DNA of 64,000 bases from an uncultured Bacteroidia bacterium (GTDB taxonomy: Bacteria; Bacteroidota; Bacteroidia; Bacteroidales; UBA932), in assembly GCA_902788095.1 (NCBI GenBank), contig CADAIT010000007.1, positions 1 through 64,000 of the forward strand, written 5' to 3'. The position numbers and the translations under genes were made by a program. Below are positions 1-64,000 of the stretch, piece by piece (within the stretch, counting starts at the first letter, position 1; each line of letters begins with the position of its first letter). The notes beneath the pieces are model-generated. The model did not search any database. It saw only the letters and a program-made list of their open reading frames with translations, and was not told the origin of the DNA.

Positions 1-31
1 GTTATACCCCCAGGAGCTTTTCCTCACAACA

Positions 32-766
32 TCAAAAAGTTTCCAGGACGGCGGAGAGGGTGTTCATTCCGCTGTTTGACAAGGGAATCTCCACCGTGCT
101 GCTATCTTGTGACATAAGCGTGCAACTGTGTTGGCGCTGGTTGATGCTTCTGACTTTTTCGATATTGATGATTGTGCAGCGGTCAACCCTGACGAAGCGG
201 CCTTTGCCCTGGAGTCTCCCTTCCAGCGACAGCAGGTTTTCAAGAACCAGGTAATTCCCTTCGAAAGAGATTAGGGTAGCGTAATTGCCTTCGGCCTTGA
301 AACCAGCGATATCATCGACCATCAGGAAGAGTTTACTGTTGACCGATTTAAACGACATTTTTTCCGTAGGCTCCGGCAGGTTGGCGATCCGGGCCCTGTC
401 CACTGCTTTGGCGATGGCGTGCGCAAGTTCCGCTTTGCCGATGGGTTTCAGCAAATAATCCACGGCCGACAGTTTGATGGCGCTCATCAGGTACTCCCGG
501 TCCGAATAGGCCGTTGTGAAAATCACGTAGGGAAGCGGAATGGTCTGACGCAACTCTTCCAGCAGACGGATGGAATCCCTGCCTCCCAGTTGGATATCCA
601 GGAAAAGCAGATCCGGCCTGTGTCGGAGTATGCTCTCCAGGGCCGACTGGTAATTGTCACAGTCATCCACTACTTCCAGTTGCACGCTGTGTTCCTCCAA
701 TTTTTGAAGGAGCGTCAGTAGCGGCAGGCGCTCGTCTTCCACAACAATCGTTTTCAGTCTTTTCAT
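32..766 (-). CDS. LytTR-family response regulator
   Basis: A 244-residue cytoplasmic response regulator. The receiver domain covers about residues 5-125, with the acidic pair near residues 10-12, the phospho-acceptor Asp at about residue 57 (in LLFLDIQLGG) and the conserved Lys in YLLKPIG. A LytTR DNA-binding domain covers about residues 140-240 (FKAEGNYATL, GRFVRVDRCTIIN). It lies just downstream of the propeller histidine kinase on the same strand, 30 bases away, so the two form a LytS/LytT-like pair. The start overlaps the stop of an 8-codon upstream reading frame in an ATGA arrangement created by a 23-bp tandem duplication. Its target genes cannot be told from the sequence; the lipoprotein upstream in the same cluster is one candidate. 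Confidence 0.93.
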   Translation of the reverse strand: MKRLKTIVVEDERLPLLTLLQKLEEHSVQLEVVDDCDNYQSALESILRHRPDLLFLDIQLGGRDSIRLLEELRQTIPLPYVIFTTAYSDREYLMSAIKLSAVDYLLKPIGKAELAHAIAKAVDRARIANLPEPTEKMSFKSVNSKLFLMVDDIAGFKAEGNYATLISFEGNYLVLENLLSLEGRLQGKGRFVRVDRCTIINIEKVRSINQRQHSCTLMSQDSSTVEIPLSNSGMNTLSAVLETF

Positions 767-805
767 GGCAATCTCAATACATTTTTCATGGCAATCTCAA
801 TACAT
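761..805. repeat. 23-bp tandem duplication at the regulator start
   Basis: Two head-to-tail copies of a segment containing CATGGCAATCTCAATACAT lie at about 761-782 and 784-805. On the minus strand the leftmost copy holds the response-regulator ATG (766-764). The other copy supplies an extra ATG at 789, opening an 8-codon frame that ends in TGA overlapping the regulator ATG. Confidence 0.85.
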
Positions 806-3394
806 GTAGTCCAGCGGGACCCAGGTTTCGAAACAGGTACCGGCAGGATGGCCGTCGGCATCGAACAGATCCTGTACCTCCTGCTCAATCTTATGGACAT
901 TGCTCTCGTTATACAGGTCAATCTGCTGCCGGAGTATTTTCAATCCCTGTCCAGTAGAATAGCCCCCGGTGCGGGTTGCCTCGGTGCGTCCGATTCCATC
1001 ATCCTCTACCTTCACCAGCACACCCTCGACGCCGCATCGCCGCTGCACGGCAACGGCCACCTCAATGGTGCCGACACCTTTTTTGGAAGCGATGCCGTGT
1101 TTGACAGCATTCTGGCAATAGGTATGAAGGAGCATCGTGGGCAGCCGGGTCGTGGGGTCCACGAGCGGGTCCACATGAATCCTGAACTGCAGGCGGTCGC
1201 CGTAGCGCAGCTTCTCCAACTCAAGATAGCCCTTGATATATTCCACTTCGGCCGATACCGGCCGCGACGGAAGGTCAATGTCGGCGAGGGTGCGGCTCGT
1301 GAAATCCGAATAGAGTTTCAGGTAATGGGAGGCCTCGTCGGCCGATTTGTTCAGCACATAATACTCGATGCCGGAAAGAACATTGGAGTGGAAATGCGGG
1401 ATGGATTTCAGGCGAATAGCCTGGAGTTGAAGCTCCTTCAGCTTCTTTTCCCGTTCAATTGCAGCCACCTTCCTGCCAGCCAGGCGTCGTGCCGTGCGGC
1501 GGGCCACCAGCCAGGCGCCAAGCGAGAGAGCCCCTGTAAACAGGAGTACGGCCCACCACTGCTGCCACCAGGGGCGGGGGATGGGAATAACCGTTGATAA
1601 CTGATTGTCGGTCAGAAGAGCCGCCGGACGGAAGGAAATCATTTCTTCAAGTCCTGCGAGCCAGAGTGTTCCGTCTTCGGCTTCTGCCATGGAGCCCATG
1701 AGCGGCTCGATGGTGGTGAACCCGCTCCGGCTGTCGAACCAGTGGATGTCGCCGGCAGAGCCATCCGCGTTCAGTCTGGCAACCAGCAGACCGTCGATGG
1801 CCGCTACGACTAAGTAGCCCTCCGTCGAAATGTGTACGGAGCGAATTTCGTGCCCGTGAAGGGCGGACGCCAGTTCTGTCATCGGGCGGATCTCTTCGCC
1901 GGAGATGACAAAGAGTTCGTCACCCAGGGCATAACAGACAATACCGTCGGCGCCGGAAGCCATCGCGGTAACGACCGGTGTAGTGGGCGTGCTGAGCACC
2001 TTCCTGACGGAAATGCTGCCCGAAGTCCCCGTCAGGCAGTAAAGCCCGGGATTGCCACTCACCCAGAGCCGTCCGTCCATTCCGGGGGCGGCGCACCAGG
2101 GGCGGACAATCTCCGTTGTGAGGGTATCCAGATAGCGGCGCTCCGGATCCCATGCCAGGATGCTGCGGGAAGCACCTATGATGAGCCGTTTCCCGGCGGC
2201 GGCGACGAAGCGGTAGCGGTCTTCGGGAAGGCCCAGCCATTGCACCCGGCGTCCCTGTACGCAGGCAACGTCCCTGCCTCCGGCCAGATAGGTCTTATCG
2301 CCGATGACGGCAGCCCAGGGTTCATAGTAATCGGCTTCGCTTTCAGCGGCAAGCTCCCCGTCCACCAGCACCTTGCCGTTCAGCGTTCCCATCACCAGAT
2401 GCCCGTCCGAGACGGCCGTTGCCCGGACGATATCGTTCCGGTCCAGGAGGCGAGTCCTGGTGAAACCACAGTGGTAGAAGCAGTAGAGGCCCTGATAGGT
2501 GGCCGCCCAGAGGCGGTCCCAGCGGTCGATGAATAGCTCCCGGATGAGGTTGAAGCCCGATGCAAGCTGCCGAAGTGCTACCCCGTCGAATCGCCAGATA
2601 GTATGGGCGTCGGCAATGAAAAGGTCTCCTTTGTGGTCCCGGCGGACGGATAGACCTTGGTCGGGCGCATCGAAATGGTGTTCTGCGACAAGGGTAAGAC
2701 TTTCAGGACCAACTCGGTAGATGCCGTCGCCGGAAAGGGCCACGAGGTCCTCTCCGGTGCGGATGAGCGAGAAGACGTCGGGCTTGCCGGAGACTTTTTC
2801 TGTTTTCCCGTCGCGGGCACGGAAAAGGCCCTGTGGAGTGGGAATATAAATTCCGGACGTGTCGATGTACAGCTTCCGGTCCGGCGTCATGTCGTCCAGA
2901 AGAGGGGACTCCAGCACGGTTACCATTCCTCCGGCGGTCAGGCGGCTGAGCCGGCGTCCGCGTTCCTGCCGGTCTTCAAGAAGGATGTGGTCGAAAGGCA
3001 AGTCCGCGGCATTCAGGTTATTGAGTAGTCTCTGCCCTGAAAGGTCTATCTGCGACTGCTTCAAGCGGTCTCCCCGGACGCTCCACTGCCGCACGAAACC
3101 CATGGCGCGCACCTCGTCGCCTACCTGGGAAAAGCGGACGATGTTTTCCCGCCGTCCGCCCAGGAAGGGTGTAAGGTTCCGGCCGTCGTAGCGAACGAAG
3201 CCCGAGAGGGTGCCGACATAGATGTACCCCTCCGTATCCTGCCAGATGGTCTCCGTCTGCATCTGCGGAAGGCCGTCGATGGTAGTAAAACGCCTGAAAC
3301 TGAGACTGCTTTCCCACATCGGCACTGCTCCTGCCCCCTGCAGGAACGTCAGGAGGCAGAGCAGCGGGAGAAGGTATCGGTTGCCTTTGCGCAT
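797..3394 (-). CDS. Two-component propeller sensor histidine kinase (LytS-type)
   Basis: An 865-residue membrane sensor kinase. A signal peptide at residues 1-25 is followed by a periplasmic beta-propeller of two-component-regulator type to about residue 590 (repeats such as DGLPQMQTETIWQDTEG and DRWDRLWAATYQGLYCF). A transmembrane helix follows (WAVLLFTGALSLGAWLV), then a His_kinase (LytS-like) region with IPHFHSNVLSGIEYYV in place of the usual NPHFLFN, and an HATPase with VEDDGIGR. The ATG at 3394 is preferred over the in-frame GTG at 3427 because TATCTTCG, a -7-like box, lies between them. It overlaps nothing and precedes its response regulator. The periplasmic ligand is unknown. Confidence 0.88.
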   Translation of the reverse strand: MRKGNRYLLPLLCLLTFLQGAGAVPMWESSLSFRRFTTIDGLPQMQTETIWQDTEGYIYVGTLSGFVRYDGRNLTPFLGGRRENIVRFSQVGDEVRAMGFVRQWSVRGDRLKQSQIDLSGQRLLNNLNAADLPFDHILLEDRQERGRRLSRLTAGGMVTVLESPLLDDMTPDRKLYIDTSGIYIPTPQGLFRARDGKTEKVSGKPDVFSLIRTGEDLVALSGDGIYRVGPESLTLVAEHHFDAPDQGLSVRRDHKGDLFIADAHTIWRFDGVALRQLASGFNLIRELFIDRWDRLWAATYQGLYCFYHCGFTRTRLLDRNDIVRATAVSDGHLVMGTLNGKVLVDGELAAESEADYYEPWAAVIGDKTYLAGGRDVACVQGRRVQWLGLPEDRYRFVAAAGKRLIIGASRSILAWDPERRYLDTLTTEIVRPWCAAPGMDGRLWVSGNPGLYCLTGTSGSISVRKVLSTPTTPVVTAMASGADGIVCYALGDELFVISGEEIRPMTELASALHGHEIRSVHISTEGYLVVAAIDGLLVARLNADGSAGDIHWFDSRSGFTTIEPLMGSMAEAEDGTLWLAGLEEMISFRPAALLTDNQLSTVIPIPRPWWQQWWAVLLFTGALSLGAWLVARRTARRLAGRKVAAIEREKKLKELQLQAIRLKSIPHFHSNVLSGIEYYVLNKSADEASHYLKLYSDFTSRTLADIDLPSRPVSAEVEYIKGYLELEKLRYGDRLQFRIHVDPLVDPTTRLPTMLLHTYCQNAVKHGIASKKGVGTIEVAVAVQRRCGVEGVLVKVEDDGIGRTEATRTGGYSTGQGLKILRQQIDLYNESNVHKIEQEVQDLFDADGHPAGTCFETWVPLDYMY

Positions 3395-3423
3395 CAATAG
3401 CGAAGATACGCAATTATTTCCAA

Positions 3424-4824
3424 TCACTGTATATAAACCGGACGTACAGACAGTCCGTAAGCACGTTCCATCCGGGATGTCGAAGGGGAAGAATAAATGC
3501 TGTTCGAAAACTTGAACGTATTCGCAAAGGAGGATGACGTCCAGGATGTCTGGTCAATCTGGCCGGACCAGTAATAACCATAACCGCCATCCTGGCGTGT
3601 ATCGTCTTTGTAATATCCGCCTACCGGAAGGAAAATGAACCGGCCGGTGTATCCGTCAATTTTGCTGAGGAAGGTATATCCCCATCTTCCATATGCACCG
3701 GATAAAATCGCCTCTGTGTTGGCGCTGTTAAGAAGGTCGTTGAAATCATTGAGGCTTGGCGTCCGCCATTTTTCGCCCAGGGCAGAGGTCGCAGCGTCGT
3801 CTTCCGGCAGCAGGGATGCCAGCCCGTCTACAACGCCTTGATCGGGGCGGTCCGGGTCATATTTCGTAATCCATGAGTAGGAGCCATATGCATAGTTGTC
3901 CCAGGAGTATGAGGTCTTGGTTGACGTCTCTGCCCAGGCATAGTAGTTTCCAGACTCGCCGGGGCTGCTTGCTCCGAGATTTTTCGTTCCCCAGCAGACG
4001 GATTTGCCGTCCCGGACTATTCCAAGGTCAACATAATCGGGCATCGACCGCAGGCTTACGTTTACGCCGTAATTCTTGCCGTTTTCCACTTGCGCGCGCT
4101 TGGCAGCTATATAATAGAAGCCGTTCGCATCCTTGGCTAGAAACAGGAAAATGGATTTTTGCGCTTCCAGGGTGGACATGGCCACATAAACGTTCTGGGT
4201 CGCCTCTTCGGGATTCACTTCGATAAAACTGTAATTGGAGCTGTACCCCGGTCGCACATATGTCTTTAAGTTGGAACAAATGACGGACACGTAATTGATG
4301 ACCCTGTCAAAAGTGAATTTGACAATGCTTATCTTGCTTTCGAAGTTGACTGTATTCTCTTCGAAAACGACTTCCGTTCCGTTCACGTTCTTTACGGTGA
4401 CGGTCGCTTCGGCCATATCGTGGTTCTTGGCCAAATCTGCCAGAGTGCCTTTCTGCGAGCGCAGGTTCAAGAGATTCTCACCCTTCTGGAGGTACCGCAA
4501 AGTATAGGTTTTACCTGCGGTCATCGCTTTGGTAACCGTGCCGGAAAGCGTGGTGACCGTACCGCTGCTTTCTGCTGTCATCTGTCCGAAGGTGTTGCTG
4601 CTGTTGCAGATATAGACAACGTCGCCGGCCTCCCATGCTGCGCTTATCGTATTGCCGCTCTCGCTCAAAGCCTTCGTCCCGTTACTTGTGGAGGCTTGGA
4701 TGCTAACTTTCCATTCCCGTGGCGATTCTTTCGGTTCGGAACTTGTTTCGGGCTCTATCTTGCCGCACCCTGTCAATATCACAGCAAATGCAAGGGTCCG
4801 GATTAAGGTATAGTACTTTTTCAT
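3424..4824 (-). CDS. Lipoprotein with C-terminal FISUMP-like domain
   Basis: A 466-residue predicted lipoprotein with lipobox VILTGC. The N-terminal half looks fimbrillin-like (SESGNTISAAWEAGDVVYI). The C-terminal 200 residues match the Fibrobacter/Bacteroidales paralogous domain, with YVDLGI, VCWGTKNLGAS, YYAWAETSTKTSYSW, KWRTPSLNDFNDLL and SLSVRPV at the end. Such proteins are usually exported and surface-associated, but their function is not known. The ATG at 4824 follows a strong GGAGG ribosome-binding site; an upstream in-frame start at 4839 would place that site inside the gene. Its stop lies about 30 bases before the sensor kinase start, so it may be cotranscribed with the sensor-regulator pair. 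Confidence 0.75.
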   Translation of the reverse strand: MKKYYTLIRTLAFAVILTGCGKIEPETSSEPKESPREWKVSIQASTSNGTKALSESGNTISAAWEAGDVVYICNSSNTFGQMTAESSGTVTTLSGTVTKAMTAGKTYTLRYLQKGENLLNLRSQKGTLADLAKNHDMAEATVTVKNVNGTEVVFEENTVNFESKISIVKFTFDRVINYVSVICSNLKTYVRPGYSSNYSFIEVNPEEATQNVYVAMSTLEAQKSIFLFLAKDANGFYYIAAKRAQVENGKNYGVNVSLRSMPDYVDLGIVRDGKSVCWGTKNLGASSPGESGNYYAWAETSTKTSYSWDNYAYGSYSWITKYDPDRPDQGVVDGLASLLPEDDAATSALGEKWRTPSLNDFNDLLNSANTEAILSGAYGRWGYTFLSKIDGYTGRFIFLPVGGYYKDDTRQDGGYGYYWSGQIDQTSWTSSSFANTFKFSNSIYSSPSTSRMERAYGLSVRPVYIQ

Positions 4825-5139
4825 ATCAAGTCCTCCCACTCGTTACCATCGAAAATATAATTATGAATTGTCCCTTCCAGCATGGAAGCATCCAGGACAG
4901 GATTCTCCATCTGAACAATATGAACTGCTACAGAGGGAGAAACATAAATGTTTTTTTCTTTCCTTTCCATAAAAAGCGGCATTTTTTTTAGCGAAATTTA
5001 TGGAATATCTCCCATAAACGAATGCTTTGAAGGGACTCATTTGACGAAACAGGGGTTCCCGATGACGAAAGTGCCCATCTGAATGACAAAAATCCAGCAT
5101 GATTGATCGGGAAATACCTTCTGCCCCGTAAAAAGAAAG

Positions 5140-5172
5140 GTCCCAAGGCGTCCAAATAGCCTTGGGACCTGT
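5140..5172 (-). terminator. Strong hairpin terminator
   Basis: The arms AGGTCCCAAGGC and GCCTTGGGACCT form a perfect 12-bp stem with a 9-base loop. On the minus strand the stem is followed by TTCTTTTTAC, as expected of an intrinsic terminator or attenuator ahead of the lipoprotein gene. Confidence 0.75.
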
Positions 5173-5192
5173 TTCACAGACATCAATGGTAA

Positions 5193-5231
5193 CTATTCTT
5201 TAAGACCTTTCTTGATGTCTCTAAGATTCAT
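5193..5231 (-). CDS. Possible 12-residue leader peptide
   Basis: The minus strand reads ATG AAT CTT AGA GAC ATC AAG AAA GGT CTT AAA GAA TAG, encoding MNLRDIKKGLKE. It has an AAAGGAT ribosome-binding site and a TATCTTTG promoter box 24 bases upstream, and a perfect terminator hairpin 21 bases downstream. A promoter, tiny frame and terminator in this order could be an attenuator for the downstream lipoprotein, a small peptide gene, or a decayed gene end. A diverged copy of the same 51 bases lies at about 7809-7859. Function unknown. Confidence 0.3.
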   Translation of the reverse strand: MNLRDIKKGLKE

Positions 5232-5254
5232 ATCCTTTGTGAATTAATTCGGTG

Positions 5255-5262
5255 CAAAGATA
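5255..5262 (-). promoter_or_regulatory. -7 promoter box (TATCTTTG)
   Basis: Read on the minus strand this is TATCTTTG, matching the Bacteroidota TAnnTTTG consensus, with a TTG about 22 bases upstream. It would drive the small frame at 5231-5193. Confidence 0.55.
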
Positions 5263-5283
5263 CGAATTTAATTTGAAACAGCA

Positions 5284-5673
5284 TCAAATCCGGGGTTTTT
5301 GGATGATGCGGATGATAAGGGAAATGAAATAAATAATCAGACCGTAAAAGGTGCTTATCATGGCCATCCGAAGACCGCCGCAGATAACGGGGAAACTGAC
5401 GTCCCCCATCGTCTGAATGGCTCCGAACATCTGATAAAGCCCGAGAAGAGTCCAGAATACGGAAACGGCCAGCGCTCCCAGACCGATTTCCCTCACCCAT
5501 CCGGGTGCTTTCCAGGCTGCCAGGAGCAGGGCTATCAGAAGCAGGGTCAGCACAATCATTCCCGGGACGCCGCCCTCTACGAAATACTGGGAGACAGACC
5601 AATCGGCCTGCTCGACGGTTACAGGGTGCGAGACTCCCAGAGAGTCCACGACATAATAGGTTTCTACTTTCAT
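5284..5673 (-). CDS. Small TolQ/ExbB/MotA-like membrane protein
   Basis: A 129-residue membrane protein with about four hydrophobic segments. The N-terminus (about 30 residues) is soluble. The segments follow in the order GMIVLTLLLIALLLAAW, IGLGALAVSVFWTLLGLYQM and GGLRMAMISTFYGLIIYFIS. The last two resemble the paired helices of MotA/TolQ/ExbB proton-channel proteins, where a conserved Gly-Leu-x-x-Ala-x-x-x-T-x-x-Gly pattern is typical. It is much shorter than ExbB or TolQ (about 230 residues) and has no ExbD/TolR partner nearby, so the assignment is tentative. A minus-strand TAACTTTG box lies at 5706-5699. Confidence 0.6.
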   Translation of the reverse strand: MKVETYYVVDSLGVSHPVTVEQADWSVSQYFVEGGVPGMIVLTLLLIALLLAAWKAPGWVREIGLGALAVSVFWTLLGLYQMFGAIQTMGDVSFPVICGGLRMAMISTFYGLIIYFISLIIRIIQKPRI

Positions 5674-5698
5674 AAAACGTAATTTTAAAGTCCTGTGG

Positions 5699-5706
5699 CA
5701 AAGTTA
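5699..5706 (-). promoter_or_regulatory. -7 promoter box (TAACTTTG)
   Basis: A TAACTTTG sequence on the minus strand 25 bases before the ATG of the small membrane protein matches the Bacteroidota -7 consensus. Confidence 0.6.
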
Positions 5707-5802
5707 GATAATAAAAGAACTCCGGCCAATGTAGAAACCCTTTCCAGGACTGCTGAATCCTTCTCTCTCTCCTTAGGACTTGCCGATAAGCGGCAAAACC
5801 TT

Positions 5803-5810
5803 TAAATTTG
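5803..5810 (+). promoter_or_regulatory. -7 promoter box (TAAATTTG), leaderless spacing
   Basis: TAAATTTG lies only 6 bases before the ATG at 5817, so transcription would begin at or next to the start codon. Confidence 0.5.
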
Positions 5811-5816
5811 CGTATC

Positions 5817-6623
5817 ATGAAAGCCGCTGGAAGGATAGCATATTGGATGGTTGCTCTGGGCCTGCTTATCGCGATGCTGGTCAGCCTGGATTATCAGGCA
5901 GACCAGGCTGCTTTGATTTCCTTGGTTTTCGGCCCTTGCGCCATTGCATTGGAGTTTTGGATGCCGAAGGCCAGAAAGCCGATAGATAAAGTCTATTTAT
6001 CCCTGGCTGTCTTGGTTACCGTCACGCTGCTAATCCTGGTTCTTCATCACAGTCTCTGGACCACCATGACCCAGGACGGTTTTATTTCCACGCAGAAAGA
6101 GGTTTCGCCGATGCTGGTCAATCCGGCATTCTTGGGTGTTATCCTGACCGCTTTGGCTGTCGGAGACTATTTCTGGGGAAAGTGGCTTGGCGGAAGATTC
6201 CGGGAGGAGAATCCCTCCATTACCTTTTACTCGGACCGGAAAAGCGTCACGCTGCCGGTCAAGGAGATTGCCTACGTCGAATCCAACGATACGGAGGTCC
6301 ATGTCGTTACCTTGGATGGAAAATTGTACAGGAACAAAACCGGCATCAGCCAATGGGAGAACCTGCTTGGTGAGCCCTTTATACGGATACATCGTTCTTA
6401 TCTCGTCAATGCCGACATAGCCGTTTTGTCATCACCGGACAGCATCCTGGTTTCAGGCAAGGAACTCCCTGTTTCCAGAAAATACAAAGACACCGTCCGG
6501 ACAGCATTCGAAGCGCTGCGGGATGACCAAGGAGATGCCGAGGTTGCCAAAACTGCCCTTCCCGAAACCAGAAGAACAAGAAAACAGGCAAAAAAGTCAG
6601 ACTTACCCAAGAACTCGCTTTAG
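5817..6623 (+). CDS. Membrane-bound LytTR transcription regulator
   Basis: A 268-residue protein with four predicted transmembrane helices in residues 5-125 (IAYWMVALGLLIAMLVSL, ALISLVFGPCAIALEFW, LAVLVTVTLLILVLHHSLW, FLGVILTALAVGDYFWG). A LytTR DNA-binding domain follows at about residues 135-235 (SVTLPVKEIAYVESNDTEV, FIRIHRSYLVN). There is no receiver domain, so it is not a standard response regulator; membrane-tethered LytTR proteins of this kind are found in Bacteroidota and other phyla. The ATG at 5817 is chosen over an in-frame TTG at 5808 because the -7 box covers 5803-5810. Its 3' end overlaps the convergent ATPase gene by 21 bases. Confidence 0.85.
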   Translation: MKAAGRIAYWMVALGLLIAMLVSLDYQADQAALISLVFGPCAIALEFWMPKARKPIDKVYLSLAVLVTVTLLILVLHHSLWTTMTQDGFISTQKEVSPMLVNPAFLGVILTALAVGDYFWGKWLGGRFREENPSITFYSDRKSVTLPVKEIAYVESNDTEVHVVTLDGKLYRNKTGISQWENLLGEPFIRIHRSYLVNADIAVLSSPDSILVSGKELPVSRKYKDTVRTAFEALRDDQGDAEVAKTALPETRRTRKQAKKSDLPKNSL

Positions 6624-7727
6624 CCACAGTTTGAGTACAGGATCTCCAAGCACCATCCCTTCGGTCGTTATGTCTACCAATTCCCTGTCGATCATAGATT
6701 GCTTCAGCCGGGTGATGTTGGAGGGCGAGCCAAGATTGTATGACTCCCTGACATCTGCCTCTCCGTATCCACTGGTTATCCCGTCCATTACCGCTTTCAA
6801 GAAATTAAGTTGATAGGTGGTGAGCGACTGTGTCTGCTCGATGAATACCGTATTGTTTTGCGCAAGCAAATCTTCTACCGCCCTTTCAAAGGAGGTATCG
6901 TCCACCTCCTTTTCTGACAGAAGCAATACTGAATAGGCCAATTGCTGCACATAAGATGACTGATATTGGACTGTATCACAAATCTTCGCAACATAGTCTT
7001 CCGAAATATGCTTACCGAAACATTCAAAACGTCCCTGAATATATGGAATCCACGTTTGCAGCGGAATAGGTTCCAAGTTGAGGATTTCACCGAACTTATA
7101 GAAAGGGTAACTCTTTTTTTGGAACAGTCGTGTCATCAGATGCAGGCGGCTGCCGTATAGACAATAAGACACATGCTTCTGGCGCTGCCAGACACTCCTG
7201 AGCCTCTTCTGAACAGCCAATGAATCCGGGAACTCTCCTACCTGCTGAAACTCATCTATACAGAGGACCAGTTCGCATCCTTTCCTTTGCGCAATTTTTT
7301 CCGGGAGAGAAAGTACTTCTTCGGGTGCATGCGTTTTAGGGGTGATACCCAAAGAAACGGAATACTCAGAGCCAGGCTCTGGTGCAACGGAAATCTTCGG
7401 GGTTAACCTCTCTATGAATCCTTTCGCCAGATCTTTCCATTCATCGATTTTTGAGGCAGTCTGCTTTAGAATCGCCGATGAGAACGTATTATAAAAATCA
7501 TACTCGCTTCTGCAAGCGAAGATATCCATCTGTACAATAATACGCTCTTTCCCCGAAGCACCTCTTGCAACGCGATTCACTAACGAAGTCTTTCCCCAGC
7601 GTCTGGGAGACATCAAAACAGTATTAACACCATACCTGAAGTTGGCTTCAAGACGGGCCGATTCTTTTTCCCTGCCGATGAAATAGGGAACGTCTGCCGG
7701 TACACCGAAAACAAATGGTTGCTGCAT
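6603..7727 (-). CDS. AAA-type ATPase of the archaeal ATPase family
   Basis: A 374-residue cytoplasmic ATPase. Residues 1-20 carry the family signature VPYFIGREKE, followed by a Walker A in SPRRWGKTSLV, a Walker B in LVLCIDEFQQV and a C-terminal winged-helix-like region (LNFLKAVMDGI, GSPSNITRLKQSMIDRELV). This matches the ATPase families often labelled archaeal ATPase/AAA_34, whose members are common, mobile and functionally undefined in Bacteroidota. The ATG at 7727 gives MQQPFVFGVPADVPYF, which fits the family start; the frame is open 84 bases further upstream without family similarity. It is convergent with the LytTR gene. Confidence 0.8.
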   Translation of the reverse strand: MQQPFVFGVPADVPYFIGREKESARLEANFRYGVNTVLMSPRRWGKTSLVNRVARGASGKERIIVQMDIFACRSEYDFYNTFSSAILKQTASKIDEWKDLAKGFIERLTPKISVAPEPGSEYSVSLGITPKTHAPEEVLSLPEKIAQRKGCELVLCIDEFQQVGEFPDSLAVQKRLRSVWQRQKHVSYCLYGSRLHLMTRLFQKKSYPFYKFGEILNLEPIPLQTWIPYIQGRFECFGKHISEDYVAKICDTVQYQSSYVQQLAYSVLLLSEKEVDDTSFERAVEDLLAQNNTVFIEQTQSLTTYQLNFLKAVMDGITSGYGEADVRESYNLGSPSNITRLKQSMIDRELVDITTEGMVLGDPVLKLWLKRVLG

Positions 7728-7808
7728 GTTTTTGCATTTTTGCAAAAGTACGATTATTTTCGGTATTACACAAGGTTGTATAATACAAATCTGTGTAAAA
7801 CGCAGCAT

Positions 7809-7859
7809 CAATCATTACAATTCTTTATTGTCCTTCTTGATGTCTCTGAAAGATAGTGT
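7809..7859 (-). repeat. Diverged copy of the 5181-5231 segment
   Basis: On the minus strand this stretch shares AGAGACATCAAGAA, AAAGAAT and ATTGATG at the same spacing with the small-frame region at 5181-5231, roughly 37 of 51 bases by eye. In frame it reads SFRDIKKDNKEL-stop, against NLRDIKKGLKE-stop in the other copy. It lies about 80 bases upstream of the ATPase start. Confidence 0.45.
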
Positions 7860-7909
7860 TTTTTGTTGAACAATGATACGGGGTGCGGAATCCGGCCAAT
7901 CAAACGGAA

Positions 7910-7939
7910 TCCCCGGAAGCCGCAAAAGACTTCCGGGGA
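7910..7939 (-). terminator. Hairpin after the fimbrillin-like gene
   Basis: A perfect 10-bp stem (TCCCCGGAAG / CTTCCGGGGA) with a 10-base loop lies 24 bases beyond the stop of the fimbrillin-like gene. There is no clear T run after it, so it may be a weak terminator or an mRNA 3' stabiliser. Confidence 0.5.
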
Positions 7940-7963
7940 GATTTCCAGCACTTTTGACGACGC

Positions 7964-8965
7964 CTATTCGACGTTGAGGGTGGCCGATACGGTGTGGGTA
8001 CAGCCACGATAAAATTTGAGGCCGCCGCCGGTTACTGTCCGCGTAGCCGTGTATGTCGTGCTTTCTGAATCGGTTGCGGTGAAAACCAGCTTATTGCCGG
8101 CTTCCTGATCCGCAAAAGTCGAGTTGACCATATAAAGCGTCACCTTCTTTGCTGCGGGAACCTCAATATTGTTCAGGTACAGTGTTTTTCTGGAGTTAAA
8201 TCCGCCACCGGGGGCACTAATAGGACTTTGGACGATATCTACATATTCCCAGCTGGCCCCACGGGCAAAACCAGCATCAGTGTCATCGCTCTTTTTAGCG
8301 GCAAGCTCGAACGAAGTGAGCTTTTTCCCCACCGCGGCATCCGGAAGCGTAATCGTCACCTTCAAGACAGTCATCTGATTGGAAAGGGTGGTGGAAAGTT
8401 TGTTATTTTTGATATCTTCTACATTCACCTCTCCGGACATGATGCAGTAGTTTTTCAAGTGCGAGGCATCGCCGTCGGCTGCTTGTTTCAGCGCCTGATT
8501 GCGAGACTGAATATACGGTTCGCCCACGATAGCCTTCCAAAGGAAACTCACATCTAAGCCGGAATTATTTTTATAGGGCGCCGTAGCATACTCTCCGCCG
8601 CTTTCACTCAATGCCGGATAGATGGCGATGACCTTTACCGGAGAAGCGCCGCCGGTGAAGGTGCCGGTGAAGTCGGCCTTCTCGCGACCGGCCGTACCGG
8701 TGGAAGTGAATTTATCAATGGCGACCACGTTTCCGTTATTGCCGTCAAGCGTAATGACGGATATGCTTTCTTCGGCCTCCCAGGAGGTCAGAAGAACATT
8801 GCCGGAGGGCACATAGTCCACCTTGGTGATCTCGTCGATCCCGGCGGTTAGAGTCATGGGAATACCCACAGGGCCTTGATTTTCCTGTACGGGCGTTTCT
8901 TCATTTTTCTGGCAGGACAGGGCTGCGAAGGCTGCTACGGCAGCAAAAACAAAAATCTTTTTCAT
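7964..8965 (-). CDS. Fimbrillin-like lipoprotein
   Basis: A 333-residue predicted lipoprotein: MKKIFVFAAVAAFAALSCQKNEE with lipobox AALSC and acidic residues soon after the Cys. The body has fimbrillin-type features (TKVDYVPSGNVLLTSWEAEESISVI, DFTGTFTGGASPVKVIAIYPA, YTATRTVTGGGLKFYRGCTHTVSATL). Fimbrillin/FimB-like proteins of Bacteroidales form or cap surface fimbriae after cleavage by gingipain-like proteases; no Mfa/Fim operon partner is present here. The start at 8965 is used because it begins the signal peptide; an upstream start at 8998 would add 11 residues ahead of it. Confidence 0.8.
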   Translation of the reverse strand: MKKIFVFAAVAAFAALSCQKNEETPVQENQGPVGIPMTLTAGIDEITKVDYVPSGNVLLTSWEAEESISVITLDGNNGNVVAIDKFTSTGTAGREKADFTGTFTGGASPVKVIAIYPALSESGGEYATAPYKNNSGLDVSFLWKAIVGEPYIQSRNQALKQAADGDASHLKNYCIMSGEVNVEDIKNNKLSTTLSNQMTVLKVTITLPDAAVGKKLTSFELAAKKSDDTDAGFARGASWEYVDIVQSPISAPGGGFNSRKTLYLNNIEVPAAKKVTLYMVNSTFADQEAGNKLVFTATDSESTTYTATRTVTGGGLKFYRGCTHTVSATLNVE

Positions 8966-9140
8966 GATTGCATCCGGATTAAGAGAGGTTATCGTCAAGA
9001 TTCCAGCCGCCGCCGAAGCCGGGGGTTGTCAGGCCACTCGAAGCAATAATCCCTTCAAGGGAAAAGGACTGTGTTTTGCACTCCGGTGCGGAGTACATTT
9101 CTTTGTAGTTTTTTTCTTTCATAAGCTTATGTGTTTAGAA

Positions 9141-9166
9141 GATTCTTCACTTCGTTCAGAATGACA
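9141..9166 (+). repeat. Dispersed REP-like sequence
   Basis: GATTCTTCACTTCGTTCAGA followed by ATGACA matches a family seen also at 16443, 18928, 20273, 20368, 25036, 26497 and 26527, with the pattern GATTCTTCGCT-n-CGCTCAGAATGACA. Confidence 0.7.
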
Positions 9167-9394
9167 AAGGGCAGCGCCCGGGCATGACAAAGCGCGCGAA
9201 GAGCCCGAAGGTTTCGCGAATTCAATTTGTAAATTGTTGATTATAAAATTATTAGCACCACCCCCCCGAGAAACTGGAGAACGTGCAAGGAATGGAGCAA
9301 TATGTGACTGCGACAGCCATACCGAGCTTCAGCTGATGTGCAAATGTAGCGATTTTTTGCAAATCGGCCAAATCTAGGCAAGGCTTGCCAAGAT

Positions 9395-9425
9395 TTGTTT
9401 TCGCAGGGCTTTTGGATTATCTTTG
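9395..9425 (+). promoter_or_regulatory. Promoter of the BRO-N gene
   Basis: A TTG at 9395-9397 and TATCTTTG at 9418-9425 are separated by 20 bases, a full match to the Bacteroidota -33/-7 promoter, 17 bases before the ATG. Confidence 0.7.
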
Positions 9426-9442
9426 TAGAAAACGATGATGCG

Positions 9443-9895
9443 ATGTCTGATATTGAAAAAATACAGTTGTTCGAAAGCAAGAGAGTCCGGACACTATGGG
9501 TGGAAGAAGAAGACAAGTGGTACTTTGTTCTGGAGGACGTTATCGGTATCCTCACAGAAAGCACCGACCCCAAGCAGTATATCAAGAGAATGAAACTGCG
9601 TGATCCTGAACTCGCTAAAGGGTGGGTACAAATTGTACCCCTCCTTTCGATACAAACAGATGGCGGCCCTCAAAAGATGCGTTGTGCCAATCTGGAAGGG
9701 ATGTTCCGCATTATTCAGTCCATCCCGTCAAAGAAAGCAGAACCGTTCAAACGCTGGATGGCCCTGGAGCAGCTTTACAAGGAAGTGGCACGGGAAACGA
9801 CCGGTTCGCACGCCGGCCTTTACTACTACTGGTGTTACGGCAGCCTGAAGACCAACACCTTCGAGGAGTACACCGTCTCCTCAAAGGCGTTCTGA
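9443..9895 (+). CDS. BRO-N domain protein, short (possible decayed antirepressor)
   Basis: A 150-residue protein with a BRO-N (phage antirepressor-type) domain over about residues 5-110: VRTLWVEEEDKWYFVLEDVI, DPKQYIKRMKLRDPELAKG, RCANLEGMFRIIQSIPSKKAEPFKRWM. Relatives in Bacteroidota, often annotated as Bro-N or DinD-like proteins, are generally longer (roughly 200-280 residues). Here the protein ends soon after the domain in residues unlike the family (LYYYWCYGSLKTNTFEEY), and the end overlaps the convergent DUF4249 gene by 15 bases. It may be truncated. It has its own well-formed promoter, and no other phage gene lies nearby. Confidence 0.7.
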   Translation: MSDIEKIQLFESKRVRTLWVEEEDKWYFVLEDVIGILTESTDPKQYIKRMKLRDPELAKGWVQIVPLLSIQTDGGPQKMRCANLEGMFRIIQSIPSKKAEPFKRWMALEQLYKEVARETTGSHAGLYYYWCYGSLKTNTFEEYTVSSKAF

Positions 9896-10729
9896 GGACG
9901 TATCCAAGAATTTCGCCCTTTCCACGCCATAGCCTATCCAATAGCCAGAAGCGCCGTCCACGTTTCCCTCGAGGGAACTGCGGACGAAGGGCATGTTGAA
10001 TGCGTTTCCGCTCAAAATCATCTCAAAATCGCTCCAGTACGCGAAGGACTTGCTGTCCATGGTGCACAGTTTAATCCACAGGCGGTCTCCCAAACGGATG
10101 TTGGGCAGGTCGATGGAGTCCATCAGGCGCTGGGTGCTGTAAAGGAAAATTTCCGTATAGCCCTCCAGCTGCTCGTCGCTGGCAAAGGCCAGGGCCGAGG
10201 GGTGGTAGTGACTGTCCTTGCCTTCCGTCCGGGTGAATACCTTGTAGTAATTCCCCTTGGGGAGCGGGTCCGTAAACGCGCAGACAACGGTGCACAGGCT
10301 GTCCTTGACCTGACGCACAAAAACCGTATCGATGGGCACCGGTTCCGGAATTACGGTGGTGGCGGTGGCCTTATAGTCCTTATACTCTACCGTAAGGGTA
10401 TAGGTTTTTCCCACTTCCCCCTTCATCCGGCCCGAGGTGAACACGTACGGCGGGAAATAATCGGGGTCGGTCATTCCGGTCAGCACTTCGGTGCGGGTTC
10501 CGTCGCTTACGGTTACCTTGGCCCATTTGGCAATCCTTTCCAGCATGTCTGAGGGCGAAATTTCCTGCTTGTCAACCACCGGGATGGACTCGGACAGCAT
10601 GACCACGGGGGCCGCTCCGTTTTCTATCCATCCCTCCACAACCAGGACAGGGGCGGGCGTTTCCTGCTTCCGGCAGGCGACGGCCGCAAGCAGAAACCAT
10701 ATCGACAAAAGACAACAGGACTTTTTCAT
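9881..10729 (-). CDS. DUF4249 lipoprotein
   Basis: A 282-residue predicted lipoprotein (LLAAVACRKQE) of the DUF4249 family. Recognisable features are LVVEGWIENGAAPVVMLSES, the KVTVSDGTRTEVLT strand pair, GKTYTLTVEYKDYKATATT and VPIDTVFV. DUF4249 genes are normally found directly downstream of a TonB-dependent receptor, as here (3 bases after it). The protein is thought to work with the receptor at the outer membrane, but the ligand is not known. Complete at both ends as far as can be seen. Confidence 0.88.
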   Translation of the reverse strand: MKKSCCLLSIWFLLAAVACRKQETPAPVLVVEGWIENGAAPVVMLSESIPVVDKQEISPSDMLERIAKWAKVTVSDGTRTEVLTGMTDPDYFPPYVFTSGRMKGEVGKTYTLTVEYKDYKATATTVIPEPVPIDTVFVRQVKDSLCTVVCAFTDPLPKGNYYKVFTRTEGKDSHYHPSALAFASDEQLEGYTEIFLYSTQRLMDSIDLPNIRLGDRLWIKLCTMDSKSFAYWSDFEMILSGNAFNMPFVRSSLEGNVDGASGYWIGYGVERAKFLDTSSERL

Positions 10730-10731
10730 AA

Positions 10732-12750
10732 TCAGAAGGTGTGGAAAAAAGCAAGGGAGGGGAGAAAACGCATGTTCAGGACAAAGGGGGCGAAGGTATA
10801 GGCCGAAAAGTCCGGCTTCATGTGAATGCCGTAGCTCAACGCGTTCTTGTTGCCCAAAGCGTTGTACAGGGAAAAATTGAGGCCCGTCTTCCCCTTCGGC
10901 GTACGACGGATATACCAGTTCACCGAAAGGTCCAGCTTGCAGTAGGCGGGCAGCCTGTGGGCATTGTACTCCCCATACTCACAGACCAGGCGGCTGCCCA
11001 GGACATATATGGCGGAGGGGCGCGTATAAGGAGTGCCGGATGCCAGTACGAAAGTGGCGCCGACATCCACCTTTCCGAAATCGTAGGTGGCCACCACATC
11101 CAGCTCGTGCAGGCGTTCGTGCTTGCTGGGATACTCCAGGCCGTCAAAATCGCCGTCGAAGGTGCGGAGGCTGCGGGAGAAGGCGTAGCTCACCCAGCCG
11201 GTAAGGCGGCCGGTGCTTTTCTGAACCATCAGATTGACGCCGTAGGCCCGGCCTTTTCCCCTGCGGGTGCTGGACTCCAGGGAATACGCTCCGTTATACA
11301 AGTCCATGAAATTGCCCACGTATTCCAACTGGTTCCGGAGCATTTTGTAATACACTTCGGCCGATACGGAAACGCCCCGCCAGTTCACGTTGTAAGCCAT
11401 GGAAAAATTGTGGGCCCACTGCGGTGCCTGCACGTCCCCGGCCATTACCCAGAATTCCAGGGGCAGTCCGACGTCCGTAATTCCCAGATTGAAGTTGTTC
11501 TGGCGTTTGATGGCATAGCTGAAATCCAGCTTGCCGGCATTCATAAAATTGGCGGTCAGCTTCACTTCCGGACTCAGGCCCCACCAGCTCTTCTTCTCCG
11601 GACTCAGGTACCAGCTTCCGCTCAAGCCGGCCTTGGCCTGCAGGTAATACCCCAGGTCGCGGCTGTAGTACGCACTCAGGATGGTCTCAAAGGCATGCTG
11701 TACGGGGACGGAGCCGTCGTTGGCGCGGTCGTTCTGATGGCCTTCGCTGTAAGGATTCTGCGGCTGGACGTGATAGTAGGAGAAATGGGCGCCGAAGTCC
11801 CAGTTCTTCCATTTCAGGTTCCCCCGGTAACCATAGTCCCGGATGTGGGAATCCATCTTTGCCGTGATGTTGAACGCGTTGATGACGGGATTCAGGCCGA
11901 AGGTTGTGGCATATACGCTTTGCTTGAGGGTGGCTTCCGGGAAATAGTGTTTCCAGTGAACGGCCCCGAGGGCGTTGTACCATTTCCCCTGGATTTGTTC
12001 CAGAATGCCTCCGTGCAGCTGTCCGTTGTCCAGCGCCCCGAACAAGTCCACCCATACGCTGTCGTTTTTGCCGGGTTTCCACAGCCAGGTAAGGTTGGCG
12101 TCGGTAAAGCCGTAATTCAGGGGATAATCGGCATATTTGAGCCAGTTTCCGTACAGCAGGTTAATGTAGGTGCGGCGCGCACTGACCGTCAGGGCCGACT
12201 TGGAACCCAGCGGAATACTGAGCGTACCCTGCGCATTCAGCAGCCCCACGGAAACCTCTCCGTTTACCCTTCGGGCCAGGGTGTCCCGGAGCCGCATGTC
12301 TATCATGCCGCCCAGGCGGGGCTCCTTCCCGGAAGAAGTCTCAAAACGCATTCCCGTGAAATGAGCCGTATTGAAAACGGAGAACAAGCCCAGCAGGTGG
12401 GTAGCTCCGTAAATGGGGACTCCCTGCTGGGAAATCAGGGTATGGGCATGGTCGCTTCCCTGCATATACAGGCCGCCTTCCAGCTCGGTGTTCAACGACA
12501 CGCTGGGCAGCAGGCGGACAAAACGGATGGGGTCGGCATTGCCCAGGAAAGAAGGGATAGCGGCGATTTTGTTTACATTCACTTCCCCGCTGACACCGCG
12601 GCTGTTCACCACCATCGGCTTTCTCTTCTGCTCGGTAATCACCGATTTTTCCAGGGACAGCTGCGCCACCGTATCCGGAACCTGCGCTGCGGCCCACGGA
12701 CCCGCAAAGATCAGCGCCAAGGACAGTATTTTATTCCGTAGAGAACACAT
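10732..12750 (-). CDS. TonB-dependent outer-membrane receptor (DUF4249-associated type)
   Basis: A 672-residue outer-membrane receptor. A signal peptide (CSLRNKILSLALIFAGPWAAAQ) is followed directly by a plug domain (GGLYMQGSDHAHTLISQQGV, GKEPRLGGMIDMRLRDT) and a beta-barrel ending in aromatic-rich strands with a terminal Phe (LPSLAFFHTF). It lacks the N-terminal carboxypeptidase-regulatory domain found in many relatives (about 800-900 residues), so it is a short form. ATG at 12750 is preferred to an upstream TTG at 12756. It overlaps the preceding lipoprotein gene by 20 bases and is followed 3 bases later by the DUF4249 gene, forming a three-gene operon. Confidence 0.9.
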   Translation of the reverse strand: MCSLRNKILSLALIFAGPWAAAQVPDTVAQLSLEKSVITEQKRKPMVVNSRGVSGEVNVNKIAAIPSFLGNADPIRFVRLLPSVSLNTELEGGLYMQGSDHAHTLISQQGVPIYGATHLLGLFSVFNTAHFTGMRFETSSGKEPRLGGMIDMRLRDTLARRVNGEVSVGLLNAQGTLSIPLGSKSALTVSARRTYINLLYGNWLKYADYPLNYGFTDANLTWLWKPGKNDSVWVDLFGALDNGQLHGGILEQIQGKWYNALGAVHWKHYFPEATLKQSVYATTFGLNPVINAFNITAKMDSHIRDYGYRGNLKWKNWDFGAHFSYYHVQPQNPYSEGHQNDRANDGSVPVQHAFETILSAYYSRDLGYYLQAKAGLSGSWYLSPEKKSWWGLSPEVKLTANFMNAGKLDFSYAIKRQNNFNLGITDVGLPLEFWVMAGDVQAPQWAHNFSMAYNVNWRGVSVSAEVYYKMLRNQLEYVGNFMDLYNGAYSLESSTRRGKGRAYGVNLMVQKSTGRLTGWVSYAFSRSLRTFDGDFDGLEYPSKHERLHELDVVATYDFGKVDVGATFVLASGTPYTRPSAIYVLGSRLVCEYGEYNAHRLPAYCKLDLSVNWYIRRTPKGKTGLNFSLYNALGNKNALSYGIHMKPDFSAYTFAPFVLNMRFLPSLAFFHTF

Positions 12751-13303
12751 TTTCAATAAGGTAATCCATCAAACTCTCCGAGAGCAGGTAGGCATTCAGG
12801 GCATAGGAGGTACCGTCGGCGAAACGCAGTACAAGACTGTATAAGCCGGGTTCATACCCCAACTTGGCCACTTCCATTCCCTGGTCATAGACTTTGACGT
12901 CGGACGCGGCTTCCCAGTCTTCCCAGCGGGTGGACCACACGGGGTTTATCCGGCCCTTGAAGGCGACTCCGCCGTGCAGGACGGCGCTCACCTCTCCGGA
13001 GACAGGATAGAAGCGGGCTTCCATCGCCTTTTGCCCGTTCCTTTCCAGGCGATATACCACGGCCCCGCGGTCCGCCAGGTCAAGCCGGACGGAGCTGTTG
13101 TCCCAGATAAATCGGCGGGGATTTTTTACTACCGTGGAGTCTATGTCCAAGGCGGCGAAAAACGCGTCGAACGACTCCTCCAGGTGGACTTTCACCTGTT
13201 CCGCCTCCGTGAACGCATGTTCCTGCACCTCCGGAGCGGGTGTTTTTTTACACGCAAAAAACACAACGCCGAGGCAGAAAACAATCAGTATGCTTTTTTT
13301 CAT
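12731..13303 (-). CDS. Lipoprotein of unknown family, first gene of receptor operon
   Basis: A 190-residue predicted lipoprotein (LGVVFFACKKTPAPE). I do not recognise the family. The mature part alternates short beta-rich segments (RFIWDNSSVRLDLADRGAVV, KAMEARFYPVSGEVSAV) and ends in VLRFADGTSYALNAYLLSES. It leads an operon with a TonB-dependent receptor and a DUF4249 protein, so a role beside that receptor at the outer membrane is a reasonable guess. A minus-strand TACTTTTG box lies at 13364-13357. Confidence 0.75.
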   Translation of the reverse strand: MKKSILIVFCLGVVFFACKKTPAPEVQEHAFTEAEQVKVHLEESFDAFFAALDIDSTVVKNPRRFIWDNSSVRLDLADRGAVVYRLERNGQKAMEARFYPVSGEVSAVLHGGVAFKGRINPVWSTRWEDWEAASDVKVYDQGMEVAKLGYEPGLYSLVLRFADGTSYALNAYLLSESLMDYLIENVFSTE

Positions 13304-13356
13304 CGTATCCCTTCTTCTTTTTCAGGCAAATGCCCGATGACTGGTACCTAAACGGG

Positions 13357-13364
13357 CAAAAGTA
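13357..13364 (-). promoter_or_regulatory. -7 promoter box (TACTTTTG)
   Basis: TACTTTTG on the minus strand 53 bases before the ATG of the receptor operon matches TAnnTTTG. Confidence 0.5.
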
Positions 13365-13432
13365 AAAAAATAATCTTTTATATCAAAAATTTTTTCAGAC
13401 TTGGCGGCAGGGGCAAGGTCGGGGATTTTTCG

Positions 13433-13440
13433 TATCTTTG
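13433..13440 (+). promoter_or_regulatory. -7 promoter box of radA (TATCTTTG), leaderless spacing
   Basis: TATCTTTG ends 6 bases before the radA ATG at 13447, leaving almost no untranslated leader. Confidence 0.6.
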
Positions 13441-13446
13441 CGGAGT

Positions 13447-14817
13447 ATGGCAACAAGTGTGAAAAAAACCAAGTCCGTGTGGTTTTGCAGCCAATGCGGC
13501 AATGAATACAGCAAGTGGATGGGCCGATGCCCCGCGTGCGGGGAGTGGAACACCATGGTGGAAAAGGAAGTGGTGACCGGAGGCGGCAAGGCCGCGGCCA
13601 TGACGGTACCCGGGGGCTCCCGGAAGCCGGAACCGCTCAAGGACGTGTCCACCACGCAGGAGGATCGCGTGTCCCTGGGCAGCGCCGAGGTGGACCGCCT
13701 GCTGGGCGGCGGCATCGTGAAGGGGTCGCTGGTGCTGATGGGCGGCGAGCCCGGCATCGGCAAGAGTACCCTTTCGCTGCAACTGCCGCTGCATCGGCCG
13801 GAACTCAAAACGCTCTATGTCACCGGAGAGGAAAGCGTGAAGCAGGTGAAAATGCGGGCGGACCGCCTGGGCGGCGACGCTTCCGGCATTCTCATCTACA
13901 GCGAAACGGACATGGGTGAAATCCTTCGGCAGGCAGAGGAAGCGGCCCCGGATGTGATGATTGTGGACTCCGTACAAACCATGTACTGCCAGCATGTGGA
14001 TTCCACGGCCGGCAGCGTGAGCCAAATCAAGGAAGTGGCGGCCCAGCTGCTGCGTTTTGCCAAGAGCACGGGCATTCCGGTTATCCTGATTGGCCATATC
14101 ACCAAGGAAGGCACCATTGCCGGGCCCAAGGTCTTGGAGCACATTGTGGATGTGGTTCTGCAGTTCGAGGGCGAAAACCGTGGCGCTTACCGGGTGCTGC
14201 GGAGCATCAAGAACCGTTTCGGCTCCACCAGCGAGCTGGCCGTTTTCGAGATGACGGGCAGCGGCCTGCGGGAGGTGGCCAATCCCTCGGAAATGCTCAT
14301 TCCCATGCACGAGGAAGGGCTGAGCGGCACGGCCATAAGCGCCATGCTGGACGGCAACCGGCCGTTCCTGTTCGAGGTGCAGGCCTTGGTGTCCAGCGCC
14401 GTGTACGGCACCGCGCAGCGCAGTGCGACGGGCTTCGACGTGCGCCGACTGAACATGCTGCTGGCCGTGCTGGAGCGTCGTGCCGGCTTCAAGCTGGGCC
14501 AGAAGGACGTGTTTCTGAACATGGCCGGCGGCCTGCGCATCACGGACCCCGCGTGTGACCTGGCCGTCATCTGCGCCGTCCTGTCGTCCACCTTCGACTA
14601 CCCTGTCCCGGCCGATGTCTGCTTTGCCGGCGAGGTGGGCCTGAGCGGCGAAATCCGTCCCGTCTCCCAAGCCGCCCGTCGTGCCGTGGAAGCTGCCCGC
14701 GTGGGCTTCAAACGCATTTTCGTGAGTTCATACACCCACTTCGACCAAAAGCCGCAGGGCATAGAAGTGGTAAAGGTGGCCGATATCCCCGCCCTGGTAC
14801 GCGCATTGTTTAAATAG
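13447..14817 (+). CDS. radA: DNA repair protein RadA
   Basis: A 456-residue protein of full family length. RadA is a RecA-like helicase that promotes branch migration in recombination. Domains in order: N-terminal C4 zinc finger (FCSQCGNEY, GRCPACGEW), RecA-like ATPase with Walker A GGEPGIGKST, the RadA-specific KNRFGS motif in SIKNRFGSTSELAVF, and a Lon-protease-like C-terminal domain (GLRITDPACDLAVICAVLSS, GEVGLSGEIRPV). The ATG at 13447 is preferred over the in-frame TTG at 13438, which lies within the -7 box. It stands at the head of a run of plus-strand housekeeping genes. Confidence 0.97.
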   Translation: MATSVKKTKSVWFCSQCGNEYSKWMGRCPACGEWNTMVEKEVVTGGGKAAAMTVPGGSRKPEPLKDVSTTQEDRVSLGSAEVDRLLGGGIVKGSLVLMGGEPGIGKSTLSLQLPLHRPELKTLYVTGEESVKQVKMRADRLGGDASGILIYSETDMGEILRQAEEAAPDVMIVDSVQTMYCQHVDSTAGSVSQIKEVAAQLLRFAKSTGIPVILIGHITKEGTIAGPKVLEHIVDVVLQFEGENRGAYRVLRSIKNRFGSTSELAVFEMTGSGLREVANPSEMLIPMHEEGLSGTAISAMLDGNRPFLFEVQALVSSAVYGTAQRSATGFDVRRLNMLLAVLERRAGFKLGQKDVFLNMAGGLRITDPACDLAVICAVLSSTFDYPVPADVCFAGEVGLSGEIRPVSQAARRAVEAARVGFKRIFVSSYTHFDQKPQGIEVVKVADIPALVRALFK

Positions 14818-14861
14818 CGTAAAAATGGTATCTTTGTGAATTGTTATAGAATTTTTGAGAT

Positions 14862-15173
14862 ATGGCCAAACTGTTCAATTTCGGGTTTTTCGGAACCCCC
14901 GAACACCGGGTATTCAACTACAAGCCCCGGTACTATGACCCGGAGGAGGAGAAACGCCGCCAGATGTTCGGGGACGTGGACGGCACCAATGAGGAGGCGC
15001 GCAAGAAGGGAGAATATGTGCCCGGCAGCAGCCTGCGCGGGGCTTTCCGCGGCGGCAACTACCAGAAAACCCGCTCGGACATGCGCACCGTCCACACCAT
15101 CATCACCATTATAACGGCGGTGCTCATCGTGCTGGTGCTCATTTATATCTCCAAGTTCTTTGAATTGCTATAA
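14862..15173 (+). CDS. Small C-terminally anchored membrane protein
   Basis: A 103-residue protein with a charged N-terminal region (VFNYKPRYYDPEEEKRRQMF) and one C-terminal transmembrane helix (IITIITAVLIVLVLIYISKFF). I recognise the sequence type as a conserved Bacteroidota protein found just before mutL, but no function is established that I know of. It sits between radA and mutL on the same strand, 45 bases after radA. Confidence 0.75.
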   Translation: MAKLFNFGFFGTPEHRVFNYKPRYYDPEEEKRRQMFGDVDGTNEEARKKGEYVPGSSLRGAFRGGNYQKTRSDMRTVHTIITIITAVLIVLVLIYISKFFELL

Positions 15174-15184
15174 CATGAGTGGAA

Positions 15185-15303
15185 GGTTCTATACCCTCTG
15201 AAACCTATGGCCACCCTCGGCCATATTAGAGGGAGGGGCCCGCCGCGAAGCGGTGGGAGGGACGAGGAGCAAAGCGACGAAGGGTTTCAGAGGGTATAGA
15301 ACC
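15185..15303. repeat. 119-bp element with 21-bp perfect inverted ends
   Basis: The segments 15185-15205 and 15283-15303 are exact reverse complements over 21 bases (GGTTCTATACCC at the outer left, GGGTATAGAACC at the outer right). The 77 bases between them include a smaller hairpin (CCGC GAA GCGG). The right arm ends 14 bases before the mutL ATG. It could be a small non-autonomous mobile element, or a long hairpin in the mutL leader. Confidence 0.8.
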
Positions 15304-15317
15304 TGGAACGACAAAAT

Positions 15318-17192
15318 ATGGAATTAAGGATATTACCGAAAAATATCGCAGACATGATTGCTGCGGGGGAAGTGGTCCAGCGACCGGCCTCCGTGGTGAA
15401 AGAACTCATGGAGAATGCGGTGGATGCCGGCGCAACGGACATCAAGGTCATCATTGCCGATGCCGGCCGCACGCTCATCCAGGTGATAGACAACGGTTGC
15501 GGCATGACCCCGGACGACGCCGTCCTGTGCTTCGAACGGCACGCGACCAGCAAACTCTCATCGGCCGCAGACCTGCACCATATCCTTACCTTCGGCTTCC
15601 GCGGAGAAGCGCTTTCCTCCATCGCCGCCGTGGCGGAAGTGACCCTGCGCACCCGTATCGGCAGTGAAGATGCCGGCGTAGAGGTGCTCATGGCCGGTTC
15701 CGAGAACAAAGGCACCCGCGAAGTGAGCTGCCCCGTGGGCACCAACATCGCCGTGCGGAACCTGTTTTACAACATCCCGGCGCGGCGCAAATTCCTCAAA
15801 AGCGACAACGTGGAACTCCGGCACATCGTGGAAGAGTTCCAGCGCGTGGCACTTACCCGGCCGGACATCGCCTTCTCCCTCACCCACAACGGGCGCGACA
15901 TCCATGTGGTGAAGGCGGCCAAAAGCTTCAAGTTCCGCATCCAGGACCTGCTGGGGACGGGGCTCATCGGCGAGCTCATGGACATTGAGGCCGATACTTC
16001 CATCGCCTCCCTCCGGGGGTATGTGGGCAAGCCGGAAAGCGCCCGGAAGACGCCGGGAAACCAGTTTTTCTTTGTAAACGGGCGTTATTTCCGCAGCCCG
16101 TACCTGCACAAGGCCGTCATGAAGGCCTACGAAAACCTGATTTCGGAAGGCAGCACGCCGTCCTACTTCATTTACCTGGAAGTGGACCCGGGCATGGTGG
16201 ATGTGAATATCCATCCCACCAAGGCGGAAATCAAGTTCGAGGAAGACCAGCTGCTGTTCCAGACGGTATTCGCCGCCGTGAAAGAAGCCATGGGCCGCGC
16301 CAGCGTGGCGGGGTCCATCGAATTCGACAACCCGGAGGCGCGGGACATTCCCGTAATGGGAACGCAGTTCCGGGAATACAGGCCTTCCAGCACGCCCAGC
16401 GTGGGGGTGGATTGGAATTACAACCCGTTTGAGCAGGAGGGAGATTCTTCGCTGTCGCTCAGAATGACAGGGAGCGCCGGCATGGCAGAGGGTGCCGATA
16501 TGGCAGAGGGTGCCGATATGGCCGGGGGTGCCGATATGGCCGGGGAAAGCAGAATGGCTGAAGGGACCCGGCGCTACACGGACCCGAACCCGAACTACGG
16601 GGCGCTGTTCGAGGACCGGACCCTGCCCACGGCGCAAGTACTCATCGTGCAGGGCCGATTCATCCTTTCCCAGAGCGCCAGCGGCATCATGGCGGTACAC
16701 ATCCGCCGGGCGCGTGAACGCCTGCTCACGGACCGCTTCCTGAAAGCCCTCCGCGAAGGCAGCCACGTGACACAAACCGCCCTTTTCCCCGTGCAGGTCA
16801 ATGTGGGCGTGGAAGGTCGTCTCACCCTGGACGAGCACGCGGACACGCTCCGCCGCCTGGGCTTCGACATTACGCCTTTCGGCACGGACACCGTCGTGGT
16901 AAACGGCGTTCCGGAGGGGTACAGCGCAGATTCAACCACCGTGGAAACCCTGGTGCAGGACATCCTGCTCATCCTTTCGGACGACGCCCAAGCCCTGTCG
17001 GAAGTGATGGAACAGTCTCTGGCTCAGAAGTTTGCCGTCCTGGGCGCTTCCGGGAACCGGCGCCTGAGCTCCCCGCTGGAGGCCCAGCGCCTGCTGGACG
17101 CCCTCATGCAAAGTGAAAACCCTGAATTTACCGCCTCCGGACGGCGTATCATCGCCATCGTCCCGGCGGACGAACTCGAAAAACGATTCTAA
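15318..17192 (+). CDS. mutL: DNA mismatch repair protein MutL
   Basis: A 624-residue MutL. The N-terminal GHKL ATPase has its motifs in ENAVDAGA, DNGCGM and FGFRGEAL, and is followed by the transducer domain (NVNIHPTKAEIKFE). The C-terminal dimerisation domain begins near residue 440. The endonuclease motif DQHA-x2-E-x4-E is not present; the equivalent stretch reads MAVHIRRARERLLTDRF. The linker at about residues 375-417 contains a translated REP-like sequence and a tandem hexapeptide (MAEGAD) repeat, covered separately. The gene starts a mutL-rhomboid-endonuclease operon known from other Bacteroidota. Confidence 0.97.
   Translation: MELRILPKNIADMIAAGEVVQRPASVVKELMENAVDAGATDIKVIIADAGRTLIQVIDNGCGMTPDDAVLCFERHATSKLSSAADLHHILTFGFRGEALSSIAAVAEVTLRTRIGSEDAGVEVLMAGSENKGTREVSCPVGTNIAVRNLFYNIPARRKFLKSDNVELRHIVEEFQRVALTRPDIAFSLTHNGRDIHVVKAAKSFKFRIQDLLGTGLIGELMDIEADTSIASLRGYVGKPESARKTPGNQFFFVNGRYFRSPYLHKAVMKAYENLISEGSTPSYFIYLEVDPGMVDVNIHPTKAEIKFEEDQLLFQTVFAAVKEAMGRASVAGSIEFDNPEARDIPVMGTQFREYRPSSTPSVGVDWNYNPFEQEGDSSLSLRMTGSAGMAEGADMAEGADMAGGADMAGESRMAEGTRRYTDPNPNYGALFEDRTLPTAQVLIVQGRFILSQSASGIMAVHIRRARERLLTDRFLKALREGSHVTQTALFPVQVNVGVEGRLTLDEHADTLRRLGFDITPFGTDTVVVNGVPEGYSADSTTVETLVQDILLILSDDAQALSEVMEQSLAQKFAVLGASGNRRLSSPLEAQRLLDALMQSENPEFTASGRRIIAIVPADELEKRF
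16443..16568 (+). repeat. REP-like sequence and 18-bp tandem repeat inside mutL
   Basis: Bases 16443-16469 match the dispersed REP-like family (GATTCTTCGCTGTCGCTCAG then AATGACA). They are followed at 16482, 16500, 16518 and 16536 by 18-bp units beginning ATGGC, the first two identical, encoding MAEGAD, MAEGAD, MAGGAD and MAGESR. The reading frame is kept throughout, and the insert falls in the flexible linker of MutL. Confidence 0.85.
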
Positions 17193-17846
17193 ATGGCCAA
17201 CCCGCTTGAAAATATTCCGGTTGTAACCCGCAACCTGCTGTATGTGAACGTAATCATGTTCATCGCCACCCTTATCAATCCGGCGTTCATGAAGGATACC
17301 TTTGCCATGGCCTATCCGCTGAGCACCGAGTTCCGCTGGTGGCAGCCCGTCACGCACATGTTCATGCACGACGGCTTCATGCACATCTTCTTCAACATGT
17401 ACTCGCTGGTGATGTTCGGCATGGTGGTGGAACGCGTGCTGGGCACCAAAAAGTTCATCTGGTTCTATCTCATCACCGGTTTCGGCGCCGTGCTCCTGCA
17501 TACGGGCGTAGAGTTCCTGGAGGTGCAGCAGTTGCTCGCCAAGTACCCGGGGGTATCGGCCCAAAGCATTTACAACAGCATTCCGGGCGTGCTGGGCGCT
17601 TCCGGCGCCGTATATGGCGTGCTGGTGGCGTTTGCCATGCTGTATCCGGAGGCCCGCCTCACGCTCATTTTCCCGCCTATTACGCTGGACGCCAAATGGT
17701 GGGTGATTATCTTTATCGGCATCGAACTCGTCACCGGCATTACCGGAACGCAGATGGGCGTGGCGCATTTTGCCCACCTGGGCGGCGCGCTCTTCGGCTG
17801 GCTGCTCATCCGCTACTGGCGCAAAAGCGGCAAACTGTACCGATAA
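17193..17846 (+). CDS. Rhomboid family intramembrane serine protease
   Basis: A 217-residue six-helix membrane protein. The catalytic Ser lies in the GxSG motif of LGASGAVYGVL, the catalytic His in VAHFAHLGGALFGW, and HMFMHDGFMHIFFNMYSL forms the loop-2/helix-2 His-Asn region typical of rhomboids. Rhomboids cleave transmembrane substrates within the membrane; the substrate here is unknown. The gene begins at the base after the mutL stop codon and is followed directly by the next gene, so the three are almost certainly cotranscribed. Confidence 0.93.
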   Translation: MANPLENIPVVTRNLLYVNVIMFIATLINPAFMKDTFAMAYPLSTEFRWWQPVTHMFMHDGFMHIFFNMYSLVMFGMVVERVLGTKKFIWFYLITGFGAVLLHTGVEFLEVQQLLAKYPGVSAQSIYNSIPGVLGASGAVYGVLVAFAMLYPEARLTLIFPPITLDAKWWVIIFIGIELVTGITGTQMGVAHFAHLGGALFGWLLIRYWRKSGKLYR

Positions 17847-18908
17847 ATGGCTAAATCGGAGAAAAAGAAACGGCATTGGCTGTCGCACCTGTCGTTCGGC
17901 ACGATTTCCCTGGCGCTGAGCGTCCTGCTGGTGCTGGCATACCTGTCCGTGGTGGTGGACCCGGCCAAGGCGTGGTTCTTTACGCTCTTCGGCCTGCTCT
18001 ACCCCGTGGTGCTGCCGATTACGGTGCTCCTGTTCGTGTGGTCGCTGTTCCGGCGCTCCCACATGCGCCTGCCGCTCCTCATCGTGCTGCTGCCGTCGCT
18101 CTTTTTCTTTGGCCGATACGTCCAGCTCCGCCGCTCCGTACCTGCGGAAGAAGGCCCCTTGAAGGTGATATCCTACAACGTGGGGCTGTTCGCACACGGT
18201 CCGGAAGGGGCCGACAGGCTGGTGATGGCGGATTCCGTGAGCCGCTGGCTGCTTTCCCAGGACGCGGACCTCATCTGCCTGCAGGAGTTCTTCCTGCCCA
18301 AGGACGTGTCCATGGACGCTTGGATAAAGCGCCACTTCCCTGGCTATAAAGCTGAATACTATGTGTTTACCGGCACCCGTGGGTCTTTTGGCAACCTTAC
18401 GCTGTCCAGACGGCCCGTGGCGGACAAGGGCAAAATCAACTTTGAACGGTCCACCAACCTGGCCTTGTGGACAGATATAAGGCTGGACAGCACCACCGTG
18501 CGCCTATATAACTGTCACTTTGAGAGTTACAACATTTCCCTGTCCAATCTGGTGAAGAAGGACGGCGCCATGGAAGAGACGGAACGGAAGATGCGGCGCT
18601 CCATCACCGAACGCCCCAAACAGGTGGCCGAAGTGCTGCGCGGCGTGGACAAGGCCCCGGTGCAGTCGATGGTGCTGGGAGACTTCAACGACAACCCCCT
18701 GTCGTACACGTACATGCGGCTGCTGCGGGGCCGGCGCGACAGTTTTGTGAAAGCCGGCAAGGGCTTCGGCGCCACCTACCGCACCCTCTGGCCGCTCCTG
18801 AGAATCGACTATATCCTGTATCCGCCCGGCCTGCAGGCCATTACCTACGAAGTGCCCCACGTGGACTACTCGGACCATTACCCCGTCATTGCCACCTACG
18901 GCCATTGA
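17847..18908 (+). CDS. Membrane-anchored endonuclease/exonuclease/phosphatase family protein
   Basis: A 353-residue protein with three N-terminal transmembrane helices (residues 18-95) and a C-terminal EEP-fold domain. Catalytic-type motifs are KVISYNVGLF, DLICLQEF, LGDFNDNP and YSDHYPVIA, which together supply the Asn, Glu, Asp-x-Asn and Asp-His of the family. The substrate may be a nucleic acid, phospholipid or phosphoester; the family does not settle this. It follows the rhomboid gene with no gap. Confidence 0.88.
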   Translation: MAKSEKKKRHWLSHLSFGTISLALSVLLVLAYLSVVVDPAKAWFFTLFGLLYPVVLPITVLLFVWSLFRRSHMRLPLLIVLLPSLFFFGRYVQLRRSVPAEEGPLKVISYNVGLFAHGPEGADRLVMADSVSRWLLSQDADLICLQEFFLPKDVSMDAWIKRHFPGYKAEYYVFTGTRGSFGNLTLSRRPVADKGKINFERSTNLALWTDIRLDSTTVRLYNCHFESYNISLSNLVKKDGAMEETERKMRRSITERPKQVAEVLRGVDKAPVQSMVLGDFNDNPLSYTYMRLLRGRRDSFVKAGKGFGATYRTLWPLLRIDYILYPPGLQAITYEVPHVDYSDHYPVIATYGH

Positions 18909-18927
18909 GGTGATGGCGGGGAGGCAG

Positions 18928-18957
18928 GAAATTCCCCGGCTGCGCCCGGAATGACAG
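18928..18957 (+). repeat. Divergent REP-like sequence
   Basis: GGAAATTCCCCGGCTGCGCC followed by CGGAATGACA resembles the dispersed GATTC...CGGAATGACA family, with changed inner bases. Confidence 0.5.
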
Positions 18958-19008
18958 GGAGATGCCCTGTCTGGGCCGCGCATAATGGGAGGACCGTGCG
19001 CTACAGAA

Positions 19009-19112
19009 GGAGCATAGGAGGAAGCACAGAAAACCAGCCTTTTGTGCGGGAGGGTATGCTGGAGCATGAAAGAACGCACAAAAAGGCCGATTTTCGTGCG
19101 CCAGGGTGTGCT
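19009..19112. repeat. Two tandem 52-bp palindromic units
   Basis: The units 19009-19060 and 19061-19112 both begin GGAGCAT, both end GGGTrTGCT, and each contains GCACA...TGTGCG or CGTGCG arms around an A-rich/T-rich centre. Each unit can fold on itself. They resemble the 51-bp arrays at 36.5 and 42.5 kb in size and build, but not in sequence. Confidence 0.75.
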
Positions 19113-19140
19113 TAGGAATATTTTTTAAATCCCCGATTTT

Positions 19141-19171
19141 TTGCAAAGTTGGCGAACTTGCGTTAACTTTG
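19141..19171 (+). promoter_or_regulatory. Promoter of the tsaC/sua5 gene
   Basis: TTG at 19141-19143 and TAACTTTG at 19164-19171 are 20 bases apart. The -7 box ends 8 bases before the ATG at 19180. Confidence 0.7.
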
Positions 19172-19179
19172 CGGACGTT

Positions 19180-19827
19180 ATGAAACCGGAAGAAATACTC
19201 GCTGAAGCCTTGCGCGTGGTGCGCGAAGGCGGCACCATACTTTACCCCACCGACACGGTGTGGGGGCTGGGCTGCGACGCCACCAATGCAGCTGCCGTAG
19301 CCCGCATTTTCGAGATTAAGCAGCGGGCCGATTCCAAGTCGCTGGTGCTGTTGGCATCGGACCTGGACATGGTGGCGCGTTTCGTGAAGGAGATTCCGTC
19401 CATCGCCATCGACCTGGTGGAGGTGAACGACGCGCCCATGACCATCATTTATCCCGGCGCCATTTGCTCGGAGACCGGCGACAAATGGCATCTGGCGGCC
19501 TCCTGCGTGGCGGCCGACGGGACCGTAGGCATCCGCATTCCGCTCAATTCGGCGAGCCCGGAAACAGGCGCGTCAAAATCGGCAGGGCCCGGACACCCCA
19601 CCCTCTGGTGCAAACAACTGGTTTTCAAGCTGGGACGCCCCCTTGTTTCGACATCGGCCAACATATCCGGCGAACCGACGCCTAAGCGCTTTTCCGACAT
19701 TCCGCAGGAAATCAAGGACGCCGTGGATTTCGTGGTGCCGCCGTCCGTGGATACGGCTTCCACCGGCCGCGCCTCGCAGATTCTCAAGCTGGGCCTGAGC
19801 GGGGAGGTTGAGATTATCCGGAAGTAA
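19180..19827 (+). CDS. L-threonylcarbamoyladenylate synthase (TsaC/YrdC/Sua5)
   Basis: A 215-residue YrdC-domain protein. It makes threonylcarbamoyl-AMP from threonine, bicarbonate and ATP for the t6A37 modification of tRNA. Motifs: LYPTDTVWGLGCDA (substrate pocket), KQRADSKSLVLLA, and LVSTSANISGEP near the end. It is the short form without the Sua5 C-terminal domain. The ATG at 19180 fits both the family start and the promoter. It is followed after 3 bases by rsmE, so the two RNA-modification genes are probably cotranscribed. Confidence 0.95.
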   Translation: MKPEEILAEALRVVREGGTILYPTDTVWGLGCDATNAAAVARIFEIKQRADSKSLVLLASDLDMVARFVKEIPSIAIDLVEVNDAPMTIIYPGAICSETGDKWHLAASCVAADGTVGIRIPLNSASPETGASKSAGPGHPTLWCKQLVFKLGRPLVSTSANISGEPTPKRFSDIPQEIKDAVDFVVPPSVDTASTGRASQILKLGLSGEVEIIRK

Positions 19828-19830
19828 CCC

Positions 19831-20643
19831 ATGGAACTGTTCTATGCATACGAGGTGAGCGGCGGCATGTGCCTGCTGGACGCAGAGGAGAGCGGGCACT
19901 GCGTGCGCGTGCTGCGACATCGGGCCGGAGACGAGATTGACGTGATTGACGGGCTGGGGACGCTGTATCACTGCACGCTGCTGGACGATTCTCCCAAAGG
20001 GGCGCGGGCACAGGTGCTTTCCACGGTTCCGGAGTTTGGCGCGCATCCGTACCACCTTACGCTGGGCTGCTGCCCCACCAAGAACAACGACCGTTTCGAG
20101 TGGTTCGTGGAGAAGGCCACGGAGCTGGGGGTGGACAATATCGTTCCCCTGATTGGCGAGCGCTCGGAGCGGCGCGTGTACAAGACGGAGCGTTCCCGGC
20201 GTATCGCCCTGTCGGCCGCCAAGCAATCGCTCAAGGCACGGATTCCCGTCGTGTGGGAGCCGATGAGTGTCAGATCCTTCGTCGCCAACGCTCCTCAGGA
20301 TGACAAGGGACGATGCCATCCGGCGGCTGCTTGCCAATCGGGGGACACTTGTCAATCTGAGACCATTTGTCATTCTGAGCGAAGCGATGAATCGCTGCGC
20401 CTCATCGCCTACTGCTTCGAGGACGATTCCGCCCCGCGCATCAGTATCCGGGAAGCCCTGGCGGGGTTTAAGGGCGATTCCGTGACCATTCTTATCGGCC
20501 CGGAAGGGGATTTTTCTCCGGAGGAGGCGCAGCTGGCCTTGTCGCAGGGCTACATTCCCGTGCACCTGGGAGCCTCCCGTCTCCGCACCGAAACCGCGGC
20601 TGTCACCGCCGTCGCCGCCGTTTACTTCCGCTACCTGAAGTAG
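19831..20643 (+). CDS. rsmE: 16S rRNA (uracil-1498-N3)-methyltransferase RsmE, with translated REP insert
   Basis: A 270-residue SPOUT methyltransferase that methylates U1498 of 16S rRNA. An N-terminal PUA-like domain (ESGHCVRVLRHRAGDEIDVI) is followed by the SPOUT domain (CCPTKNNDRFEWFVEKATEL, LIGPEGDFSPEEAQLA, ASRLRTETAAVTAV). About 35-40 residues between VWEPM and LIAYCFE (about 148-190) are not family sequence: they are the translation of two inverted REP-like sequences, including CHSERSDESL. The frame remains open and all core motifs are present, so the enzyme may still work. Confidence 0.95.
   Translation: MELFYAYEVSGGMCLLDAEESGHCVRVLRHRAGDEIDVIDGLGTLYHCTLLDDSPKGARAQVLSTVPEFGAHPYHLTLGCCPTKNNDRFEWFVEKATELGVDNIVPLIGERSERRVYKTERSRRIALSAAKQSLKARIPVVWEPMSVRSFVANAPQDDKGRCHPAAACQSGDTCQSETICHSERSDESLRLIAYCFEDDSAPRISIREALAGFKGDSVTILIGPEGDFSPEEAQLALSQGYIPVHLGASRLRTETAAVTAVAAVYFRYLK
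20273..20393. repeat. Inverted pair of REP-like sequences inside rsmE
   Basis: A first copy (GATCCTTCGTCGCC... CAGGATGACA, 20273-20305) and a second in opposite orientation (TGTCATTCTGAGCGAAGCGA then TGAATC, 20368-20393) enclose about 62 bases. The pair resembles the inverted REP doublet at 26497-26552, but lies within a coding sequence. Confidence 0.85.
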
Positions 20644-20704
20644 CCTGTCGTCCCCAATGTGGTGTGACACCTAATCGTCACATTTTCAATCACTTTCTAT
20701 ACAA

Positions 20705-20893
20705 TCCTCGTTCGATTTTTGAACGAGGAATATGCAGCATCTCGCTCATTGTCAAGCACTTAGCTGTCACTAAGAACTGGCACCCTGTGATCGATAACCA
20801 CCTGACACTCAACACTTTGCTGACATTCCTCGTCGCAAAAAGTGACGAGGATTATGCAGCATCTCGCTCATTATCAGTCGCTTAGCTGTCACA
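20705..20893. repeat. Two copies of a hairpin-plus-tail element, 122-bp period
   Basis: Hairpin one is TCCTCGTTC/GAACGAGGA (20705-20729) and hairpin two is TCCTCGTC/GACGAGGA (20827-20851). Each is followed by TATGCAGCATCTCGCTCATT at 20731 and 20853 and by a further shared tail ending CTTAGCTGTCAC. A third, more diverged hairpin of the same shape is at 23834-23862. Confidence 0.8.
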
Positions 20894-20921
20894 GGAAAAG
20901 GGAAGGATTCTGGCAGATGCT

Positions 20922-20929
20922 TATCTTTG
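20922..20929 (+). promoter_or_regulatory. -7 promoter box of comF (TATCTTTG), leaderless spacing
   Basis: TATCTTTG ends only 4 bases before the ATG at 20934. Confidence 0.6.
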
Positions 20930-20933
20930 CACC

Positions 20934-21647
20934 ATGATACGGGAAATGATGGATCTGGTGATGCCGCGGGAATGTCTGGTATGCGGGCGGCAGTTGGGGG
21001 TGCAGGAGCAGCACCTGTGTATTTGGTGTGCGGCGGATCTGCCGGAAACGCACAACTGGGAGCGGCCGCATAATCCCATGGCAGACCAGTTCAATGCCCT
21101 GCTGGAACGCGGGCGGCAAGAAGGTGAGCCCATGCAATATGCCTTTGCGGCCGCCCTGCTGTTCTATCACCATGAGAATCCGTACAAGCACATCCCCCGG
21201 GCGCTCAAGTACGGGGGCAACATTTCAGCGGGCCGGTTTTTCGCGGCCCGGCTGGGAAGCCAGATGGCCCGGCAGGCACATTTTGCCGATATTGACACGG
21301 TTCTTCCCGTCCCGCTTCACTGGTGGCGGCAATGGCGCCGCGGCTACAACCAGGCGGAGGTGATTGCCGCCCGGCTGGCCGATGCCTTGCATGCGACGCT
21401 CCGGACCGGAGAACTGGTCCGTATCCGCCGCACCCGCAGCCAAACCTCGCTGGATGCAGAAGCACGCGAGAAGAACGTGCAAGGCGTCTTCACCCTTCGG
21501 CACGCCTTTCCGGCCCGACATATACTCCTGGTGGACGACACTTTCACCACCGGCGCCACCCTGGCTGCCTGCTACAACGCTGTACGGAGCGCCCTCGGGC
21601 CCTCCGTACGAATATCCATTGCTACATTGGCAGTAGTTCAAGCCTGA
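20934..21647 (+). CDS. ComF family phosphoribosyltransferase-like protein
   Basis: A 237-residue ComF-like protein. An N-terminal double-CxxC zinc finger (ECLVCGRQL, LCIWCAADL) is followed by a phosphoribosyltransferase fold with the PRPP-binding loop HILLVDDTFTTGATL near the C-terminus. ComF proteins are linked to DNA uptake and to fork restart in competent bacteria; the role in Bacteroidota is not established. The gene stands alone and is convergent with the metal ATPase gene. Confidence 0.9.
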   Translation: MIREMMDLVMPRECLVCGRQLGVQEQHLCIWCAADLPETHNWERPHNPMADQFNALLERGRQEGEPMQYAFAAALLFYHHENPYKHIPRALKYGGNISAGRFFAARLGSQMARQAHFADIDTVLPVPLHWWRQWRRGYNQAEVIAARLADALHATLRTGELVRIRRTRSQTSLDAEAREKNVQGVFTLRHAFPARHILLVDDTFTTGATLAACYNAVRSALGPSVRISIATLAVVQA

Positions 21648-21668
21648 TGGGGAACGAGGAGCGTCCCG

Positions 21669-23717
<2,049 letters not shown>

Positions 23718-23833
23718 AGTCTACAACTTTTGTTACTGCAAAGGTACACACCCCCTGCTGCAACCTGGTTGCAAACAGAATTTTAGCCCATCACGCTGGT
23801 CGCCAAGTGTCTGATTCTCAACATAATACCTAT

Positions 23834-23862
23834 AATCCTCGGCGCTTTTTGAGCCGAGGATT
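23834..23862. repeat. Hairpin related to the 20.7-20.9 kb elements
   Basis: AATCCTCGGC and GCCGAGGATT form a perfect 10-bp stem with a 9-base T-rich loop. As before the 20827 hairpin, a TCAACA motif lies a short distance upstream (about 23816). Confidence 0.55.
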
Positions 23863-23913
23863 TTCCATAAACATCTGATAGTCAGCAGATTGCCGACCAA
23901 TGCGCTTGTTCTA

Positions 23914-24003
23914 CAAAACGGCGCCGAGGGTCCAGTAGGTGGACCTTCGACAACAGAATGAACCCCAAAACGGCGCCGAGGGTCCAGTAGGTGGACCTTC
24001 GAA
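23914..24003 (+). repeat. 52-bp direct repeat, two copies
   Basis: CAAAACGGCGCCGAGGGTCC followed by AGTAGGTGGACCTTCGA occurs at 23914 and again at 23966. Each copy contains the hairpin GGTCC-AGTAGGT-GGACC. The 52-base period matches the units at 19009-19112. Confidence 0.85.
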
Positions 24004-24118
24004 GGCAAGGGAACTGCCACGGGCACGAAAACGGGCGAAAACGTAGCATTGGCGGGCCAGAAGGTCCGCCAGTGGCGCAGTTAGGAGCCAAAACGTGGCA
24101 GCTGCGGGACCTCCCGGG

Positions 24119-24177
24119 CATTAAAGCACACCGCGATGCCACAGAGGCCACTCTGGAGGGGGAGGGTGTGCTTTAAT
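24119..24177. repeat. Inverted repeat ending in GGTGTGCTTTAATG
   Basis: CATTAAAGCACACC near 24119 and GGTGTGCTTTAATG near 24164 are exact reverse complements over 14 bases, enclosing about 32 bases. The arm core AGCACACC recalls the outer ends of the palindromic units at 19009-19112. Confidence 0.7.
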
Positions 24178-24268
24178 GGGGTCATGACTGTCAAAGGTTG
24201 GATTTTGTGGTGCCAAGTCCGCAGGGCCCCCCAAGGAACAAGCCCGCAGGGAGCCCTGAAGCAACAGC

Positions 24269-25015
24269 CTAACAGTACATGCCGCCGTTCACGGCGATGA
24301 CCTGGCCGCTGACGTAAGAGGAGAGGTCGGAACCCAGGAAAAGGGCCACGGAGGCCACTTCCTCCACGCTTGCGCCGCGCCTGAGCGGAATCAGCTTGAC
24401 AAACTCGTCCTTGACGGCCTGCGGCAATACCTCGGTCATTTCCGTGAGGACATACCCCGGAGCGATGGCATTGGCCCGAATGCCGCGCGGTCCCATCTCC
24501 TTGGCCACGGACTTGGCCATGGCAATCAGTCCCGCCTTGGAAGCGGCGTAGTTCACCTGACCGGGGTTCCCGGTTTGCCCGGCGATGGAGGCCATGTTGA
24601 TAATACTCCCGCTCTTCTGGCGCGCCATCACAGGCACGACGGCGTGCAGGAAATTGAACGCACTCTTCATGTTCACGGCAATCACCGTATCCCACTGCGC
24701 CTCGCTCATGCGCATCACCAGGCCGTCCCTGGTAATGCCGGCGTTATTGACAAGAATGTCGATACGGCCGAAATCCGCCGTCACCTGCGCCACCACCTCC
24801 TGCGCGGCGTCGAAATCGGCCGCATCGGAAGCATAACCCTTCACTTTTGTGCCGAAAGCCTCCAACTCCGCAATCGTTTGCAGGGCGACATCGTTGATTT
24901 CCAAGTCCGTAAAAGCGATGCACGCTCCCTCGGAAGCATATTTTAAGGCGATGGCCTTGCCGATGCCCCTCGCCGCGCCCGTAATGAGGGCCACTTTACC
25001 GGTTAACAGTCCCAT
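24269..25015 (-). CDS. fabG: 3-oxoacyl-[ACP] reductase FabG
   Basis: A 248-residue short-chain dehydrogenase of full family length. It reduces 3-oxoacyl-ACP with NADPH in fatty acid elongation. The cofactor loop is TGAARGIGKAIA, the NNAG motif is at about residues 90-93, and the catalytic set is Asn115, Ser143, Tyr156 and Lys160 (NYAASK). It ends in VIAVNGGMYC, as FabG proteins do. Other SDR functions are possible, since no other fab gene is adjacent. A REP-like sequence lies immediately upstream at 25036-25061. Confidence 0.88.
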   Translation of the reverse strand: MGLLTGKVALITGAARGIGKAIALKYASEGACIAFTDLEINDVALQTIAELEAFGTKVKGYASDAADFDAAQEVVAQVTADFGRIDILVNNAGITRDGLVMRMSEAQWDTVIAVNMKSAFNFLHAVVPVMARQKSGSIINMASIAGQTGNPGQVNYAASKAGLIAMAKSVAKEMGPRGIRANAIAPGYVLTEMTEVLPQAVKDEFVKLIPLRRGASVEEVASVALFLGSDLSSYVSGQVIAVNGGMYC

Positions 25016-25035
25016 ATTATTGCGTTGTTGTTCAG

Positions 25036-25061
25036 ATTCTTCGCTTCACTCAGAATGACAG
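25036..25061 (+). repeat. Dispersed REP-like sequence
   Basis: GATTCTTCGCTTCACTCAGA then ATGACA lies in the 47-base gap between nhaA and fabG, on the same template as the other family members. Confidence 0.75.
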
Positions 25062-25062
25062 G

Positions 25063-26484
25063 TTAATTCTTTGTTCTTTTCAGTTTGGATACGAGGGTGA
25101 TAAGCAGGGAACCCAGGATGCCGGAGCAGAGGGAGCCCAAGAGGACGGCGATTTTTCCGGCGTCCCGCAGGTGCTGGGTCACTTCCGGGGCAATACCCGG
25201 CCCGGCGAACGACAAGGTGTCCACGAAGATACTCATGGTAAAGCCGATACCGCCCAGGCAGGCCACCGCAAAAAGCATGGGCCAGGACGCCTTGGCCGGC
25301 ATGACGCCCACTTTGCACTTGATGGCAATCCAGGAGGCCAGCGTAATGCCCACCGGCTTACCCAGCAGCAGGCCCAGGAAAACGCCCAGCCCGACGCTGC
25401 CCAGTACCGGGTCTATCGACTTGAACACGTTGAAATAGGACACGTCCGTAATCTCCACCCCGGCATTGGCCAGGGCAAACACCGGCATGATGAGGAAGTT
25501 CACGATGGGGTTCAGCTTGTGCTCCAGCCGGTAGGACGGCGGAATGGTCTTCTTGGTGAGGCTGGACAGCCGGCGCAGGTGGTAACGCTCCGGCCCGTTG
25601 GGGAACGGCTCGTTGGTATGAACCGATTCGGCCTCGATGAGCCCGTCCCACAGAATACGCGCCCGGCGGTGGAACTTGGCCTTGTTGTAACGGGCTTCCA
25701 TCGGGATGAACATGGCCATCACCACGCCCGTCATGGTGGCATGGATGCCGCTGTAATAGAACAGGAACCAGACAATGATGGCCGGAACCATGTAGAAGCC
25801 TATCCGTTTCTCGCCGAGTTTCTTCATCAGGGCCACGAAGAGAATCATCACAAGGGCAAGGCCCAGCAGGGGCATGTGGATGTTGCCGCCGTAGAACAGC
25901 GCCACCACCAGGATGGCGATAAGGTCGTCGGCAATGGCGAGCGCCGTCAGGAAAACTTTCAGCGAAACGGGCACTTTGTCACCCAGAATGGACAGGATGC
26001 CGACGGCGAAGGCGATATCCGTCGCCGTAGGAATTCCCCAACCGGAGCCGGCCTGCGTCCCATGATTGACGATGGTGAAGATAAGCGCCGGGGCAAATAC
26101 GCCGCCAAAAGCGGCTATCACCGGCAGGATGGCTTTCTTGAAGGACGACAGCTCCCCGCACACCACTTCGCGCTTGATTTCCAGGCCCACCGTGAAGAAG
26201 AAAACCACCATCAGGATGTCGTTGATGAACTTCTCCATGGTCATGCCGCGCGGGAAGAACCAATCCACCGCCCCGTCCGGCGAGGCGATGTGCATGGTGA
26301 ATTCCGTATGCAGGAAATTATGATAGGCTTCCTTGGTAAAAGGAAGGTTGGCCAACAGCATGGCCATTACCACACAAGCCAGCAGGATGACGCCGTTGGC
26401 CCAGGGCTGTTTGCGGAAACTGCTCTGGGATATGGAAAAATTGTGGACTTCTTTGTTCCACCAATAAATAGGAATCAATGCCAT
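25063..26484 (-). CDS. nhaA: Na+/H+ antiporter NhaA
   Basis: A 473-residue inner-membrane sodium/proton antiporter with about 12 helices. The core motif with the paired Asp of the ion site is seen in FLTALAIADDLIAILVVALF, and GWGIPTATDIAFAVGILSIL is the adjacent conserved segment. GGIGFTMSIFVDTLSF near the end is also typical. It is somewhat longer than E. coli NhaA (388), owing to an insert of about 60 residues after the RYNKAKFHRRARILWDGL segment, as in other Bacteroidota. It and fabG lie in the same direction, 47 bases apart. Confidence 0.95.
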   Translation of the reverse strand: MALIPIYWWNKEVHNFSISQSSFRKQPWANGVILLACVVMAMLLANLPFTKEAYHNFLHTEFTMHIASPDGAVDWFFPRGMTMEKFINDILMVVFFFTVGLEIKREVVCGELSSFKKAILPVIAAFGGVFAPALIFTIVNHGTQAGSGWGIPTATDIAFAVGILSILGDKVPVSLKVFLTALAIADDLIAILVVALFYGGNIHMPLLGLALVMILFVALMKKLGEKRIGFYMVPAIIVWFLFYYSGIHATMTGVVMAMFIPMEARYNKAKFHRRARILWDGLIEAESVHTNEPFPNGPERYHLRRLSSLTKKTIPPSYRLEHKLNPIVNFLIMPVFALANAGVEITDVSYFNVFKSIDPVLGSVGLGVFLGLLLGKPVGITLASWIAIKCKVGVMPAKASWPMLFAVACLGGIGFTMSIFVDTLSFAGPGIAPEVTQHLRDAGKIAVLLGSLCSGILGSLLITLVSKLKRTKN

Positions 26485-26496
26485 AGTCTAAAAACA

Positions 26497-26552
26497 GATT
26501 CTTCGCTGCGTCCGGCATGACACGCGGTCATCCTGAACGAAGCGAAGCGTCT
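26497..26552. repeat. Inverted doublet of REP-like sequences
   Basis: GATTCTTCGCTGCGTCCGGC then ATGACA (26497-26522) and, reversed, GTCATCCTGAACGAAGCGAA then GCGTCT (26527-26552) face each other across 4 bases. The doublet can form one long hairpin and fills the gap between ahcY and nhaA. Confidence 0.8.
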
Positions 26553-27790
26553 TATCCATAAATATACTTATGTTGTTCAGGTGTAAGCGTGTCTGTCTTC
26601 ACGCCCCAGTCCGCCAGTTTGCGGAAGGCGACTTCCCGGTCTATCTCGCGCGGAACATTGTTCAGGCGCTCCTGCAGGCGGCCGCGATGCTCCACCAGGT
26701 AGCGTGCGCTGAGCGCCTGGATGGCGAAGGACATGTCCATGATTTCTGCAGGATGGCCGTCACCGGCGGCCAGGTTCACCAATCGGCCCTCCGCGATGAT
26801 GTAAACGGTACGGCCGTTCTCCAGGGTGTACGCATGGATGTTGTTCCTGGCGGGCCGATGCGACACCGCCATGGCCCTGAGTTTGGCCACGGCCACCTCC
26901 ACGTCGAAGTGCCCGGCGTTGCAGCAGATGGCCCCATCCTTCATCTTGAGGAAATGCTCCGGGCCAATCACGTCCTTGCAGCCGGTAACGGTGATGAAGA
27001 AATCGCCCAGCGGTGCGGCCTCCAGCATGGGCATCACTTTGAAACCGTCCATCACCGCCTCCATGGCCTTCACGGAGTCCACTTCCGTGACGATAACCTC
27101 CGCGCCCAGGCCTTTGGCGCGCATGGCGACGCCCTTGCCGCACCAGCCGTATCCGGCCACCACCACGTTCTTCCCCGCCACGATGAGGTTGGTGGTGCGG
27201 TTGATGCCGTCCCACACGCTCTGGCCGGTGCCGTAGCGGTTGTCGAACAGGTGTTTGCAGTCTGCGTCGTTCACCAGCATCATGGGGAACTTGAGCGCGC
27301 CGGCGGCGTCCATGGCCTTCAGGCGCAGGATGCCGGTGGTGGTTTCCTCGCAGCCGCCAATCACGCCCGGAACCAGCTCCGGGAACTCCTTGTGCAGGGT
27401 GGTTACCAGGTCGCCGCCATCGTCAATGATAATATTGGGACCGGCCGACAGGACGCGGCGGATGTCCGCGAAGTATTCCTCCTGAGTGCAGCCGTGGATG
27501 GCGAAGACGTTGAGGCCCTCGTGCACCAGCGCGGCGGCCACGTCGTCCTGGGTGCTCAGCGGGTTGGAACCGGTGATGTACATGTCAGCTCCACCGGCGG
27601 CCAAAACTTCGCACAGATGGGCCGTCTTGGCCTCCAGATGCACGCTCAGGGCCACCTTGAGGCCTTTGAAAGGCTGCGTCTTCTCAAAATCCTTCTGAAT
27701 GCCGTCCAGCAGGGGCATGTGGCTCCGCACCCAGCTCAGTTTGAGCTCTCCGCTTTCCCACAGGTTGATGTCTTTAATATGACTTGCCAT
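26552..27790 (-). CDS. ahcY: Adenosylhomocysteinase
   Basis: A 412-residue S-adenosylhomocysteine hydrolase that splits SAH to adenosine and homocysteine. The NAD-binding segment VAGYGWCGKGVAMRAKGLGA, the substrate region ITGSNPLSTQDDVAAAL and a C-terminal PEQHKYIYG (usual ending DQxxYxx) are present. It lacks the 40-residue insert of eukaryotic enzymes, like other short bacterial and archaeal forms. The ATG at 27790 (MASHIKDINL) is chosen because the 64 residues of open frame upstream show no family similarity and cover the promoter. Confidence 0.96.
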   Translation of the reverse strand: MASHIKDINLWESGELKLSWVRSHMPLLDGIQKDFEKTQPFKGLKVALSVHLEAKTAHLCEVLAAGGADMYITGSNPLSTQDDVAAALVHEGLNVFAIHGCTQEEYFADIRRVLSAGPNIIIDDGGDLVTTLHKEFPELVPGVIGGCEETTTGILRLKAMDAAGALKFPMMLVNDADCKHLFDNRYGTGQSVWDGINRTTNLIVAGKNVVVAGYGWCGKGVAMRAKGLGAEVIVTEVDSVKAMEAVMDGFKVMPMLEAAPLGDFFITVTGCKDVIGPEHFLKMKDGAICCNAGHFDVEVAVAKLRAMAVSHRPARNNIHAYTLENGRTVYIIAEGRLVNLAAGDGHPAEIMDMSFAIQALSARYLVEHRGRLQERLNNVPREIDREVAFRKLADWGVKTDTLTPEQHKYIYG

Positions 27791-27811
27791 AGCTCTTTGT
27801 TGAAAGGAATG

Positions 27812-27819
27812 CAAAGTTA
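27812..27819 (-). promoter_or_regulatory. -7 promoter box of ahcY (TAACTTTG)
   Basis: TAACTTTG on the minus strand 21 bases before the ahcY ATG. It lies back to back with the promoter of the aminopeptidase gene at 27833. Confidence 0.65.
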
Positions 27820-27832
27820 ACAAAAAAATGGC

Positions 27833-27840
27833 TACCTTTG
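27833..27840 (+). promoter_or_regulatory. -7 promoter box of aminopeptidase P (TACCTTTG)
   Basis: TACCTTTG lies 23 bases before the ATG at 27864. The divergent ahcY promoter is only 13 bases away. Confidence 0.65.
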
Positions 27841-27863
27841 AGAAATAAAAACCATTCTTGACT

Positions 27864-29249
27864 ATGTTTGCAAAAGAAGTGTATGTCCGGCGCCGGACCA
27901 CGCTCCTGCAGAAAATGCAGGAAGCCGGGGAAAAGGATCTCATCCTGTTTGTGGGCAATGCAGATGCGCCCGCACAATACAAAGATAACTGCTACAAATG
28001 GCGCCAGGACAGCTCCTGGCTGTATTTCATGGGCTTGGACGAGCCGCTGATGGGCGCCCTGCTGGATATCGACACGGGAACGGAAACCCTCTTTGCCGAC
28101 GATGTGGACATCGACGACATCATCTGGATGGGACCGCAGCCCTCCGTCCGCTCCAAGGCCGACGCCGTGGGCGTGGCCGGGACGCAGCCTTACGGCGCCC
28201 TGGAGCAGGCCGTGGCCGCCGCCCTTGCCGCCGGACGCATGATTCACTTCCTGCCGCCGTCCCGCTACTACAATATCCTCAAGCTGCAGCAGCTGGTTCC
28301 GGGCGGAACGCCCTCGGAGACGCTGGTGAAGGCCGTCATCTCCATGCGCCTTATCAAGGAAGACATTGAAATTGAAGCCATTGACGCCGCCTGCGCCCTG
28401 GGTTACGAAATGCACACCGTGGCGCGGGATGCGATTGTCCCGGGCATTGTCGAACAGGACATCGTGGGAAAAATGGAAGGCGTGGCGCTGGCCAAGGGCT
28501 GGGGCGTATCCTTCCCCACCATCCTCACCCAGCACGGGGAAACGCTGCACAACCATATTCACGACAAAATCATCGAGCCGGGCAAGCTCATGGTGATAGA
28601 CGCCGGCGTGGAGAGCAATGCCCACTACGCCTCCGACTTCACCCGTACCTACCCGACCGCCGGAAAATTCACCCCGAAACAGCGGGAGGTGTACCAGATT
28701 GTCTATGAATGCAATGAGCTGGCCTTCCAAATGGCCCGGCCCGGCATCACCTACCGGGAAGTGCACCTGGCCACGGCCCGCAAGATGTTGGAGGGCTTAT
28801 CGGCCCTGGGCATCGTGAAGGGAGACCTGGACGAGATGGTGGCGAAGGGCATCGCCGGCCTGTTCCAGCCGCACGGCCTGGGCCACAACATGGGCCTGGA
28901 CGTCCACGACATGGAAGACCTGGGCGAAAACCTGGTGGGATACGACCCGGACCAGCAACGTGCCAAACAGCTGGGACTGCGCTCCTTGCGTATGGCCCGC
29001 CGCCTGCGGCCCGGCCACGTGATTACGGACGAACCCGGCATCTACTTCATCCCCGCCCTCATCGAGAAGTTCAAGAAAGAGGGCCTGGGCTACGACTTCG
29101 TGAACTACGCCAAGCTGGAAAGCTATTACGACTTCGGCGGCATCCGCATCGAGGACGATGTCCTCATCACCCCCGACGGCGCCCGGCGCCTGGGGCCCAA
29201 ACGCCTCCCCGCATCCCCGGACGAGGTAGAGGCCGCCATGGAAAAATAA
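27864..29249 (+). CDS. Aminopeptidase P family protein (M24B, Xaa-Pro)
   Basis: A 461-residue metallopeptidase expected to remove N-terminal residues before proline. The N-terminal creatinase-like domain (DLILFVGNADAPAQYKDNCY) is followed by the pita-bread catalytic domain. Metal ligands are in VIDAGVESNAHYASDFTRTYP, the His in GLGHNMGLDVHD, and the Glu residues in ITDEPGIYFIP and GGIRIEDDVLITPDG. No signal peptide, so cytoplasmic. The ATG at 27864 follows the -7 box; an in-frame TTG at 27858 is less likely. Length matches E. coli PepP (441). Confidence 0.93.
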   Translation: MFAKEVYVRRRTTLLQKMQEAGEKDLILFVGNADAPAQYKDNCYKWRQDSSWLYFMGLDEPLMGALLDIDTGTETLFADDVDIDDIIWMGPQPSVRSKADAVGVAGTQPYGALEQAVAAALAAGRMIHFLPPSRYYNILKLQQLVPGGTPSETLVKAVISMRLIKEDIEIEAIDAACALGYEMHTVARDAIVPGIVEQDIVGKMEGVALAKGWGVSFPTILTQHGETLHNHIHDKIIEPGKLMVIDAGVESNAHYASDFTRTYPTAGKFTPKQREVYQIVYECNELAFQMARPGITYREVHLATARKMLEGLSALGIVKGDLDEMVAKGIAGLFQPHGLGHNMGLDVHDMEDLGENLVGYDPDQQRAKQLGLRSLRMARRLRPGHVITDEPGIYFIPALIEKFKKEGLGYDFVNYAKLESYYDFGGIRIEDDVLITPDGARRLGPKRLPASPDEVEAAMEK

Positions 29250-29267
29250 TTCAACGCTGTTTAAATC

Positions 29268-29774
29268 ATGAAAATCCTCGTAGCACAAAAGGCCGATGCG
29301 GAGACCTTGGCCAACTTTTTCCTCTCGCACATTGATGCACACCGGGAATACATTTCCCACGGAGAAATCCAGATGGGCGTGGGTGTGGGCCGGATGGTCA
29401 ACAACTTATTGGAGGCGGAACCCGCTCCGGAAGCCCGGGAAAAATGGATAAAATACATTGAGGCGATGCTTGCCGACAATTCTGTAGCCGCCGTATGGAA
29501 AGCCGTGGAGGGCGATGAAATGGTGGGCATGGCCGTGGCGGACATTGAAGATGCCGGGGACGCTCCCTTCGGCATGGTGTGCGACGTCCTGGTAAAAGAA
29601 GACTACCGCGGCCACGGAACCGGCGGCGCCCTCTTGCAGACGGCCATCGACTGGCTCCGCAGCAAGGGGGTAAAAGACATCTATCTGGAGAGTGGAAAAA
29701 ACAACCACGCCGCCCACAAATTCTTTGAGAAACGAGGCTTCGCGCACGTAAGCGAAATTTACAAACTGGGCTGA
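29268..29774 (+). CDS. GNAT family N-acetyltransferase
   Basis: A 168-residue GNAT protein. The acetyl-CoA loop is seen in VLVKEDYRGHGTGGALLQTA (motif A, R/Q-x-x-G-x-G/A) and the C-terminal part in ESGKNNHAAHKFFEKRGFAHV. The substrate, small molecule or protein, cannot be told. It starts 18 bases after the aminopeptidase gene and is probably in the same operon. Confidence 0.88.
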   Translation: MKILVAQKADAETLANFFLSHIDAHREYISHGEIQMGVGVGRMVNNLLEAEPAPEAREKWIKYIEAMLADNSVAAVWKAVEGDEMVGMAVADIEDAGDAPFGMVCDVLVKEDYRGHGTGGALLQTAIDWLRSKGVKDIYLESGKNNHAAHKFFEKRGFAHVSEIYKLG

Positions 29775-29800
29775 AGATTGCGAAAAAAGAATTATTGTTA

Positions 29801-29808
29801 TACCTTTG
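29801..29808 (+). promoter_or_regulatory. -7 promoter box (TACCTTTG)
   Basis: TACCTTTG with a TTG about 20 bases upstream, 41 bases before the lipoprotein ATG at 29850. Confidence 0.6.
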
Positions 29809-29849
29809 CAGGCTGAAAAGTGTATTTTTTACTAAATAATTCGAAAGCT

Positions 29850-30377
29850 ATGAAAAAATTATTTGTCGCCGTGGCTGCACTGGCCACCCTGCTCTTTGTG
29901 AGCTGCAACAAGGAATCCCAGTATCCCACCCTTATCGAAGGCACCTGGGAGGTTAAAAGCGGCTCTGCCGCCATCACCAAAAACGGCAAGCCCGTAACCG
30001 TCGATACTTTTATCACAGACATGGCCGCCCTTGAGGGTCAGACCGTCGAGATTCCCGAGTCCATCAAACAGGAACTCCAGAAAGCGTTCGACGAAATGTC
30101 CAACCCCAAAACTTTCCCCGAGGGAGCCACCCTTACCTTCAAGGAAGGGAAAGTGAGCACCACCGAGGGCATCGGCGGCAGCACCTACACCATCAGCGGC
30201 AATACCCTTACCCTCAATATTGACGGCGATTCCGTTCCCTTCACCATCGAGACGCTCACCGCCACGGACCTGGTACTCTCTACCGACTCCTCCAATTTTT
30301 CCACTTCCACTCAGGGCGATATGTTCAAGAGAGCCGGCTACGTCATGACCATGACCATTACCTTCAAGAAAAAATAA
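29850..30377 (+). CDS. Small lipocalin-like lipoprotein
   Basis: A 175-residue predicted lipoprotein: MKKLFVAVAALATLLFVSCN with the Cys at residue 19. The mature part begins LIEGTWEVKSG, like the G-x-W motif of lipocalin-like domains, and continues in beta strands (GATLTFKEGKVSTTEGIGGS, YTISGNTLTLNI). Such proteins are common in Bacteroidales and have no known ligand. The ATG at 29850 begins the signal peptide. A terminator follows at 30395. Confidence 0.78.
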   Translation: MKKLFVAVAALATLLFVSCNKESQYPTLIEGTWEVKSGSAAITKNGKPVTVDTFITDMAALEGQTVEIPESIKQELQKAFDEMSNPKTFPEGATLTFKEGKVSTTEGIGGSTYTISGNTLTLNIDGDSVPFTIETLTATDLVLSTDSSNFSTSTQGDMFKRAGYVMTMTITFKKK

Positions 30378-30394
30378 TTCCTGAATGTTCGATA

Positions 30395-30431
30395 AAAAAG
30401 TCCGAAGCGATTTTGCTCCGGACTTTTTTTG
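30395..30431. terminator. Bidirectional terminator
   Basis: AAAAAAGTCCG and CGGACTTTTTTT flank a short stem-loop (AAGC-GATTTT-GCTC). It has an A tract on one side and a T tract on the other, so it can end both the plus-strand lipoprotein transcript and the minus-strand guaB-guaA transcript. Confidence 0.85.
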
Positions 30432-30445
30432 TACCTTTCCAGCCG

Positions 30446-31429
30446 CTATTCCCACTCGATGGTGCCCGTGGGCTTGGGGGTGAGGTCGTACAGTACGCGG
30501 TTTACGCCCGGGACCTCGGTCACGATGCGCCGGGTAATGTGATGCAGGACCGGGTAAGGAATTTCCTCGATGGTGGCGGTCATGGCGTCGCGGGTGTTCA
30601 CGGCACGGATAATCACCGGCCAGTCCCAGCTGCGTTTGTCGTCCTTTACGCCCGTGGATTTATAATCCGGAACGATGGTGAAATACTGCCAAACCTTGTC
30701 CGCCAGGCCGTTTATCTCGAATTCTTCGCGCAGGATGGCGTCGCTCTCGCGAAGTGCAGCCAGGCGGTCGCGGGTGATGGCGCCGGTGCAGCGCACGCCC
30801 AGGCCGGGGCCCGGGAACGGCTGACGGTTCACCATGCTCTCCGGCAGGCCCAGTTCCTTGCCCACCACGCGGACCTCGTCCTTGAACAGAAGTTTGACGG
30901 GCTCCACCAGTTCGAACTGCAGGTCCTCCGGCAGGCCGCCCACATTGTGGTGAGACTTCACGGGGCCGGATTCCAGGATGTCCGGATAAATGGTTCCCTG
31001 CGCCAGGAAGCGGATGCCTTCCAGTTTGCGGGCCTCTTCTTCAAAAACGCGGATGAACTCCGCGCCGATGATTTTGCGCTTTTGCTCGGGATCGGCCACG
31101 CCGGCAAGCTTGTCCAGGAAACGGTCGGTGGCATCCACATACACCAGGTTGGCGTTCAACTGATCCCGGAAAACGCGGATTACCTGTTCGGGCTCCCCCT
31201 TGCGCAGGAGACCGTGGTTCACGTGCACGGCTACCAGCTGCCGGCCCACCGCCTTGATGAGCAGGGCGGCCACTACGGACGAATCCACGCCGCCGGAAAG
31301 GGCCAGAAGCACTTTTTTGTCACCAATCTGCGCCTTCAGGGCTTTCACTTGTTCGTCGATGAATTGCTGCGCCAGCGCGGGCGTTGTGATGCGCTCCATG
31401 GATGCGGGGCGGACATTGCTTGTACTCAT
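30446..31429 (-). CDS. guaA: GMP synthase, ATP-pyrophosphatase subunit only
   Basis: A 327-residue protein with the synthetase and dimerisation domains of GMP synthase: PP-loop [33 protein letters not shown], and the family C-terminus PTGTIEWE. The N-terminal class I glutaminase domain (about 190 residues) of the usual 510-residue enzyme is missing; the protein starts 37 residues before the PP-loop. Two-subunit GMP synthases of archaea use a separate glutaminase, and one may be encoded elsewhere; otherwise free ammonia would be the nitrogen source. The gene follows guaB by 21 bases and is probably cotranscribed. Confidence 0.93.
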
Positions 31430-31450
31430 ACGTCAGTTCGTTGTATTTAA

Positions 31451-32527
31451 TTATTTGTCGTAGTTCGGTGCTTTCTTGGCGATGCTCACATCGTGCGGAT
31501 GGTTCTCCTGCACGGTGGCGGGGCTTATCTTCACGAAGCGGGCCTTATGGAGGGCAGCCAGGTCGGCGGCTCCGCAATAGCCCATGCCGCTGCGCAGACC
31601 GCCCGTGAGCTGATAGAGGACATCGGCCACGGGGCCTTTGTACGCCACACGGGCCACGACGCCTTCCGGGACCAGCTTTTTGGCGCCCTTCTGGAAGTAA
31701 CGGTCCGCGCTGCCGGCCTGCATGGCGTCTATGCTGCCCATGCCGCGGTAGCCTTTCATCTTGACACCGTCCACTTCCACTACCTCGCCGGGGGCCTCAT
31801 CGGTGCCGGCGAACATGCTGCCGCACATGACACAGTGCGCGCCGGCGGCCAGGGCCTTGACCACATCGCCGGAATAGCGCAGGCCGCCGTCGGCAATGAC
31901 GGGGACGCTGTCACCGGCCACTCCCGCCACCTCGGCGATGGCGGTAAGCTGCGGAACACCCACGCCCGCGACGATGCGCGTGGTGCAGATGGAACCGGGG
32001 CCGATGCCCACCTTGAGGCCGTCCGCGCCCGCTGCCATGAGGTCCCTGGCAGCTTCGGCCGTGGCGATGTTGCCCACCACCACGTCCAGGCCCGGGAACA
32101 CCCCTTTGATGGCCTTCAGTGTATCTATTACGCCCTTGGAGTGCCCGTGGGCGCTGTCGAGCACCACGGCATCCACGCCGGCTTCGGCCAGCAGCTTCAC
32201 GCGATTCAGCACGTCGGGGGTGATGCCCACGCCGGCAGCCACCTGAAGCGCTTCGGCTTTCACCTTGGCCACTTCCTCGGCCTGCCGCTCCGCGCTCATG
32301 TTCTTGTGAATCACGCCGATTCCGCCCTCCCGGGCCATGGCAACGGCCATGGCGGCTTCCGTGACGGTATCCATCGCCGCGGAGGCGAAAGGGACGTCCA
32401 GGGCAATGTGCCGGGAGAATCGGCCCCGGAGGGAAACTTCGCGCGGGAGTACCTCTGAATAGGCCGGCATCAGAAGGACATCGTCGAAGGTAATGCCTTC
32501 CTGGAAAATACGGTCTTGTAGCGCCAT
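31451..32527 (-). CDS. guaB: IMP dehydrogenase lacking CBS domains
   Basis: A 358-residue IMP dehydrogenase, which oxidises IMP to XMP with NAD. The start ([16 protein letters not shown]), catalytic loop [11 protein letters not shown] with Cys181, and the flap KGYRGMGS and ARVAYKGPV are all present. The usual enzyme is about 490 residues with two CBS domains inserted in the barrel. Here the helix [20 protein letters not shown] (about residues 83-102) runs straight from one flank of the CBS insertion point to the other. CBS-less forms are known but uncommon; they lack that site of nucleotide control. Confidence 0.95.
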
Positions 32528-32551
32528 ACGTTCTTTATCTAAAAAAATCCT

Positions 32552-32559
32552 TATCTTTG
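32552..32559 (+). promoter_or_regulatory. -7 promoter box (TATCTTTG), leaderless spacing
   Basis: TATCTTTG ends 6 bases before the ATG at 32566. Confidence 0.6.
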
Positions 32560-32565
32560 TAGCCG

Positions 32566-33069
32566 ATGAAACGCTTCACCTGCATACTGTTACTCTTTGT
32601 AGGCCTTCTGGCACAGGCCCAGGTTCGCACCTATTCGGACAACGCTTCCCAAACCTTCGTCATCGGACTGGACAACTACTTCTACGGCGAAGCCGGTTCC
32701 CTCAGCTTTGAGGCGGCCGGACAGCCTTTTCAGGCTTCCGTAGGCGCGGACGGCGTCCTTCTCGGCGGGCAGCGCCTCGGAGACGCGGGGGACATCGTCA
32801 TCGGCATCCACGACTTCACCGGAGACCGGGTCCCGGAATTTGTGATGGCCCAGCGCCTGGAAAGCGCCATCGGCCTGTGGATTTATACCCTCGACGGCAG
32901 CTCCTGGAGCCCCCTGAAAATGATATCCGTGCGCAACGCCAAAGAAGTGCGCATCTTCCGCCAGGTGGTGTCCGTGCGTCAGGGAGAAACGCTCTGCTCC
33001 TGGACCTGGCACGGGGACAAGTTCGACTACAGGGCCTCCGACGGCGGTCCGGAACCTACTTTTCCCTGA
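32566..33069 (+). CDS. Exported protein of unknown function
   Basis: A 167-residue protein with a clear signal peptide ([19 protein letters not shown]). I do not recognise the family. The mature part contains [20 protein letters not shown] and [20 protein letters not shown], the latter like an FG-GAP or EF-hand-like loop (D-x-T-x-D-x-x-P-E). It is divergent from guaB and overlaps the convergent apt gene by 14 bases. Confidence 0.7.
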
Positions 33070-33634
33070 CGTGGATGAGGGACTTCACCGGGGCAATCTC
33101 CTCCAGGCGTTCGCGGCCCGGAAGGTCGTCAATCTCGATGAGGAACACAAAATCCTTCACCTTCACTTTATATTCTTTCCCGCCGATAAGCACTTTCTGA
33201 GCGTTCAGGCCCAGGGCCAGGCCGCGTGAAGTGCCGCCTGTAGCCAGGATATCGTCAAAGAAGGTAATTTCGATGGTATCGCCGACGGGCTTGCTGGCGG
33301 CAATGTCCGAGCTGCGGAAGTACACGTGGTCCGGACCATATTCCTTCATGATTTCCACCTGCACCAAATCGCCCTCCGAGAAGGGCAGCTTGCCTTTTTT
33401 ACGCAGCGGAATCACATTCTCCACCGGGATGGCCGGGTCATAGAGCATGGGCGTCGCAAAGAGGAAACCACGGGCCTCGGGAGCGGCCACGTTGGGTGCG
33501 AGACACATGGAAGCCAGGTCCCGCGTGAGGCTGTGGAACAGCTCTTTGTCCTGGATGAAAGGAATGATGTCCACAAAGTTGACTCCCTTGATGGGAAAGT
33601 CCGGATAGAATTTGATGTACTTGCTGTAGTCCAT
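33056..33634 (-). CDS. apt: Adenine phosphoribosyltransferase family protein
   Basis: A 192-residue phosphoribosyltransferase. The start DYSKYIKFYPDFPIKGVNFV matches Apt (IxxxPDFPKxGIxF), and the PRPP-binding motif is ITFFDDILATGGT. GFLFATPMLYDPAIPV replaces the usual GFIFGxPLA loop, so specificity may differ from standard Apt. It would salvage adenine to AMP. It follows the LuxR-type regulator gene by 3 bases and is probably cotranscribed. Confidence 0.82.
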   Translation of the reverse strand: MDYSKYIKFYPDFPIKGVNFVDIIPFIQDKELFHSLTRDLASMCLAPNVAAPEARGFLFATPMLYDPAIPVENVIPLRKKGKLPFSEGDLVQVEIMKEYGPDHVYFRSSDIAASKPVGDTIEITFFDDILATGGTSRGLALGLNAQKVLIGGKEYKVKVKDFVFLIEIDDLPGRERLEEIAPVKSLIHVREK

Positions 33635-33637
33635 AGT

Positions 33638-34222
33638 TTATTCAACTGAATTCATGTCTATCAGGTTGTTGAGGAGGGCATATACCGTGAGGCCAGCCAC
33701 CGTCTTGATGCCGGTTTTGCGGGTGATGTTCTTGCGGTGGGTGATGACCGTGTAGATGGAGATGTTGTACAAATCCGCTATCTCCTTGTTGAGCATGCCC
33801 TTGGCCACGCAGATGAGGATTTCCTTTTCCCGCTGCGACAGCTCCTCCCCTTCGGCCTTGGGGACCTCCGTGCGGTCCTCCAAAGCGGCGCGGACTTTCT
33901 TGATGACGGCCGGCGGCGTGTCCATGAGGCCGATGACGCCGTCAAACTGGCGCTGCTGTTCCTCGTCCATGGGGCCGGTGGTGAAAGCGATGACGGCGGC
34001 GTCCGAATACTCGGCCACGCGGGCCTTGACGCTGCCGCGGGAGGCATAATCGAAAATGGCGGGGTCCACGATGACTGCGTCCGGAGCCATGCTCCGCAGT
34101 TCCTGGCCGGACATGTCCCGCAGGATGGCGCAGACTTCGAATTCCCCCAAGTCGTTGAACACTTGTTCCAGGCCTTTCGCAGCGATGACGGAAGGAACGA
34201 CTATGAGGATGCGCTTACTCAT
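33638..34222 (-). CDS. LuxR-type regulator with degenerate receiver domain
   Basis: A 194-residue regulator. Residues 1-115 have a receiver-like fold (ILIVVPSVIAAKGLEQVF, PDAVIVDPAIFDYAS) but lack the acidic pair near the N-terminus, so phosphorylation is doubtful. Residues 125-190 form a LuxR-type helix-turn-helix (ELSQREKEILICVAKGMLNK, YNISIYTVITHRKNITRKTG). It overlaps the upstream hemerythrin gene by 8 bases. I recall this pairing from other Bacteroidales, and it suggests a role in redox, oxygen or nitric oxide response. Confidence 0.85.
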   Translation of the reverse strand: MSKRILIVVPSVIAAKGLEQVFNDLGEFEVCAILRDMSGQELRSMAPDAVIVDPAIFDYASRGSVKARVAEYSDAAVIAFTTGPMDEEQQRQFDGVIGLMDTPPAVIKKVRAALEDRTEVPKAEGEELSQREKEILICVAKGMLNKEIADLYNISIYTVITHRKNITRKTGIKTVAGLTVYALLNNLIDMNSVE

Positions 34223-34916
34223 GGTTTTCCATCCTGCCTACCATGGGGACCAGGATGTCGTCCTCAATGAAGGTATGTTTGTTAAGGTCGCGTTCCAGGG
34301 AGTAGATGTAAAAGAGCACCTTGTAGGCTTCCTGCTGGTTGCACTGGGCCGGGATGTACTTCATCACCAGGTTCTTGAGGTCTTCCAGCTTTTCTTCCAC
34401 GTTGGAATGGTTCTCCTCGTACTCGCCGATGGTGAACCGCGCCCCGCTCTGCTTGTTCAGGACGGCTTCCACATAGGGGAACACCTGTCCTTCCTCATAG
34501 GCGAAGTGCTTGGCCAGCTCCTCCTTGTAGTCTGCAAAGAAGCGCCAGATAACGCGCTGCTGCTTCTCCGCGCAGGGTTTGATCATCTGTTCCAGCGCGG
34601 TGGCCATTTCCGGCACCATCACCTCCATGTAATATGCGTGCGACTGGTGCAGGTATTTAAGGATATCGTGCAGATTCGCGGCAAGAAGGGCTTCCTGCGT
34701 AGGCCGATAGCCGTCGAAAGCATATACGCGGCAGATGAGCAGGAAAGTTTCCGGATCGATGCCCTCCTTTTGGCAGACTTCCGCCACGGTGGTATCTCCG
34801 AAGCCGAAATGCAAGCCCAGGCGGGTTGCCACGCCCAAAAGGGAAAAGTCCAGGTCCAGCAGTTCCGCCATTTTCATGGCAGGACTCACGGGGTGTCGAT
34901 GGGCACTTGTATTCAT
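34215..34916 (-). CDS. Hemerythrin-domain protein
   Basis: A 233-residue protein with a short N-terminal DUF542/ScdA-like region (LGVATRLGLHFGFGDTTVAE) and a hemerythrin four-helix bundle. Likely di-iron ligands lie in LHQSHAYYMEVMVPE, HFAYEEGQVFPYVE, YEENHSNVEEKL and LNKHTFIEDDILVP. Relatives such as RIC/ScdA take part in repair of iron-sulfur clusters under nitrosative or oxidative stress. The ATG at 34916 (MNTSAHRH) agrees with the start of relatives I remember; a TAACTTTG box ends 7 bases upstream, so the transcript may be leaderless. It heads an operon with the LuxR-type regulator and apt. Confidence 0.85.
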   Translation of the reverse strand: MNTSAHRHPVSPAMKMAELLDLDFSLLGVATRLGLHFGFGDTTVAEVCQKEGIDPETFLLICRVYAFDGYRPTQEALLAANLHDILKYLHQSHAYYMEVMVPEMATALEQMIKPCAEKQQRVIWRFFADYKEELAKHFAYEEGQVFPYVEAVLNKQSGARFTIGEYEENHSNVEEKLEDLKNLVMKYIPAQCNQQEAYKVLFYIYSLERDLNKHTFIEDDILVPMVGRMENHE

Positions 34917-34923
34917 ACGGGAC

Positions 34924-34931
34924 ACAAAGTT
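34924..34931 (-). promoter_or_regulatory. -7 promoter box of the hemerythrin operon (TAACTTTG), leaderless spacing
   Basis: TAACTTTG on the minus strand ends 7 bases before the ATG at 34916. Confidence 0.6.
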
Positions 34932-35151
34932 AAAAAATTTCAGGAAATTAAAAAACTTCCTGACTTCACAGCCGGGAAGTTTTATAACAACAATAAAAGG
35001 ATTTGAACTATCTAACTATAATGGCTCTGTCTTACAGTTTCTGTTGCAAAGGTATATGGATTGCGGCAGCCGCGCAATCACAAAAAGTTGGTACTGGGCG
35101 CGATTTCGCTAAAAACTTATGGTGATTTCGGCGACATCCGGGGAAATTTTG

Positions 35152-35159
35152 TACCTTTG
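35152..35159 (+). promoter_or_regulatory. -7 promoter box of nhaC (TACCTTTG)
   Basis: TACCTTTG lies 24 bases before the ATG at 35184. It supports that start over longer open-frame alternatives. Confidence 0.6.
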
Positions 35160-35183
35160 CAGGTCCCCAACGTACTGTCAATC

Positions 35184-36509
35184 ATGCCTATTCACACTGA
35201 AAAAACGGAACACAGGGCGGAATCAGCTCGGAAAATGAACGGATGGCTGGCACTGAGCCCGCTTCTCGTGTTTCTGGCCGTGTATCTGCTGGGGTCCATC
35301 GTGGCCCATGATTTTTACAAGGTCCCGGTTGCGGCGGCCTTCATCATCGCCAGCGCATACGCGTTCCTCATCACGCGCGGCGTGGACAAGATCGAAGACA
35401 AAATTTCCATTTTCTCCGAAGGCGCCGGCAACAAGAATGTGTTGCTGATGATTTGGATTTTTGTGCTGGCAGGCGCTTTTGCCGCCACTGCCAAAGACAT
35501 CGGCGCCATCGATGCGACCGTCAATGCGACCCTGCGCGTCCTGCCGGGGAACCTCCTCTATGCGGGACTGTTCCTCGCCTCGTGCTTCATTTCCATGGCC
35601 ATCGGCACCTCCGTGGGGACCATTGTCGCGCTGGTGCCCATTGCTTCCGGCATTGCCACGGAGGCGGGTATCGACATCCCGTTCATGGTCGCCATCATCG
35701 TGGGCGGGGCGTTCTTTGGCGACAACCTCTCCTTCATTTCCGACACCACCGTGGCGGCCACCAAGATGCTAGGCTGCTCCATGCGCGACAAATTCCGCGT
35801 CAACCTGTGGATTGCGGCACCGGCGGCCATTCTGGTGACGGCGTTGTACGTGTTCCTGGGCCTGTCGGTGGAAGCCGTCCCTTCCGCCGCACCGGTGCAG
35901 TGGGTCGGGCTCCTGCCCTATCTGCTGGTGATTGTGCTGGCGCTGGCCGGAGTCAATGTGATGACCGTTCTGGTTATCGGCATCCTTGTGAACGGCATCA
36001 TCGGCTGGAGTACCGGGGCCTATGACTTCGTGGGCTGGATGGCTTCCATCGGCGGCGGTATCGGCTCCATGGGCGAGCTTATCATCGTGTCGCTCCTGGC
36101 GGGCGGCATGCTGGAAATCATCCGGTACAACGGGGGCCTGCAGTTTATTATCGGCAGGATTACCTACCGCATTTCGGGCCGAAGGAAGGCGGCGCTGTCC
36201 ATCGCCGGACTGGTGTCGCTGGTGAACCTGTGCACGGCCAACAACACCATCTCCATCATTACCGTGGGTCCGCTGGCGAAGGACATCACCGAGCGCTACG
36301 GCCTGGATCCGCGCAAGACGGCCTCCATCCTGGACACCTTCTCCTGCCTGGTGCAGGGCATCATCCCCTACGGTGCGCAAATGCTCATGGCCAGCGGTTT
36401 GGCCGGCGTCTCCGCCGTGGCTATCATCGGCCACCTGTACTATCCCTTCGTGCTGGGCGCCGTGGCCTTCCTTTCCATCGTCTTCCGCTTCCCCAGACGC
36501 TATTCTTAA
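35184..36509 (+). CDS. nhaC: NhaC-family Na+/H+ antiporter
   Basis: A 441-residue membrane protein with about 11-12 helices. The family motif is visible in GTSVGTIVALVPIASGIA and GGAFFGDNLSFISDTTVAAT, and again in the second half as LCTANNTISIITVGPLAK and LDTFSCLVQGIIPYGAQM. These match the NhaC superfamily, which exchanges Na+ or organic ions for H+. The ATG at 35184 follows the -7 box. The stop at 36509 lies 2 bases before the first hairpin of a 51-bp repeat array. Confidence 0.9.
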   Translation: MPIHTEKTEHRAESARKMNGWLALSPLLVFLAVYLLGSIVAHDFYKVPVAAAFIIASAYAFLITRGVDKIEDKISIFSEGAGNKNVLLMIWIFVLAGAFAATAKDIGAIDATVNATLRVLPGNLLYAGLFLASCFISMAIGTSVGTIVALVPIASGIATEAGIDIPFMVAIIVGGAFFGDNLSFISDTTVAATKMLGCSMRDKFRVNLWIAAPAAILVTALYVFLGLSVEAVPSAAPVQWVGLLPYLLVIVLALAGVNVMTVLVIGILVNGIIGWSTGAYDFVGWMASIGGGIGSMGELIIVSLLAGGMLEIIRYNGGLQFIIGRITYRISGRRKAALSIAGLVSLVNLCTANNTISIITVGPLAKDITERYGLDPRKTASILDTFSCLVQGIIPYGAQMLMASGLAGVSAVAIIGHLYYPFVLGAVAFLSIVFRFPRRYS

Positions 36510-36511
36510 AC

Positions 36512-36750
36512 CCCGTCCTTGTTTTGGGCCGAATTTGAGGACGAGAGGGCCCAAACCGGGGTCTCGTCCTTGGAAACGGGCATTTTTGAGGACGAGGAGG
36601 GAAAAACCGGGGTGTCGTCCTTGGAAACGGGCATTTTTGAGGATGAGGAGGGCAAAACCGGCGTGTCATCCTTGGAAACGGGCATTTTTGAGGACGAGGA
36701 GGGCAAAACCGGGGTGTCGTCCTTGAATTCGGGCGAAAACAAGGACGAGG
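36512..36750 (+). repeat. 51-bp hairpin array, five hairpins (REPIN-like)
   Basis: Five hairpins with TCCTT starting at 36516, 36567, 36618, 36669 and 36720 give a period of exactly 51. Each has CTCGTCCTT and AAGGACGAG-like arms. The three inner ones share the loop GGAAACGGGCATTTTTG and the tail GAGGAGGGCAAAACC. The outer two differ from them and are inverted versions of each other: left TCCTTGTTTTGGGCCGAATT, right end reversed TCCTTGTTTTCGCCCGAATT. The array sits between the nhaC stop and a feoB fragment. Confidence 0.92.
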
Positions 36751-36754
36751 GCAC

Positions 36755-36939
36755 TTACACCGGCCAGATGAGCAGGCCAATCCGGTAGGCGGCGAAGGCG
36801 CAGACCCAGGCGATGACAATGGTGTAGAGCGCCAGGAGGATGGCCCAGCGCCAGCTCCCGAGCTCGTTTTTGGTGGCCACGAACGTGGCGATGCACGGGA
36901 AGTACAGCAGCACGAACACCATGAACGCCAGGGCGGCGC
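36755..36939 (-). pseudogene. feoB 3'-terminal fragment
   Basis: The minus strand encodes AALAFMVFVLLYFPCIATFV, then ATKNELGSWRWAILLALYTI, then VIAWVCAFAAYRIGLLIWPV and a stop. This matches the last ~61 codons of the intact feoB at 47249 almost residue for residue, with visible DNA divergence (around 85 percent by eye). There is no upstream FeoB sequence. Its stop codon lies 4 bases from the right end of the 51-bp array. At the intact gene, a degenerate copy of the repeat also follows the stop. Confidence 0.93.
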
Positions 36940-36972
36940 CCTTCCGTTTATTAATATCAAGTAGCCCGTGGA

Positions 36973-37036
36973 CGTAAGTCCCGAATCGGTTTATACTTAC
37001 GCGATTACCCCCTGGCCGTTTAAGCTAGGGGGTAAT
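36973..37036. other. Two adjacent hairpins after the 37.1 kb gene
   Basis: CGTAAGT/ACTTACG (36973-37001) and ATTACCCCCT/AGGGGGTAAT (37004-37036) lie downstream of the minus-strand gene ending at 37068. There is no T run, so they may be an mRNA 3' structure or a remnant of a mobile junction beside the feoB fragment. Confidence 0.6.
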
Positions 37037-37067
37037 TCGTTAAAGTGCTATGGAGTGAGGGGGCGGC

Positions 37068-37730
37068 TTAGTCTACCATGCTGCCGTCGGCGGGGTCCAG
37101 GTGGTGCCAGGTGCCGTCTTCCAGTTGGATTTTCAGGCTGGGTTCTCCCTTGAACACATAGTCCTTTACGTCATTGTAGAGGCGCTCGCCGTCAAGCGTG
37201 AAGATAGAATATCCGTCCTTGTCTTTGGGGTGGAAGGATCCCAGAATGAGCGCGTGACCGGGAATCACAGAGAAGATTATATAGCGGGCTTCCCAAAGAT
37301 ATGCAATATCCAACGGATCGCCGGATTGCAGGATAGGAACCAGTTTATCGTCCTCTATCTTGAACACTCCGCACCCCCGGATGAGCCACTTGGTCTTGGG
37401 GTTTTCAATTCCTTTGGCCCAGTAGAACCCGTTTCCTACAACCACCAGTCCCTGTGCTTCCGGAACGTAGCGATCTCCCTCAATAAAGTCTACATCGGTG
37501 TTGGGAAGGAAGACGATGGAACCTTCTTTGTTCTTGAGTTTGGGAGCGGTAACCCAGACACCGGTAGCGTTATCCCAGATAGCCGACACAACAGCCTCAC
37601 TGGTCCATTTGTCTTTGGTCAGTTTGATTTCATAATTGCCGTACTTTTTCCCCAGGTTTTCATTTTTCGTCTGGGCAAACAAGGGGGCTGATACGAGCAC
37701 GGCCAGTGCAAAAAGAGCGAAACGTTTCAT
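37068..37730 (-). CDS. Exported protein of unknown function
   Basis: A 220-residue protein with a signal peptide (MKRFALFALAVLVSAPLFAQ). I do not recognise a family. It has repeated aromatic beta segments (VVSAIWDNATGVWVTAPKLK, GYSIFTLDGERLYNDVKDYV), somewhat like the WG-repeat protein encoded just before it. The ATG at 37730 starts 2 bases after the stop of that gene, so the two are an operon. An upstream in-frame TTG at 37736 overlaps the preceding stop and is less likely. Confidence 0.72.
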   Translation of the reverse strand: MKRFALFALAVLVSAPLFAQTKNENLGKKYGNYEIKLTKDKWTSEAVVSAIWDNATGVWVTAPKLKNKEGSIVFLPNTDVDFIEGDRYVPEAQGLVVVGNGFYWAKGIENPKTKWLIRGCGVFKIEDDKLVPILQSGDPLDIAYLWEARYIIFSVIPGHALILGSFHPKDKDGYSIFTLDGERLYNDVKDYVFKGEPSLKIQLEDGTWHHLDPADGSMVD

Positions 37731-37732
37731 AA

Positions 37733-39694
37733 TCAATATAAATCTGAATAGTTAACAATGGGTCCGGTATAGCCTTCCAAGCCCGGGTTTACGTAATGAT
37801 AGGTTTTGCCGCCCGGCAGGGTGATGTCCATTTCCCCGATTTGCGCAAAGTGCTGATAGATAAACAGTGTCGCTGTCTGCAGCAGATCCTTGGTCCGGAT
37901 CGACGCAAGCGCCTCACGGAAAGACGGGCCCTCCTCGATGGGAACGGACAAATAGTAGATGGGGATGGGCGACAGGTTGCTGGTGAACGGGAAGGCACCC
38001 ATATCGGCATTATAGTCGTGCCAGCCAATGGTCATACCGGTACCGGATTCAGCGGCCTTTTTGATTTGCTCCCGCAGGAAGGCCTTCGGAAAGCCTTCCA
38101 TCTTTTTATCGGCATAAGCCGCATTGGCGGAGGGATCGGCCTGACGTGCCTCGAACTGGGACTGTGTCTCAAACTCGTCCTTTTTGCTTAGGTACTCTTT
38201 GCGTTTGGCCAGGGATAGGAAAACGCAGTCGGTCGTATTCAGCGAGTTCAGGTACAGATAAATCTGGCTGCGTTCCAGGATGAGCGGTTCCAGGATGTAA
38301 CGTCCGTCCGTCCAGTGACAGGCACCCCAGCAGCCATCCTTTTTCACAAAGAACAGCTTTTTACCCACATACTCGCTACCCAGCGGACCAAATTTCAGTA
38401 AATCTGGGTCGTTGTCCACAATCTGGATGCTCTCAAACGCGGGCTCCAGTACCGTCTTCCCCTGGGGGGTGGCAAAGCCGTACAGACCGTTCTGCTCGAA
38501 TACATAGCCGTCCTTGGTAAAGGTGACATCGTCGTAGAGGGCAGGCGTTTTGGTGCCATCGGCAAGGAGTACAAAGTATTTGTCTTCCCCTTCCCTGCGG
38601 GCCGATACGCCGTATTCGTCCACATGGATGCTGCCGTGCTCGAAGGGCAGAATCACCTCTCCCTTGGTGTTCACCAGGCCTGCGTTGCCGTCATCGGCCA
38701 CAGCCCAGGCCCATTTGTTCTTGCCGATGACCGTGCCTACATCTTTGTATTTTACGGGAATGAGCTCCTTGCCGTTGTCGTCGATGATGCCCGCGTGGCC
38801 GTTCTTCCAGACGCAGTTTTGCGTGCCGTAGAACTGGATGCTGTCAAACTGGGGTGTGGCCAGGGGCTTGAGGGTGATTGGGTGCTTCTTGATTTCATCG
38901 GGTCCGGAGCGGGCTACCTTGTACAGCCCCCAGAGGCCGTCTTTCTGCAGCATGAGTTTGTCGGTTTTGAGGGAGAATTCCACATCCTCCGCCGCAAAAG
39001 GAGAGATGATGGTGGCGTGCCCCTTGTAGCACATGCTACCCAGGCCAAATTCATAGACCTGCCATTCCTGCTTTTCTTGTCCTTTTTTGGTCTTTGTCTG
39101 GCAGGTGATTGCGAAGGCCTTGCTCATGTGTTCGCCCATATAAATTTGCTCGAACACGGGCTGGAGAATCCAGAAACCGGACGTGGGCTGGGGGTCTCTC
39201 TTGTGGTTGAAGACATAGGCGTTGTGCCAGATGCCCTTCTTGCCCGTCTTGGGATCCCGGAGGACAACGCAGGTATGGTCGTCGTCGCTGTAATACTCTG
39301 TCTTGAAAGATATTTGGCCGCCGAAGGATTCGTTCCGGTAGTAGTTGTTATCTCCATGGCTGTGGTCCATGGCACTGGTAATGAGGCTGGAGATAGCGCT
39401 GCCTAGAACGGCGGCGCCGGCTCCTATGGTCGCGCCTGTCACCGTAGAGGAAATGGACGAGGAGGAACTACTGCTGGATCCGGATCCGTTACTCCGGTAA
39501 TAGGGGCACCAGTTTTCATGCTGCCAGGGATAGGTAATATTGCCCATGGTGATGCCGCAGTGCGGACAATGCTTTTTTCTCTGGGTGGGATTGGCCGTCG
39601 TCTGTCCAACCGCCTCTCCATGGCCAAGTCCGGCCTGGGCAAAAATGCTCACAGTGGTTAGCAGAGCAAAAAAAGAAACAAGAATTCTTTTCAT
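37733..39694 (-). CDS. Exported WG-repeat protein with N-terminal zinc-finger-like motif
   Basis: A 653-residue exported protein. A signal peptide (residues 1-20) is followed by a Cys/His cluster at about residues 41-65 (KHCPHCGITMGNI, HENWCPYY), a run of eight or more Ser, and a Gly/Ala-rich hydrophobic segment (VTGATIGAGAAVLGSAISSL). From about residue 200 there are WG-type repeats (KDGLWGLYKVA, KNGHAGIIDDNGKELIPVKY, QNGLYGFATPQGKTVLEPAF). WG repeats are common in Bacteroidota surface or periplasmic proteins and have no single function. The ATG at 39694 begins the signal peptide; an open frame extends 41 codons upstream without features. Confidence 0.8.
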   Translation of the reverse strand: MKRILVSFFALLTTVSIFAQAGLGHGEAVGQTTANPTQRKKHCPHCGITMGNITYPWQHENWCPYYRSNGSGSSSSSSSSISSTVTGATIGAGAAVLGSAISSLITSAMDHSHGDNNYYRNESFGGQISFKTEYYSDDDHTCVVLRDPKTGKKGIWHNAYVFNHKRDPQPTSGFWILQPVFEQIYMGEHMSKAFAITCQTKTKKGQEKQEWQVYEFGLGSMCYKGHATIISPFAAEDVEFSLKTDKLMLQKDGLWGLYKVARSGPDEIKKHPITLKPLATPQFDSIQFYGTQNCVWKNGHAGIIDDNGKELIPVKYKDVGTVIGKNKWAWAVADDGNAGLVNTKGEVILPFEHGSIHVDEYGVSARREGEDKYFVLLADGTKTPALYDDVTFTKDGYVFEQNGLYGFATPQGKTVLEPAFESIQIVDNDPDLLKFGPLGSEYVGKKLFFVKKDGCWGACHWTDGRYILEPLILERSQIYLYLNSLNTTDCVFLSLAKRKEYLSKKDEFETQSQFEARQADPSANAAYADKKMEGFPKAFLREQIKKAAESGTGMTIGWHDYNADMGAFPFTSNLSPIPIYYLSVPIEEGPSFREALASIRTKDLLQTATLFIYQHFAQIGEMDITLPGGKTYHYVNPGLEGYTGPIVNYSDLY

Positions 39695-39795
39695 AGTCTT
39701 CGTGTTTTTCGCAAAGGTAAACCTTCTGGAAAACTCTTTTGTGGTGGAATCCGCCACAGGGGCCTGATTTACAAGGTTTTTTCCGGAGGAAGCCG

Positions 39796-39803
39796 TATCT
39801 TTG
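39796..39803 (+). promoter_or_regulatory. -7 promoter box (TATCTTTG) of the broken propeller gene
   Basis: TATCTTTG ends 7 bases before the ATG at 39811, so the promoter of this pseudogene is still intact. Confidence 0.55.
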
Positions 39804-39810
39804 TAAAGGT

Positions 39811-41278
39811 ATGACATGCCTTGCCTTCATCATATCTCTGCTGCTTTGCACCGCCGCATTTTCTGAACTACAGCGCGGCGGACGGGCTGCCGTCCAATAC
39901 GGTTTACGCCATAGCGCAGGGGGCCGATGGTGCCCTATGGATAGGCACCCGGAACGGCCTGGCCCGATTTGACGGCATGCACTTCCAAAGCTGGAAGGAG
40001 TACGGCCGGGTGAATGCGCTTACGGTGGATAAGGCGGGCCGATTGTGGGTAGGGAGCACACAGGGGCTCCGGGTAAGAGATGATGGCATTGCCGGCAACA
40101 TCCGCGCGCTGCACACGGACGCGAAGGGCTATGTTTGGGCCACCGTGGGCGATACGCTGCTGCTGAAACTGTCCTACAAAGACGGTATCCGGGAGGAGGC
40201 CCGCTGCGCTTATGAGAAGCGGGATTCTGAAGGCGACTACCCCTACTATCAAATATATGAGGCGCAGGACGGAAAGCTTCGGATAGCCGGCCGCCTAGTC
40301 TCTAACCAGTATGTAGAAGACAAACAGAGCCCGCATATCACCCTCCCCTCATGGGAAGGGGTGCTGTGCATCGGAAGCTACGCCGAAACCGGCGGAAAGC
40401 TCTACGCGTTTGAGGACCACACCTCCCTCCTTCATACCGTTAAGGCGGGTGCGACCATCTCCCTGGGCCGGCTTCCCATTGCCCACGCCCGGCTTTTGGC
40501 AGACCATAAAGGCCAGCTCTGGGCTGCAGGCTCCTACGGCGTGGGACCGGTCAATACGGAAAAACCGGAAGACACGCCCGTCTATCAAACGGCCTCCACA
40601 GAACTCTACTGCCTCTTCGAGGATCGCCAGGGGAACCTCTGGGTAGGCGGCGATAACGGCCTCTCGGTCCTCTGTCCTGCCCTGCAGCAGGTGCGAACAC
40701 TATCGTCGGCCAACATCAAGGCCCTCCTGGAAGACCATACCGGCAAAATATGGATGGGCCGGGCCGAAGACCGCGTTTCCAGCCTCTACGAAGACCGTAG
40801 CGGCACCGTGTACGTGGGCCTGTGGAACAACACCGGCTGGGAGGTCTGGAAGGACGGCCGCAAAGCATACAAGGACCGCCTTACCGGTCCGCTCCCCAAG
40901 GAGCAGATAGAGGCTCGTTCCCTGGACGGCGCAAACTGGATCTCGGACTTTCTGGAAGACGGAGAAGGCCGTTTCTGGGTGGTCACTTGGGAAGGTGTTG
41001 GCCTCAATGAATGGGATCGCTACGCCCGAAAGAGCCTTCCGCCCCGCTTGCTCAGCCCCTTCCGCTATCCCTCCCTGCAAACCGATACCAACATTTACCT
41101 GAGTTCCCGTCTGGGCAGCCGCCTCATCGAAGATGCCAAGGGAAACCTGGTCTATGCCACCACGCAGACCGGCAAGGACCTCCCTTCCTTGTACAAGGAG
41201 ACCTCCGCCGGCGGCCTGGCCATGCAGTACCGCAACAACAACGTCATCCCCACCGGCCTGGAGTTCCAGGAGGACTAA
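39811..41278 (+). pseudogene. Frameshifted propeller sensor fused to the 3' end of sdaA
   Basis: The ATG at 39811 opens a signal peptide (MTCLAFIISLLLCTAAF). The continuing propeller sequence (LNYSAADGLPSNTVYAIAQG) is in another frame from about 39860; one extra T in the TTTT run near 39858-39861 would explain this. The propeller runs to LGSRLIEDAKGNLVYATT. The next 38 codons (from about 41163) are QTGKDLPSLYKETSAGG to GLEFQED, identical to the C-terminus of the serine dehydratase at 62636. The two DNA stretches differ at about 3 of 114 bases. The helix, kinase and regulator parts expected of such a sensor are absent. Confidence 0.9.
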
Positions 41279-41418
41279 TCCATCCTTGTGTGGGCCCGAG
41301 TTTAAGGACGAGAGACCCATTTAAGGCCTTTCGTCCTTATTTTCGCCCGAATTCAAGGATGACATGCCGGTTTTGGCCTCCTCGTCCTTAAAATCGGCCC
41401 AAAACAAGGACGAGAAGC
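41279..41418. repeat. 51-bp hairpin array, three hairpins, left flank of the transposase
   Basis: Hairpins with TCCTT at 41283, 41334 and 41385 keep the 51-base period. The asymmetric spacer (GAGGCCAAAACCGGCATGTC) reads on the minus strand, so this array is inverted relative to the one at 42442. The hairpin 41381-41414, next to the transposase stop, is the reverse complement of 42442-42475 at 31 of 34 positions. The sdaA-derived stop at 41278 lies 4 bases from the array. Confidence 0.92.
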
Positions 41419-42324
41419 CTATTTGGCGGAGAGGGGGAACAGGTCGTTGACAACCCGGATCGGTAAGTTCATGCATCGGGCAATTTGGGCGTTGCCTGCA
41501 TTGTAATCCCACTTCAGCGTTTTGGCCAATCGCATCTTGTTCTCGTTGGATAACACCTTGGGGCCCTCAACATGATATGTATCCCTGCACAGGCGGAAGA
41601 TAACGCTCCACAACTCTTTATCGTCCAGGAACAACTGTTCACCGTGTCGTTTGGCAATCTCCAGCTGGGACTCAACGTTCTTTAGGGTCCAGTAAACAAA
41701 CTCCCGGGCATTTTCAAACAGGGATTCCACGCGCCGATAATCCGTAAAACTTGACGGCAAGGCCGCACCATTGAGGACACGGATTCTCGGGTCGATTTCC
41801 CCATCGCGCTCATGCTTGAACGCCCGGCGCTGGGTCAAAGTCATGGCAGCGGCCGATTCTCCCTTGGGCATCAGGTCCGGCAAGCCGTTAAAATACAGGT
41901 AGCCACTGCACCATTTATAACTGAAAAGATTCACATTCTGCCTGTCCACAAAGGGGTTTCGGATCACATAAACAATCTCGTCCCTGAGCTGTTTCAGGCT
42001 ACTGATGGGAATCAACTGCGGCGTAGCAGCCATGACCACCCTTGCCCGCCCGTCTGTCCGGTGCAGTTTCAGGAGCCGATTCTGCAGGTCGTCATAAAAT
42101 GCGGCGCAGTCCTCCCTTGCCCCCTCCAGAATGAAATGCAGGTGGTTTTCCATGATGGAGAAAGCGAGGAGCGTGCAGCGGCCTCCATAGGTGGCCAGTG
42201 CAATGAAGTTGAGCATTTCATTGAGCTCCTCCTCTGTCCGGAACAGCAATTCGTCCTCAATTGGTTTGGTGCAAAGGTGATAATACTCTCCTCCTTCAAA
42301 AAACAGTTGTTCACAGCGATTCAT
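41419..42324 (-). CDS. REP-associated tyrosine transposase-like (IS200-type Y1/HUH) protein
   Basis: A 301-residue protein with a Y1_Tnp (HUH) domain in its first half: EYYHLCTKP, the His pair in IMENHLHFILEG (His61, His63) and the likely catalytic Tyr119 in VYVIRNPFVDR. These match the transposases that process REP hairpins (RAYTs), which act as single-strand nickases and joinases. The C-terminal third has a helix-turn-helix-like segment (NAQIARCMNLPIRVVNDLF), which standard RAYTs lack. All catalytic residues appear intact. It is flanked on both sides by inverted copies of 51-bp-period hairpin arrays, its probable substrates. A partly palindromic site lies just upstream (42332-42355). Confidence 0.88.
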   Translation of the reverse strand: MNRCEQLFFEGGEYYHLCTKPIEDELLFRTEEELNEMLNFIALATYGGRCTLLAFSIMENHLHFILEGAREDCAAFYDDLQNRLLKLHRTDGRARVVMAATPQLIPISSLKQLRDEIVYVIRNPFVDRQNVNLFSYKWCSGYLYFNGLPDLMPKGESAAAMTLTQRRAFKHERDGEIDPRIRVLNGAALPSSFTDYRRVESLFENAREFVYWTLKNVESQLEIAKRHGEQLFLDDKELWSVIFRLCRDTYHVEGPKVLSNENKMRLAKTLKWDYNAGNAQIARCMNLPIRVVNDLFPLSAK

Positions 42325-42441
42325 ACAATCAGGCAGGACGATTAATTGTCCCGCCGCAAGATAAGCCTAATTACTGGACTTCATCGTTAGAAACATGAAT
42401 TATTTCAGAAATTTTTCTACCGATTCGTGTGAAACAACATC

Positions 42442-42632
42442 CTCATCCTTGTTTTAGGCCTATTTTAAGGACGAGAAGGGCAAAACCGGCGTCTCGTCCT
42501 TGAAAACGGGCATTTTTGAGGACGAGGAGGGTTAAACCCGGGTGTCATCCTTGAAAACGGGCATTTTTGAGGACGAGGAGGGTAAAACCCGGGTGTCATC
42601 CTTGAAAACGGGCATTTTTGAGGACGAGGAGG
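42442..42632 (+). repeat. 51-bp hairpin array, four hairpins, right flank of the transposase
   Basis: Hairpins with TCCTT at 42446, 42497, 42548 and 42599 repeat every 51 bases. The first (42442-42475) has the outer type of loop (GTTTTAGGCCTATTTT); the next three have the inner type (GAAAACGGGCATTTTTG) and are nearly identical. The tail GAGGAGGGTAAAACCCGGGT separates them. There is no right-end hairpin of the type seen at 36717-36750; the array stops 22 bases before the queH -7 box. Confidence 0.92.
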
Positions 42633-42654
42633 GCGGTGAAACGGGGAAAAGGTG

Positions 42655-42662
42655 TATCTTTG
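42655..42662 (+). promoter_or_regulatory. -7 promoter box of queH (TATCTTTG), leaderless spacing
   Basis: TATCTTTG ends 7 bases before the ATG at 42670 and 22 bases after the last array hairpin, so part of the array edge lies where the -33 region would be. Confidence 0.6.
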
Positions 42663-42669
42663 CAGCGAG

Positions 42670-43242
42670 ATGAAGACACAGGTGCATATTGAGGTGCCGG
42701 GCGGGGCACAGCGGGTGCTGCTGCATGCGTGCTGCGCACCGTGTTCCGGCGCCATCGTGGAATGCCTCATGGAACGGGGCATACGCCCGGTCATCTTCTA
42801 TTCCAATTCCAATATCTTTCCCCGCGAGGAATACGACCATCGACGCAACGAGTGCCTCCGTTACGCCCAAAAATGGAACGTCGAGATTGTGGACGACGTC
42901 TATGACCACGATGCCTGGCGGCTCTGCGCCAAGGGCCTGGAGAAGGAGCCGGAACGCGGAAAACGCTGCCTGGAATGTTTCAAGCAGCGTTTGCTTCGGG
43001 CGGCACAGTATGCCTCCGACAACGGATTCGACGTTCTTGCCACCACCCTGGCCAGTTCACGCTGGAAGGACCTCGAGCAGGTGAATGAAGCCGGCCGATG
43101 GGCCTGTGAACAAGTTTCCGGCGTTACCTGGTGGGCCCAAAACTGGCGCAAGGGCGGACTCCAGGAACGTCGGAATCAAATCATTAAAGAAGAGAACTTC
43201 TACAACCAGCTGTTCTGCGGCTGCGAGTTTTCCCGGTATTAG
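42670..43242 (+). CDS. queH: Epoxyqueuosine reductase QueH
   Basis: A 190-residue QueH-type (DUF208) enzyme that reduces epoxyqueuosine to queuosine in tRNA, unrelated in sequence to QueG. Conserved cysteines likely to bind iron are in LHACCAPCSGAI, KRCLECFKQRL and LFCGCEFS. FYNSNIF-like (IFYSNSNIFPREEYDHRRNE) and ATTLASSRWKDL segments also fit the family. The ATG at 42670 is chosen over an open frame 18 bases upstream that covers the -7 box. The stop overlaps the convergent barrel gene by 4 bases. Confidence 0.93.
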   Translation: MKTQVHIEVPGGAQRVLLHACCAPCSGAIVECLMERGIRPVIFYSNSNIFPREEYDHRRNECLRYAQKWNVEIVDDVYDHDAWRLCAKGLEKEPERGKRCLECFKQRLLRAAQYASDNGFDVLATTLASSRWKDLEQVNEAGRWACEQVSGVTWWAQNWRKGGLQERRNQIIKEENFYNQLFCGCEFSRY

Positions 43243-43910
43243 AAACTGACGCTGATACCGACCTTGATCTGGTGGCGTCCCCTCCCGTAACCCTCAGCCC
43301 TGCACATGTTGAGCAGGGTGTGCTCGTATCCTGCATTTAACTGGAAGTGGCTCACGCCGATGCCGATACCGCCACCCAGAAGGATGTTGAACGGATTGGC
43401 GTCGCCGTCTTTTCCATAGTGGTCAAAGGATTCTCCGGCACCGCGACGGACGCCGGCGATGGAGAAATCGGCCGAAGCGGTGGAGCTGGCCATTGCGCCA
43501 TACTGGAAGGTGGGACCGGCATAGACAAAGAAATTCGCGATGTCGCCGAGGTCGATGTTGAAATTGAAGTTGAGCGGGACGTTGATGTCCAGCTCGGTAT
43601 AATGATAAGTAGCGGCCGCGGAAATCAAGTAGCCGTCATTGACGCCCTTGCCCCACTGTGCACCCTGGAAAAGCATATCGACATAGAGACCGGGGGTAAA
43701 GCCGAAGTACTCTCCCATGCGGACATTGTAACCGGCACCCACATAGAAACCGTTCAGGTGCTCGGGATTCCCGACCGCCTTGCCGTCGCTGCTATTATGG
43801 GTATGATCGATGGCGTGGAGATAACCGGCGCCTATCACCACCTGTGCGTATGCCTGACTGCCGATGAGCAGCATGGCTGCGCCGAAAAGACTTGCAATAA
43901 TTTTTTTCAT
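43239..43910 (-). CDS. Outer-membrane beta-barrel protein
   Basis: A 223-residue protein with signal peptide (KIIASLFGAAMLLIGSQAYAQ) and alternating beta strands of a small OMP_b-brl barrel (VVIGAGYLHAIDH, GFYVGAGYNVRMGEYFGFTP, YTELDINVPLNFNF, ending in QIKVGISVSF). No ligand or function is assigned. It is a paralogue of the next gene upstream, with matching strands and matching HLNGFYVGAGYN / MHGFYLGGTFN segments, and lies 25 bases after it. Confidence 0.82.
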   Translation of the reverse strand: MKKIIASLFGAAMLLIGSQAYAQVVIGAGYLHAIDHTHNSSDGKAVGNPEHLNGFYVGAGYNVRMGEYFGFTPGLYVDMLFQGAQWGKGVNDGYLISAAATYHYTELDINVPLNFNFNIDLGDIANFFVYAGPTFQYGAMASSTASADFSIAGVRRGAGESFDHYGKDGDANPFNILLGGGIGIGVSHFQLNAGYEHTLLNMCRAEGYGRGRHQIKVGISVSF

Positions 43911-43935
43911 TTTTCAGAGATTTTTAAGCGGACGC

Positions 43936-44658
43936 TTAGTCCTGTCCGATGAGAAAGTTGAGGCCGACCTTGAACTGGGAACGGCCGGTGCGTTCTCCGT
44001 CGATGCGGGAAACGTTGAGCAGGCTGTGGTCATACCCCGCCATGATGCGGATGTCGCCCAGCTGCACACCGACGCCGCCGCCGGCATACATGTTGAACGG
44101 ACGCATGTCCGGGTTCTCGCCCCACAGGTGGTCATACTTGTAGGTGTTGCCGGAAGTGGAGTAGAAGATGCGCGCACCTGCGGGGGTGGCGATGGCTCCC
44201 GTAGGAGCGGTAAAGCCTTCCCGGTATGTAGTGCGGGCCAAGGGGGCGAACTGTGCCACCACGCCGCCATAGACAAAAATTCTCACATTGTCGTTGATTT
44301 CAAAGTCGTATGTGAGGTTTACCGGGATATTGAAAGCGAGTTCGCGGTAAAGACCGTTTTTGAAGGTGAACCCGCCCAAGAATCTGTTCTGGTAGTACGC
44401 CGGCTGCTCGCTGTAAAGTTCCTCCTGGAACAACATGTCCAGATAAAAACCGGGAGCGATTCCGAAGTCTCCGGCCAATTTGATATTGAAGGTGCCGCCC
44501 AGGTAAAAGCCGTGCATGGTTTCCCGGAAGGGCTTGGTATCGGGTTTGTCGTAATGGGTGATTTCCGTAGAATTGAGATATCCCACGCCGATATGGAACT
44601 GCGCATGGGCCTGAATGCCAACTAAAAGGGCAGCGACAAGAATTAATACCTTTTTCAT
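43936..44658 (-). CDS. Outer-membrane beta-barrel protein, paralogue
   Basis: A 240-residue exported barrel protein: signal peptide KKVLILVAALLVGIQAHAQ, then FHIGVGYLNSTEITHYD, FGIAPGFYLDMLFQEELY, LAFNIPVNLTYDFEIND and a C-terminal FKVGLNFLIGQD. It is related along its length to the 43239 gene, so the two look like a tandem duplication in one operon. A minus-strand TACATTTG box lies at 44727-44720. Confidence 0.82.
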   Translation of the reverse strand: MKKVLILVAALLVGIQAHAQFHIGVGYLNSTEITHYDKPDTKPFRETMHGFYLGGTFNIKLAGDFGIAPGFYLDMLFQEELYSEQPAYYQNRFLGGFTFKNGLYRELAFNIPVNLTYDFEINDNVRIFVYGGVVAQFAPLARTTYREGFTAPTGAIATPAGARIFYSTSGNTYKYDHLWGENPDMRPFNMYAGGGVGVQLGDIRIMAGYDHSLLNVSRIDGERTGRSQFKVGLNFLIGQD

Positions 44659-44719
44659 CTTTCTATTCGCGTTATAAATTATGCAACCTAAGTTTCGCGC
44701 CTGCGAAAGTTAAATTATA

Positions 44720-44727
44720 CAAATGTA
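44720..44727 (-). promoter_or_regulatory. -7 promoter box (TACATTTG) of the barrel operon
   Basis: TACATTTG on the minus strand 61 bases before the ATG at 44658. Confidence 0.5.
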
Positions 44728-44792
44728 GCGTTTTTTTCGAAATCTTGTCGATTTATCGGTGAGAAATCCGGCAAAATCCCCATTTTTAGGGA

Positions 44793-44823
44793 TTGATTCA
44801 TTGCCGGTTCCGCCGTATCTTTG
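44793..44823 (+). promoter_or_regulatory. Promoter of feoAB
   Basis: TTG at 44793-44795 and TATCTTTG at 44816-44823 are 20 bases apart, 29 bases before the ATG. I do not see a clear Fur box, but did not search systematically. Confidence 0.65.
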
Positions 44824-44852
44824 CGCCCAGCGCAAAAGCAAAACCGACTACT

Positions 44853-47249
44853 ATGATACTTTCAGATTTGCAGACTGGCGAACACGCCGTGATTGTTCGG
44901 GTGAATGGTCATGGAAGCTTCCGTAAACGCCTGATAGAGATGGGATTCATCCAGGGAAAAGAAGTCCGGGTGGTTCTTAACGCCCCCCTCAAGGACCCCA
45001 TCGAATACGAGATTATCGGCTATAAGGTTTCCCTTCGCCGGGAAGAGGCCCGGCAGATTGAGGTGGTGGCGGACACGGAGGCCCGCGAAGCCCTCAAGAC
45101 CGACGAGCACCTGCAGGCCCTGCCCGGAGACTTGGAAGAAAAAGAGCGGCTGGACCGCGCCCTGGCCCATGTGGCCGAAGAGCGGCACCATAATATCCGC
45201 GTGGCGCTGGTGGGCAACCCCAACTGCGGCAAAACCTCCCTGTTCAACATGGCCTCCGGCAGCCACGAACACGTGGGCAACTACTCCGGCGTCACCGTGG
45301 ACGCCAAAGAGGGCCATTTCCGCTTCAAAGGCTACGACATCACCCTGGTGGACCTTCCGGGCACCTATTCGCTGAGCGCCTATTCCCCCGAAGAACTCTA
45401 CGTCCGCAAAAACCTCCTGGAGGCCATGCCGGATGTGGTCATCAATGTGGTGGACGCCTCCAACATCGAACGCAACCTGTACCTGACCACCCAGCTTATC
45501 GACATGAACCTGCGCACCGTGATGGCGCTGAACATGTACGACGAACTCAAGCACAAGGGCGACAAACTGGATACCCGGCAGCTGGGATACCTCCTGGGCA
45601 TGCCCGTTTGCCCCACGGTCAGCCGTGACGGGCAAGGCATCCCGGAGCTCTTCGACACGGTCATCAAAATTTACGAGCAGTCGGCCCCCAAGCTGGCCCG
45701 CCATATCCATATCAACCACGGCGCGGAGCTGGAGAAGAGCATCAAACGCCTGCAGACGATTCTGTACGGCAACGAGAACCTGCGCTCGCGCTTCTCAACG
45801 CGCTACCTGGCCATCAAGTACCTGGAAATGGACAAGGACGTGGAAAACACGCTGGCCGATATTCCGGAGCGCAAGGCGATGCAGCAGGCCCGCGCAGAGG
45901 AAGAGACACGCATCCGGGGGCTGTTGGGAACAAACGTGGAAAGCGCCATTGTGGATGCCAAATACGCCTTCATCCAGGGCGCCCTGGCGGAAACCTACGA
46001 GAAATACCAGGCAGAACGCCCGCGACGCACCATCACGGACCGGATAGACGCCCTGGTCACCAACCAGTGGGCGGCGTTCCCCATCTTCGTGCTGCTGCTG
46101 TGGTTCATCTTCTGGGCCACCTTCACCATCGGCCAGTATCCCATGGACTGGATCGATGCCGGCGTGGCGTGGCTGGGCGAAAAAGTGGGCGGTCTCATGC
46201 ACGACGGCTGGGTGAAAGACCTGGTGGTGGATGGCATCATTGCCGGCGTGGGCAGCGTGCTGGTGTTCCTGCCCAACATCATGATTCTCTACTTCTTCAT
46301 TTCCATCATGGAAGACAGCGGTTACATGGCCCGCGCGGCGTTCATCGTGGATAAACTGATGCACCGGATAGGCCTGCACGGCAAGAGCTTCATCCCCATG
46401 GTGATGGGCTTCGGCTGCAATGTGCCCGCCATCATGGCCACGCGCAGCATCGAGAGCCGCAAGAGCCGTCTGGTCACCATCGCCATCATTCCGTTCATGT
46501 CCTGCGCCGGACGCCTGCCCATCTTCGTGCTTTTTGCCGGCGCTTTCTTCCCGGGGAACCCCGCCACGGCCCTGCTGGGCATCTACCTGCTGGGCATCGT
46601 GCTTGCCATCCTGAGCGCCCTGGTACTGAGCAAGTTCGTCAAGGACGACGACCTCCCGTTCGTGATGGAACTGCCGCCCTACCGCATCCCTACCGCCAAG
46701 GCCATCTGGCGCCACACCTGGGAAAAAGGCAGGCAGTATCTGGAGAAAATGGCCACCACCATCCTCATTTTCTCGGTGGCCATCTGGTTCCTGGGATACT
46801 TCCCGCGCCATGAGGACGCCTCCACGGCCTATCAGCAGGAACATTCCTACATCGGCATGTTGGGCAAGGCTATCGAGCCTATTAACGAACCGCTGGGATT
46901 CAACTGGAAGATGGACGTGGGGCTGCTGGCCGGCGTTGGCGCCAAGGAACTGGTTATCAGCACTATGGGCGTCATGTATGCCCAGGACGGGGAAGAATAT
47001 GAGGGCTTGGGGAACGAGGACGACACCCAGCTGCAGGCAGCCCTGAAAGCCACCGTGCCCACGGCGGCGGCGCTTGCCTTCATGGTGTTCGTGCTGCTCT
47101 ACTTCCCCTGCATCGCAACGTTCGTCGCCTCCAAAAACGAAACCGGCAAGTGGAGCTGGGCCATTCTCCTGGCGCTCTACACCATTGCCGTAGCCTGGGT
47201 CTGCGCCTTTGCCGCCTACCGCATCGGCCTGCTCGTCTGGCCGGTGTAG
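44853..47249 (+). CDS. feoB: FeoA-FeoB fusion, ferrous iron transporter
   Basis: A 798-residue fusion. Residues 1-75 are a FeoA (SH3-like) domain (ILSDLQTGEHAVIVRVNGHG, RKRLIEMGFIQGKEV). A FeoB G domain follows with G1 GNPNCGKTS, G3 DLPGTYS and a G4-like segment ALNMYDEL where NxxD is expected. The membrane part has gate motifs in GFGCNVPAIMATRSIESRKS and MSCAGRLPIFVLFAGAFF, and the protein ends GLLVWPV. It imports Fe2+ across the inner membrane. FeoA-FeoB fusions are usual in Bacteroidota. The ATG at 44853 fits the FeoA start. A second, partial copy of its 3' end lies at 36755. Confidence 0.96.
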   Translation: MILSDLQTGEHAVIVRVNGHGSFRKRLIEMGFIQGKEVRVVLNAPLKDPIEYEIIGYKVSLRREEARQIEVVADTEAREALKTDEHLQALPGDLEEKERLDRALAHVAEERHHNIRVALVGNPNCGKTSLFNMASGSHEHVGNYSGVTVDAKEGHFRFKGYDITLVDLPGTYSLSAYSPEELYVRKNLLEAMPDVVINVVDASNIERNLYLTTQLIDMNLRTVMALNMYDELKHKGDKLDTRQLGYLLGMPVCPTVSRDGQGIPELFDTVIKIYEQSAPKLARHIHINHGAELEKSIKRLQTILYGNENLRSRFSTRYLAIKYLEMDKDVENTLADIPERKAMQQARAEEETRIRGLLGTNVESAIVDAKYAFIQGALAETYEKYQAERPRRTITDRIDALVTNQWAAFPIFVLLLWFIFWATFTIGQYPMDWIDAGVAWLGEKVGGLMHDGWVKDLVVDGIIAGVGSVLVFLPNIMILYFFISIMEDSGYMARAAFIVDKLMHRIGLHGKSFIPMVMGFGCNVPAIMATRSIESRKSRLVTIAIIPFMSCAGRLPIFVLFAGAFFPGNPATALLGIYLLGIVLAILSALVLSKFVKDDDLPFVMELPPYRIPTAKAIWRHTWEKGRQYLEKMATTILIFSVAIWFLGYFPRHEDASTAYQQEHSYIGMLGKAIEPINEPLGFNWKMDVGLLAGVGAKELVISTMGVMYAQDGEEYEGLGNEDDTQLQAALKATVPTAAALAFMVFVLLYFPCIATFVASKNETGKWSWAILLALYTIAVAWVCAFAAYRIGLLVWPV

Positions 47250-47253
47250 TTGC

Positions 47254-47295
47254 GCCCTCCTCCCGTCTCAATTCGGTCCGTTTTTCAGGACGACG
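47254..47295 (-). repeat. Degenerate single copy of the 51-bp repeat after feoB
   Basis: The minus strand reads GTCGTCCTGAAAAACGGACC, then GAATTGAGACGGGAGGAGGGC, which aligns with the unit GTCGTCCTTGGAAACGGGC...GAGGACGAGGAGGGC. It starts a few bases after the feoB stop, just as array 36512-36750 ends beside the feoB fragment stop. Confidence 0.6.
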
Positions 47296-47301
47296 GGACG
47301 G

Positions 47302-49005
47302 CTACCAGACCACCACGTGCTCTCGTTCTGCAACGATGTGGCCTTTGTACTCGTTGAGCTCGGCACCGGAAGGCAGTTCCACCACCAGGATGGCCGTATC
47401 GGCCGGAATGTCCAGCGAGACAATGCCGGAAACGCCCTTGGCGAGGTAATTGCAGCTCACCACGTCAAAGAGATCCGCTTTGGAGGCGGGATAGTAAGAC
47501 ACCGTACGCTTCTCCTCATACGGGTTGTACAGCAGGTGTACGGGATACGGGCGGGCGGCGTAAAAGTCCGTCGCATTGCAGTCCAGGGACAGGATGCCCT
47601 CCACGTCGGTAGTGTTGATGATGGCCCCGAAGATACCCACCGGCGAAGTGCTGTAGAGGCTGAACATGGTCATGGGCGGGTTGCCGGAGAACCAGGACGG
47701 GCCGTCGCCCTCCGCCACCGGCGTAGTGCTTATTTTTCCGTACCGGTCCGTCTTGCGAAGCCCTTCGTAGCCGATGATGCCATGGGTGATATCCTTGATG
47801 TCGGCACATGCCTGGTAGGCATCGTCAATTTCATTGGGGAAGAAAAGTCGGCTGGCGCTGGCGTTGTTGAGCATCCATTTGCCGATGGTGCGGGCGAACT
47901 TGGGCTCGTATTTCACCAGGGGGACCAAAGGCCAGGCCATCTCGTAAGAGTTCATCTGGAAGGCATATCCGCCGCCGTCGGTGATACTCCCCTGCAGGCC
48001 GTACACGTCGTAGGGGCCCCATTTGTCCACAATCACGCCCCAGCCGCGGCGGCCGTTGGAACGATTGCCGTCGAAGGTCCATTCCAGGAGCTGTTTCACG
48101 TCGAAGGACTTGCCCTGCGTAGCGTTGAGGTAAGCGGCGGCATAGGCGCCGAACGGCAGCAGAATCTCGTAGAAGCGGCTCTCCGTCAGGTTGTCCAGCA
48201 CCGTGACCGCATTGATGGCCCGCTCCAGGTAACGTTCGTCGCCGAATTTGTTGTAGGCCTGCAGCAGGACATACGCATGTCCGGCGGCGGCATCCTCCTG
48301 CTTGGGGACCTTGGTGTTGAACCCGTGCATGGAGTAGTAGTTGAAGAAGGTGTAGCTGTAGTTGCTGCCCAGGGTTTCATCGGCCTTGGCGAACTGGTCC
48401 GCCACGCTGCGCTGGATGGCATCGGCCCCTTCCACGCCCGGGAAGAGGTCGCAGACACCGTAGTACAGCAGGTTGGGCAGCACATTGTACCACCAGTCCG
48501 TAGCGGAACCGGAGGTGTTGTTGAGCATGATTTGCCAGCGGTCGTCCACCGAAAAATAGTTCTGCAGCATCTTGGGGTAATTGTACCCGTCCTGCCGCGT
48601 CTTGTCAATGCCGACCAAACCGGCTCCCATGACGGCCGCGATGGTGTTGATGCCTTCGTGCGAACCACCGCCGCCCTGCCTGGCATCCCCCACGGTGGTT
48701 TTGAGGCCGAAGGTTTCCTGGTCGAAATTCTTGCGGGTATTGTCCAGCCAGATGAGGGGCCGAACCTCGTCCTGCGCCGTCCAGTCAAATACATACGCGT
48801 CATAATCCAGGGCTTTCTGCTTCCAGTCCAGCATTTTGTACCCTTCGGGGATGTTGGGCATGGCGATAACCCGGTTGATGTTTACCTGCGGGAAAGAAAT
48901 GCCCAGGACGGCCTCGGTAAATTCAGCGTCCTTGGGGGTGTCCTGGTTGGCGGAGTGGCAGGCTGCCAGAAGCAGCAGGGCCATAAGCGGGGCGAACGTT
49001 TTCAT
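47302..49005 (-). CDS. PUL lipoprotein B of unknown family (putative alpha/alpha-barrel)
   Basis: A 567-residue predicted lipoprotein (LLLLAACHSAN). I do not recognise a named family. It is paralogous to the 54650 gene, roughly half identical by eye, sharing YKMLDWKQKALDYDAYVFDW, DAAAGHAYVLLQAYNKFGD, ESRFYEILLPFGAYAAAYLN, GLQGSITDGGGYAFQMNS, WPLVPLVKYEPKFARTIGKW and VGIFGAIINTTDVEGIL. Regularly spaced helix pairs with aromatic and acidic residues recall the alpha/alpha-toroid of several glycosidases and lyases. It is the last gene of the SusCD operon, after the LamG lipoprotein. It may be a glycan-active enzyme or a binding protein. Confidence 0.72.
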   Translation of the reverse strand: MKTFAPLMALLLLAACHSANQDTPKDAEFTEAVLGISFPQVNINRVIAMPNIPEGYKMLDWKQKALDYDAYVFDWTAQDEVRPLIWLDNTRKNFDQETFGLKTTVGDARQGGGGSHEGINTIAAVMGAGLVGIDKTRQDGYNYPKMLQNYFSVDDRWQIMLNNTSGSATDWWYNVLPNLLYYGVCDLFPGVEGADAIQRSVADQFAKADETLGSNYSYTFFNYYSMHGFNTKVPKQEDAAAGHAYVLLQAYNKFGDERYLERAINAVTVLDNLTESRFYEILLPFGAYAAAYLNATQGKSFDVKQLLEWTFDGNRSNGRRGWGVIVDKWGPYDVYGLQGSITDGGGYAFQMNSYEMAWPLVPLVKYEPKFARTIGKWMLNNASASRLFFPNEIDDAYQACADIKDITHGIIGYEGLRKTDRYGKISTTPVAEGDGPSWFSGNPPMTMFSLYSTSPVGIFGAIINTTDVEGILSLDCNATDFYAARPYPVHLLYNPYEEKRTVSYYPASKADLFDVVSCNYLAKGVSGIVSLDIPADTAILVVELPSGAELNEYKGHIVAEREHVVVW

Positions 49006-49064
49006 CGGTCTGTCTTGTTTGGAAGCAAGCGGCAGGGTCAGCCGCCGCCTGCTTAAAGAAGTTG

Positions 49065-50120
49065 TTATTTCTGATCGTTGTACAGTTTGGTCACCTGGCC
49101 CTGGCTCAGGGCGATGTTGTACACGGCCAGCTCGTCGATGGCACCATGGAAGTAAGCGTCCCAGGCTGCGATTTCAGCATTGTCGGCGCCACGCTTCATG
49201 TTGATGGTTTCGTCGGAACCGATGGCGAGCTCGACATTCTCCTGGCTGATGGAAGCGACGACGGCACCCTTTCCGTGCTTGCCGTCATGGTCGGCACCGG
49301 TCCAGGTCTTGGTGAGAGCACCGTTCACGTACATGTTGATGTCGCCGGTCTCGTTGGTCCAGGTAACTACCAGGTGAGTCCACTTGCCAACCTCGACGGA
49401 ACCGTCGGTCTCATTGTCCATGTCGGTGATGCCCTTGTCGGTAGCGAGGGTGAAGAAAGGCTTGCCGCCATCCTGGGTCTGGAATTTCCAAACGTGCCAG
49501 GTCTGGAGAGAGACGATGTAGTTGGAAGCGCGGAGCTCATCGGGTTTTACCCAGCAGGAGATGGACATGGCCTTGGTGCCGGTGAGGGCATTGGGCACAT
49601 AGTCGGCGATGGAAAGGTGGGAAGCGTCTGCAAAGTGCAGGGCCTTGCCGACCTTACCGTCCACGAACTCGGGGAGCTTGGTCTCCGGGAAGAGTTCCTC
49701 GGCGCCCTTCTGCAGCTTGGCGGTCCAGGCGTACTTGCCGGTGGTCTTCAGCTCGGTGCCCTTTCCCTCATCGAAGCTCAGCGCGAAGGTGATAGCGTCG
49801 GTCTTGATGGCATCCACGGCGGACTCCTCGAAGGTGGTCTTGGCCTCGGTCAGACGGGTGATAAGGCTGGTCACGGCAGCTTCGGTCTTGGCGGAGGTGG
49901 CGGCAGTCTTCACGTCGGAAATTACTTTCTTGAACGCGTCTATAGCTTCCTGGGGATACTTGGCGGTGGTAGCACCGTTAACCAAGGTCTCGCACTGGGA
50001 AACCAGGGTGTTGAGAGCGGTGAGATCTACGTCGGGCGTAGGCTTGGAATCATCGTTCTTGTTGCAGGAAACAGCCAGGATGGCCGCTGCAGCAACGAAA
50101 AGTGCAAAAAACTTTTTCAT
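49065..50120 (-). CDS. LamG-domain surface lipoprotein
   Basis: A 351-residue predicted lipoprotein (AAAAILAVSCNKNDD; the acidic residues after Cys fit the surface-export signal of Bacteroidota). Residues 30-115 form an alpha-helical FIVAR-like region (LVSQCETLVNGATTAKYPQE). Residues 130-350 are a LamG/concanavalin-like domain (ISCWVKPDELRASNYIVSLQ, WTHLVVTWTNETGDINMYVN, GAIDELAVYNIALSQGQV). Placed directly after SusD, it is likely a surface glycan-binding protein of the locus. Confidence 0.85.
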   Translation of the reverse strand: MKKFFALFVAAAAILAVSCNKNDDSKPTPDVDLTALNTLVSQCETLVNGATTAKYPQEAIDAFKKVISDVKTAATSAKTEAAVTSLITRLTEAKTTFEESAVDAIKTDAITFALSFDEGKGTELKTTGKYAWTAKLQKGAEELFPETKLPEFVDGKVGKALHFADASHLSIADYVPNALTGTKAMSISCWVKPDELRASNYIVSLQTWHVWKFQTQDGGKPFFTLATDKGITDMDNETDGSVEVGKWTHLVVTWTNETGDINMYVNGALTKTWTGADHDGKHGKGAVVASISQENVELAIGSDETINMKRGADNAEIAAWDAYFHGAIDELAVYNIALSQGQVTKLYNDQK

Positions 50121-50174
50121 TTGTTTTTGGTTTTAAAGATGAATAATGTTATTTGGTTTGGTTTAGTAACTTAT

Positions 50175-51590
50175 TTATTTCTTCAGGGCCGCATTGGCAT
50201 CGGTTTCCGACTGCGGGATGGGGAAATAGTAGCGGTCGGCGGGCCAGGCGGCGCTGCCCAGGGCCTCTACGGCATAGTTTTTCCCATAGCGCATCACGTC
50301 AAAGAAGCGATGGAACTCGAAACCGAGCTCGCGGCGACGTTCCACGCGGATGGCGTCGCGCAGGGCCGACTGGGTGGCAGCGCTGGTTCCGGCCAGGCCT
50401 GCACGGTCACGGACCTCGTCCAGGGCGGCGGCGGCAAGCGCCACGTTGTCAGCCGATGCTTCGTTGAGGGCTTCGGCCTTCAGAAGCAGCACCTCTGCAT
50501 AGCGGATGCGGTGCTGAGGAATGACGCTCAGGCTCTTGGCCACGCCTTCCACCTTGTCCTCATCGTACTTTTTCACCAGATAGCCGGTTACGTTGCCCCA
50601 GGAGGCGTCAAACACGGTTCCGTTGAACCAGGGCTCGCCGTCACGGCCGATGGAGGCGTCCAGGCGAGGGTCGGTGTCGCCCAGCAGGGTGGTTTCGTTG
50701 AAGCAGTCCACAAACGACTGGGTAGGCTGGTTGAAGTGGTAACCGCCCTCCTCGATGGCCGGCGAGAACCACACGTTCAGGTTGTTGCCGCGGTTGGCGG
50801 TGCTGCTGCTGAGGTAACGGATGGCAAAAACACACTCCGGACTGGACTCGGCGCCGCTGCAGAAAAGGTCGGCGTACACCGGTTCCAGGCTGTAGTCGTG
50901 CAGCGCATCGAATGACTGGATGGCGGAAAGGGCCTCGTCCCATTTCTGTTGGAACACCTTGCTTTTCGCGAGCAGGGCATAAGCGGCCCCCTTGGTGGCA
51001 CGGCCGTTCTTGAGCTGGGTAAGCCCGGCGGCGGCATCGGTGAGGTCGGCGTCAATCTGCGCATAGATATCGGCAACGGAACTCAGGCCCACGTGGATAT
51101 TTTCGGACGTGTTCTGCGGCAGGGTTTTCAGGGGAACGGCGCCGAAGATGTTCACCAGGTTGAAGTAGGAATAAGCGCGGAGGAATTTGGCCTCACCCAG
51201 CAGGCGGGCCTCCAGGGCAGCATCCAGCTTCATGCCGGGGATGTTGGCTATCACGTTGTTGGCACGGTTGATGGTCTCGTAGGTGTCCTGCCAGAATACA
51301 GCCACGGAGCCGTTGTCGGTAGTGGCGTTGAGGGCGTCCATCTCGTTGATCTGGGGCTGGTCGCCGTCGTCACCGCCTTTCACGGAATCGTCGGAGGCCA
51401 CGTCGCCGAACATCCACAGGATATTGTCGTACAGGGAGTTGTAGATAGCGTTCACCGCCATCTCCGCCTTGCCGGCCGACGTATAATAGTTCTCCGAGGA
51501 GTAGGCGCCTTTGAGGCCCTCGTTCAGGAACTTGTCGCAGGAAGCGGTGGCAAGGACAACCGCAGCCAGTAAGAGAATTCTTGCTTTCAT
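50175..51590 (-). CDS. SusD/RagB-family outer-membrane lipoprotein
   Basis: A 471-residue SusD-like protein: lipobox ATASCDKFLNE, early LKGAYSSENYYTSAGKAEMA, the TPR-like core (AKFLRAYSYFNLVNIFGAVP is the usual RAxxYFxLxxxxGxVP signature) and the C-terminal ELGFEFHRFFDVMRYGK region with VERRRELGFE. SusD proteins lid the SusC channel and bind the glycan. It begins 4 bases after the SusC stop. It is shorter than the average SusD (about 530). Confidence 0.95.
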   Translation of the reverse strand: MKARILLLAAVVLATASCDKFLNEGLKGAYSSENYYTSAGKAEMAVNAIYNSLYDNILWMFGDVASDDSVKGGDDGDQPQINEMDALNATTDNGSVAVFWQDTYETINRANNVIANIPGMKLDAALEARLLGEAKFLRAYSYFNLVNIFGAVPLKTLPQNTSENIHVGLSSVADIYAQIDADLTDAAAGLTQLKNGRATKGAAYALLAKSKVFQQKWDEALSAIQSFDALHDYSLEPVYADLFCSGAESSPECVFAIRYLSSSTANRGNNLNVWFSPAIEEGGYHFNQPTQSFVDCFNETTLLGDTDPRLDASIGRDGEPWFNGTVFDASWGNVTGYLVKKYDEDKVEGVAKSLSVIPQHRIRYAEVLLLKAEALNEASADNVALAAAALDEVRDRAGLAGTSAATQSALRDAIRVERRRELGFEFHRFFDVMRYGKNYAVEALGSAAWPADRYYFPIPQSETDANAALKK

Positions 51591-51594
51591 GGAC

Positions 51595-54500
51595 TTAGAA
51601 TGTTAAATTAAGACCAAATGTCACGCTCTTGGCCACCGGGTAGTTGCCCCAGTCGATACCGTTGGCGCGGTCGCCTTCGGAGGTGGAATTGGCGTTGACT
51701 GTCATTTCCGGATCCAGGCCGGTGTAGCCGGTGATGGTAAAGAGATTGGAAGCGGCCACGTACAGCCTCAGGTTGGAGATTTTGACTTTCTCAGGCAGGG
51801 GCAGGGTATAGCCCAGCTGAATGTTCTTCAGACGCAGGTAGGAACCGTCTTCCAGGAAGCGGGTGGACACCTTGCGGTTCTGGTTGGCGCCCCAGGCGGC
51901 GCGGGGCTGCGTAGTGGAAGGATAGCTCTCCGTCCAGTGCTCGTTGTAATAACGCAGCGTAGTGGGGAAGCCCCTGTAGAAACCCTCGGAATCGTTCAGG
52001 TACTGGATGTAAATCTTCTGGCCGAAGGCGCCCTGGAAAAACAGGGAGAGGTCGAAGTTCCGCCAGGTGGCCGAGAGGTTCAGGCCGGTGGTGAACTTGG
52101 GAATGGCGCTGCCCACGAAGGTACGGTCCTTGTCGTCGATGACACCGTCCTCGTTGATATCGGCATAGCGGACATCGCCGGGCTTGGTATTGTCGCCCTG
52201 ATAGGCGGACAGCAGGATTTCACTCTCGTTCTGGAAGATGCCGTCCATCTTGTACATATAGAAGGAGCCGATAGGCTGTCCTACCTCGGTGCGGGTGGCA
52301 TACACTTTGTCGTTCACCAGACCGCCGTACATGGGCGATACCAGGCTGAGGACGCGGTTGTGCAGATAACCGCCGTTCCAGGTGACATCCAGCCCCCAGT
52401 CGCCCCACTGCTTGCGGTAGTAGAGTTCCAGGTCCACACCGGTATTGAGCACGCTGCCGTTGTTAATCCACGGCGTGGCGGTGTGACCGACGGAAGCGGG
52501 CAGGGATTCCTGCACCAGCATGTCGCTGGTCACCTTGTAATAGTAGTCCACAGAAGCGCCCAGGCTGCCGTCCAGCACTTCCATGTCTATACCGGCATTG
52601 AACTGGCGGGAGGTCTCCCATTTGAGGTTCTCATTGCCCAGGGTGGTCTGCGCATAACCGTCCGCAGCACCGCCGCCGATGTTGTAATAATACTTGCCGG
52701 AGTAGCGGTCGGCATAGGCATACAGGCCGATATTCTGATTGCCGATGGCACCATAGCCCACGCGGAGCTTCAGTTTGCTGAGCCAGCGGACGTCCTTCAG
52801 GAAGGCTTCCTGGTCGGCATTCCAACCGGCAGAAACGGAGTAGAAGGTGCCCCAGCGGTGTCCCGGGCTGAAGCGGGACGAACCGTCCTCACGCAGGATG
52901 CCGGACACATAATAACGGCTGCCGAAGTTGTAGTTGGCGCTCGCGAAGAAGGAAAGCAGGGCGGAACCGGCGGCTCCGTTGTTGGCGTTGAGGGCTCCCT
53001 GGCCCAGGCCGATATAGAGCAGGTCGGGGTCGTTGCCGGCAAAGTTCTCATTGCTGGCGGCAATCACGGTTTCGCTGTTCTTGATGGCTTCCGCACCCAC
53101 CAGATAGGAAACGTGGTGCTCGCCGAAATCCATCAGGTGGTTGAAGGTGCTGTTCACCGTCCAGTTCAGGTTCTGGTTGGTGCGCACCGTGAGGCCGTTG
53201 GTGGAATTGATACGGTTCTCGGTGCCCCAGGTACGGTTGAACAGGCGGAAGTCGTTGGTGCGGAAATCCAAACCCATCGTGGTCTTCCAGAAAATGTTCT
53301 TGGTAAAATTGATTTGGATGTTACCGCTTGCCAGAAGCGTTTTGGTCTTGTTGGTACGGTCGGTATATTCCGCCAGTCCTTCCGGGCTGTAACCGTTGCC
53401 GAAGAAGGAGTTGTACAGCGCGTTGCCATAGTACTCGGACGGAGAATCCACGTAATTGCCGTTCTGGTCGTACACGGGGATGGCCGGGTTGCGGAACAGG
53501 GCGTAACGCACCACGGAGCCTCCCTGGTCGTTGTTGTAACCGTCACCGGAGCTGGCCAACAGGCGGTTGTTGGACAGGGAGCCTGTCACATTGAGGCCCA
53601 CCTTGAGCCATTTCTTCACCTGGGAATTCACGCTGGCGCGGATATTGGCGCGATTGAAACTGGAATGGCGGATGATACCCTGCTGGTCAAAATAGGATGC
53701 GGAGACCAGATACTGTGTCTTGGCCGTTCCGCCGCTTACGGACAGTTCGTGCTGGTGAATGGGAGCCACGCGGAAGATTTCCTCCAGGTGGTTCACATCG
53801 GCAAACTCTTTCAGGTATTCCCCTTCAATGAGCTGACGCTGCACCACAGACGCGGCGTTGTCGGCACGGGTGGCCTCGTTGTACAGGGAAATGTATTGCT
53901 CGGTATTGGTCATTTTGGGAAGGGCGCCGTGGAACTGGACGCCGGCCTGCATGTTATAGGAGACCTTTGCGTTGCCTTCCTTGCCGCTCTTGGTGGTGAT
54001 GAGCACCACACCGTTGGTGGCACGGGAGCCGTAGATGGCCGCGGACGAAGCGTCTTTCAGGACGGTGATTTCATCGATATCACTGGCGGCAAGGGTGTTC
54101 AGGGCCCCTTCCACCGGAATTCCGTCCACGATATAGAGCGGCTCGTTGCTGGAGGAGATGGAACCGGTACCGCGGATACGCACGGATACGCCGGCACCCG
54201 GTGCACCGGTCTCGGAACTCACGTTTACACCGGCAATCCGGCCCTGCAGGGACTGCTGCACGGAGGATACCGGAACTTTGGCGAGTTCTTTTCCGCCCAC
54301 CTTGCTCACGGCACCCAGGACGTCGCGGCGCTTCATGACGGAATAACCCACCACAACCACTTCGTCCAGAAATTCACTGTCCACTTCCAGAAGAATGTCA
54401 ATAACGCTGCGGCCGTCCGCCGGAACGCTTACGCTCCGGAAGCCGATGCAGTCGTACACAAGGGTGGCGCCTGCAGGAACACCCGTCAGGTCATAGGACC

Positions 54501-54666
54501 CGTCGAGGTTGGTAATGGTACCCATGGTGGTGCCCTGCACCATCACGCTGGCGCCGATAACCGGTTCTCCGGTGGCTGCCTCCTTCACCGTACCCCTGAC
54601 GCTGTTCTGCGCAAGGAGGACAAGCGGAAAGAGCAGTCCTGCCAGAATGTTAATTAGCTTTTTCAT
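51595..54666 (-). CDS. SusC/RagA-family TonB-linked receptor
   Basis: A 1023-residue outer-membrane importer. Signal peptide, then a carboxypeptidase D regulatory-like domain (VRGTVKEAATGEPVIGASVM), the TonB-box-like DEVVVVGY, plug domain (SLQGRIAGVNVSSETGAPGA, RGTGSISSSNEPLYIVDGIP, IYGSRATNGVVLITTK) and beta-barrel ending in KSVTFGLNLTF. It imports the oligosaccharide target with the SusD protein. Its ATG lies inside the 3' end of the preceding paralogue A gene (17-base overlap). Confidence 0.97.
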   Translation of the reverse strand: MKKLINILAGLLFPLVLLAQNSVRGTVKEAATGEPVIGASVMVQGTTMGTITNLDGSYDLTGVPAGATLVYDCIGFRSVSVPADGRSVIDILLEVDSEFLDEVVVVGYSVMKRRDVLGAVSKVGGKELAKVPVSSVQQSLQGRIAGVNVSSETGAPGAGVSVRIRGTGSISSSNEPLYIVDGIPVEGALNTLAASDIDEITVLKDASSAAIYGSRATNGVVLITTKSGKEGNAKVSYNMQAGVQFHGALPKMTNTEQYISLYNEATRADNAASVVQRQLIEGEYLKEFADVNHLEEIFRVAPIHQHELSVSGGTAKTQYLVSASYFDQQGIIRHSSFNRANIRASVNSQVKKWLKVGLNVTGSLSNNRLLASSGDGYNNDQGGSVVRYALFRNPAIPVYDQNGNYVDSPSEYYGNALYNSFFGNGYSPEGLAEYTDRTNKTKTLLASGNIQINFTKNIFWKTTMGLDFRTNDFRLFNRTWGTENRINSTNGLTVRTNQNLNWTVNSTFNHLMDFGEHHVSYLVGAEAIKNSETVIAASNENFAGNDPDLLYIGLGQGALNANNGAAGSALLSFFASANYNFGSRYYVSGILREDGSSRFSPGHRWGTFYSVSAGWNADQEAFLKDVRWLSKLKLRVGYGAIGNQNIGLYAYADRYSGKYYYNIGGGAADGYAQTTLGNENLKWETSRQFNAGIDMEVLDGSLGASVDYYYKVTSDMLVQESLPASVGHTATPWINNGSVLNTGVDLELYYRKQWGDWGLDVTWNGGYLHNRVLSLVSPMYGGLVNDKVYATRTEVGQPIGSFYMYKMDGIFQNESEILLSAYQGDNTKPGDVRYADINEDGVIDDKDRTFVGSAIPKFTTGLNLSATWRNFDLSLFFQGAFGQKIYIQYLNDSEGFYRGFPTTLRYYNEHWTESYPSTTQPRAAWGANQNRKVSTRFLEDGSYLRLKNIQLGYTLPLPEKVKISNLRLYVAASNLFTITGYTGLDPEMTVNANSTSEGDRANGIDWGNYPVAKSVTFGLNLTF

Positions 54667-56377
54667 ACGAGATTATGTGATTGTTTACACTCAAATTTCC
54701 TTGTTGGTCCCGCTCGATGCGGCTGCCGGCCGGCAGTTCCACCACGACGACAGAGGCGTCGGCAGGCAGGGTGACGGAAGCGCTTTCCGTCACGCCTTTG
54801 GCCAGATAGGTACGGGAGACGATGTCAAAGAGGTCCTTTCGGCCGTCTTTCACGGTGTAGGTGACGGAAGTGGCGCCGAAGGGATTGTACATCAGATATA
54901 CCGGGAACGGCTTGTCGGCATAGAAATCCGTCGCGTTGCAGTTCAGGCGGAGAATGCCTTCCACGTCGGTGGTTTCCACGATGGCGCCGAAAATACCCAC
55001 CGCACCTGTGCTATAGAGGCTGAACATGCTCTCCTTGGGGTTTTTGTCGGTCCAGCGGGGACCGTCGCCCAGGGCGATGGGATGCAGGCCCTTGTGCGCC
55101 TCCACGTCGTAGAGGTTGTCCTCGTAGCGGAGCCCCTCATACCCGACGATGGAGTTGGTATAGTCCTGCATGCCGGGCAGGCACTGGAGCGAATCCGGCA
55201 GCTGGTCCGGGAAGAACAGGCGGCAGTTGTTCACGTTGTTGAGCATCCAGCGGCCGATGCTGCGGGCATACCGGGGTTCATATTTGACCAGCGGCACAAA
55301 AGGCCAGGCCACGTCGATGGAGTTCATCAGGAAGGCGAAGCCGCCACCGTCGGTGAGGCTGCCCTGCAGGCCGCTGATTTCATAGTCGCCCCACTTGCCG
55401 GCCGTGATGCCCCAGCCGGTGCGGCCGTCGGAAGCCGTACAGCCGTCAAACACCCAATCCAGCATTTTGGCGGTGTCAAAGCGGCAGCCCTGCTCCGCAT
55501 TCAGACGGGCGGCGGTGTAGATGCCCATCGGCAGGAGAATCTCGTAAAATCGGCTCTCCTTTTGGCCCTCCAGGGCTTTCAGGGCCGATATGGCCCGCTC
55601 CAGGTAGCGCTGTTCTCCGTATTTCCGATAGGCGCTGTACAGGACCCAGGCATGGCCGCCGGCGGCGTCCTGCTGCTTGGGAATCCAGTTGTTGCAGCCT
55701 TTCATCTGCGCATAGTCGAAATAGGTGAAATCGTAGTTGCCGTCCAGCACTTCGTCCGCGGCGGCGAACTGGTCCGCAACGGTGTGAAGGATTTCATCGG
55801 CGCCGTCCACGCCGGGAAAGACTTCGCTCACGGCATAGAACAGGATGTTGGGATATACGTCGTACCACCAGTCGCGGCCGTAACCGCCACCCAGCAGAGC
55901 CACTTCGGGGCAGGTATTGTTCATTACAATGTTCCAGCCGTTGTCGCTGTTGAAGTAGTTTTGCGACATTTTCACGAAGTTGAAACCGTGCTGGCTGGTT
56001 TTGTCGATGCCGTTGAGGCCGGCGCCCAGCAGGGTGTGCAGGATGTTCAGGCTCTCGTGGAACTCACCGTTGTTGTTATGGGGTCCCTGGCGGCTGTCCT
56101 TCATGGCCGTGTACAGGCCGAAGGTCACCTGGTCCACATTGCGGCGGGCGCTGTCCAGCCAGATTACCGGACCGGCGGGAAGCGTGCTGTTGAAGTCGAA
56201 GGCATAGGCATCGAAGTCCAGGGCTTTCTGCTTCCAGTCCAAAATTTTGTACGGCTGCGGGAAGGCGGCCATTTTCTCCACACGCGGAATGCTGTACTGG
56301 GCAACAGGCTCACCGTAATATGCAGCCGTGCAGGAAAGGGCGGCAAAGCCCAGGATGGCAAAGCTTAAGCGTCTCAT
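54650..56377 (-). CDS. PUL lipoprotein A of unknown family (putative alpha/alpha-barrel)
   Basis: A 575-residue predicted lipoprotein (ILGFAALSCTAAY), paralogue of the 47302 gene. Shared segments include YKILDWKQKALDFDAYAFDF, GRDWWYDVYPNILFYAVSEV, QQDAAGGHAWVLYSAYRKYG, SRFYEILLPMGIYTAARLNA, GSLTDGGGFAFLMNS and ATDFYADKPFPVYLMYNP. I know of no characterised member. It sits between the MFS transporter and SusC, overlapping both slightly, so it is in the PUL operon. The two paralogues flanking the SusCD genes suggest they act on the same glycan, perhaps at different linkages or on different sides of the outer membrane. Confidence 0.72.
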   Translation of the reverse strand: MRRLSFAILGFAALSCTAAYYGEPVAQYSIPRVEKMAAFPQPYKILDWKQKALDFDAYAFDFNSTLPAGPVIWLDSARRNVDQVTFGLYTAMKDSRQGPHNNNGEFHESLNILHTLLGAGLNGIDKTSQHGFNFVKMSQNYFNSDNGWNIVMNNTCPEVALLGGGYGRDWWYDVYPNILFYAVSEVFPGVDGADEILHTVADQFAAADEVLDGNYDFTYFDYAQMKGCNNWIPKQQDAAGGHAWVLYSAYRKYGEQRYLERAISALKALEGQKESRFYEILLPMGIYTAARLNAEQGCRFDTAKMLDWVFDGCTASDGRTGWGITAGKWGDYEISGLQGSLTDGGGFAFLMNSIDVAWPFVPLVKYEPRYARSIGRWMLNNVNNCRLFFPDQLPDSLQCLPGMQDYTNSIVGYEGLRYEDNLYDVEAHKGLHPIALGDGPRWTDKNPKESMFSLYSTGAVGIFGAIVETTDVEGILRLNCNATDFYADKPFPVYLMYNPFGATSVTYTVKDGRKDLFDIVSRTYLAKGVTESASVTLPADASVVVVELPAGSRIERDQQGNLSVNNHIISYEKAN

Positions 56378-57615
56378 TTTCCGTCAATTTCTTTAATGAT
56401 ATTCTGGGCAAGGGGCAGAGAAAGCAGCTGCAGGCCGCCTACGATAGGAAGGGCGAAACGGAGGGCGATGTCCTCGGAGAACGCACTGGCAAGCACGATG
56501 AACAGCACCATGCCGAATGCACGGCCGAAAAACAGGCCCACCTCGTGGCTCATGATATAGGCATACTCGTCACGACCCTCTATTTTGGATACCGCGTCGA
56601 TGGTCTTCATCATCGTGGGCATATAGGCAAGGTCGTGGAGGGGCTGGAACATCACCTTGCAAAGGATGAAGATGATGACGCCGGCGGCAGAGAAAAGGAT
56701 GCCGCTGCAAAGGGTGCCTGCAAAGAACACAATCAGACCGAAACCGAAGATTTTCATGCGGTCTTCCGGTTTGGCCACACGGCCCAGCACATACACCAGG
56801 ATGGCCGTGACGGCACCGCCGATGCCCTGAATAAGGCCCAGGGAGCCCTCTCCGCCGATGAACTTCATGATGAGGATGGCGGGAGCGGTTACCAGAAAGC
56901 CCTGCACCATGCCCTTGAGTCCGGCCAGGCCAAGGAGTTTGTTCCACAGGCGATGGAACTTGAAATAGAAGAAATTCCTGCTCTCCGGAGAACGGAAACT
57001 ACCGCGGGAAAGGACCAGGCAGGCGGCAAAAGCTATCACCAGGGCCATCACGGTAATCACCTTGTATCCGGTGTTCACGGAGAAGACCATTCCCAGGATG
57101 GTTTTGCCGTCTATCATGGCCAGGAAACCGCCCACCAGAATGGGAATGACGATGTTCCACAGGGAGAAGAAAAACGACTCGAAGCCAAAGAAATAGTTGC
57201 GGTTGCTGTCATCGGTGGCGTACAGCGTGAGCAGGTAGCGGTTGGTCCAGAAGAAACCGGTGGACAGGCCGATGAGGAAACCTGTGGCGCACAGCATGGG
57301 CAGGGAGACCGTACGAATGAACATCATCACCATCAGGGAGACGGCCGAGACAAGAATGCCGAACGCATACAGCTGATTGGACTTGAAATACTTGAGCAAC
57401 AAGCCGTTTACCAGGGCCGACAGGACAATGCCCACATACATGCTCAACTGGTAGATGACCACCCAGGAAGGGCTGCCGGTGTTGCGCATGATGTAGGCGC
57501 CCGCAAAAATCTCAATCAGCGGGAGCACCATCGCAAAGAGCAGGTTCGTGACCAGCAGGGTGCGGATGGTTTTGGACTGCGTCTTGAAGTACGCGAATTC
57601 GCCGAATGCTTTCAT
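56374..57615 (-). CDS. MFS transporter of the glycan locus
   Basis: A 413-residue inner-membrane protein with 10-12 helices (TLLVTNLLFAMVLPLIEIFA, IYQLSMYVGIVLSALVNGLL, LIQGIGGAVTAILVYVLGRV and others). The overall pattern fits the Major Facilitator Superfamily. It lies between GH130 and paralogue A, with a 4-base overlap and a 0-base gap. In B. fragilis, a GH130 phosphorylase is likewise next to a sugar/cation symporter, so it probably brings an oligosaccharide into the cytoplasm for GH130. Confidence 0.82.
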   Translation of the reverse strand: MKAFGEFAYFKTQSKTIRTLLVTNLLFAMVLPLIEIFAGAYIMRNTGSPSWVVIYQLSMYVGIVLSALVNGLLLKYFKSNQLYAFGILVSAVSLMVMMFIRTVSLPMLCATGFLIGLSTGFFWTNRYLLTLYATDDSNRNYFFGFESFFFSLWNIVIPILVGGFLAMIDGKTILGMVFSVNTGYKVITVMALVIAFAACLVLSRGSFRSPESRNFFYFKFHRLWNKLLGLAGLKGMVQGFLVTAPAILIMKFIGGEGSLGLIQGIGGAVTAILVYVLGRVAKPEDRMKIFGFGLIVFFAGTLCSGILFSAAGVIIFILCKVMFQPLHDLAYMPTMMKTIDAVSKIEGRDEYAYIMSHEVGLFFGRAFGMVLFIVLASAFSEDIALRFALPIVGGLQLLSLPLAQNIIKEIDGK

Positions 57616-58665
57616 TTATACGTTCAGGGATTTGAGGATTTCACGGACAGAGAATTCAGCGCTGCAGATAACCTCGTCGGAGGCACCGTAGAAAATGCGC
57701 ACGGTGTCCTCGTCAATTTTGTAGCCGCCGTTGGTGAACACCACATTGCCGAAGAAGCCGGTTTTCTCGTACGGGGCGACGGGCTCCATGATGGGCTCCT
57801 CGCTGCGGGCCAGCACCCGGGTAGGGTCGTTCAGGTCCAGCAGCAGGGCTCCCAGGCAATACCGGTTCTCCTTGTTGGCGCCATGATAGATTTCCAGCCA
57901 GCCTTTTTCCGTACGGATGGGAGCGGCACCGGCGCCGACACGCTCGCTGTCCCACATGCCGGGACGGGTGGTGGCGATACATTTGTGACGGCCCCAGTGG
58001 ATGCGGTCGGGCGATTCGGCCACCCAAATGTAGTTGCCGCCCAATTCCGGGCTGCTGGGACGATGGAAAGCGTACCACTTGCCCCCCACCTTTTCTTCAA
58101 AGAGGGCGCAGTCCTTGTTATGCGGCGGGAAAATCATGCCTTCACGCTCCAGCGTCTTGAAGTCGCGGGTGTGGATGAGGCCTACGCCCACGGCAACCGG
58201 CGAAACTTCCGTGAAGGTGAGCCAGAAACCGTCTTCCATGGTGGCCACGCGGCAGTCTTCGATGCCGAAGGACTCCTGGAAGCCTTCCCCGAAAATGGGC
58301 TTGACGGCCGGGTCCTCCACAAAATGAACATCGTCCACGGAGCATACCGGACGGAGGTAAGACAGGGTAGTAAGGTAATACTGACCTTTATATTTTATAA
58401 CGCGCGGATCCGAAGCATCCAGCGCCGGGTCGTCCTTGGAAAAGCGGAGCACTTCAATCTCACCTTTCTCATTATAGACAGGGAAGCTGATGATGCCTTC
58501 TTCCTGAATGGGGCGTTCGGCCACACGGAGCAGCAGCCAGGTTTTTCCGTCCATGCGGAAAACGCCGGGGTTCAGCAGGCAGGTAATCTCCATGCCGGGG
58601 ATGCACGGATGAAGGTCCGAGGGACGCAAAATGGGATTGGCGGGGTTGCGTTTTGCAATATCCAT
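57616..58665 (-). CDS. GH130 family beta-mannoside phosphorylase or mannosidase
   Basis: A 349-residue protein of glycoside hydrolase family 130. Conserved segments: RNPANPILRPSDL at the start, LLLRVAERP, DASDPRVIKYKGQYYLTTLS, FGIEDCRVATMEDGFWLTFT (GxEDxR motif of the active site), MIFPPHNKDCALFEEKVGGK and WYAFHRPS. GH130 enzymes cleave beta-mannosides, either by phosphorolysis (mannosyl-glucose, mannosyl-GlcNAc, mannobiose) or, in some, by hydrolysis of beta-1,2-mannosides. Which applies here is not clear from the motifs. It has no signal peptide, so it acts in the cytoplasm. It is the first gene of the operon. Confidence 0.93.
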   Translation of the reverse strand: MDIAKRNPANPILRPSDLHPCIPGMEITCLLNPGVFRMDGKTWLLLRVAERPIQEEGIISFPVYNEKGEIEVLRFSKDDPALDASDPRVIKYKGQYYLTTLSYLRPVCSVDDVHFVEDPAVKPIFGEGFQESFGIEDCRVATMEDGFWLTFTEVSPVAVGVGLIHTRDFKTLEREGMIFPPHNKDCALFEEKVGGKWYAFHRPSSPELGGNYIWVAESPDRIHWGRHKCIATTRPGMWDSERVGAGAAPIRTEKGWLEIYHGANKENRYCLGALLLDLNDPTRVLARSEEPIMEPVAPYEKTGFFGNVVFTNGGYKIDEDTVRIFYGASDEVICSAEFSVREILKSLNV

Positions 58666-58690
58666 GGTTATTCGTTTTTGGTGTCGGCTG

Positions 58691-58698
58691 CAAAAATA
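58691..58698 (-). promoter_or_regulatory. -7-like box (TATTTTTG) of the PUL operon
   Basis: TATTTTTG on the minus strand 25 bases before the GH130 ATG. The promoter of the divergent regulator is about 60 bases further on. Confidence 0.45.
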
Positions 58699-58751
58699 GC
58701 TCGTTAACCGCCGGCGAAGAGTAAACTATTCTAACATTTTGGTACACTTAT

Positions 58752-58781
58752 TTGACAAATCGCTTTTTTTGCCTACCTTGC
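58752..58781 (+). promoter_or_regulatory. Promoter of the hybrid two-component gene
   Basis: TTG at 58752-58754 and TACCTTGC at 58774-58781 are 19 bases apart, 15 bases before the ATG at 58797. Confidence 0.5.
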
Positions 58782-58796
58782 ACAAAATTGTTAAAA

Positions 58797-61700
58797 ATGC
58801 TTAAAAAGGTTGTTATATGCCTTTATTTGGTGGTGTACGCTCTATTAACACCCCTTCTGGCGCAGGAATACCGCATCCGGAACATCACCAATGCGGACGG
58901 GCTGAGCAACAGCTCGGTGAACATGGTGTTTCAAGACCGCAGCGGGCTGGTCTGGTTTGGCACCTGGGACGGCCTCAACAGCTACAACGGACAGGATTTC
59001 CACGTCTTTCTCCCTTCCCCGGGAGACAGTTCCTCCATTGACAACAATGTAATCCGGCAAATGACACAGTCGGCCGACGGGACGCTGTGGGTAGCCACCG
59101 ACCGCGGCGTAAACAGCTTTTCCGCCCGGGAAGGGCAGTTCCAGCGGTACTTCTCCGGGTCCATGCACGGAACGGGAGTATCCGAATTCAGCTTTCACCT
59201 CATTACTTCCCCGGAGGGAGAAATCGGCGCGGTGGTGAGCGGACACGGGGTCTTCCGTTACAACGCGGACGGTAGTTTCACGCGCATTTCACAAGCGGGG
59301 AACCACCGGATAGTAAAAGCGGTTATGGACAGGTCCGGTCGAGTCTGGGTGCTGGACGTCGAGGGCAACCTGCTCTGCGACGGAGCCATAAAGGAAAGCG
59401 GTATCCGCTTCTTCTTTTACGATGCCCCTGAAGACCAACTCTGGGTACAGGACGACGCGTCCTATCACCTCCTGGGCACACAAACGGCACCCGACGGCAA
59501 AATCGGTCCAGTCCGGGCGGCCGCCACGGACGGCACCAGCCAGTATCTGGGAACCGAAGAAGGCCTGTACAGATATACACCCCAGGACGGCAGCCTGAGC
59601 CTCATTTTGCCCGATGTACCCGTATTGTCGGTCTGCTGCGGGACCCAGCGAATCATCTGGGTCGGTTCGGACATGCAGGGCGTCTGGCAACTGTCTCCCC
59701 GCCCCTTCGACTTCGGCGCCGTAAGCGGCATGTTCGGGGGCAGCGCCGTACGCTGCTTTTCCCGGTCGGCCGACGGAAACCTGGCCGTGGGCACCAAAGG
59801 AGCGGGGTTGTTTGTCCTTACCCATGAACGCACCGCAAAGCATATTACCACCAGGCAGGGCCTGCTGCACAACAATGTATATTGCCTGGAAGACGACGGA
59901 GAGGCGGTATGGATAGGGACGGACGGCACCGGGCTCAACTACATGGAAAAGGGAAGCCCCAAGCTGCATCGATTGTCCATCCCGGACACCCTCAGGGTAT
60001 CTTCCGTCTATGCCATCCTGCCGGAAGGAAAAGACACCTTGTGGGTGGGCACCAGCGGATACGGCCTCTACCGGCTTCTACTGAACCGCAACACGCGTCC
60101 TTATCATGTGCGCGGCGCCACCCACTACCCCCACCTGCAGCTGGGCAGCGACGTGATATACAGCCTGCTCCCCTCCTGGAGCGGGCACCTGTTCGTGGGA
60201 ACGCGCGGAGGCGGACTGCGAATGGTGGACAAACATACCGGCGAGGTACACCCTGCCCGGCCGGAACTGCCGGACGACATCCTGTGCCTCAAGCGGGCCT
60301 CAGACGGGGCGCTGCTTGCCGGAACCAGCAGCGGACTGTTCCGCTTTGGAAGCAGTTGGAAGGAGGCCACCCGCTATTCCCGGGAGAACGGCCTCCCCAG
60401 CAACACCATCCACGGCATCCTGGAAGACGCCCACGGGCGCATCTGGGCAAGCACCAACAACGGGCTGGCCCGGATAGACCCGGAAAGCGGACAAGTCACC
60501 ACTTACCAGGCCGAAGACGGTCTGCAGGACAATGAGTTTTCCGACGGCGCCTTTTACGAATCGGACGGAGAATTTTTCTTCGGCGGCATCCGGGGCTTCA
60601 ACTGGTTCGACCCGCTCACGGCAGCGCCGGCCGCTTTCATGCCGTCTCCCCTGCTGGACGAGATTCGCATCGACCACCAACTGGCCCACTTGAACGAGGA
60701 AACGCTGGTGCTGGAACCGCACGTCCGGCAGCTGAGCTTCCGTTTTGTCCCGATGGACTACCTCTGGGCCAAGCGCTGTTGGATTTCCTATATGCTGGAA
60801 GGCTTTACCCAGAAGTGGGTGAATATCCAGGATTCACGCACCATTTCTTTCTCCAACCTGCCTCCCGGAGACTACACCCTGCGCGTGCGCTGCTCAAACG
60901 GCGACCGCATCTGGTCGGAAGAGAGTTTTGTCCTTCCTATCAAAAAGCTTCCGGAATGGTGGGAGACCACCCTCGCCCGCGTGATGTACGTGCTGCTGGG
61001 CCTCCTGCTCCTCTTTTTGCTGGTCCATCAGGCCCGCTACCGCTTCCAGACGGAGGCGGAGAAATCCAAGACCGAGGCCGTGCACGAGGCCAAACTGGAC
61101 TTTTTCACCAACATCGCCCATGAGTTCTCCAACTCGCTCACGCTCATTTACGGCCCCTGCGAAGAACTCATGCAGAGCGGGCGCATGGACGGCAAGGAAC
61201 GGCAGTACCTGGAAAGCATCGAAACCAATTCCAACCGCATGCGCACCCTTATCCAGCAGCTCATCAGCTTCCGCAAGGCGGAAACCGGCCACCTGAGCAT
61301 CCGAATCGGCAAGGTGGACCTGCTCGCCCTCACCGCCCAGGAGCGCAGTTATTTCCAGGACGAGATGAGCCGCCGGGGCATTCACTTTCAGCTGGACGCC
61401 CCGGAAGACGGACTCATCTGGACGGCCGACGGCGACTCCATGGAGAAACTCCTGTTCAACCTGCTCTCCAATGCCGTGAAATACACGCCGGACGGCGAAC
61501 GCATCACCGTAAGCCTGGTTCCGGAGCAGTCTTGGCTGGACATAAAGGTAACCAACACCGGCGTGGGCATTGCAGAAGAACAGCGGCTGAAAATCTTCGA
61601 CCGCTACGAAGTCCTGAACCGATTCGAGCGGGCCCTTTCCAAAGGGCGCACCTCCAGCGGAATCGGCCTGGCGCTTTGCAAGAGCCTGGTGGAACTGCAC

Positions 61701-62639
61701 AAAGGCAGCATTGAGATTCTGAGCGACGGCCAGAGTTACACCTGCTTCCACGTGCGGCTTCCGGAACTGGAACTGGAAGATACGGGGGCGCCCTATACGA
61801 GGAAAGACGCCCGCACACCCGAGAAAACGAGCCTCGGGGAAAAACCCGTAGAGGAACCCGTATCGGCCTATAAACAAGACGTGGTGCTGGTGGTGGATGA
61901 CGACGCCTCCATCCGCAGTTTCATTTCCGGCATCCTGTCTCCCCGCTTCAGCGTTTTGGAAGCGGCCGGCGGGCAAGAAGCCTTGGAACGGATGGAACAG
62001 ACCGAGCCGCGCATCGTCATTTCCGACCTTAAAATGCCCGGCATGGACGGCCCTGCGCTTTTGAAAGCCCTCCGGGAAAATCCGAAAACCCGGCATATCC
62101 CCTTTATCCTGCTCTCCGGTCAAGGGACGGACAATACGCCGTTCGAAGCGCTGGAAACCGGGGCCGATGCTTATCTGGAAAAACCCTTCCATCCCCGTCA
62201 CCTGCTGGCGCGAATCGACCGCCTGCTGGGGCGCGACGCGGAGGTCATCGCCTACAGCCAGTCCGGGCGCTCGTCCGTGGAACAGTTTGCCGGCCGCGAA
62301 ATGAAAAAAGCTGACCGTCAGCTCCTTGCTGCGATCAGCGATGCCATTGTGGAAAACATGGCCAGCGACACCCTCTCTCCCGACAGCATTGCCGACGCCG
62401 TTTCCATCAGCCGGATGCAACTGTATCGCAAACTGAAGGAACTCACAGGCATGACACCTACCGGTTTTATCCGGAAAATGCGCCTGGAACGTGCCGCACA
62501 CCTGCTCGTCTCCAGCAACAAGACGGTTCAGGAAATCATATTCGCCTGCGGTTTCGGTACCAAGACCTACTTCTATCGGGAATTTTCCAAACAGTTCGGC
62601 GTGACGCCGGGAGAATACCGCGCGGCCCGGAAGGATTAG
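58797..62639 (+). CDS. Hybrid two-component system sensor-regulator (HTCS)
   Basis: A 1280-residue one-protein sensor and regulator. Order: signal peptide (1-22), periplasmic two-component propeller (about 23-620), Y_Y_Y domain, transmembrane helix (VMYVLLGLLLLFLLVHQ), histidine kinase with His775 in NIAHEFSNSLTLIYGP, HATPase (LFNLLSNAVKYTPDG, SSGIGLALCKSLV), receiver (VVDDDASIRSF, phospho-acceptor in VISDLKMPG) and C-terminal AraC-type DNA-binding domain (SISRMQLYRKLKELTGMTPT). The H-box usually reads HEFRTPLTL; here S-N-S replaces R-T-P. It is divergent from the PUL and most likely regulates it. It ends 4 bases inside the convergent sdaA. Confidence 0.95.
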   Translation: MLKKVVICLYLVVYALLTPLLAQEYRIRNITNADGLSNSSVNMVFQDRSGLVWFGTWDGLNSYNGQDFHVFLPSPGDSSSIDNNVIRQMTQSADGTLWVATDRGVNSFSAREGQFQRYFSGSMHGTGVSEFSFHLITSPEGEIGAVVSGHGVFRYNADGSFTRISQAGNHRIVKAVMDRSGRVWVLDVEGNLLCDGAIKESGIRFFFYDAPEDQLWVQDDASYHLLGTQTAPDGKIGPVRAAATDGTSQYLGTEEGLYRYTPQDGSLSLILPDVPVLSVCCGTQRIIWVGSDMQGVWQLSPRPFDFGAVSGMFGGSAVRCFSRSADGNLAVGTKGAGLFVLTHERTAKHITTRQGLLHNNVYCLEDDGEAVWIGTDGTGLNYMEKGSPKLHRLSIPDTLRVSSVYAILPEGKDTLWVGTSGYGLYRLLLNRNTRPYHVRGATHYPHLQLGSDVIYSLLPSWSGHLFVGTRGGGLRMVDKHTGEVHPARPELPDDILCLKRASDGALLAGTSSGLFRFGSSWKEATRYSRENGLPSNTIHGILEDAHGRIWASTNNGLARIDPESGQVTTYQAEDGLQDNEFSDGAFYESDGEFFFGGIRGFNWFDPLTAAPAAFMPSPLLDEIRIDHQLAHLNEETLVLEPHVRQLSFRFVPMDYLWAKRCWISYMLEGFTQKWVNIQDSRTISFSNLPPGDYTLRVRCSNGDRIWSEESFVLPIKKLPEWWETTLARVMYVLLGLLLLFLLVHQARYRFQTEAEKSKTEAVHEAKLDFFTNIAHEFSNSLTLIYGPCEELMQSGRMDGKERQYLESIETNSNRMRTLIQQLISFRKAETGHLSIRIGKVDLLALTAQERSYFQDEMSRRGIHFQLDAPEDGLIWTADGDSMEKLLFNLLSNAVKYTPDGERITVSLVPEQSWLDIKVTNTGVGIAEEQRLKIFDRYEVLNRFERALSKGRTSSGIGLALCKSLVELHKGSIEILSDGQSYTCFHVRLPELELEDTGAPYTRKDARTPEKTSLGEKPVEEPVSAYKQDVVLVVDDDASIRSFISGILSPRFSVLEAAGGQEALERMEQTEPRIVISDLKMPGMDGPALLKALRENPKTRHIPFILLSGQGTDNTPFEALETGADAYLEKPFHPRHLLARIDRLLGRDAEVIAYSQSGRSSVEQFAGREMKKADRQLLAAISDAIVENMASDTLSPDSIADAVSISRMQLYRKLKELTGMTPTGFIRKMRLERAAHLLVSSNKTVQEIIFACGFGTKTYFYREFSKQFGVTPGEYRAARKD

Positions 62640-63880
62640 TCCTCCTGAAACTCCAGGCCGGTGGGAATGACGTTGTTGTTGCGGTACTGCATGGCCAGGC
62701 CGCCGGCGGAGGTCTCCTTGTACAAGGAAGGGAGGTCCTTTCCGGTCTGCTTCATCACTTCCACCACATGGTCGAAGGAAATGCGGTGACGGCCGTCGGA
62801 GAAAGTGGAATAGATATTGGCGTCCAGGGCACGGGTGGCGGCGAAGGCGTTGCGCTCGATGCAGGGAATCTGCACCAAACCGCATACCGGGTCGCAGGTC
62901 ATGCCCAAATGGTGCTCCAGGCCCATCTCGGCCGCATATTCAATCTGGAAGGGACTGCCGCCGAAGAGCTGGCAGGCGGCGGCCGATGCCATGGCGCACG
63001 CGACGCCCACTTCTCCCTGGCAACCCACCTCCGCTCCGGAAATGGAAGCGTTGTGCTTCACCACATTGCCGATTAAGCCGGCCGTGGCCAGCGCATGCAG
63101 GATGCGTTCGTCACTGAAACCATGTCCACGGGCCAGGTGATACAGGACTCCCGGCAGCACGCCGCAGGAGCCGCAGGTGGGAGCCGTCACAATGCGGCCG
63201 CCGGATGCGTTTTCCTCGCTCGCGGCCAGCGCATAGGCGAATACCAGGCCGCGGGAACGCAGGCTGGGCTGGTAGCCCATGGCCTTCACATGATAAACGG
63301 CGGCCTTGCGGGGCAGGTTGAGCGGACCGGGCAGCCGGCCCTCTGCATTGAGGCCGCGTTCCACCGTGGCTTTCATGGCATTCCACACATCCTGCAGATA
63401 GGCCCAGATTTCCGGTCCCTCCTGCAGGTCCACGTATTCCCACATGCTCCGGCCATTCGCATCGCACCAGGCGATGATTTCCGTGAGGGAATTCATGTCA
63501 TATACCTCGCCGGACTTCGACATCTCCTTGCCGGGGCCTTCCGACAGCGCTCCGCCGCCTATCGAATACACCGTCCAGTCCTCCAGCAGGGCGTCATCGG
63601 CCCCGAAAGCCTTGAACTGCATGCCGTTGGAATGGTATTCCAGGAAAATCTTGGGCAGCCAGTGCACCTTGACGGGGGCAACGGGTTCCAGGGCATCCAG
63701 GATGGCGACATCCGTCATGTGACCTTTGCCGGTGGCGGCCAGGGAGCCGTACAGCGTTACGTCAAAACGGGCGGCATCCGCATGACGGGAAGCAAACAGG
63801 GTGGCAGCAGTGTAAGGGCCCATCGTATGTGATGACGACGGGCCCCTGCCAATTTTGTAAAGTTCTCTGAGCGAATACAA
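62636..63880 (-). CDS. sdaA: L-serine ammonia-lyase, iron-sulfur type
   Basis: A 414-residue single-chain L-serine dehydratase (serine to pyruvate plus ammonia, [4Fe-4S]-dependent). The beta domain begins SLRELYKIGRGPSSSHTMGP; the alpha domain has the likely cluster Cys residues in TCGSCGVLPGVL and CDPVCGLVQIPCIERN. It ends with LYKETSAGGLAMQYRNNN to GLEFQED. The start is TTG at 63880: a stop codon lies two codons upstream in the same frame, and the next in-frame ATG (MGPYTAA) would delete the GPSSSHT motif. The last 38 codons recur at 41163-41278. Confidence 0.93.
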   Translation of the reverse strand: MYSLRELYKIGRGPSSSHTMGPYTAATLFASRHADAARFDVTLYGSLAATGKGHMTDVAILDALEPVAPVKVHWLPKIFLEYHSNGMQFKAFGADDALLEDWTVYSIGGGALSEGPGKEMSKSGEVYDMNSLTEIIAWCDANGRSMWEYVDLQEGPEIWAYLQDVWNAMKATVERGLNAEGRLPGPLNLPRKAAVYHVKAMGYQPSLRSRGLVFAYALAASEENASGGRIVTAPTCGSCGVLPGVLYHLARGHGFSDERILHALATAGLIGNVVKHNASISGAEVGCQGEVGVACAMASAAACQLFGGSPFQIEYAAEMGLEHHLGMTCDPVCGLVQIPCIERNAFAATRALDANIYSTFSDGRHRISFDHVVEVMKQTGKDLPSLYKETSAGGLAMQYRNNNVIPTGLEFQED

Positions 63881-63883
63881 GAC

Positions 63884-64000
63884 TTACAGATTTGCGTTCA
63901 TCTTATTCCAGTCCTGGGTGGCGGGAACGATACCCAGGGAGATAATCTCGTCGCGCATTTTCACGAGGTGCTCGTAAGAGGCGTCCAGGGCAGCCATTTC
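63884..64000 (-). CDS. 3' end of an unidentified gene (partial)
   Basis: The minus strand encodes EMAALDASYEHLVKMRDEII, then SLGIVPATQDWNKMNANL and a stop, running off the window edge. I do not recognise the protein from these 38 residues. Its stop lies 3 bases before the sdaA TTG start, so the two genes are likely cotranscribed. Confidence 0.7.
   Translation of the reverse strand, partial: EMAALDASYEHLVKMRDEIISLGIVPATQDWNKMNANL

Follow-up and report, generated by a model that had tools for sequence, protein, structure and literature searches.

Palindrome arrays of 51-bp pitch flanking a Y1/HUH transposase gene in uncultured Bacteroidales

How does a transposase gene come to lie between two strictly regular arrays of palindromes, and do the gene and the arrays belong to one system? 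The question is raised by a locus in the window (the whole stretch of 64,000 nucleotides analysed here, from an uncultured bacterium of the Bacteroidales), and it touches on what the REP/RAYT field asks more generally, namely by what route REPs disperse and what preserves a transposase that seemingly does not move itself. The reading favored here, with a probability of about three in four, is that of a REPtron-like system, in which a low-copy transposase is flanked by arrays of its own palindrome and the palindrome has spread through the genome.

The transposase and its flanking arrays

The gene of the Y1/HUH transposase (TnpA) occupies positions 41419-42324 on the minus strand and encodes 301 amino acids without an internal stop. 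Three palindromes lie on its 3' side (41279..41417, with palindromes at 41281, 41332 and 41383) and four on its 5' side (42440..42634, at 42444, 42495, 42546 and 42597), and an exact step of 51 bp is kept at all seven, as the initial annotation of the intact reading frame between two arrays had it. A third array of the same unit (36511..36750, with palindromes at 36515, 36566, 36617, 36668 and 36719, again in steps of 51) has no adjoining tnpA. The inverted relationship of the flanking arrays, also claimed initially, is borne out, with the reverse complement of 41381-41414 matching 42442-42475 at 31 of 34 positions and the match extending into the spacer, compared with a best 34-mer of 21 in 40 mononucleotide-shuffled pairs. 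By eye, the outer and inner hairpins of the arrays flanking tnpA seem to differ.

Folded as DNA, 41279-41417 and 42440-42530 give z-scores of -6.4 and -4.3, respectively; another of the six folded stretches (L129) is no better than shuffles (z +0.14). In 29 dispersed doublets, a set in which orthologous sites were kept, the 28-bp hairpin and the spacer are alike in having a center of about 14 nt that is largely unpaired, between outer arms that pair well. Furthermore, the central stem of the minimum-energy folds is centered on the spacer in five of the six stretches, so an equally possible reading of the array is one of boxes CTCGTCCTT and AAGGACGAG that alternate with a spacing of about 25.5 bp. 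The GT[AG]G 5' foot is absent from the consensus of the 29 doublets, which has CTC before the first box and neither GTAG nor GTGG there.

The catalytic residues of the protein are conserved. TnpA carries the motifs N60-H61-L62-H63 (HuH being residues 61-63) and Y119-V-I-R-N-P, and M58, H61, H63, Y119 and N123 are invariant in all 82 aligned relative ORFs (82 of 86 loci, L052, L053, L057 and L117 having been dropped), with R122 kept in 79 of them. The Y---NP of the window TnpA retains its Asn in 82/82 relatives and its Pro in only 42/82; the relatives have a median length of 301 residues and the signature Y-V/I/T-x-R-N. Pfam and NCBIfam models mostly miss this protein in uncultured Bacteroidales: the window TnpA scores 14.5 bits with Y1_Tnp (cut-off 23 bits) and 19.5 bits with REP_Tyr_transpos (cut-off 80 bits), and among 10 further family members one passes the former model and none the latter. 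A search of solved chains by sequence returned no match to TnpA. In a weak structure model built from five sequences (mean pLDDT 57), the best Foldseek match in the PDB is 4ER8, a TnpA_REP with its REP hairpin (E 3.1e-4); IS608, ISDra2 and further Y1 transposases come next, at E > 0.001.

The model also places a helical domain at the C-terminus, with four helices between residues 235 and 295 (block pLDDT 60-85). The initial annotation had called this region a helix-turn-helix foreign to described relatives, and of that description the first part is unconfirmed and the second unsupported. No Pfam HTH match is found in the window TnpA or in the 10 further members, and the weak model shows helices only, which makes a helix-turn-helix a guess; moreover, subclass 2.1 of TnpA_Y1 (Quentin et al. 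2018) does have a C-terminal HTH, reported without REPs (PMC6006769).

At E <= 0.001, 70 of the 149 family-sample genomes have TnpA matches, as do 87 of the 101 in the genus sample, often with several per genome; among the relatives, L062 is 40% identical. In samples of 395 genomes from the phylum and 295 from the order, at a threshold (E <= 1e-5) that would miss the most distant members, the matches are confined to the bacterium's own genome, one member of its genus and three partial core matches. Outside the taxonomic family these samples give only partial core matches at that threshold, in keeping with the separate lineage that had been suggested.

The paralogues of TnpA in its own genome are only 19-28% identical to it, and the gene is therefore unlike a multi-copy insertion sequence. 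If the element were an IS200/IS605 insertion sequence whose ends had been amplified, the shared catalytic fold and the inverted palindromes on both sides would be accounted for. This is nevertheless very improbable, given the low identity of those paralogues, a gene neighborhood that is shared, though rearranged, in relatives with tnpA at 86-98% identity, and palindromes dispersed without the gene. As a candidate it was rejected on copy number, no near-identical whole copies being found in the own genome.

Dispersal of palindromes and their partner transposases

A fixed 28-bp pattern of the window's palindrome, adopted after an earlier wide pattern had been discarded (33 matches versus 74 in its reversed control), has 28, 47, 37 and 23 matches in four genomes with a tnpA at 86-100% identity. 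The reversed pattern has none in the same four genomes, and the remaining 148 family-sample genomes have 0-4 matches each. One further genome, G188, is the same as G150 and was counted once. The dispersed forms comprise single units, doublets of about 85 bp and longer arrays. Palindromes are found at 23 examined sites in G149, where 17 of the 23 sites are multi-unit; by pattern, multi-unit sites make up 5/12 in G151, 3/6 in G000 and 3/10 in G156, or 28 of 51 dispersed sites over the four genomes, a count that covers the fetched sites and in which degenerate partners of some single units may have been missed.

The palindrome is thus dispersed and enriched with a close tnpA, and the REP/RAYT-like association proposed in the initial annotation is supported. 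Its expectation that the frequency of the unit would follow the transposase gene holds in part, the frequency being unequal in the family sample while seven genomes of the genus sample have the palindrome but no close tnpA (14 matches in G156, and 10, 7, 20, 18, 25 and 11 in G183, G189, G205, G227, G233 and G238, respectively). Strict co-occurrence is ruled out by these seven. All of them except G156 have tnpAs of only about 27-39% identity among the matches listed, and in G227 the tnpA flanked by the palindromes is about 35% identical, so that part of the non-co-occurrence reflects the use of a similar box by more distant members. In G205 (L164), palindromes of the GTCCT type keep a 52-bp step, and the tnpA matches listed reach no more than about 27% identity. 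A single palindrome forms the junction between the antiporter gene and QueH in G156, where the 13 kb read contain no tnpA. A decay of arrays to single units after loss of tnpA was considered on the strength of the multi-unit fractions of G156 and G149 (3/10 versus 17/23, Fisher P 0.026); it is unsupported, since the comparison of G156 with the tnpA-bearing G151 (5/12) shows no difference (P 0.67).

Other transposases of the family have palindromes of their own. Across the 149 genomes, RTCCAT-N16-ATGGAY occurs 55 times in G114, 16 times in G034, 7 times in G037 and at most 6 times elsewhere, and GTGAGY-N15-RCTCAC occurs 58 times in G114, 14 times in G067 and at most 4 times elsewhere except in G076. 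The palindromes are specific to particular transposases: in G114, G034 and G067 a tnpA is flanked by the palindrome that is enriched there (L069, L043, L035, L073), in G037 a tnpA is flanked by a related palindrome (L044), and in G114 the two palindromes coexist, each flanking its own tnpA. The 16 matches in G076 belong to a different, unrelated palindromic repeat on a 48-bp step.

The pairing of palindromes with transposases resembles that in described systems, in which TnpA_REP groups co-evolve with their REPs (PMC8266576). The likeness to REPtrons extends to a Y1/HUH protein of low copy number (with Y---NP in the window TnpA) that is flanked by its own dispersed palindrome family, to the occurrence of singlets, doublets and clusters, and to the presence in one genome of several families that each have a transposase of their own. 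Compared with REPtrons, the present elements lack the GT[AG]G foot, have boxes at both ends, and encode a protein of 301 aa with a C-terminal helical domain. In the REPtron-like reading, the TnpA with this domain would recognise its own palindrome and may cut and join single-stranded palindrome DNA.

Other known groups recall the present elements in some features. The long proteins with a C-terminal helix-turn-helix of subclass 2.1 and of the TIRYTs recall the present one, for which the weak model shows helices only, and some TIRs of TIRYTs are likewise self-complementary and repeated in dimers or clusters (PMC3733652). Those proteins have the signatures YIELNP and Y[IV]HLNP, a 51-bp lattice was not found described for either group, and subclass 2.1 has no reported counterpart to the palindrome arrays beside tnpA. 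Subclass 2.6, also from Bacteroidetes, has atypical secondary structures next to the gene that recur elsewhere (PMC6006769), but its proteins have a median of 179 aa and the signature YIH[QN]NP, in contrast to the median of 301 aa and the Y-V/I/T-x-R-N motif here, and no array pitch was found described there. CGTC-tagged REPs were considered as well, for CGTC occurs in the window palindrome; they carry the tag unpaired and have no associated transposase (PMC3733652), and membership is ruled out by the position of CGTC here, inside the paired box at both ends.

The 51/52-bp pitch

The regular step is not confined to the window's palindrome. Among neighbors less than 200 bp apart in the matches listed, a step of 51 bp is found in 15/18 cases in G149, 6/8 in G151, 5/5 in G034, 11/12 and 7/9 in G114, and 5/6 in G227; in G205 the step is 52 bp in 6/6 among the matches listed. 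In the near flanks of 76 tnpA loci (600 bp each; 76 of 77 loci, L029 being left out for want of a tblastn match), 57 of 150 flanks are self-similar at >= 62%, 39 of them at 51, 52, 102 or 104 bp. Far flanks, taken 1.6-2.2 kb away and restricted to long enough stretches, are self-similar in 6 of 83 cases, with 2 at 51 or 102 bp (Fisher P 1.2e-6 for the named periods, with loci taken as independent of relatedness). When the transposases are grouped at 70% protein identity, 37 of the 63 clusters have a self-similar flank, with 22 of the 37 at 51, 52, 102 or 104 bp, compared with 6 self-similar among 39 clusters in the far-flank control, 2 of these at 51 or 102 bp.

The pitch is kept over unrelated palindromes, as 210 of the 231 unit-to-unit comparisons stay within the 99th percentile of shuffles. 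Judged by sequence, the palindrome changes with the transposase while the pitch is kept. The regularity is partial across the family: of the 86 tnpA loci, 35 lack a flank that reaches the threshold of self-similarity and 17 have another period. In a midpoint-rooted tree, 25 of the 26 loci with period 51 fall on one side of a branch with support 87/88, a side of 46 rows that includes 12 without a periodic flank, and the other 36 rows comprise 22 with no period, 9 with another period, 4 with period 52 and 1 with period 51.

The novelty claimed for the arrays in the initial annotation needs qualification. Ordered tandem clusters of REPINs are known from P. fluorescens SBW25, where doublets measure 71 or 110 bp and the GI-GIII arrays repeat every 184 bp (PMC3116915), and to that extent arrays as such are not new. 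What differs is the pitch of 51/52 bp across unrelated palindromes. Among the open-access papers listed in literature searches, we found neither a 51-bp palindrome lattice beside a Bacteroidales Y1 transposase nor any description of a pitch maintained over unrelated palindromes.

The kept pitch hints at a conserved length rule in such elements. Within a REPtron-like system it could reflect the geometry of a protein-DNA complex, for instance about five helical turns, or two hairpins per complex. A more specific version, tentative and held at less than even odds, is that the complex acts as a ruler, gauging 51 or 52 nt from one palindrome to the next, with units added or removed singly, the pitch passing on with the protein and the palindrome sequence being free to change; if true, this would be a RAYT-class system that replicates by a lattice step and not as a fixed doublet. 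Represented more than once per genome across many species, and keeping one spacing while the palindrome changes, the family offers many natural transposase-palindrome pairs for testing recognition, unit length and co-divergence.

Orthologous sites and the rearranged gene block

Comparison of orthologous places reveals two empty sites. At 35135..35136 the window lacks a two-palindrome element that is present in L061 (~8420-8512), and at the second site three units are found in G149 and G000 and none in G150, G151 and G156. Insertion junctions and target duplications were sought at both empty sites and are not readable because the flanks have diverged. In the favored reading, ready-made doublets or triplets would be inserted. 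The comparison with empty sites that the initial annotation had called for is favorable in part; local gain and loss of 51-bp units is also seen at occupied sites.

Whole-unit steps are observed at two of the occupied sites. The first has one unit in G156, two in G149 and G150, and three in G000 and G151, in 51-bp steps. The second, in the 3-dehydroquinate synthase gene, has two units in G000, G149 and G156 and three in G150, again in 51-bp steps, as well as a 33-bp internal deletion in G151; all changes at this site (L019, L135, L149, L157, L202) are multiples of three bases, and both 51 and 33 bp preserve the reading frame. At a third occupied site, with two units in G149 and G150 and one in G000, the length difference is inexact. 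Exact 51-bp steps at every orthologous site are thus ruled out by the deletion in G151 and by this third site. A palindrome also lies in frame in atpG (ATP synthase gamma, Pfam ATP-synt), with one unit in G151 and G156 and two in G150 (L151, L161, L200). In G149 and G000 an unrelated loop occupies the position of the palindrome in atpG.

Whole-unit copy changes of this kind, seen also where the element lies far from tnpA, are what would be expected if the palindromes were a host-driven satellite, that is, dispersed terminators or protein-binding sites forming arrays by slippage or unequal recombination, with the transposase as a bystander, and the 14 palindromes retained in G156 without a close tnpA point the same way. 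This explanation is nonetheless unlikely, as several unrelated palindromes are each enriched where they flank a tnpA, self-similarity is concentrated in the near flanks (57/150 versus 6/83), and slippage or recombination by itself would not account for a single pitch shared by unrelated sequences. In the REPtron-like system favored here, arrays would lengthen and shorten by single units, each palindrome being acted on at the same phase by TnpA, slippage or recombination.

The genes around tnpA form a block of Na+/H+ antiporter, FeoB, OMP, QueH, tnpA and serine dehydratase (35184-47263 and 62636-63880 in the window), and the neighborhood is common to relatives with a tnpA at 86-98% identity, though rearranged. 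Between the window and L059, L060, L061 and L212 the order from antiporter to serine dehydratase varies, and many of the junctions carry palindromes. Two duplicate fragments of gene 3' ends adjoin arrays in the window: one of FeoB (36743..36937, minus strand, 85% identical to 47067-47263) beside the third array, and one of serine dehydratase (41164..41285, plus strand, 97% identical to 62629-62750, the source gene being 62636-63880) beside the array 3' of tnpA. The rearranged block may reflect MAG misassembly at repeats.

Arrays that flank tnpA, in a block rearranged with palindromes at its junctions, would also suit an array that serves mainly as a cis-acting site for tnpA (bound, for example, by its C-terminal domain), its dispersal being a by-product of recombination. 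We regard this as improbable, more so than a host satellite, in view of the 23 examined palindrome sites in G149, the palindromes inside atpG and the 3-dehydroquinate synthase gene in this group, and the presence or absence of elements that the empty sites show.

Several smaller observations concern the same block. At another junction of the antiporter/FeoB/tnpA block in G156 (L212, 8910-9030) there is a palindrome doublet of a different kind, which resembles one beside L028, another tnpA of the window's genome. In L061 (~1217) the FeoB and serine dehydratase genes converge so that their stop codons overlap, and there is no array; in the window a 15-kb stretch lies between them. Finally, 47522-48841 and 54882-56252 of the window are 67% identical over about 1.3 kb and are perhaps paralogous genes.
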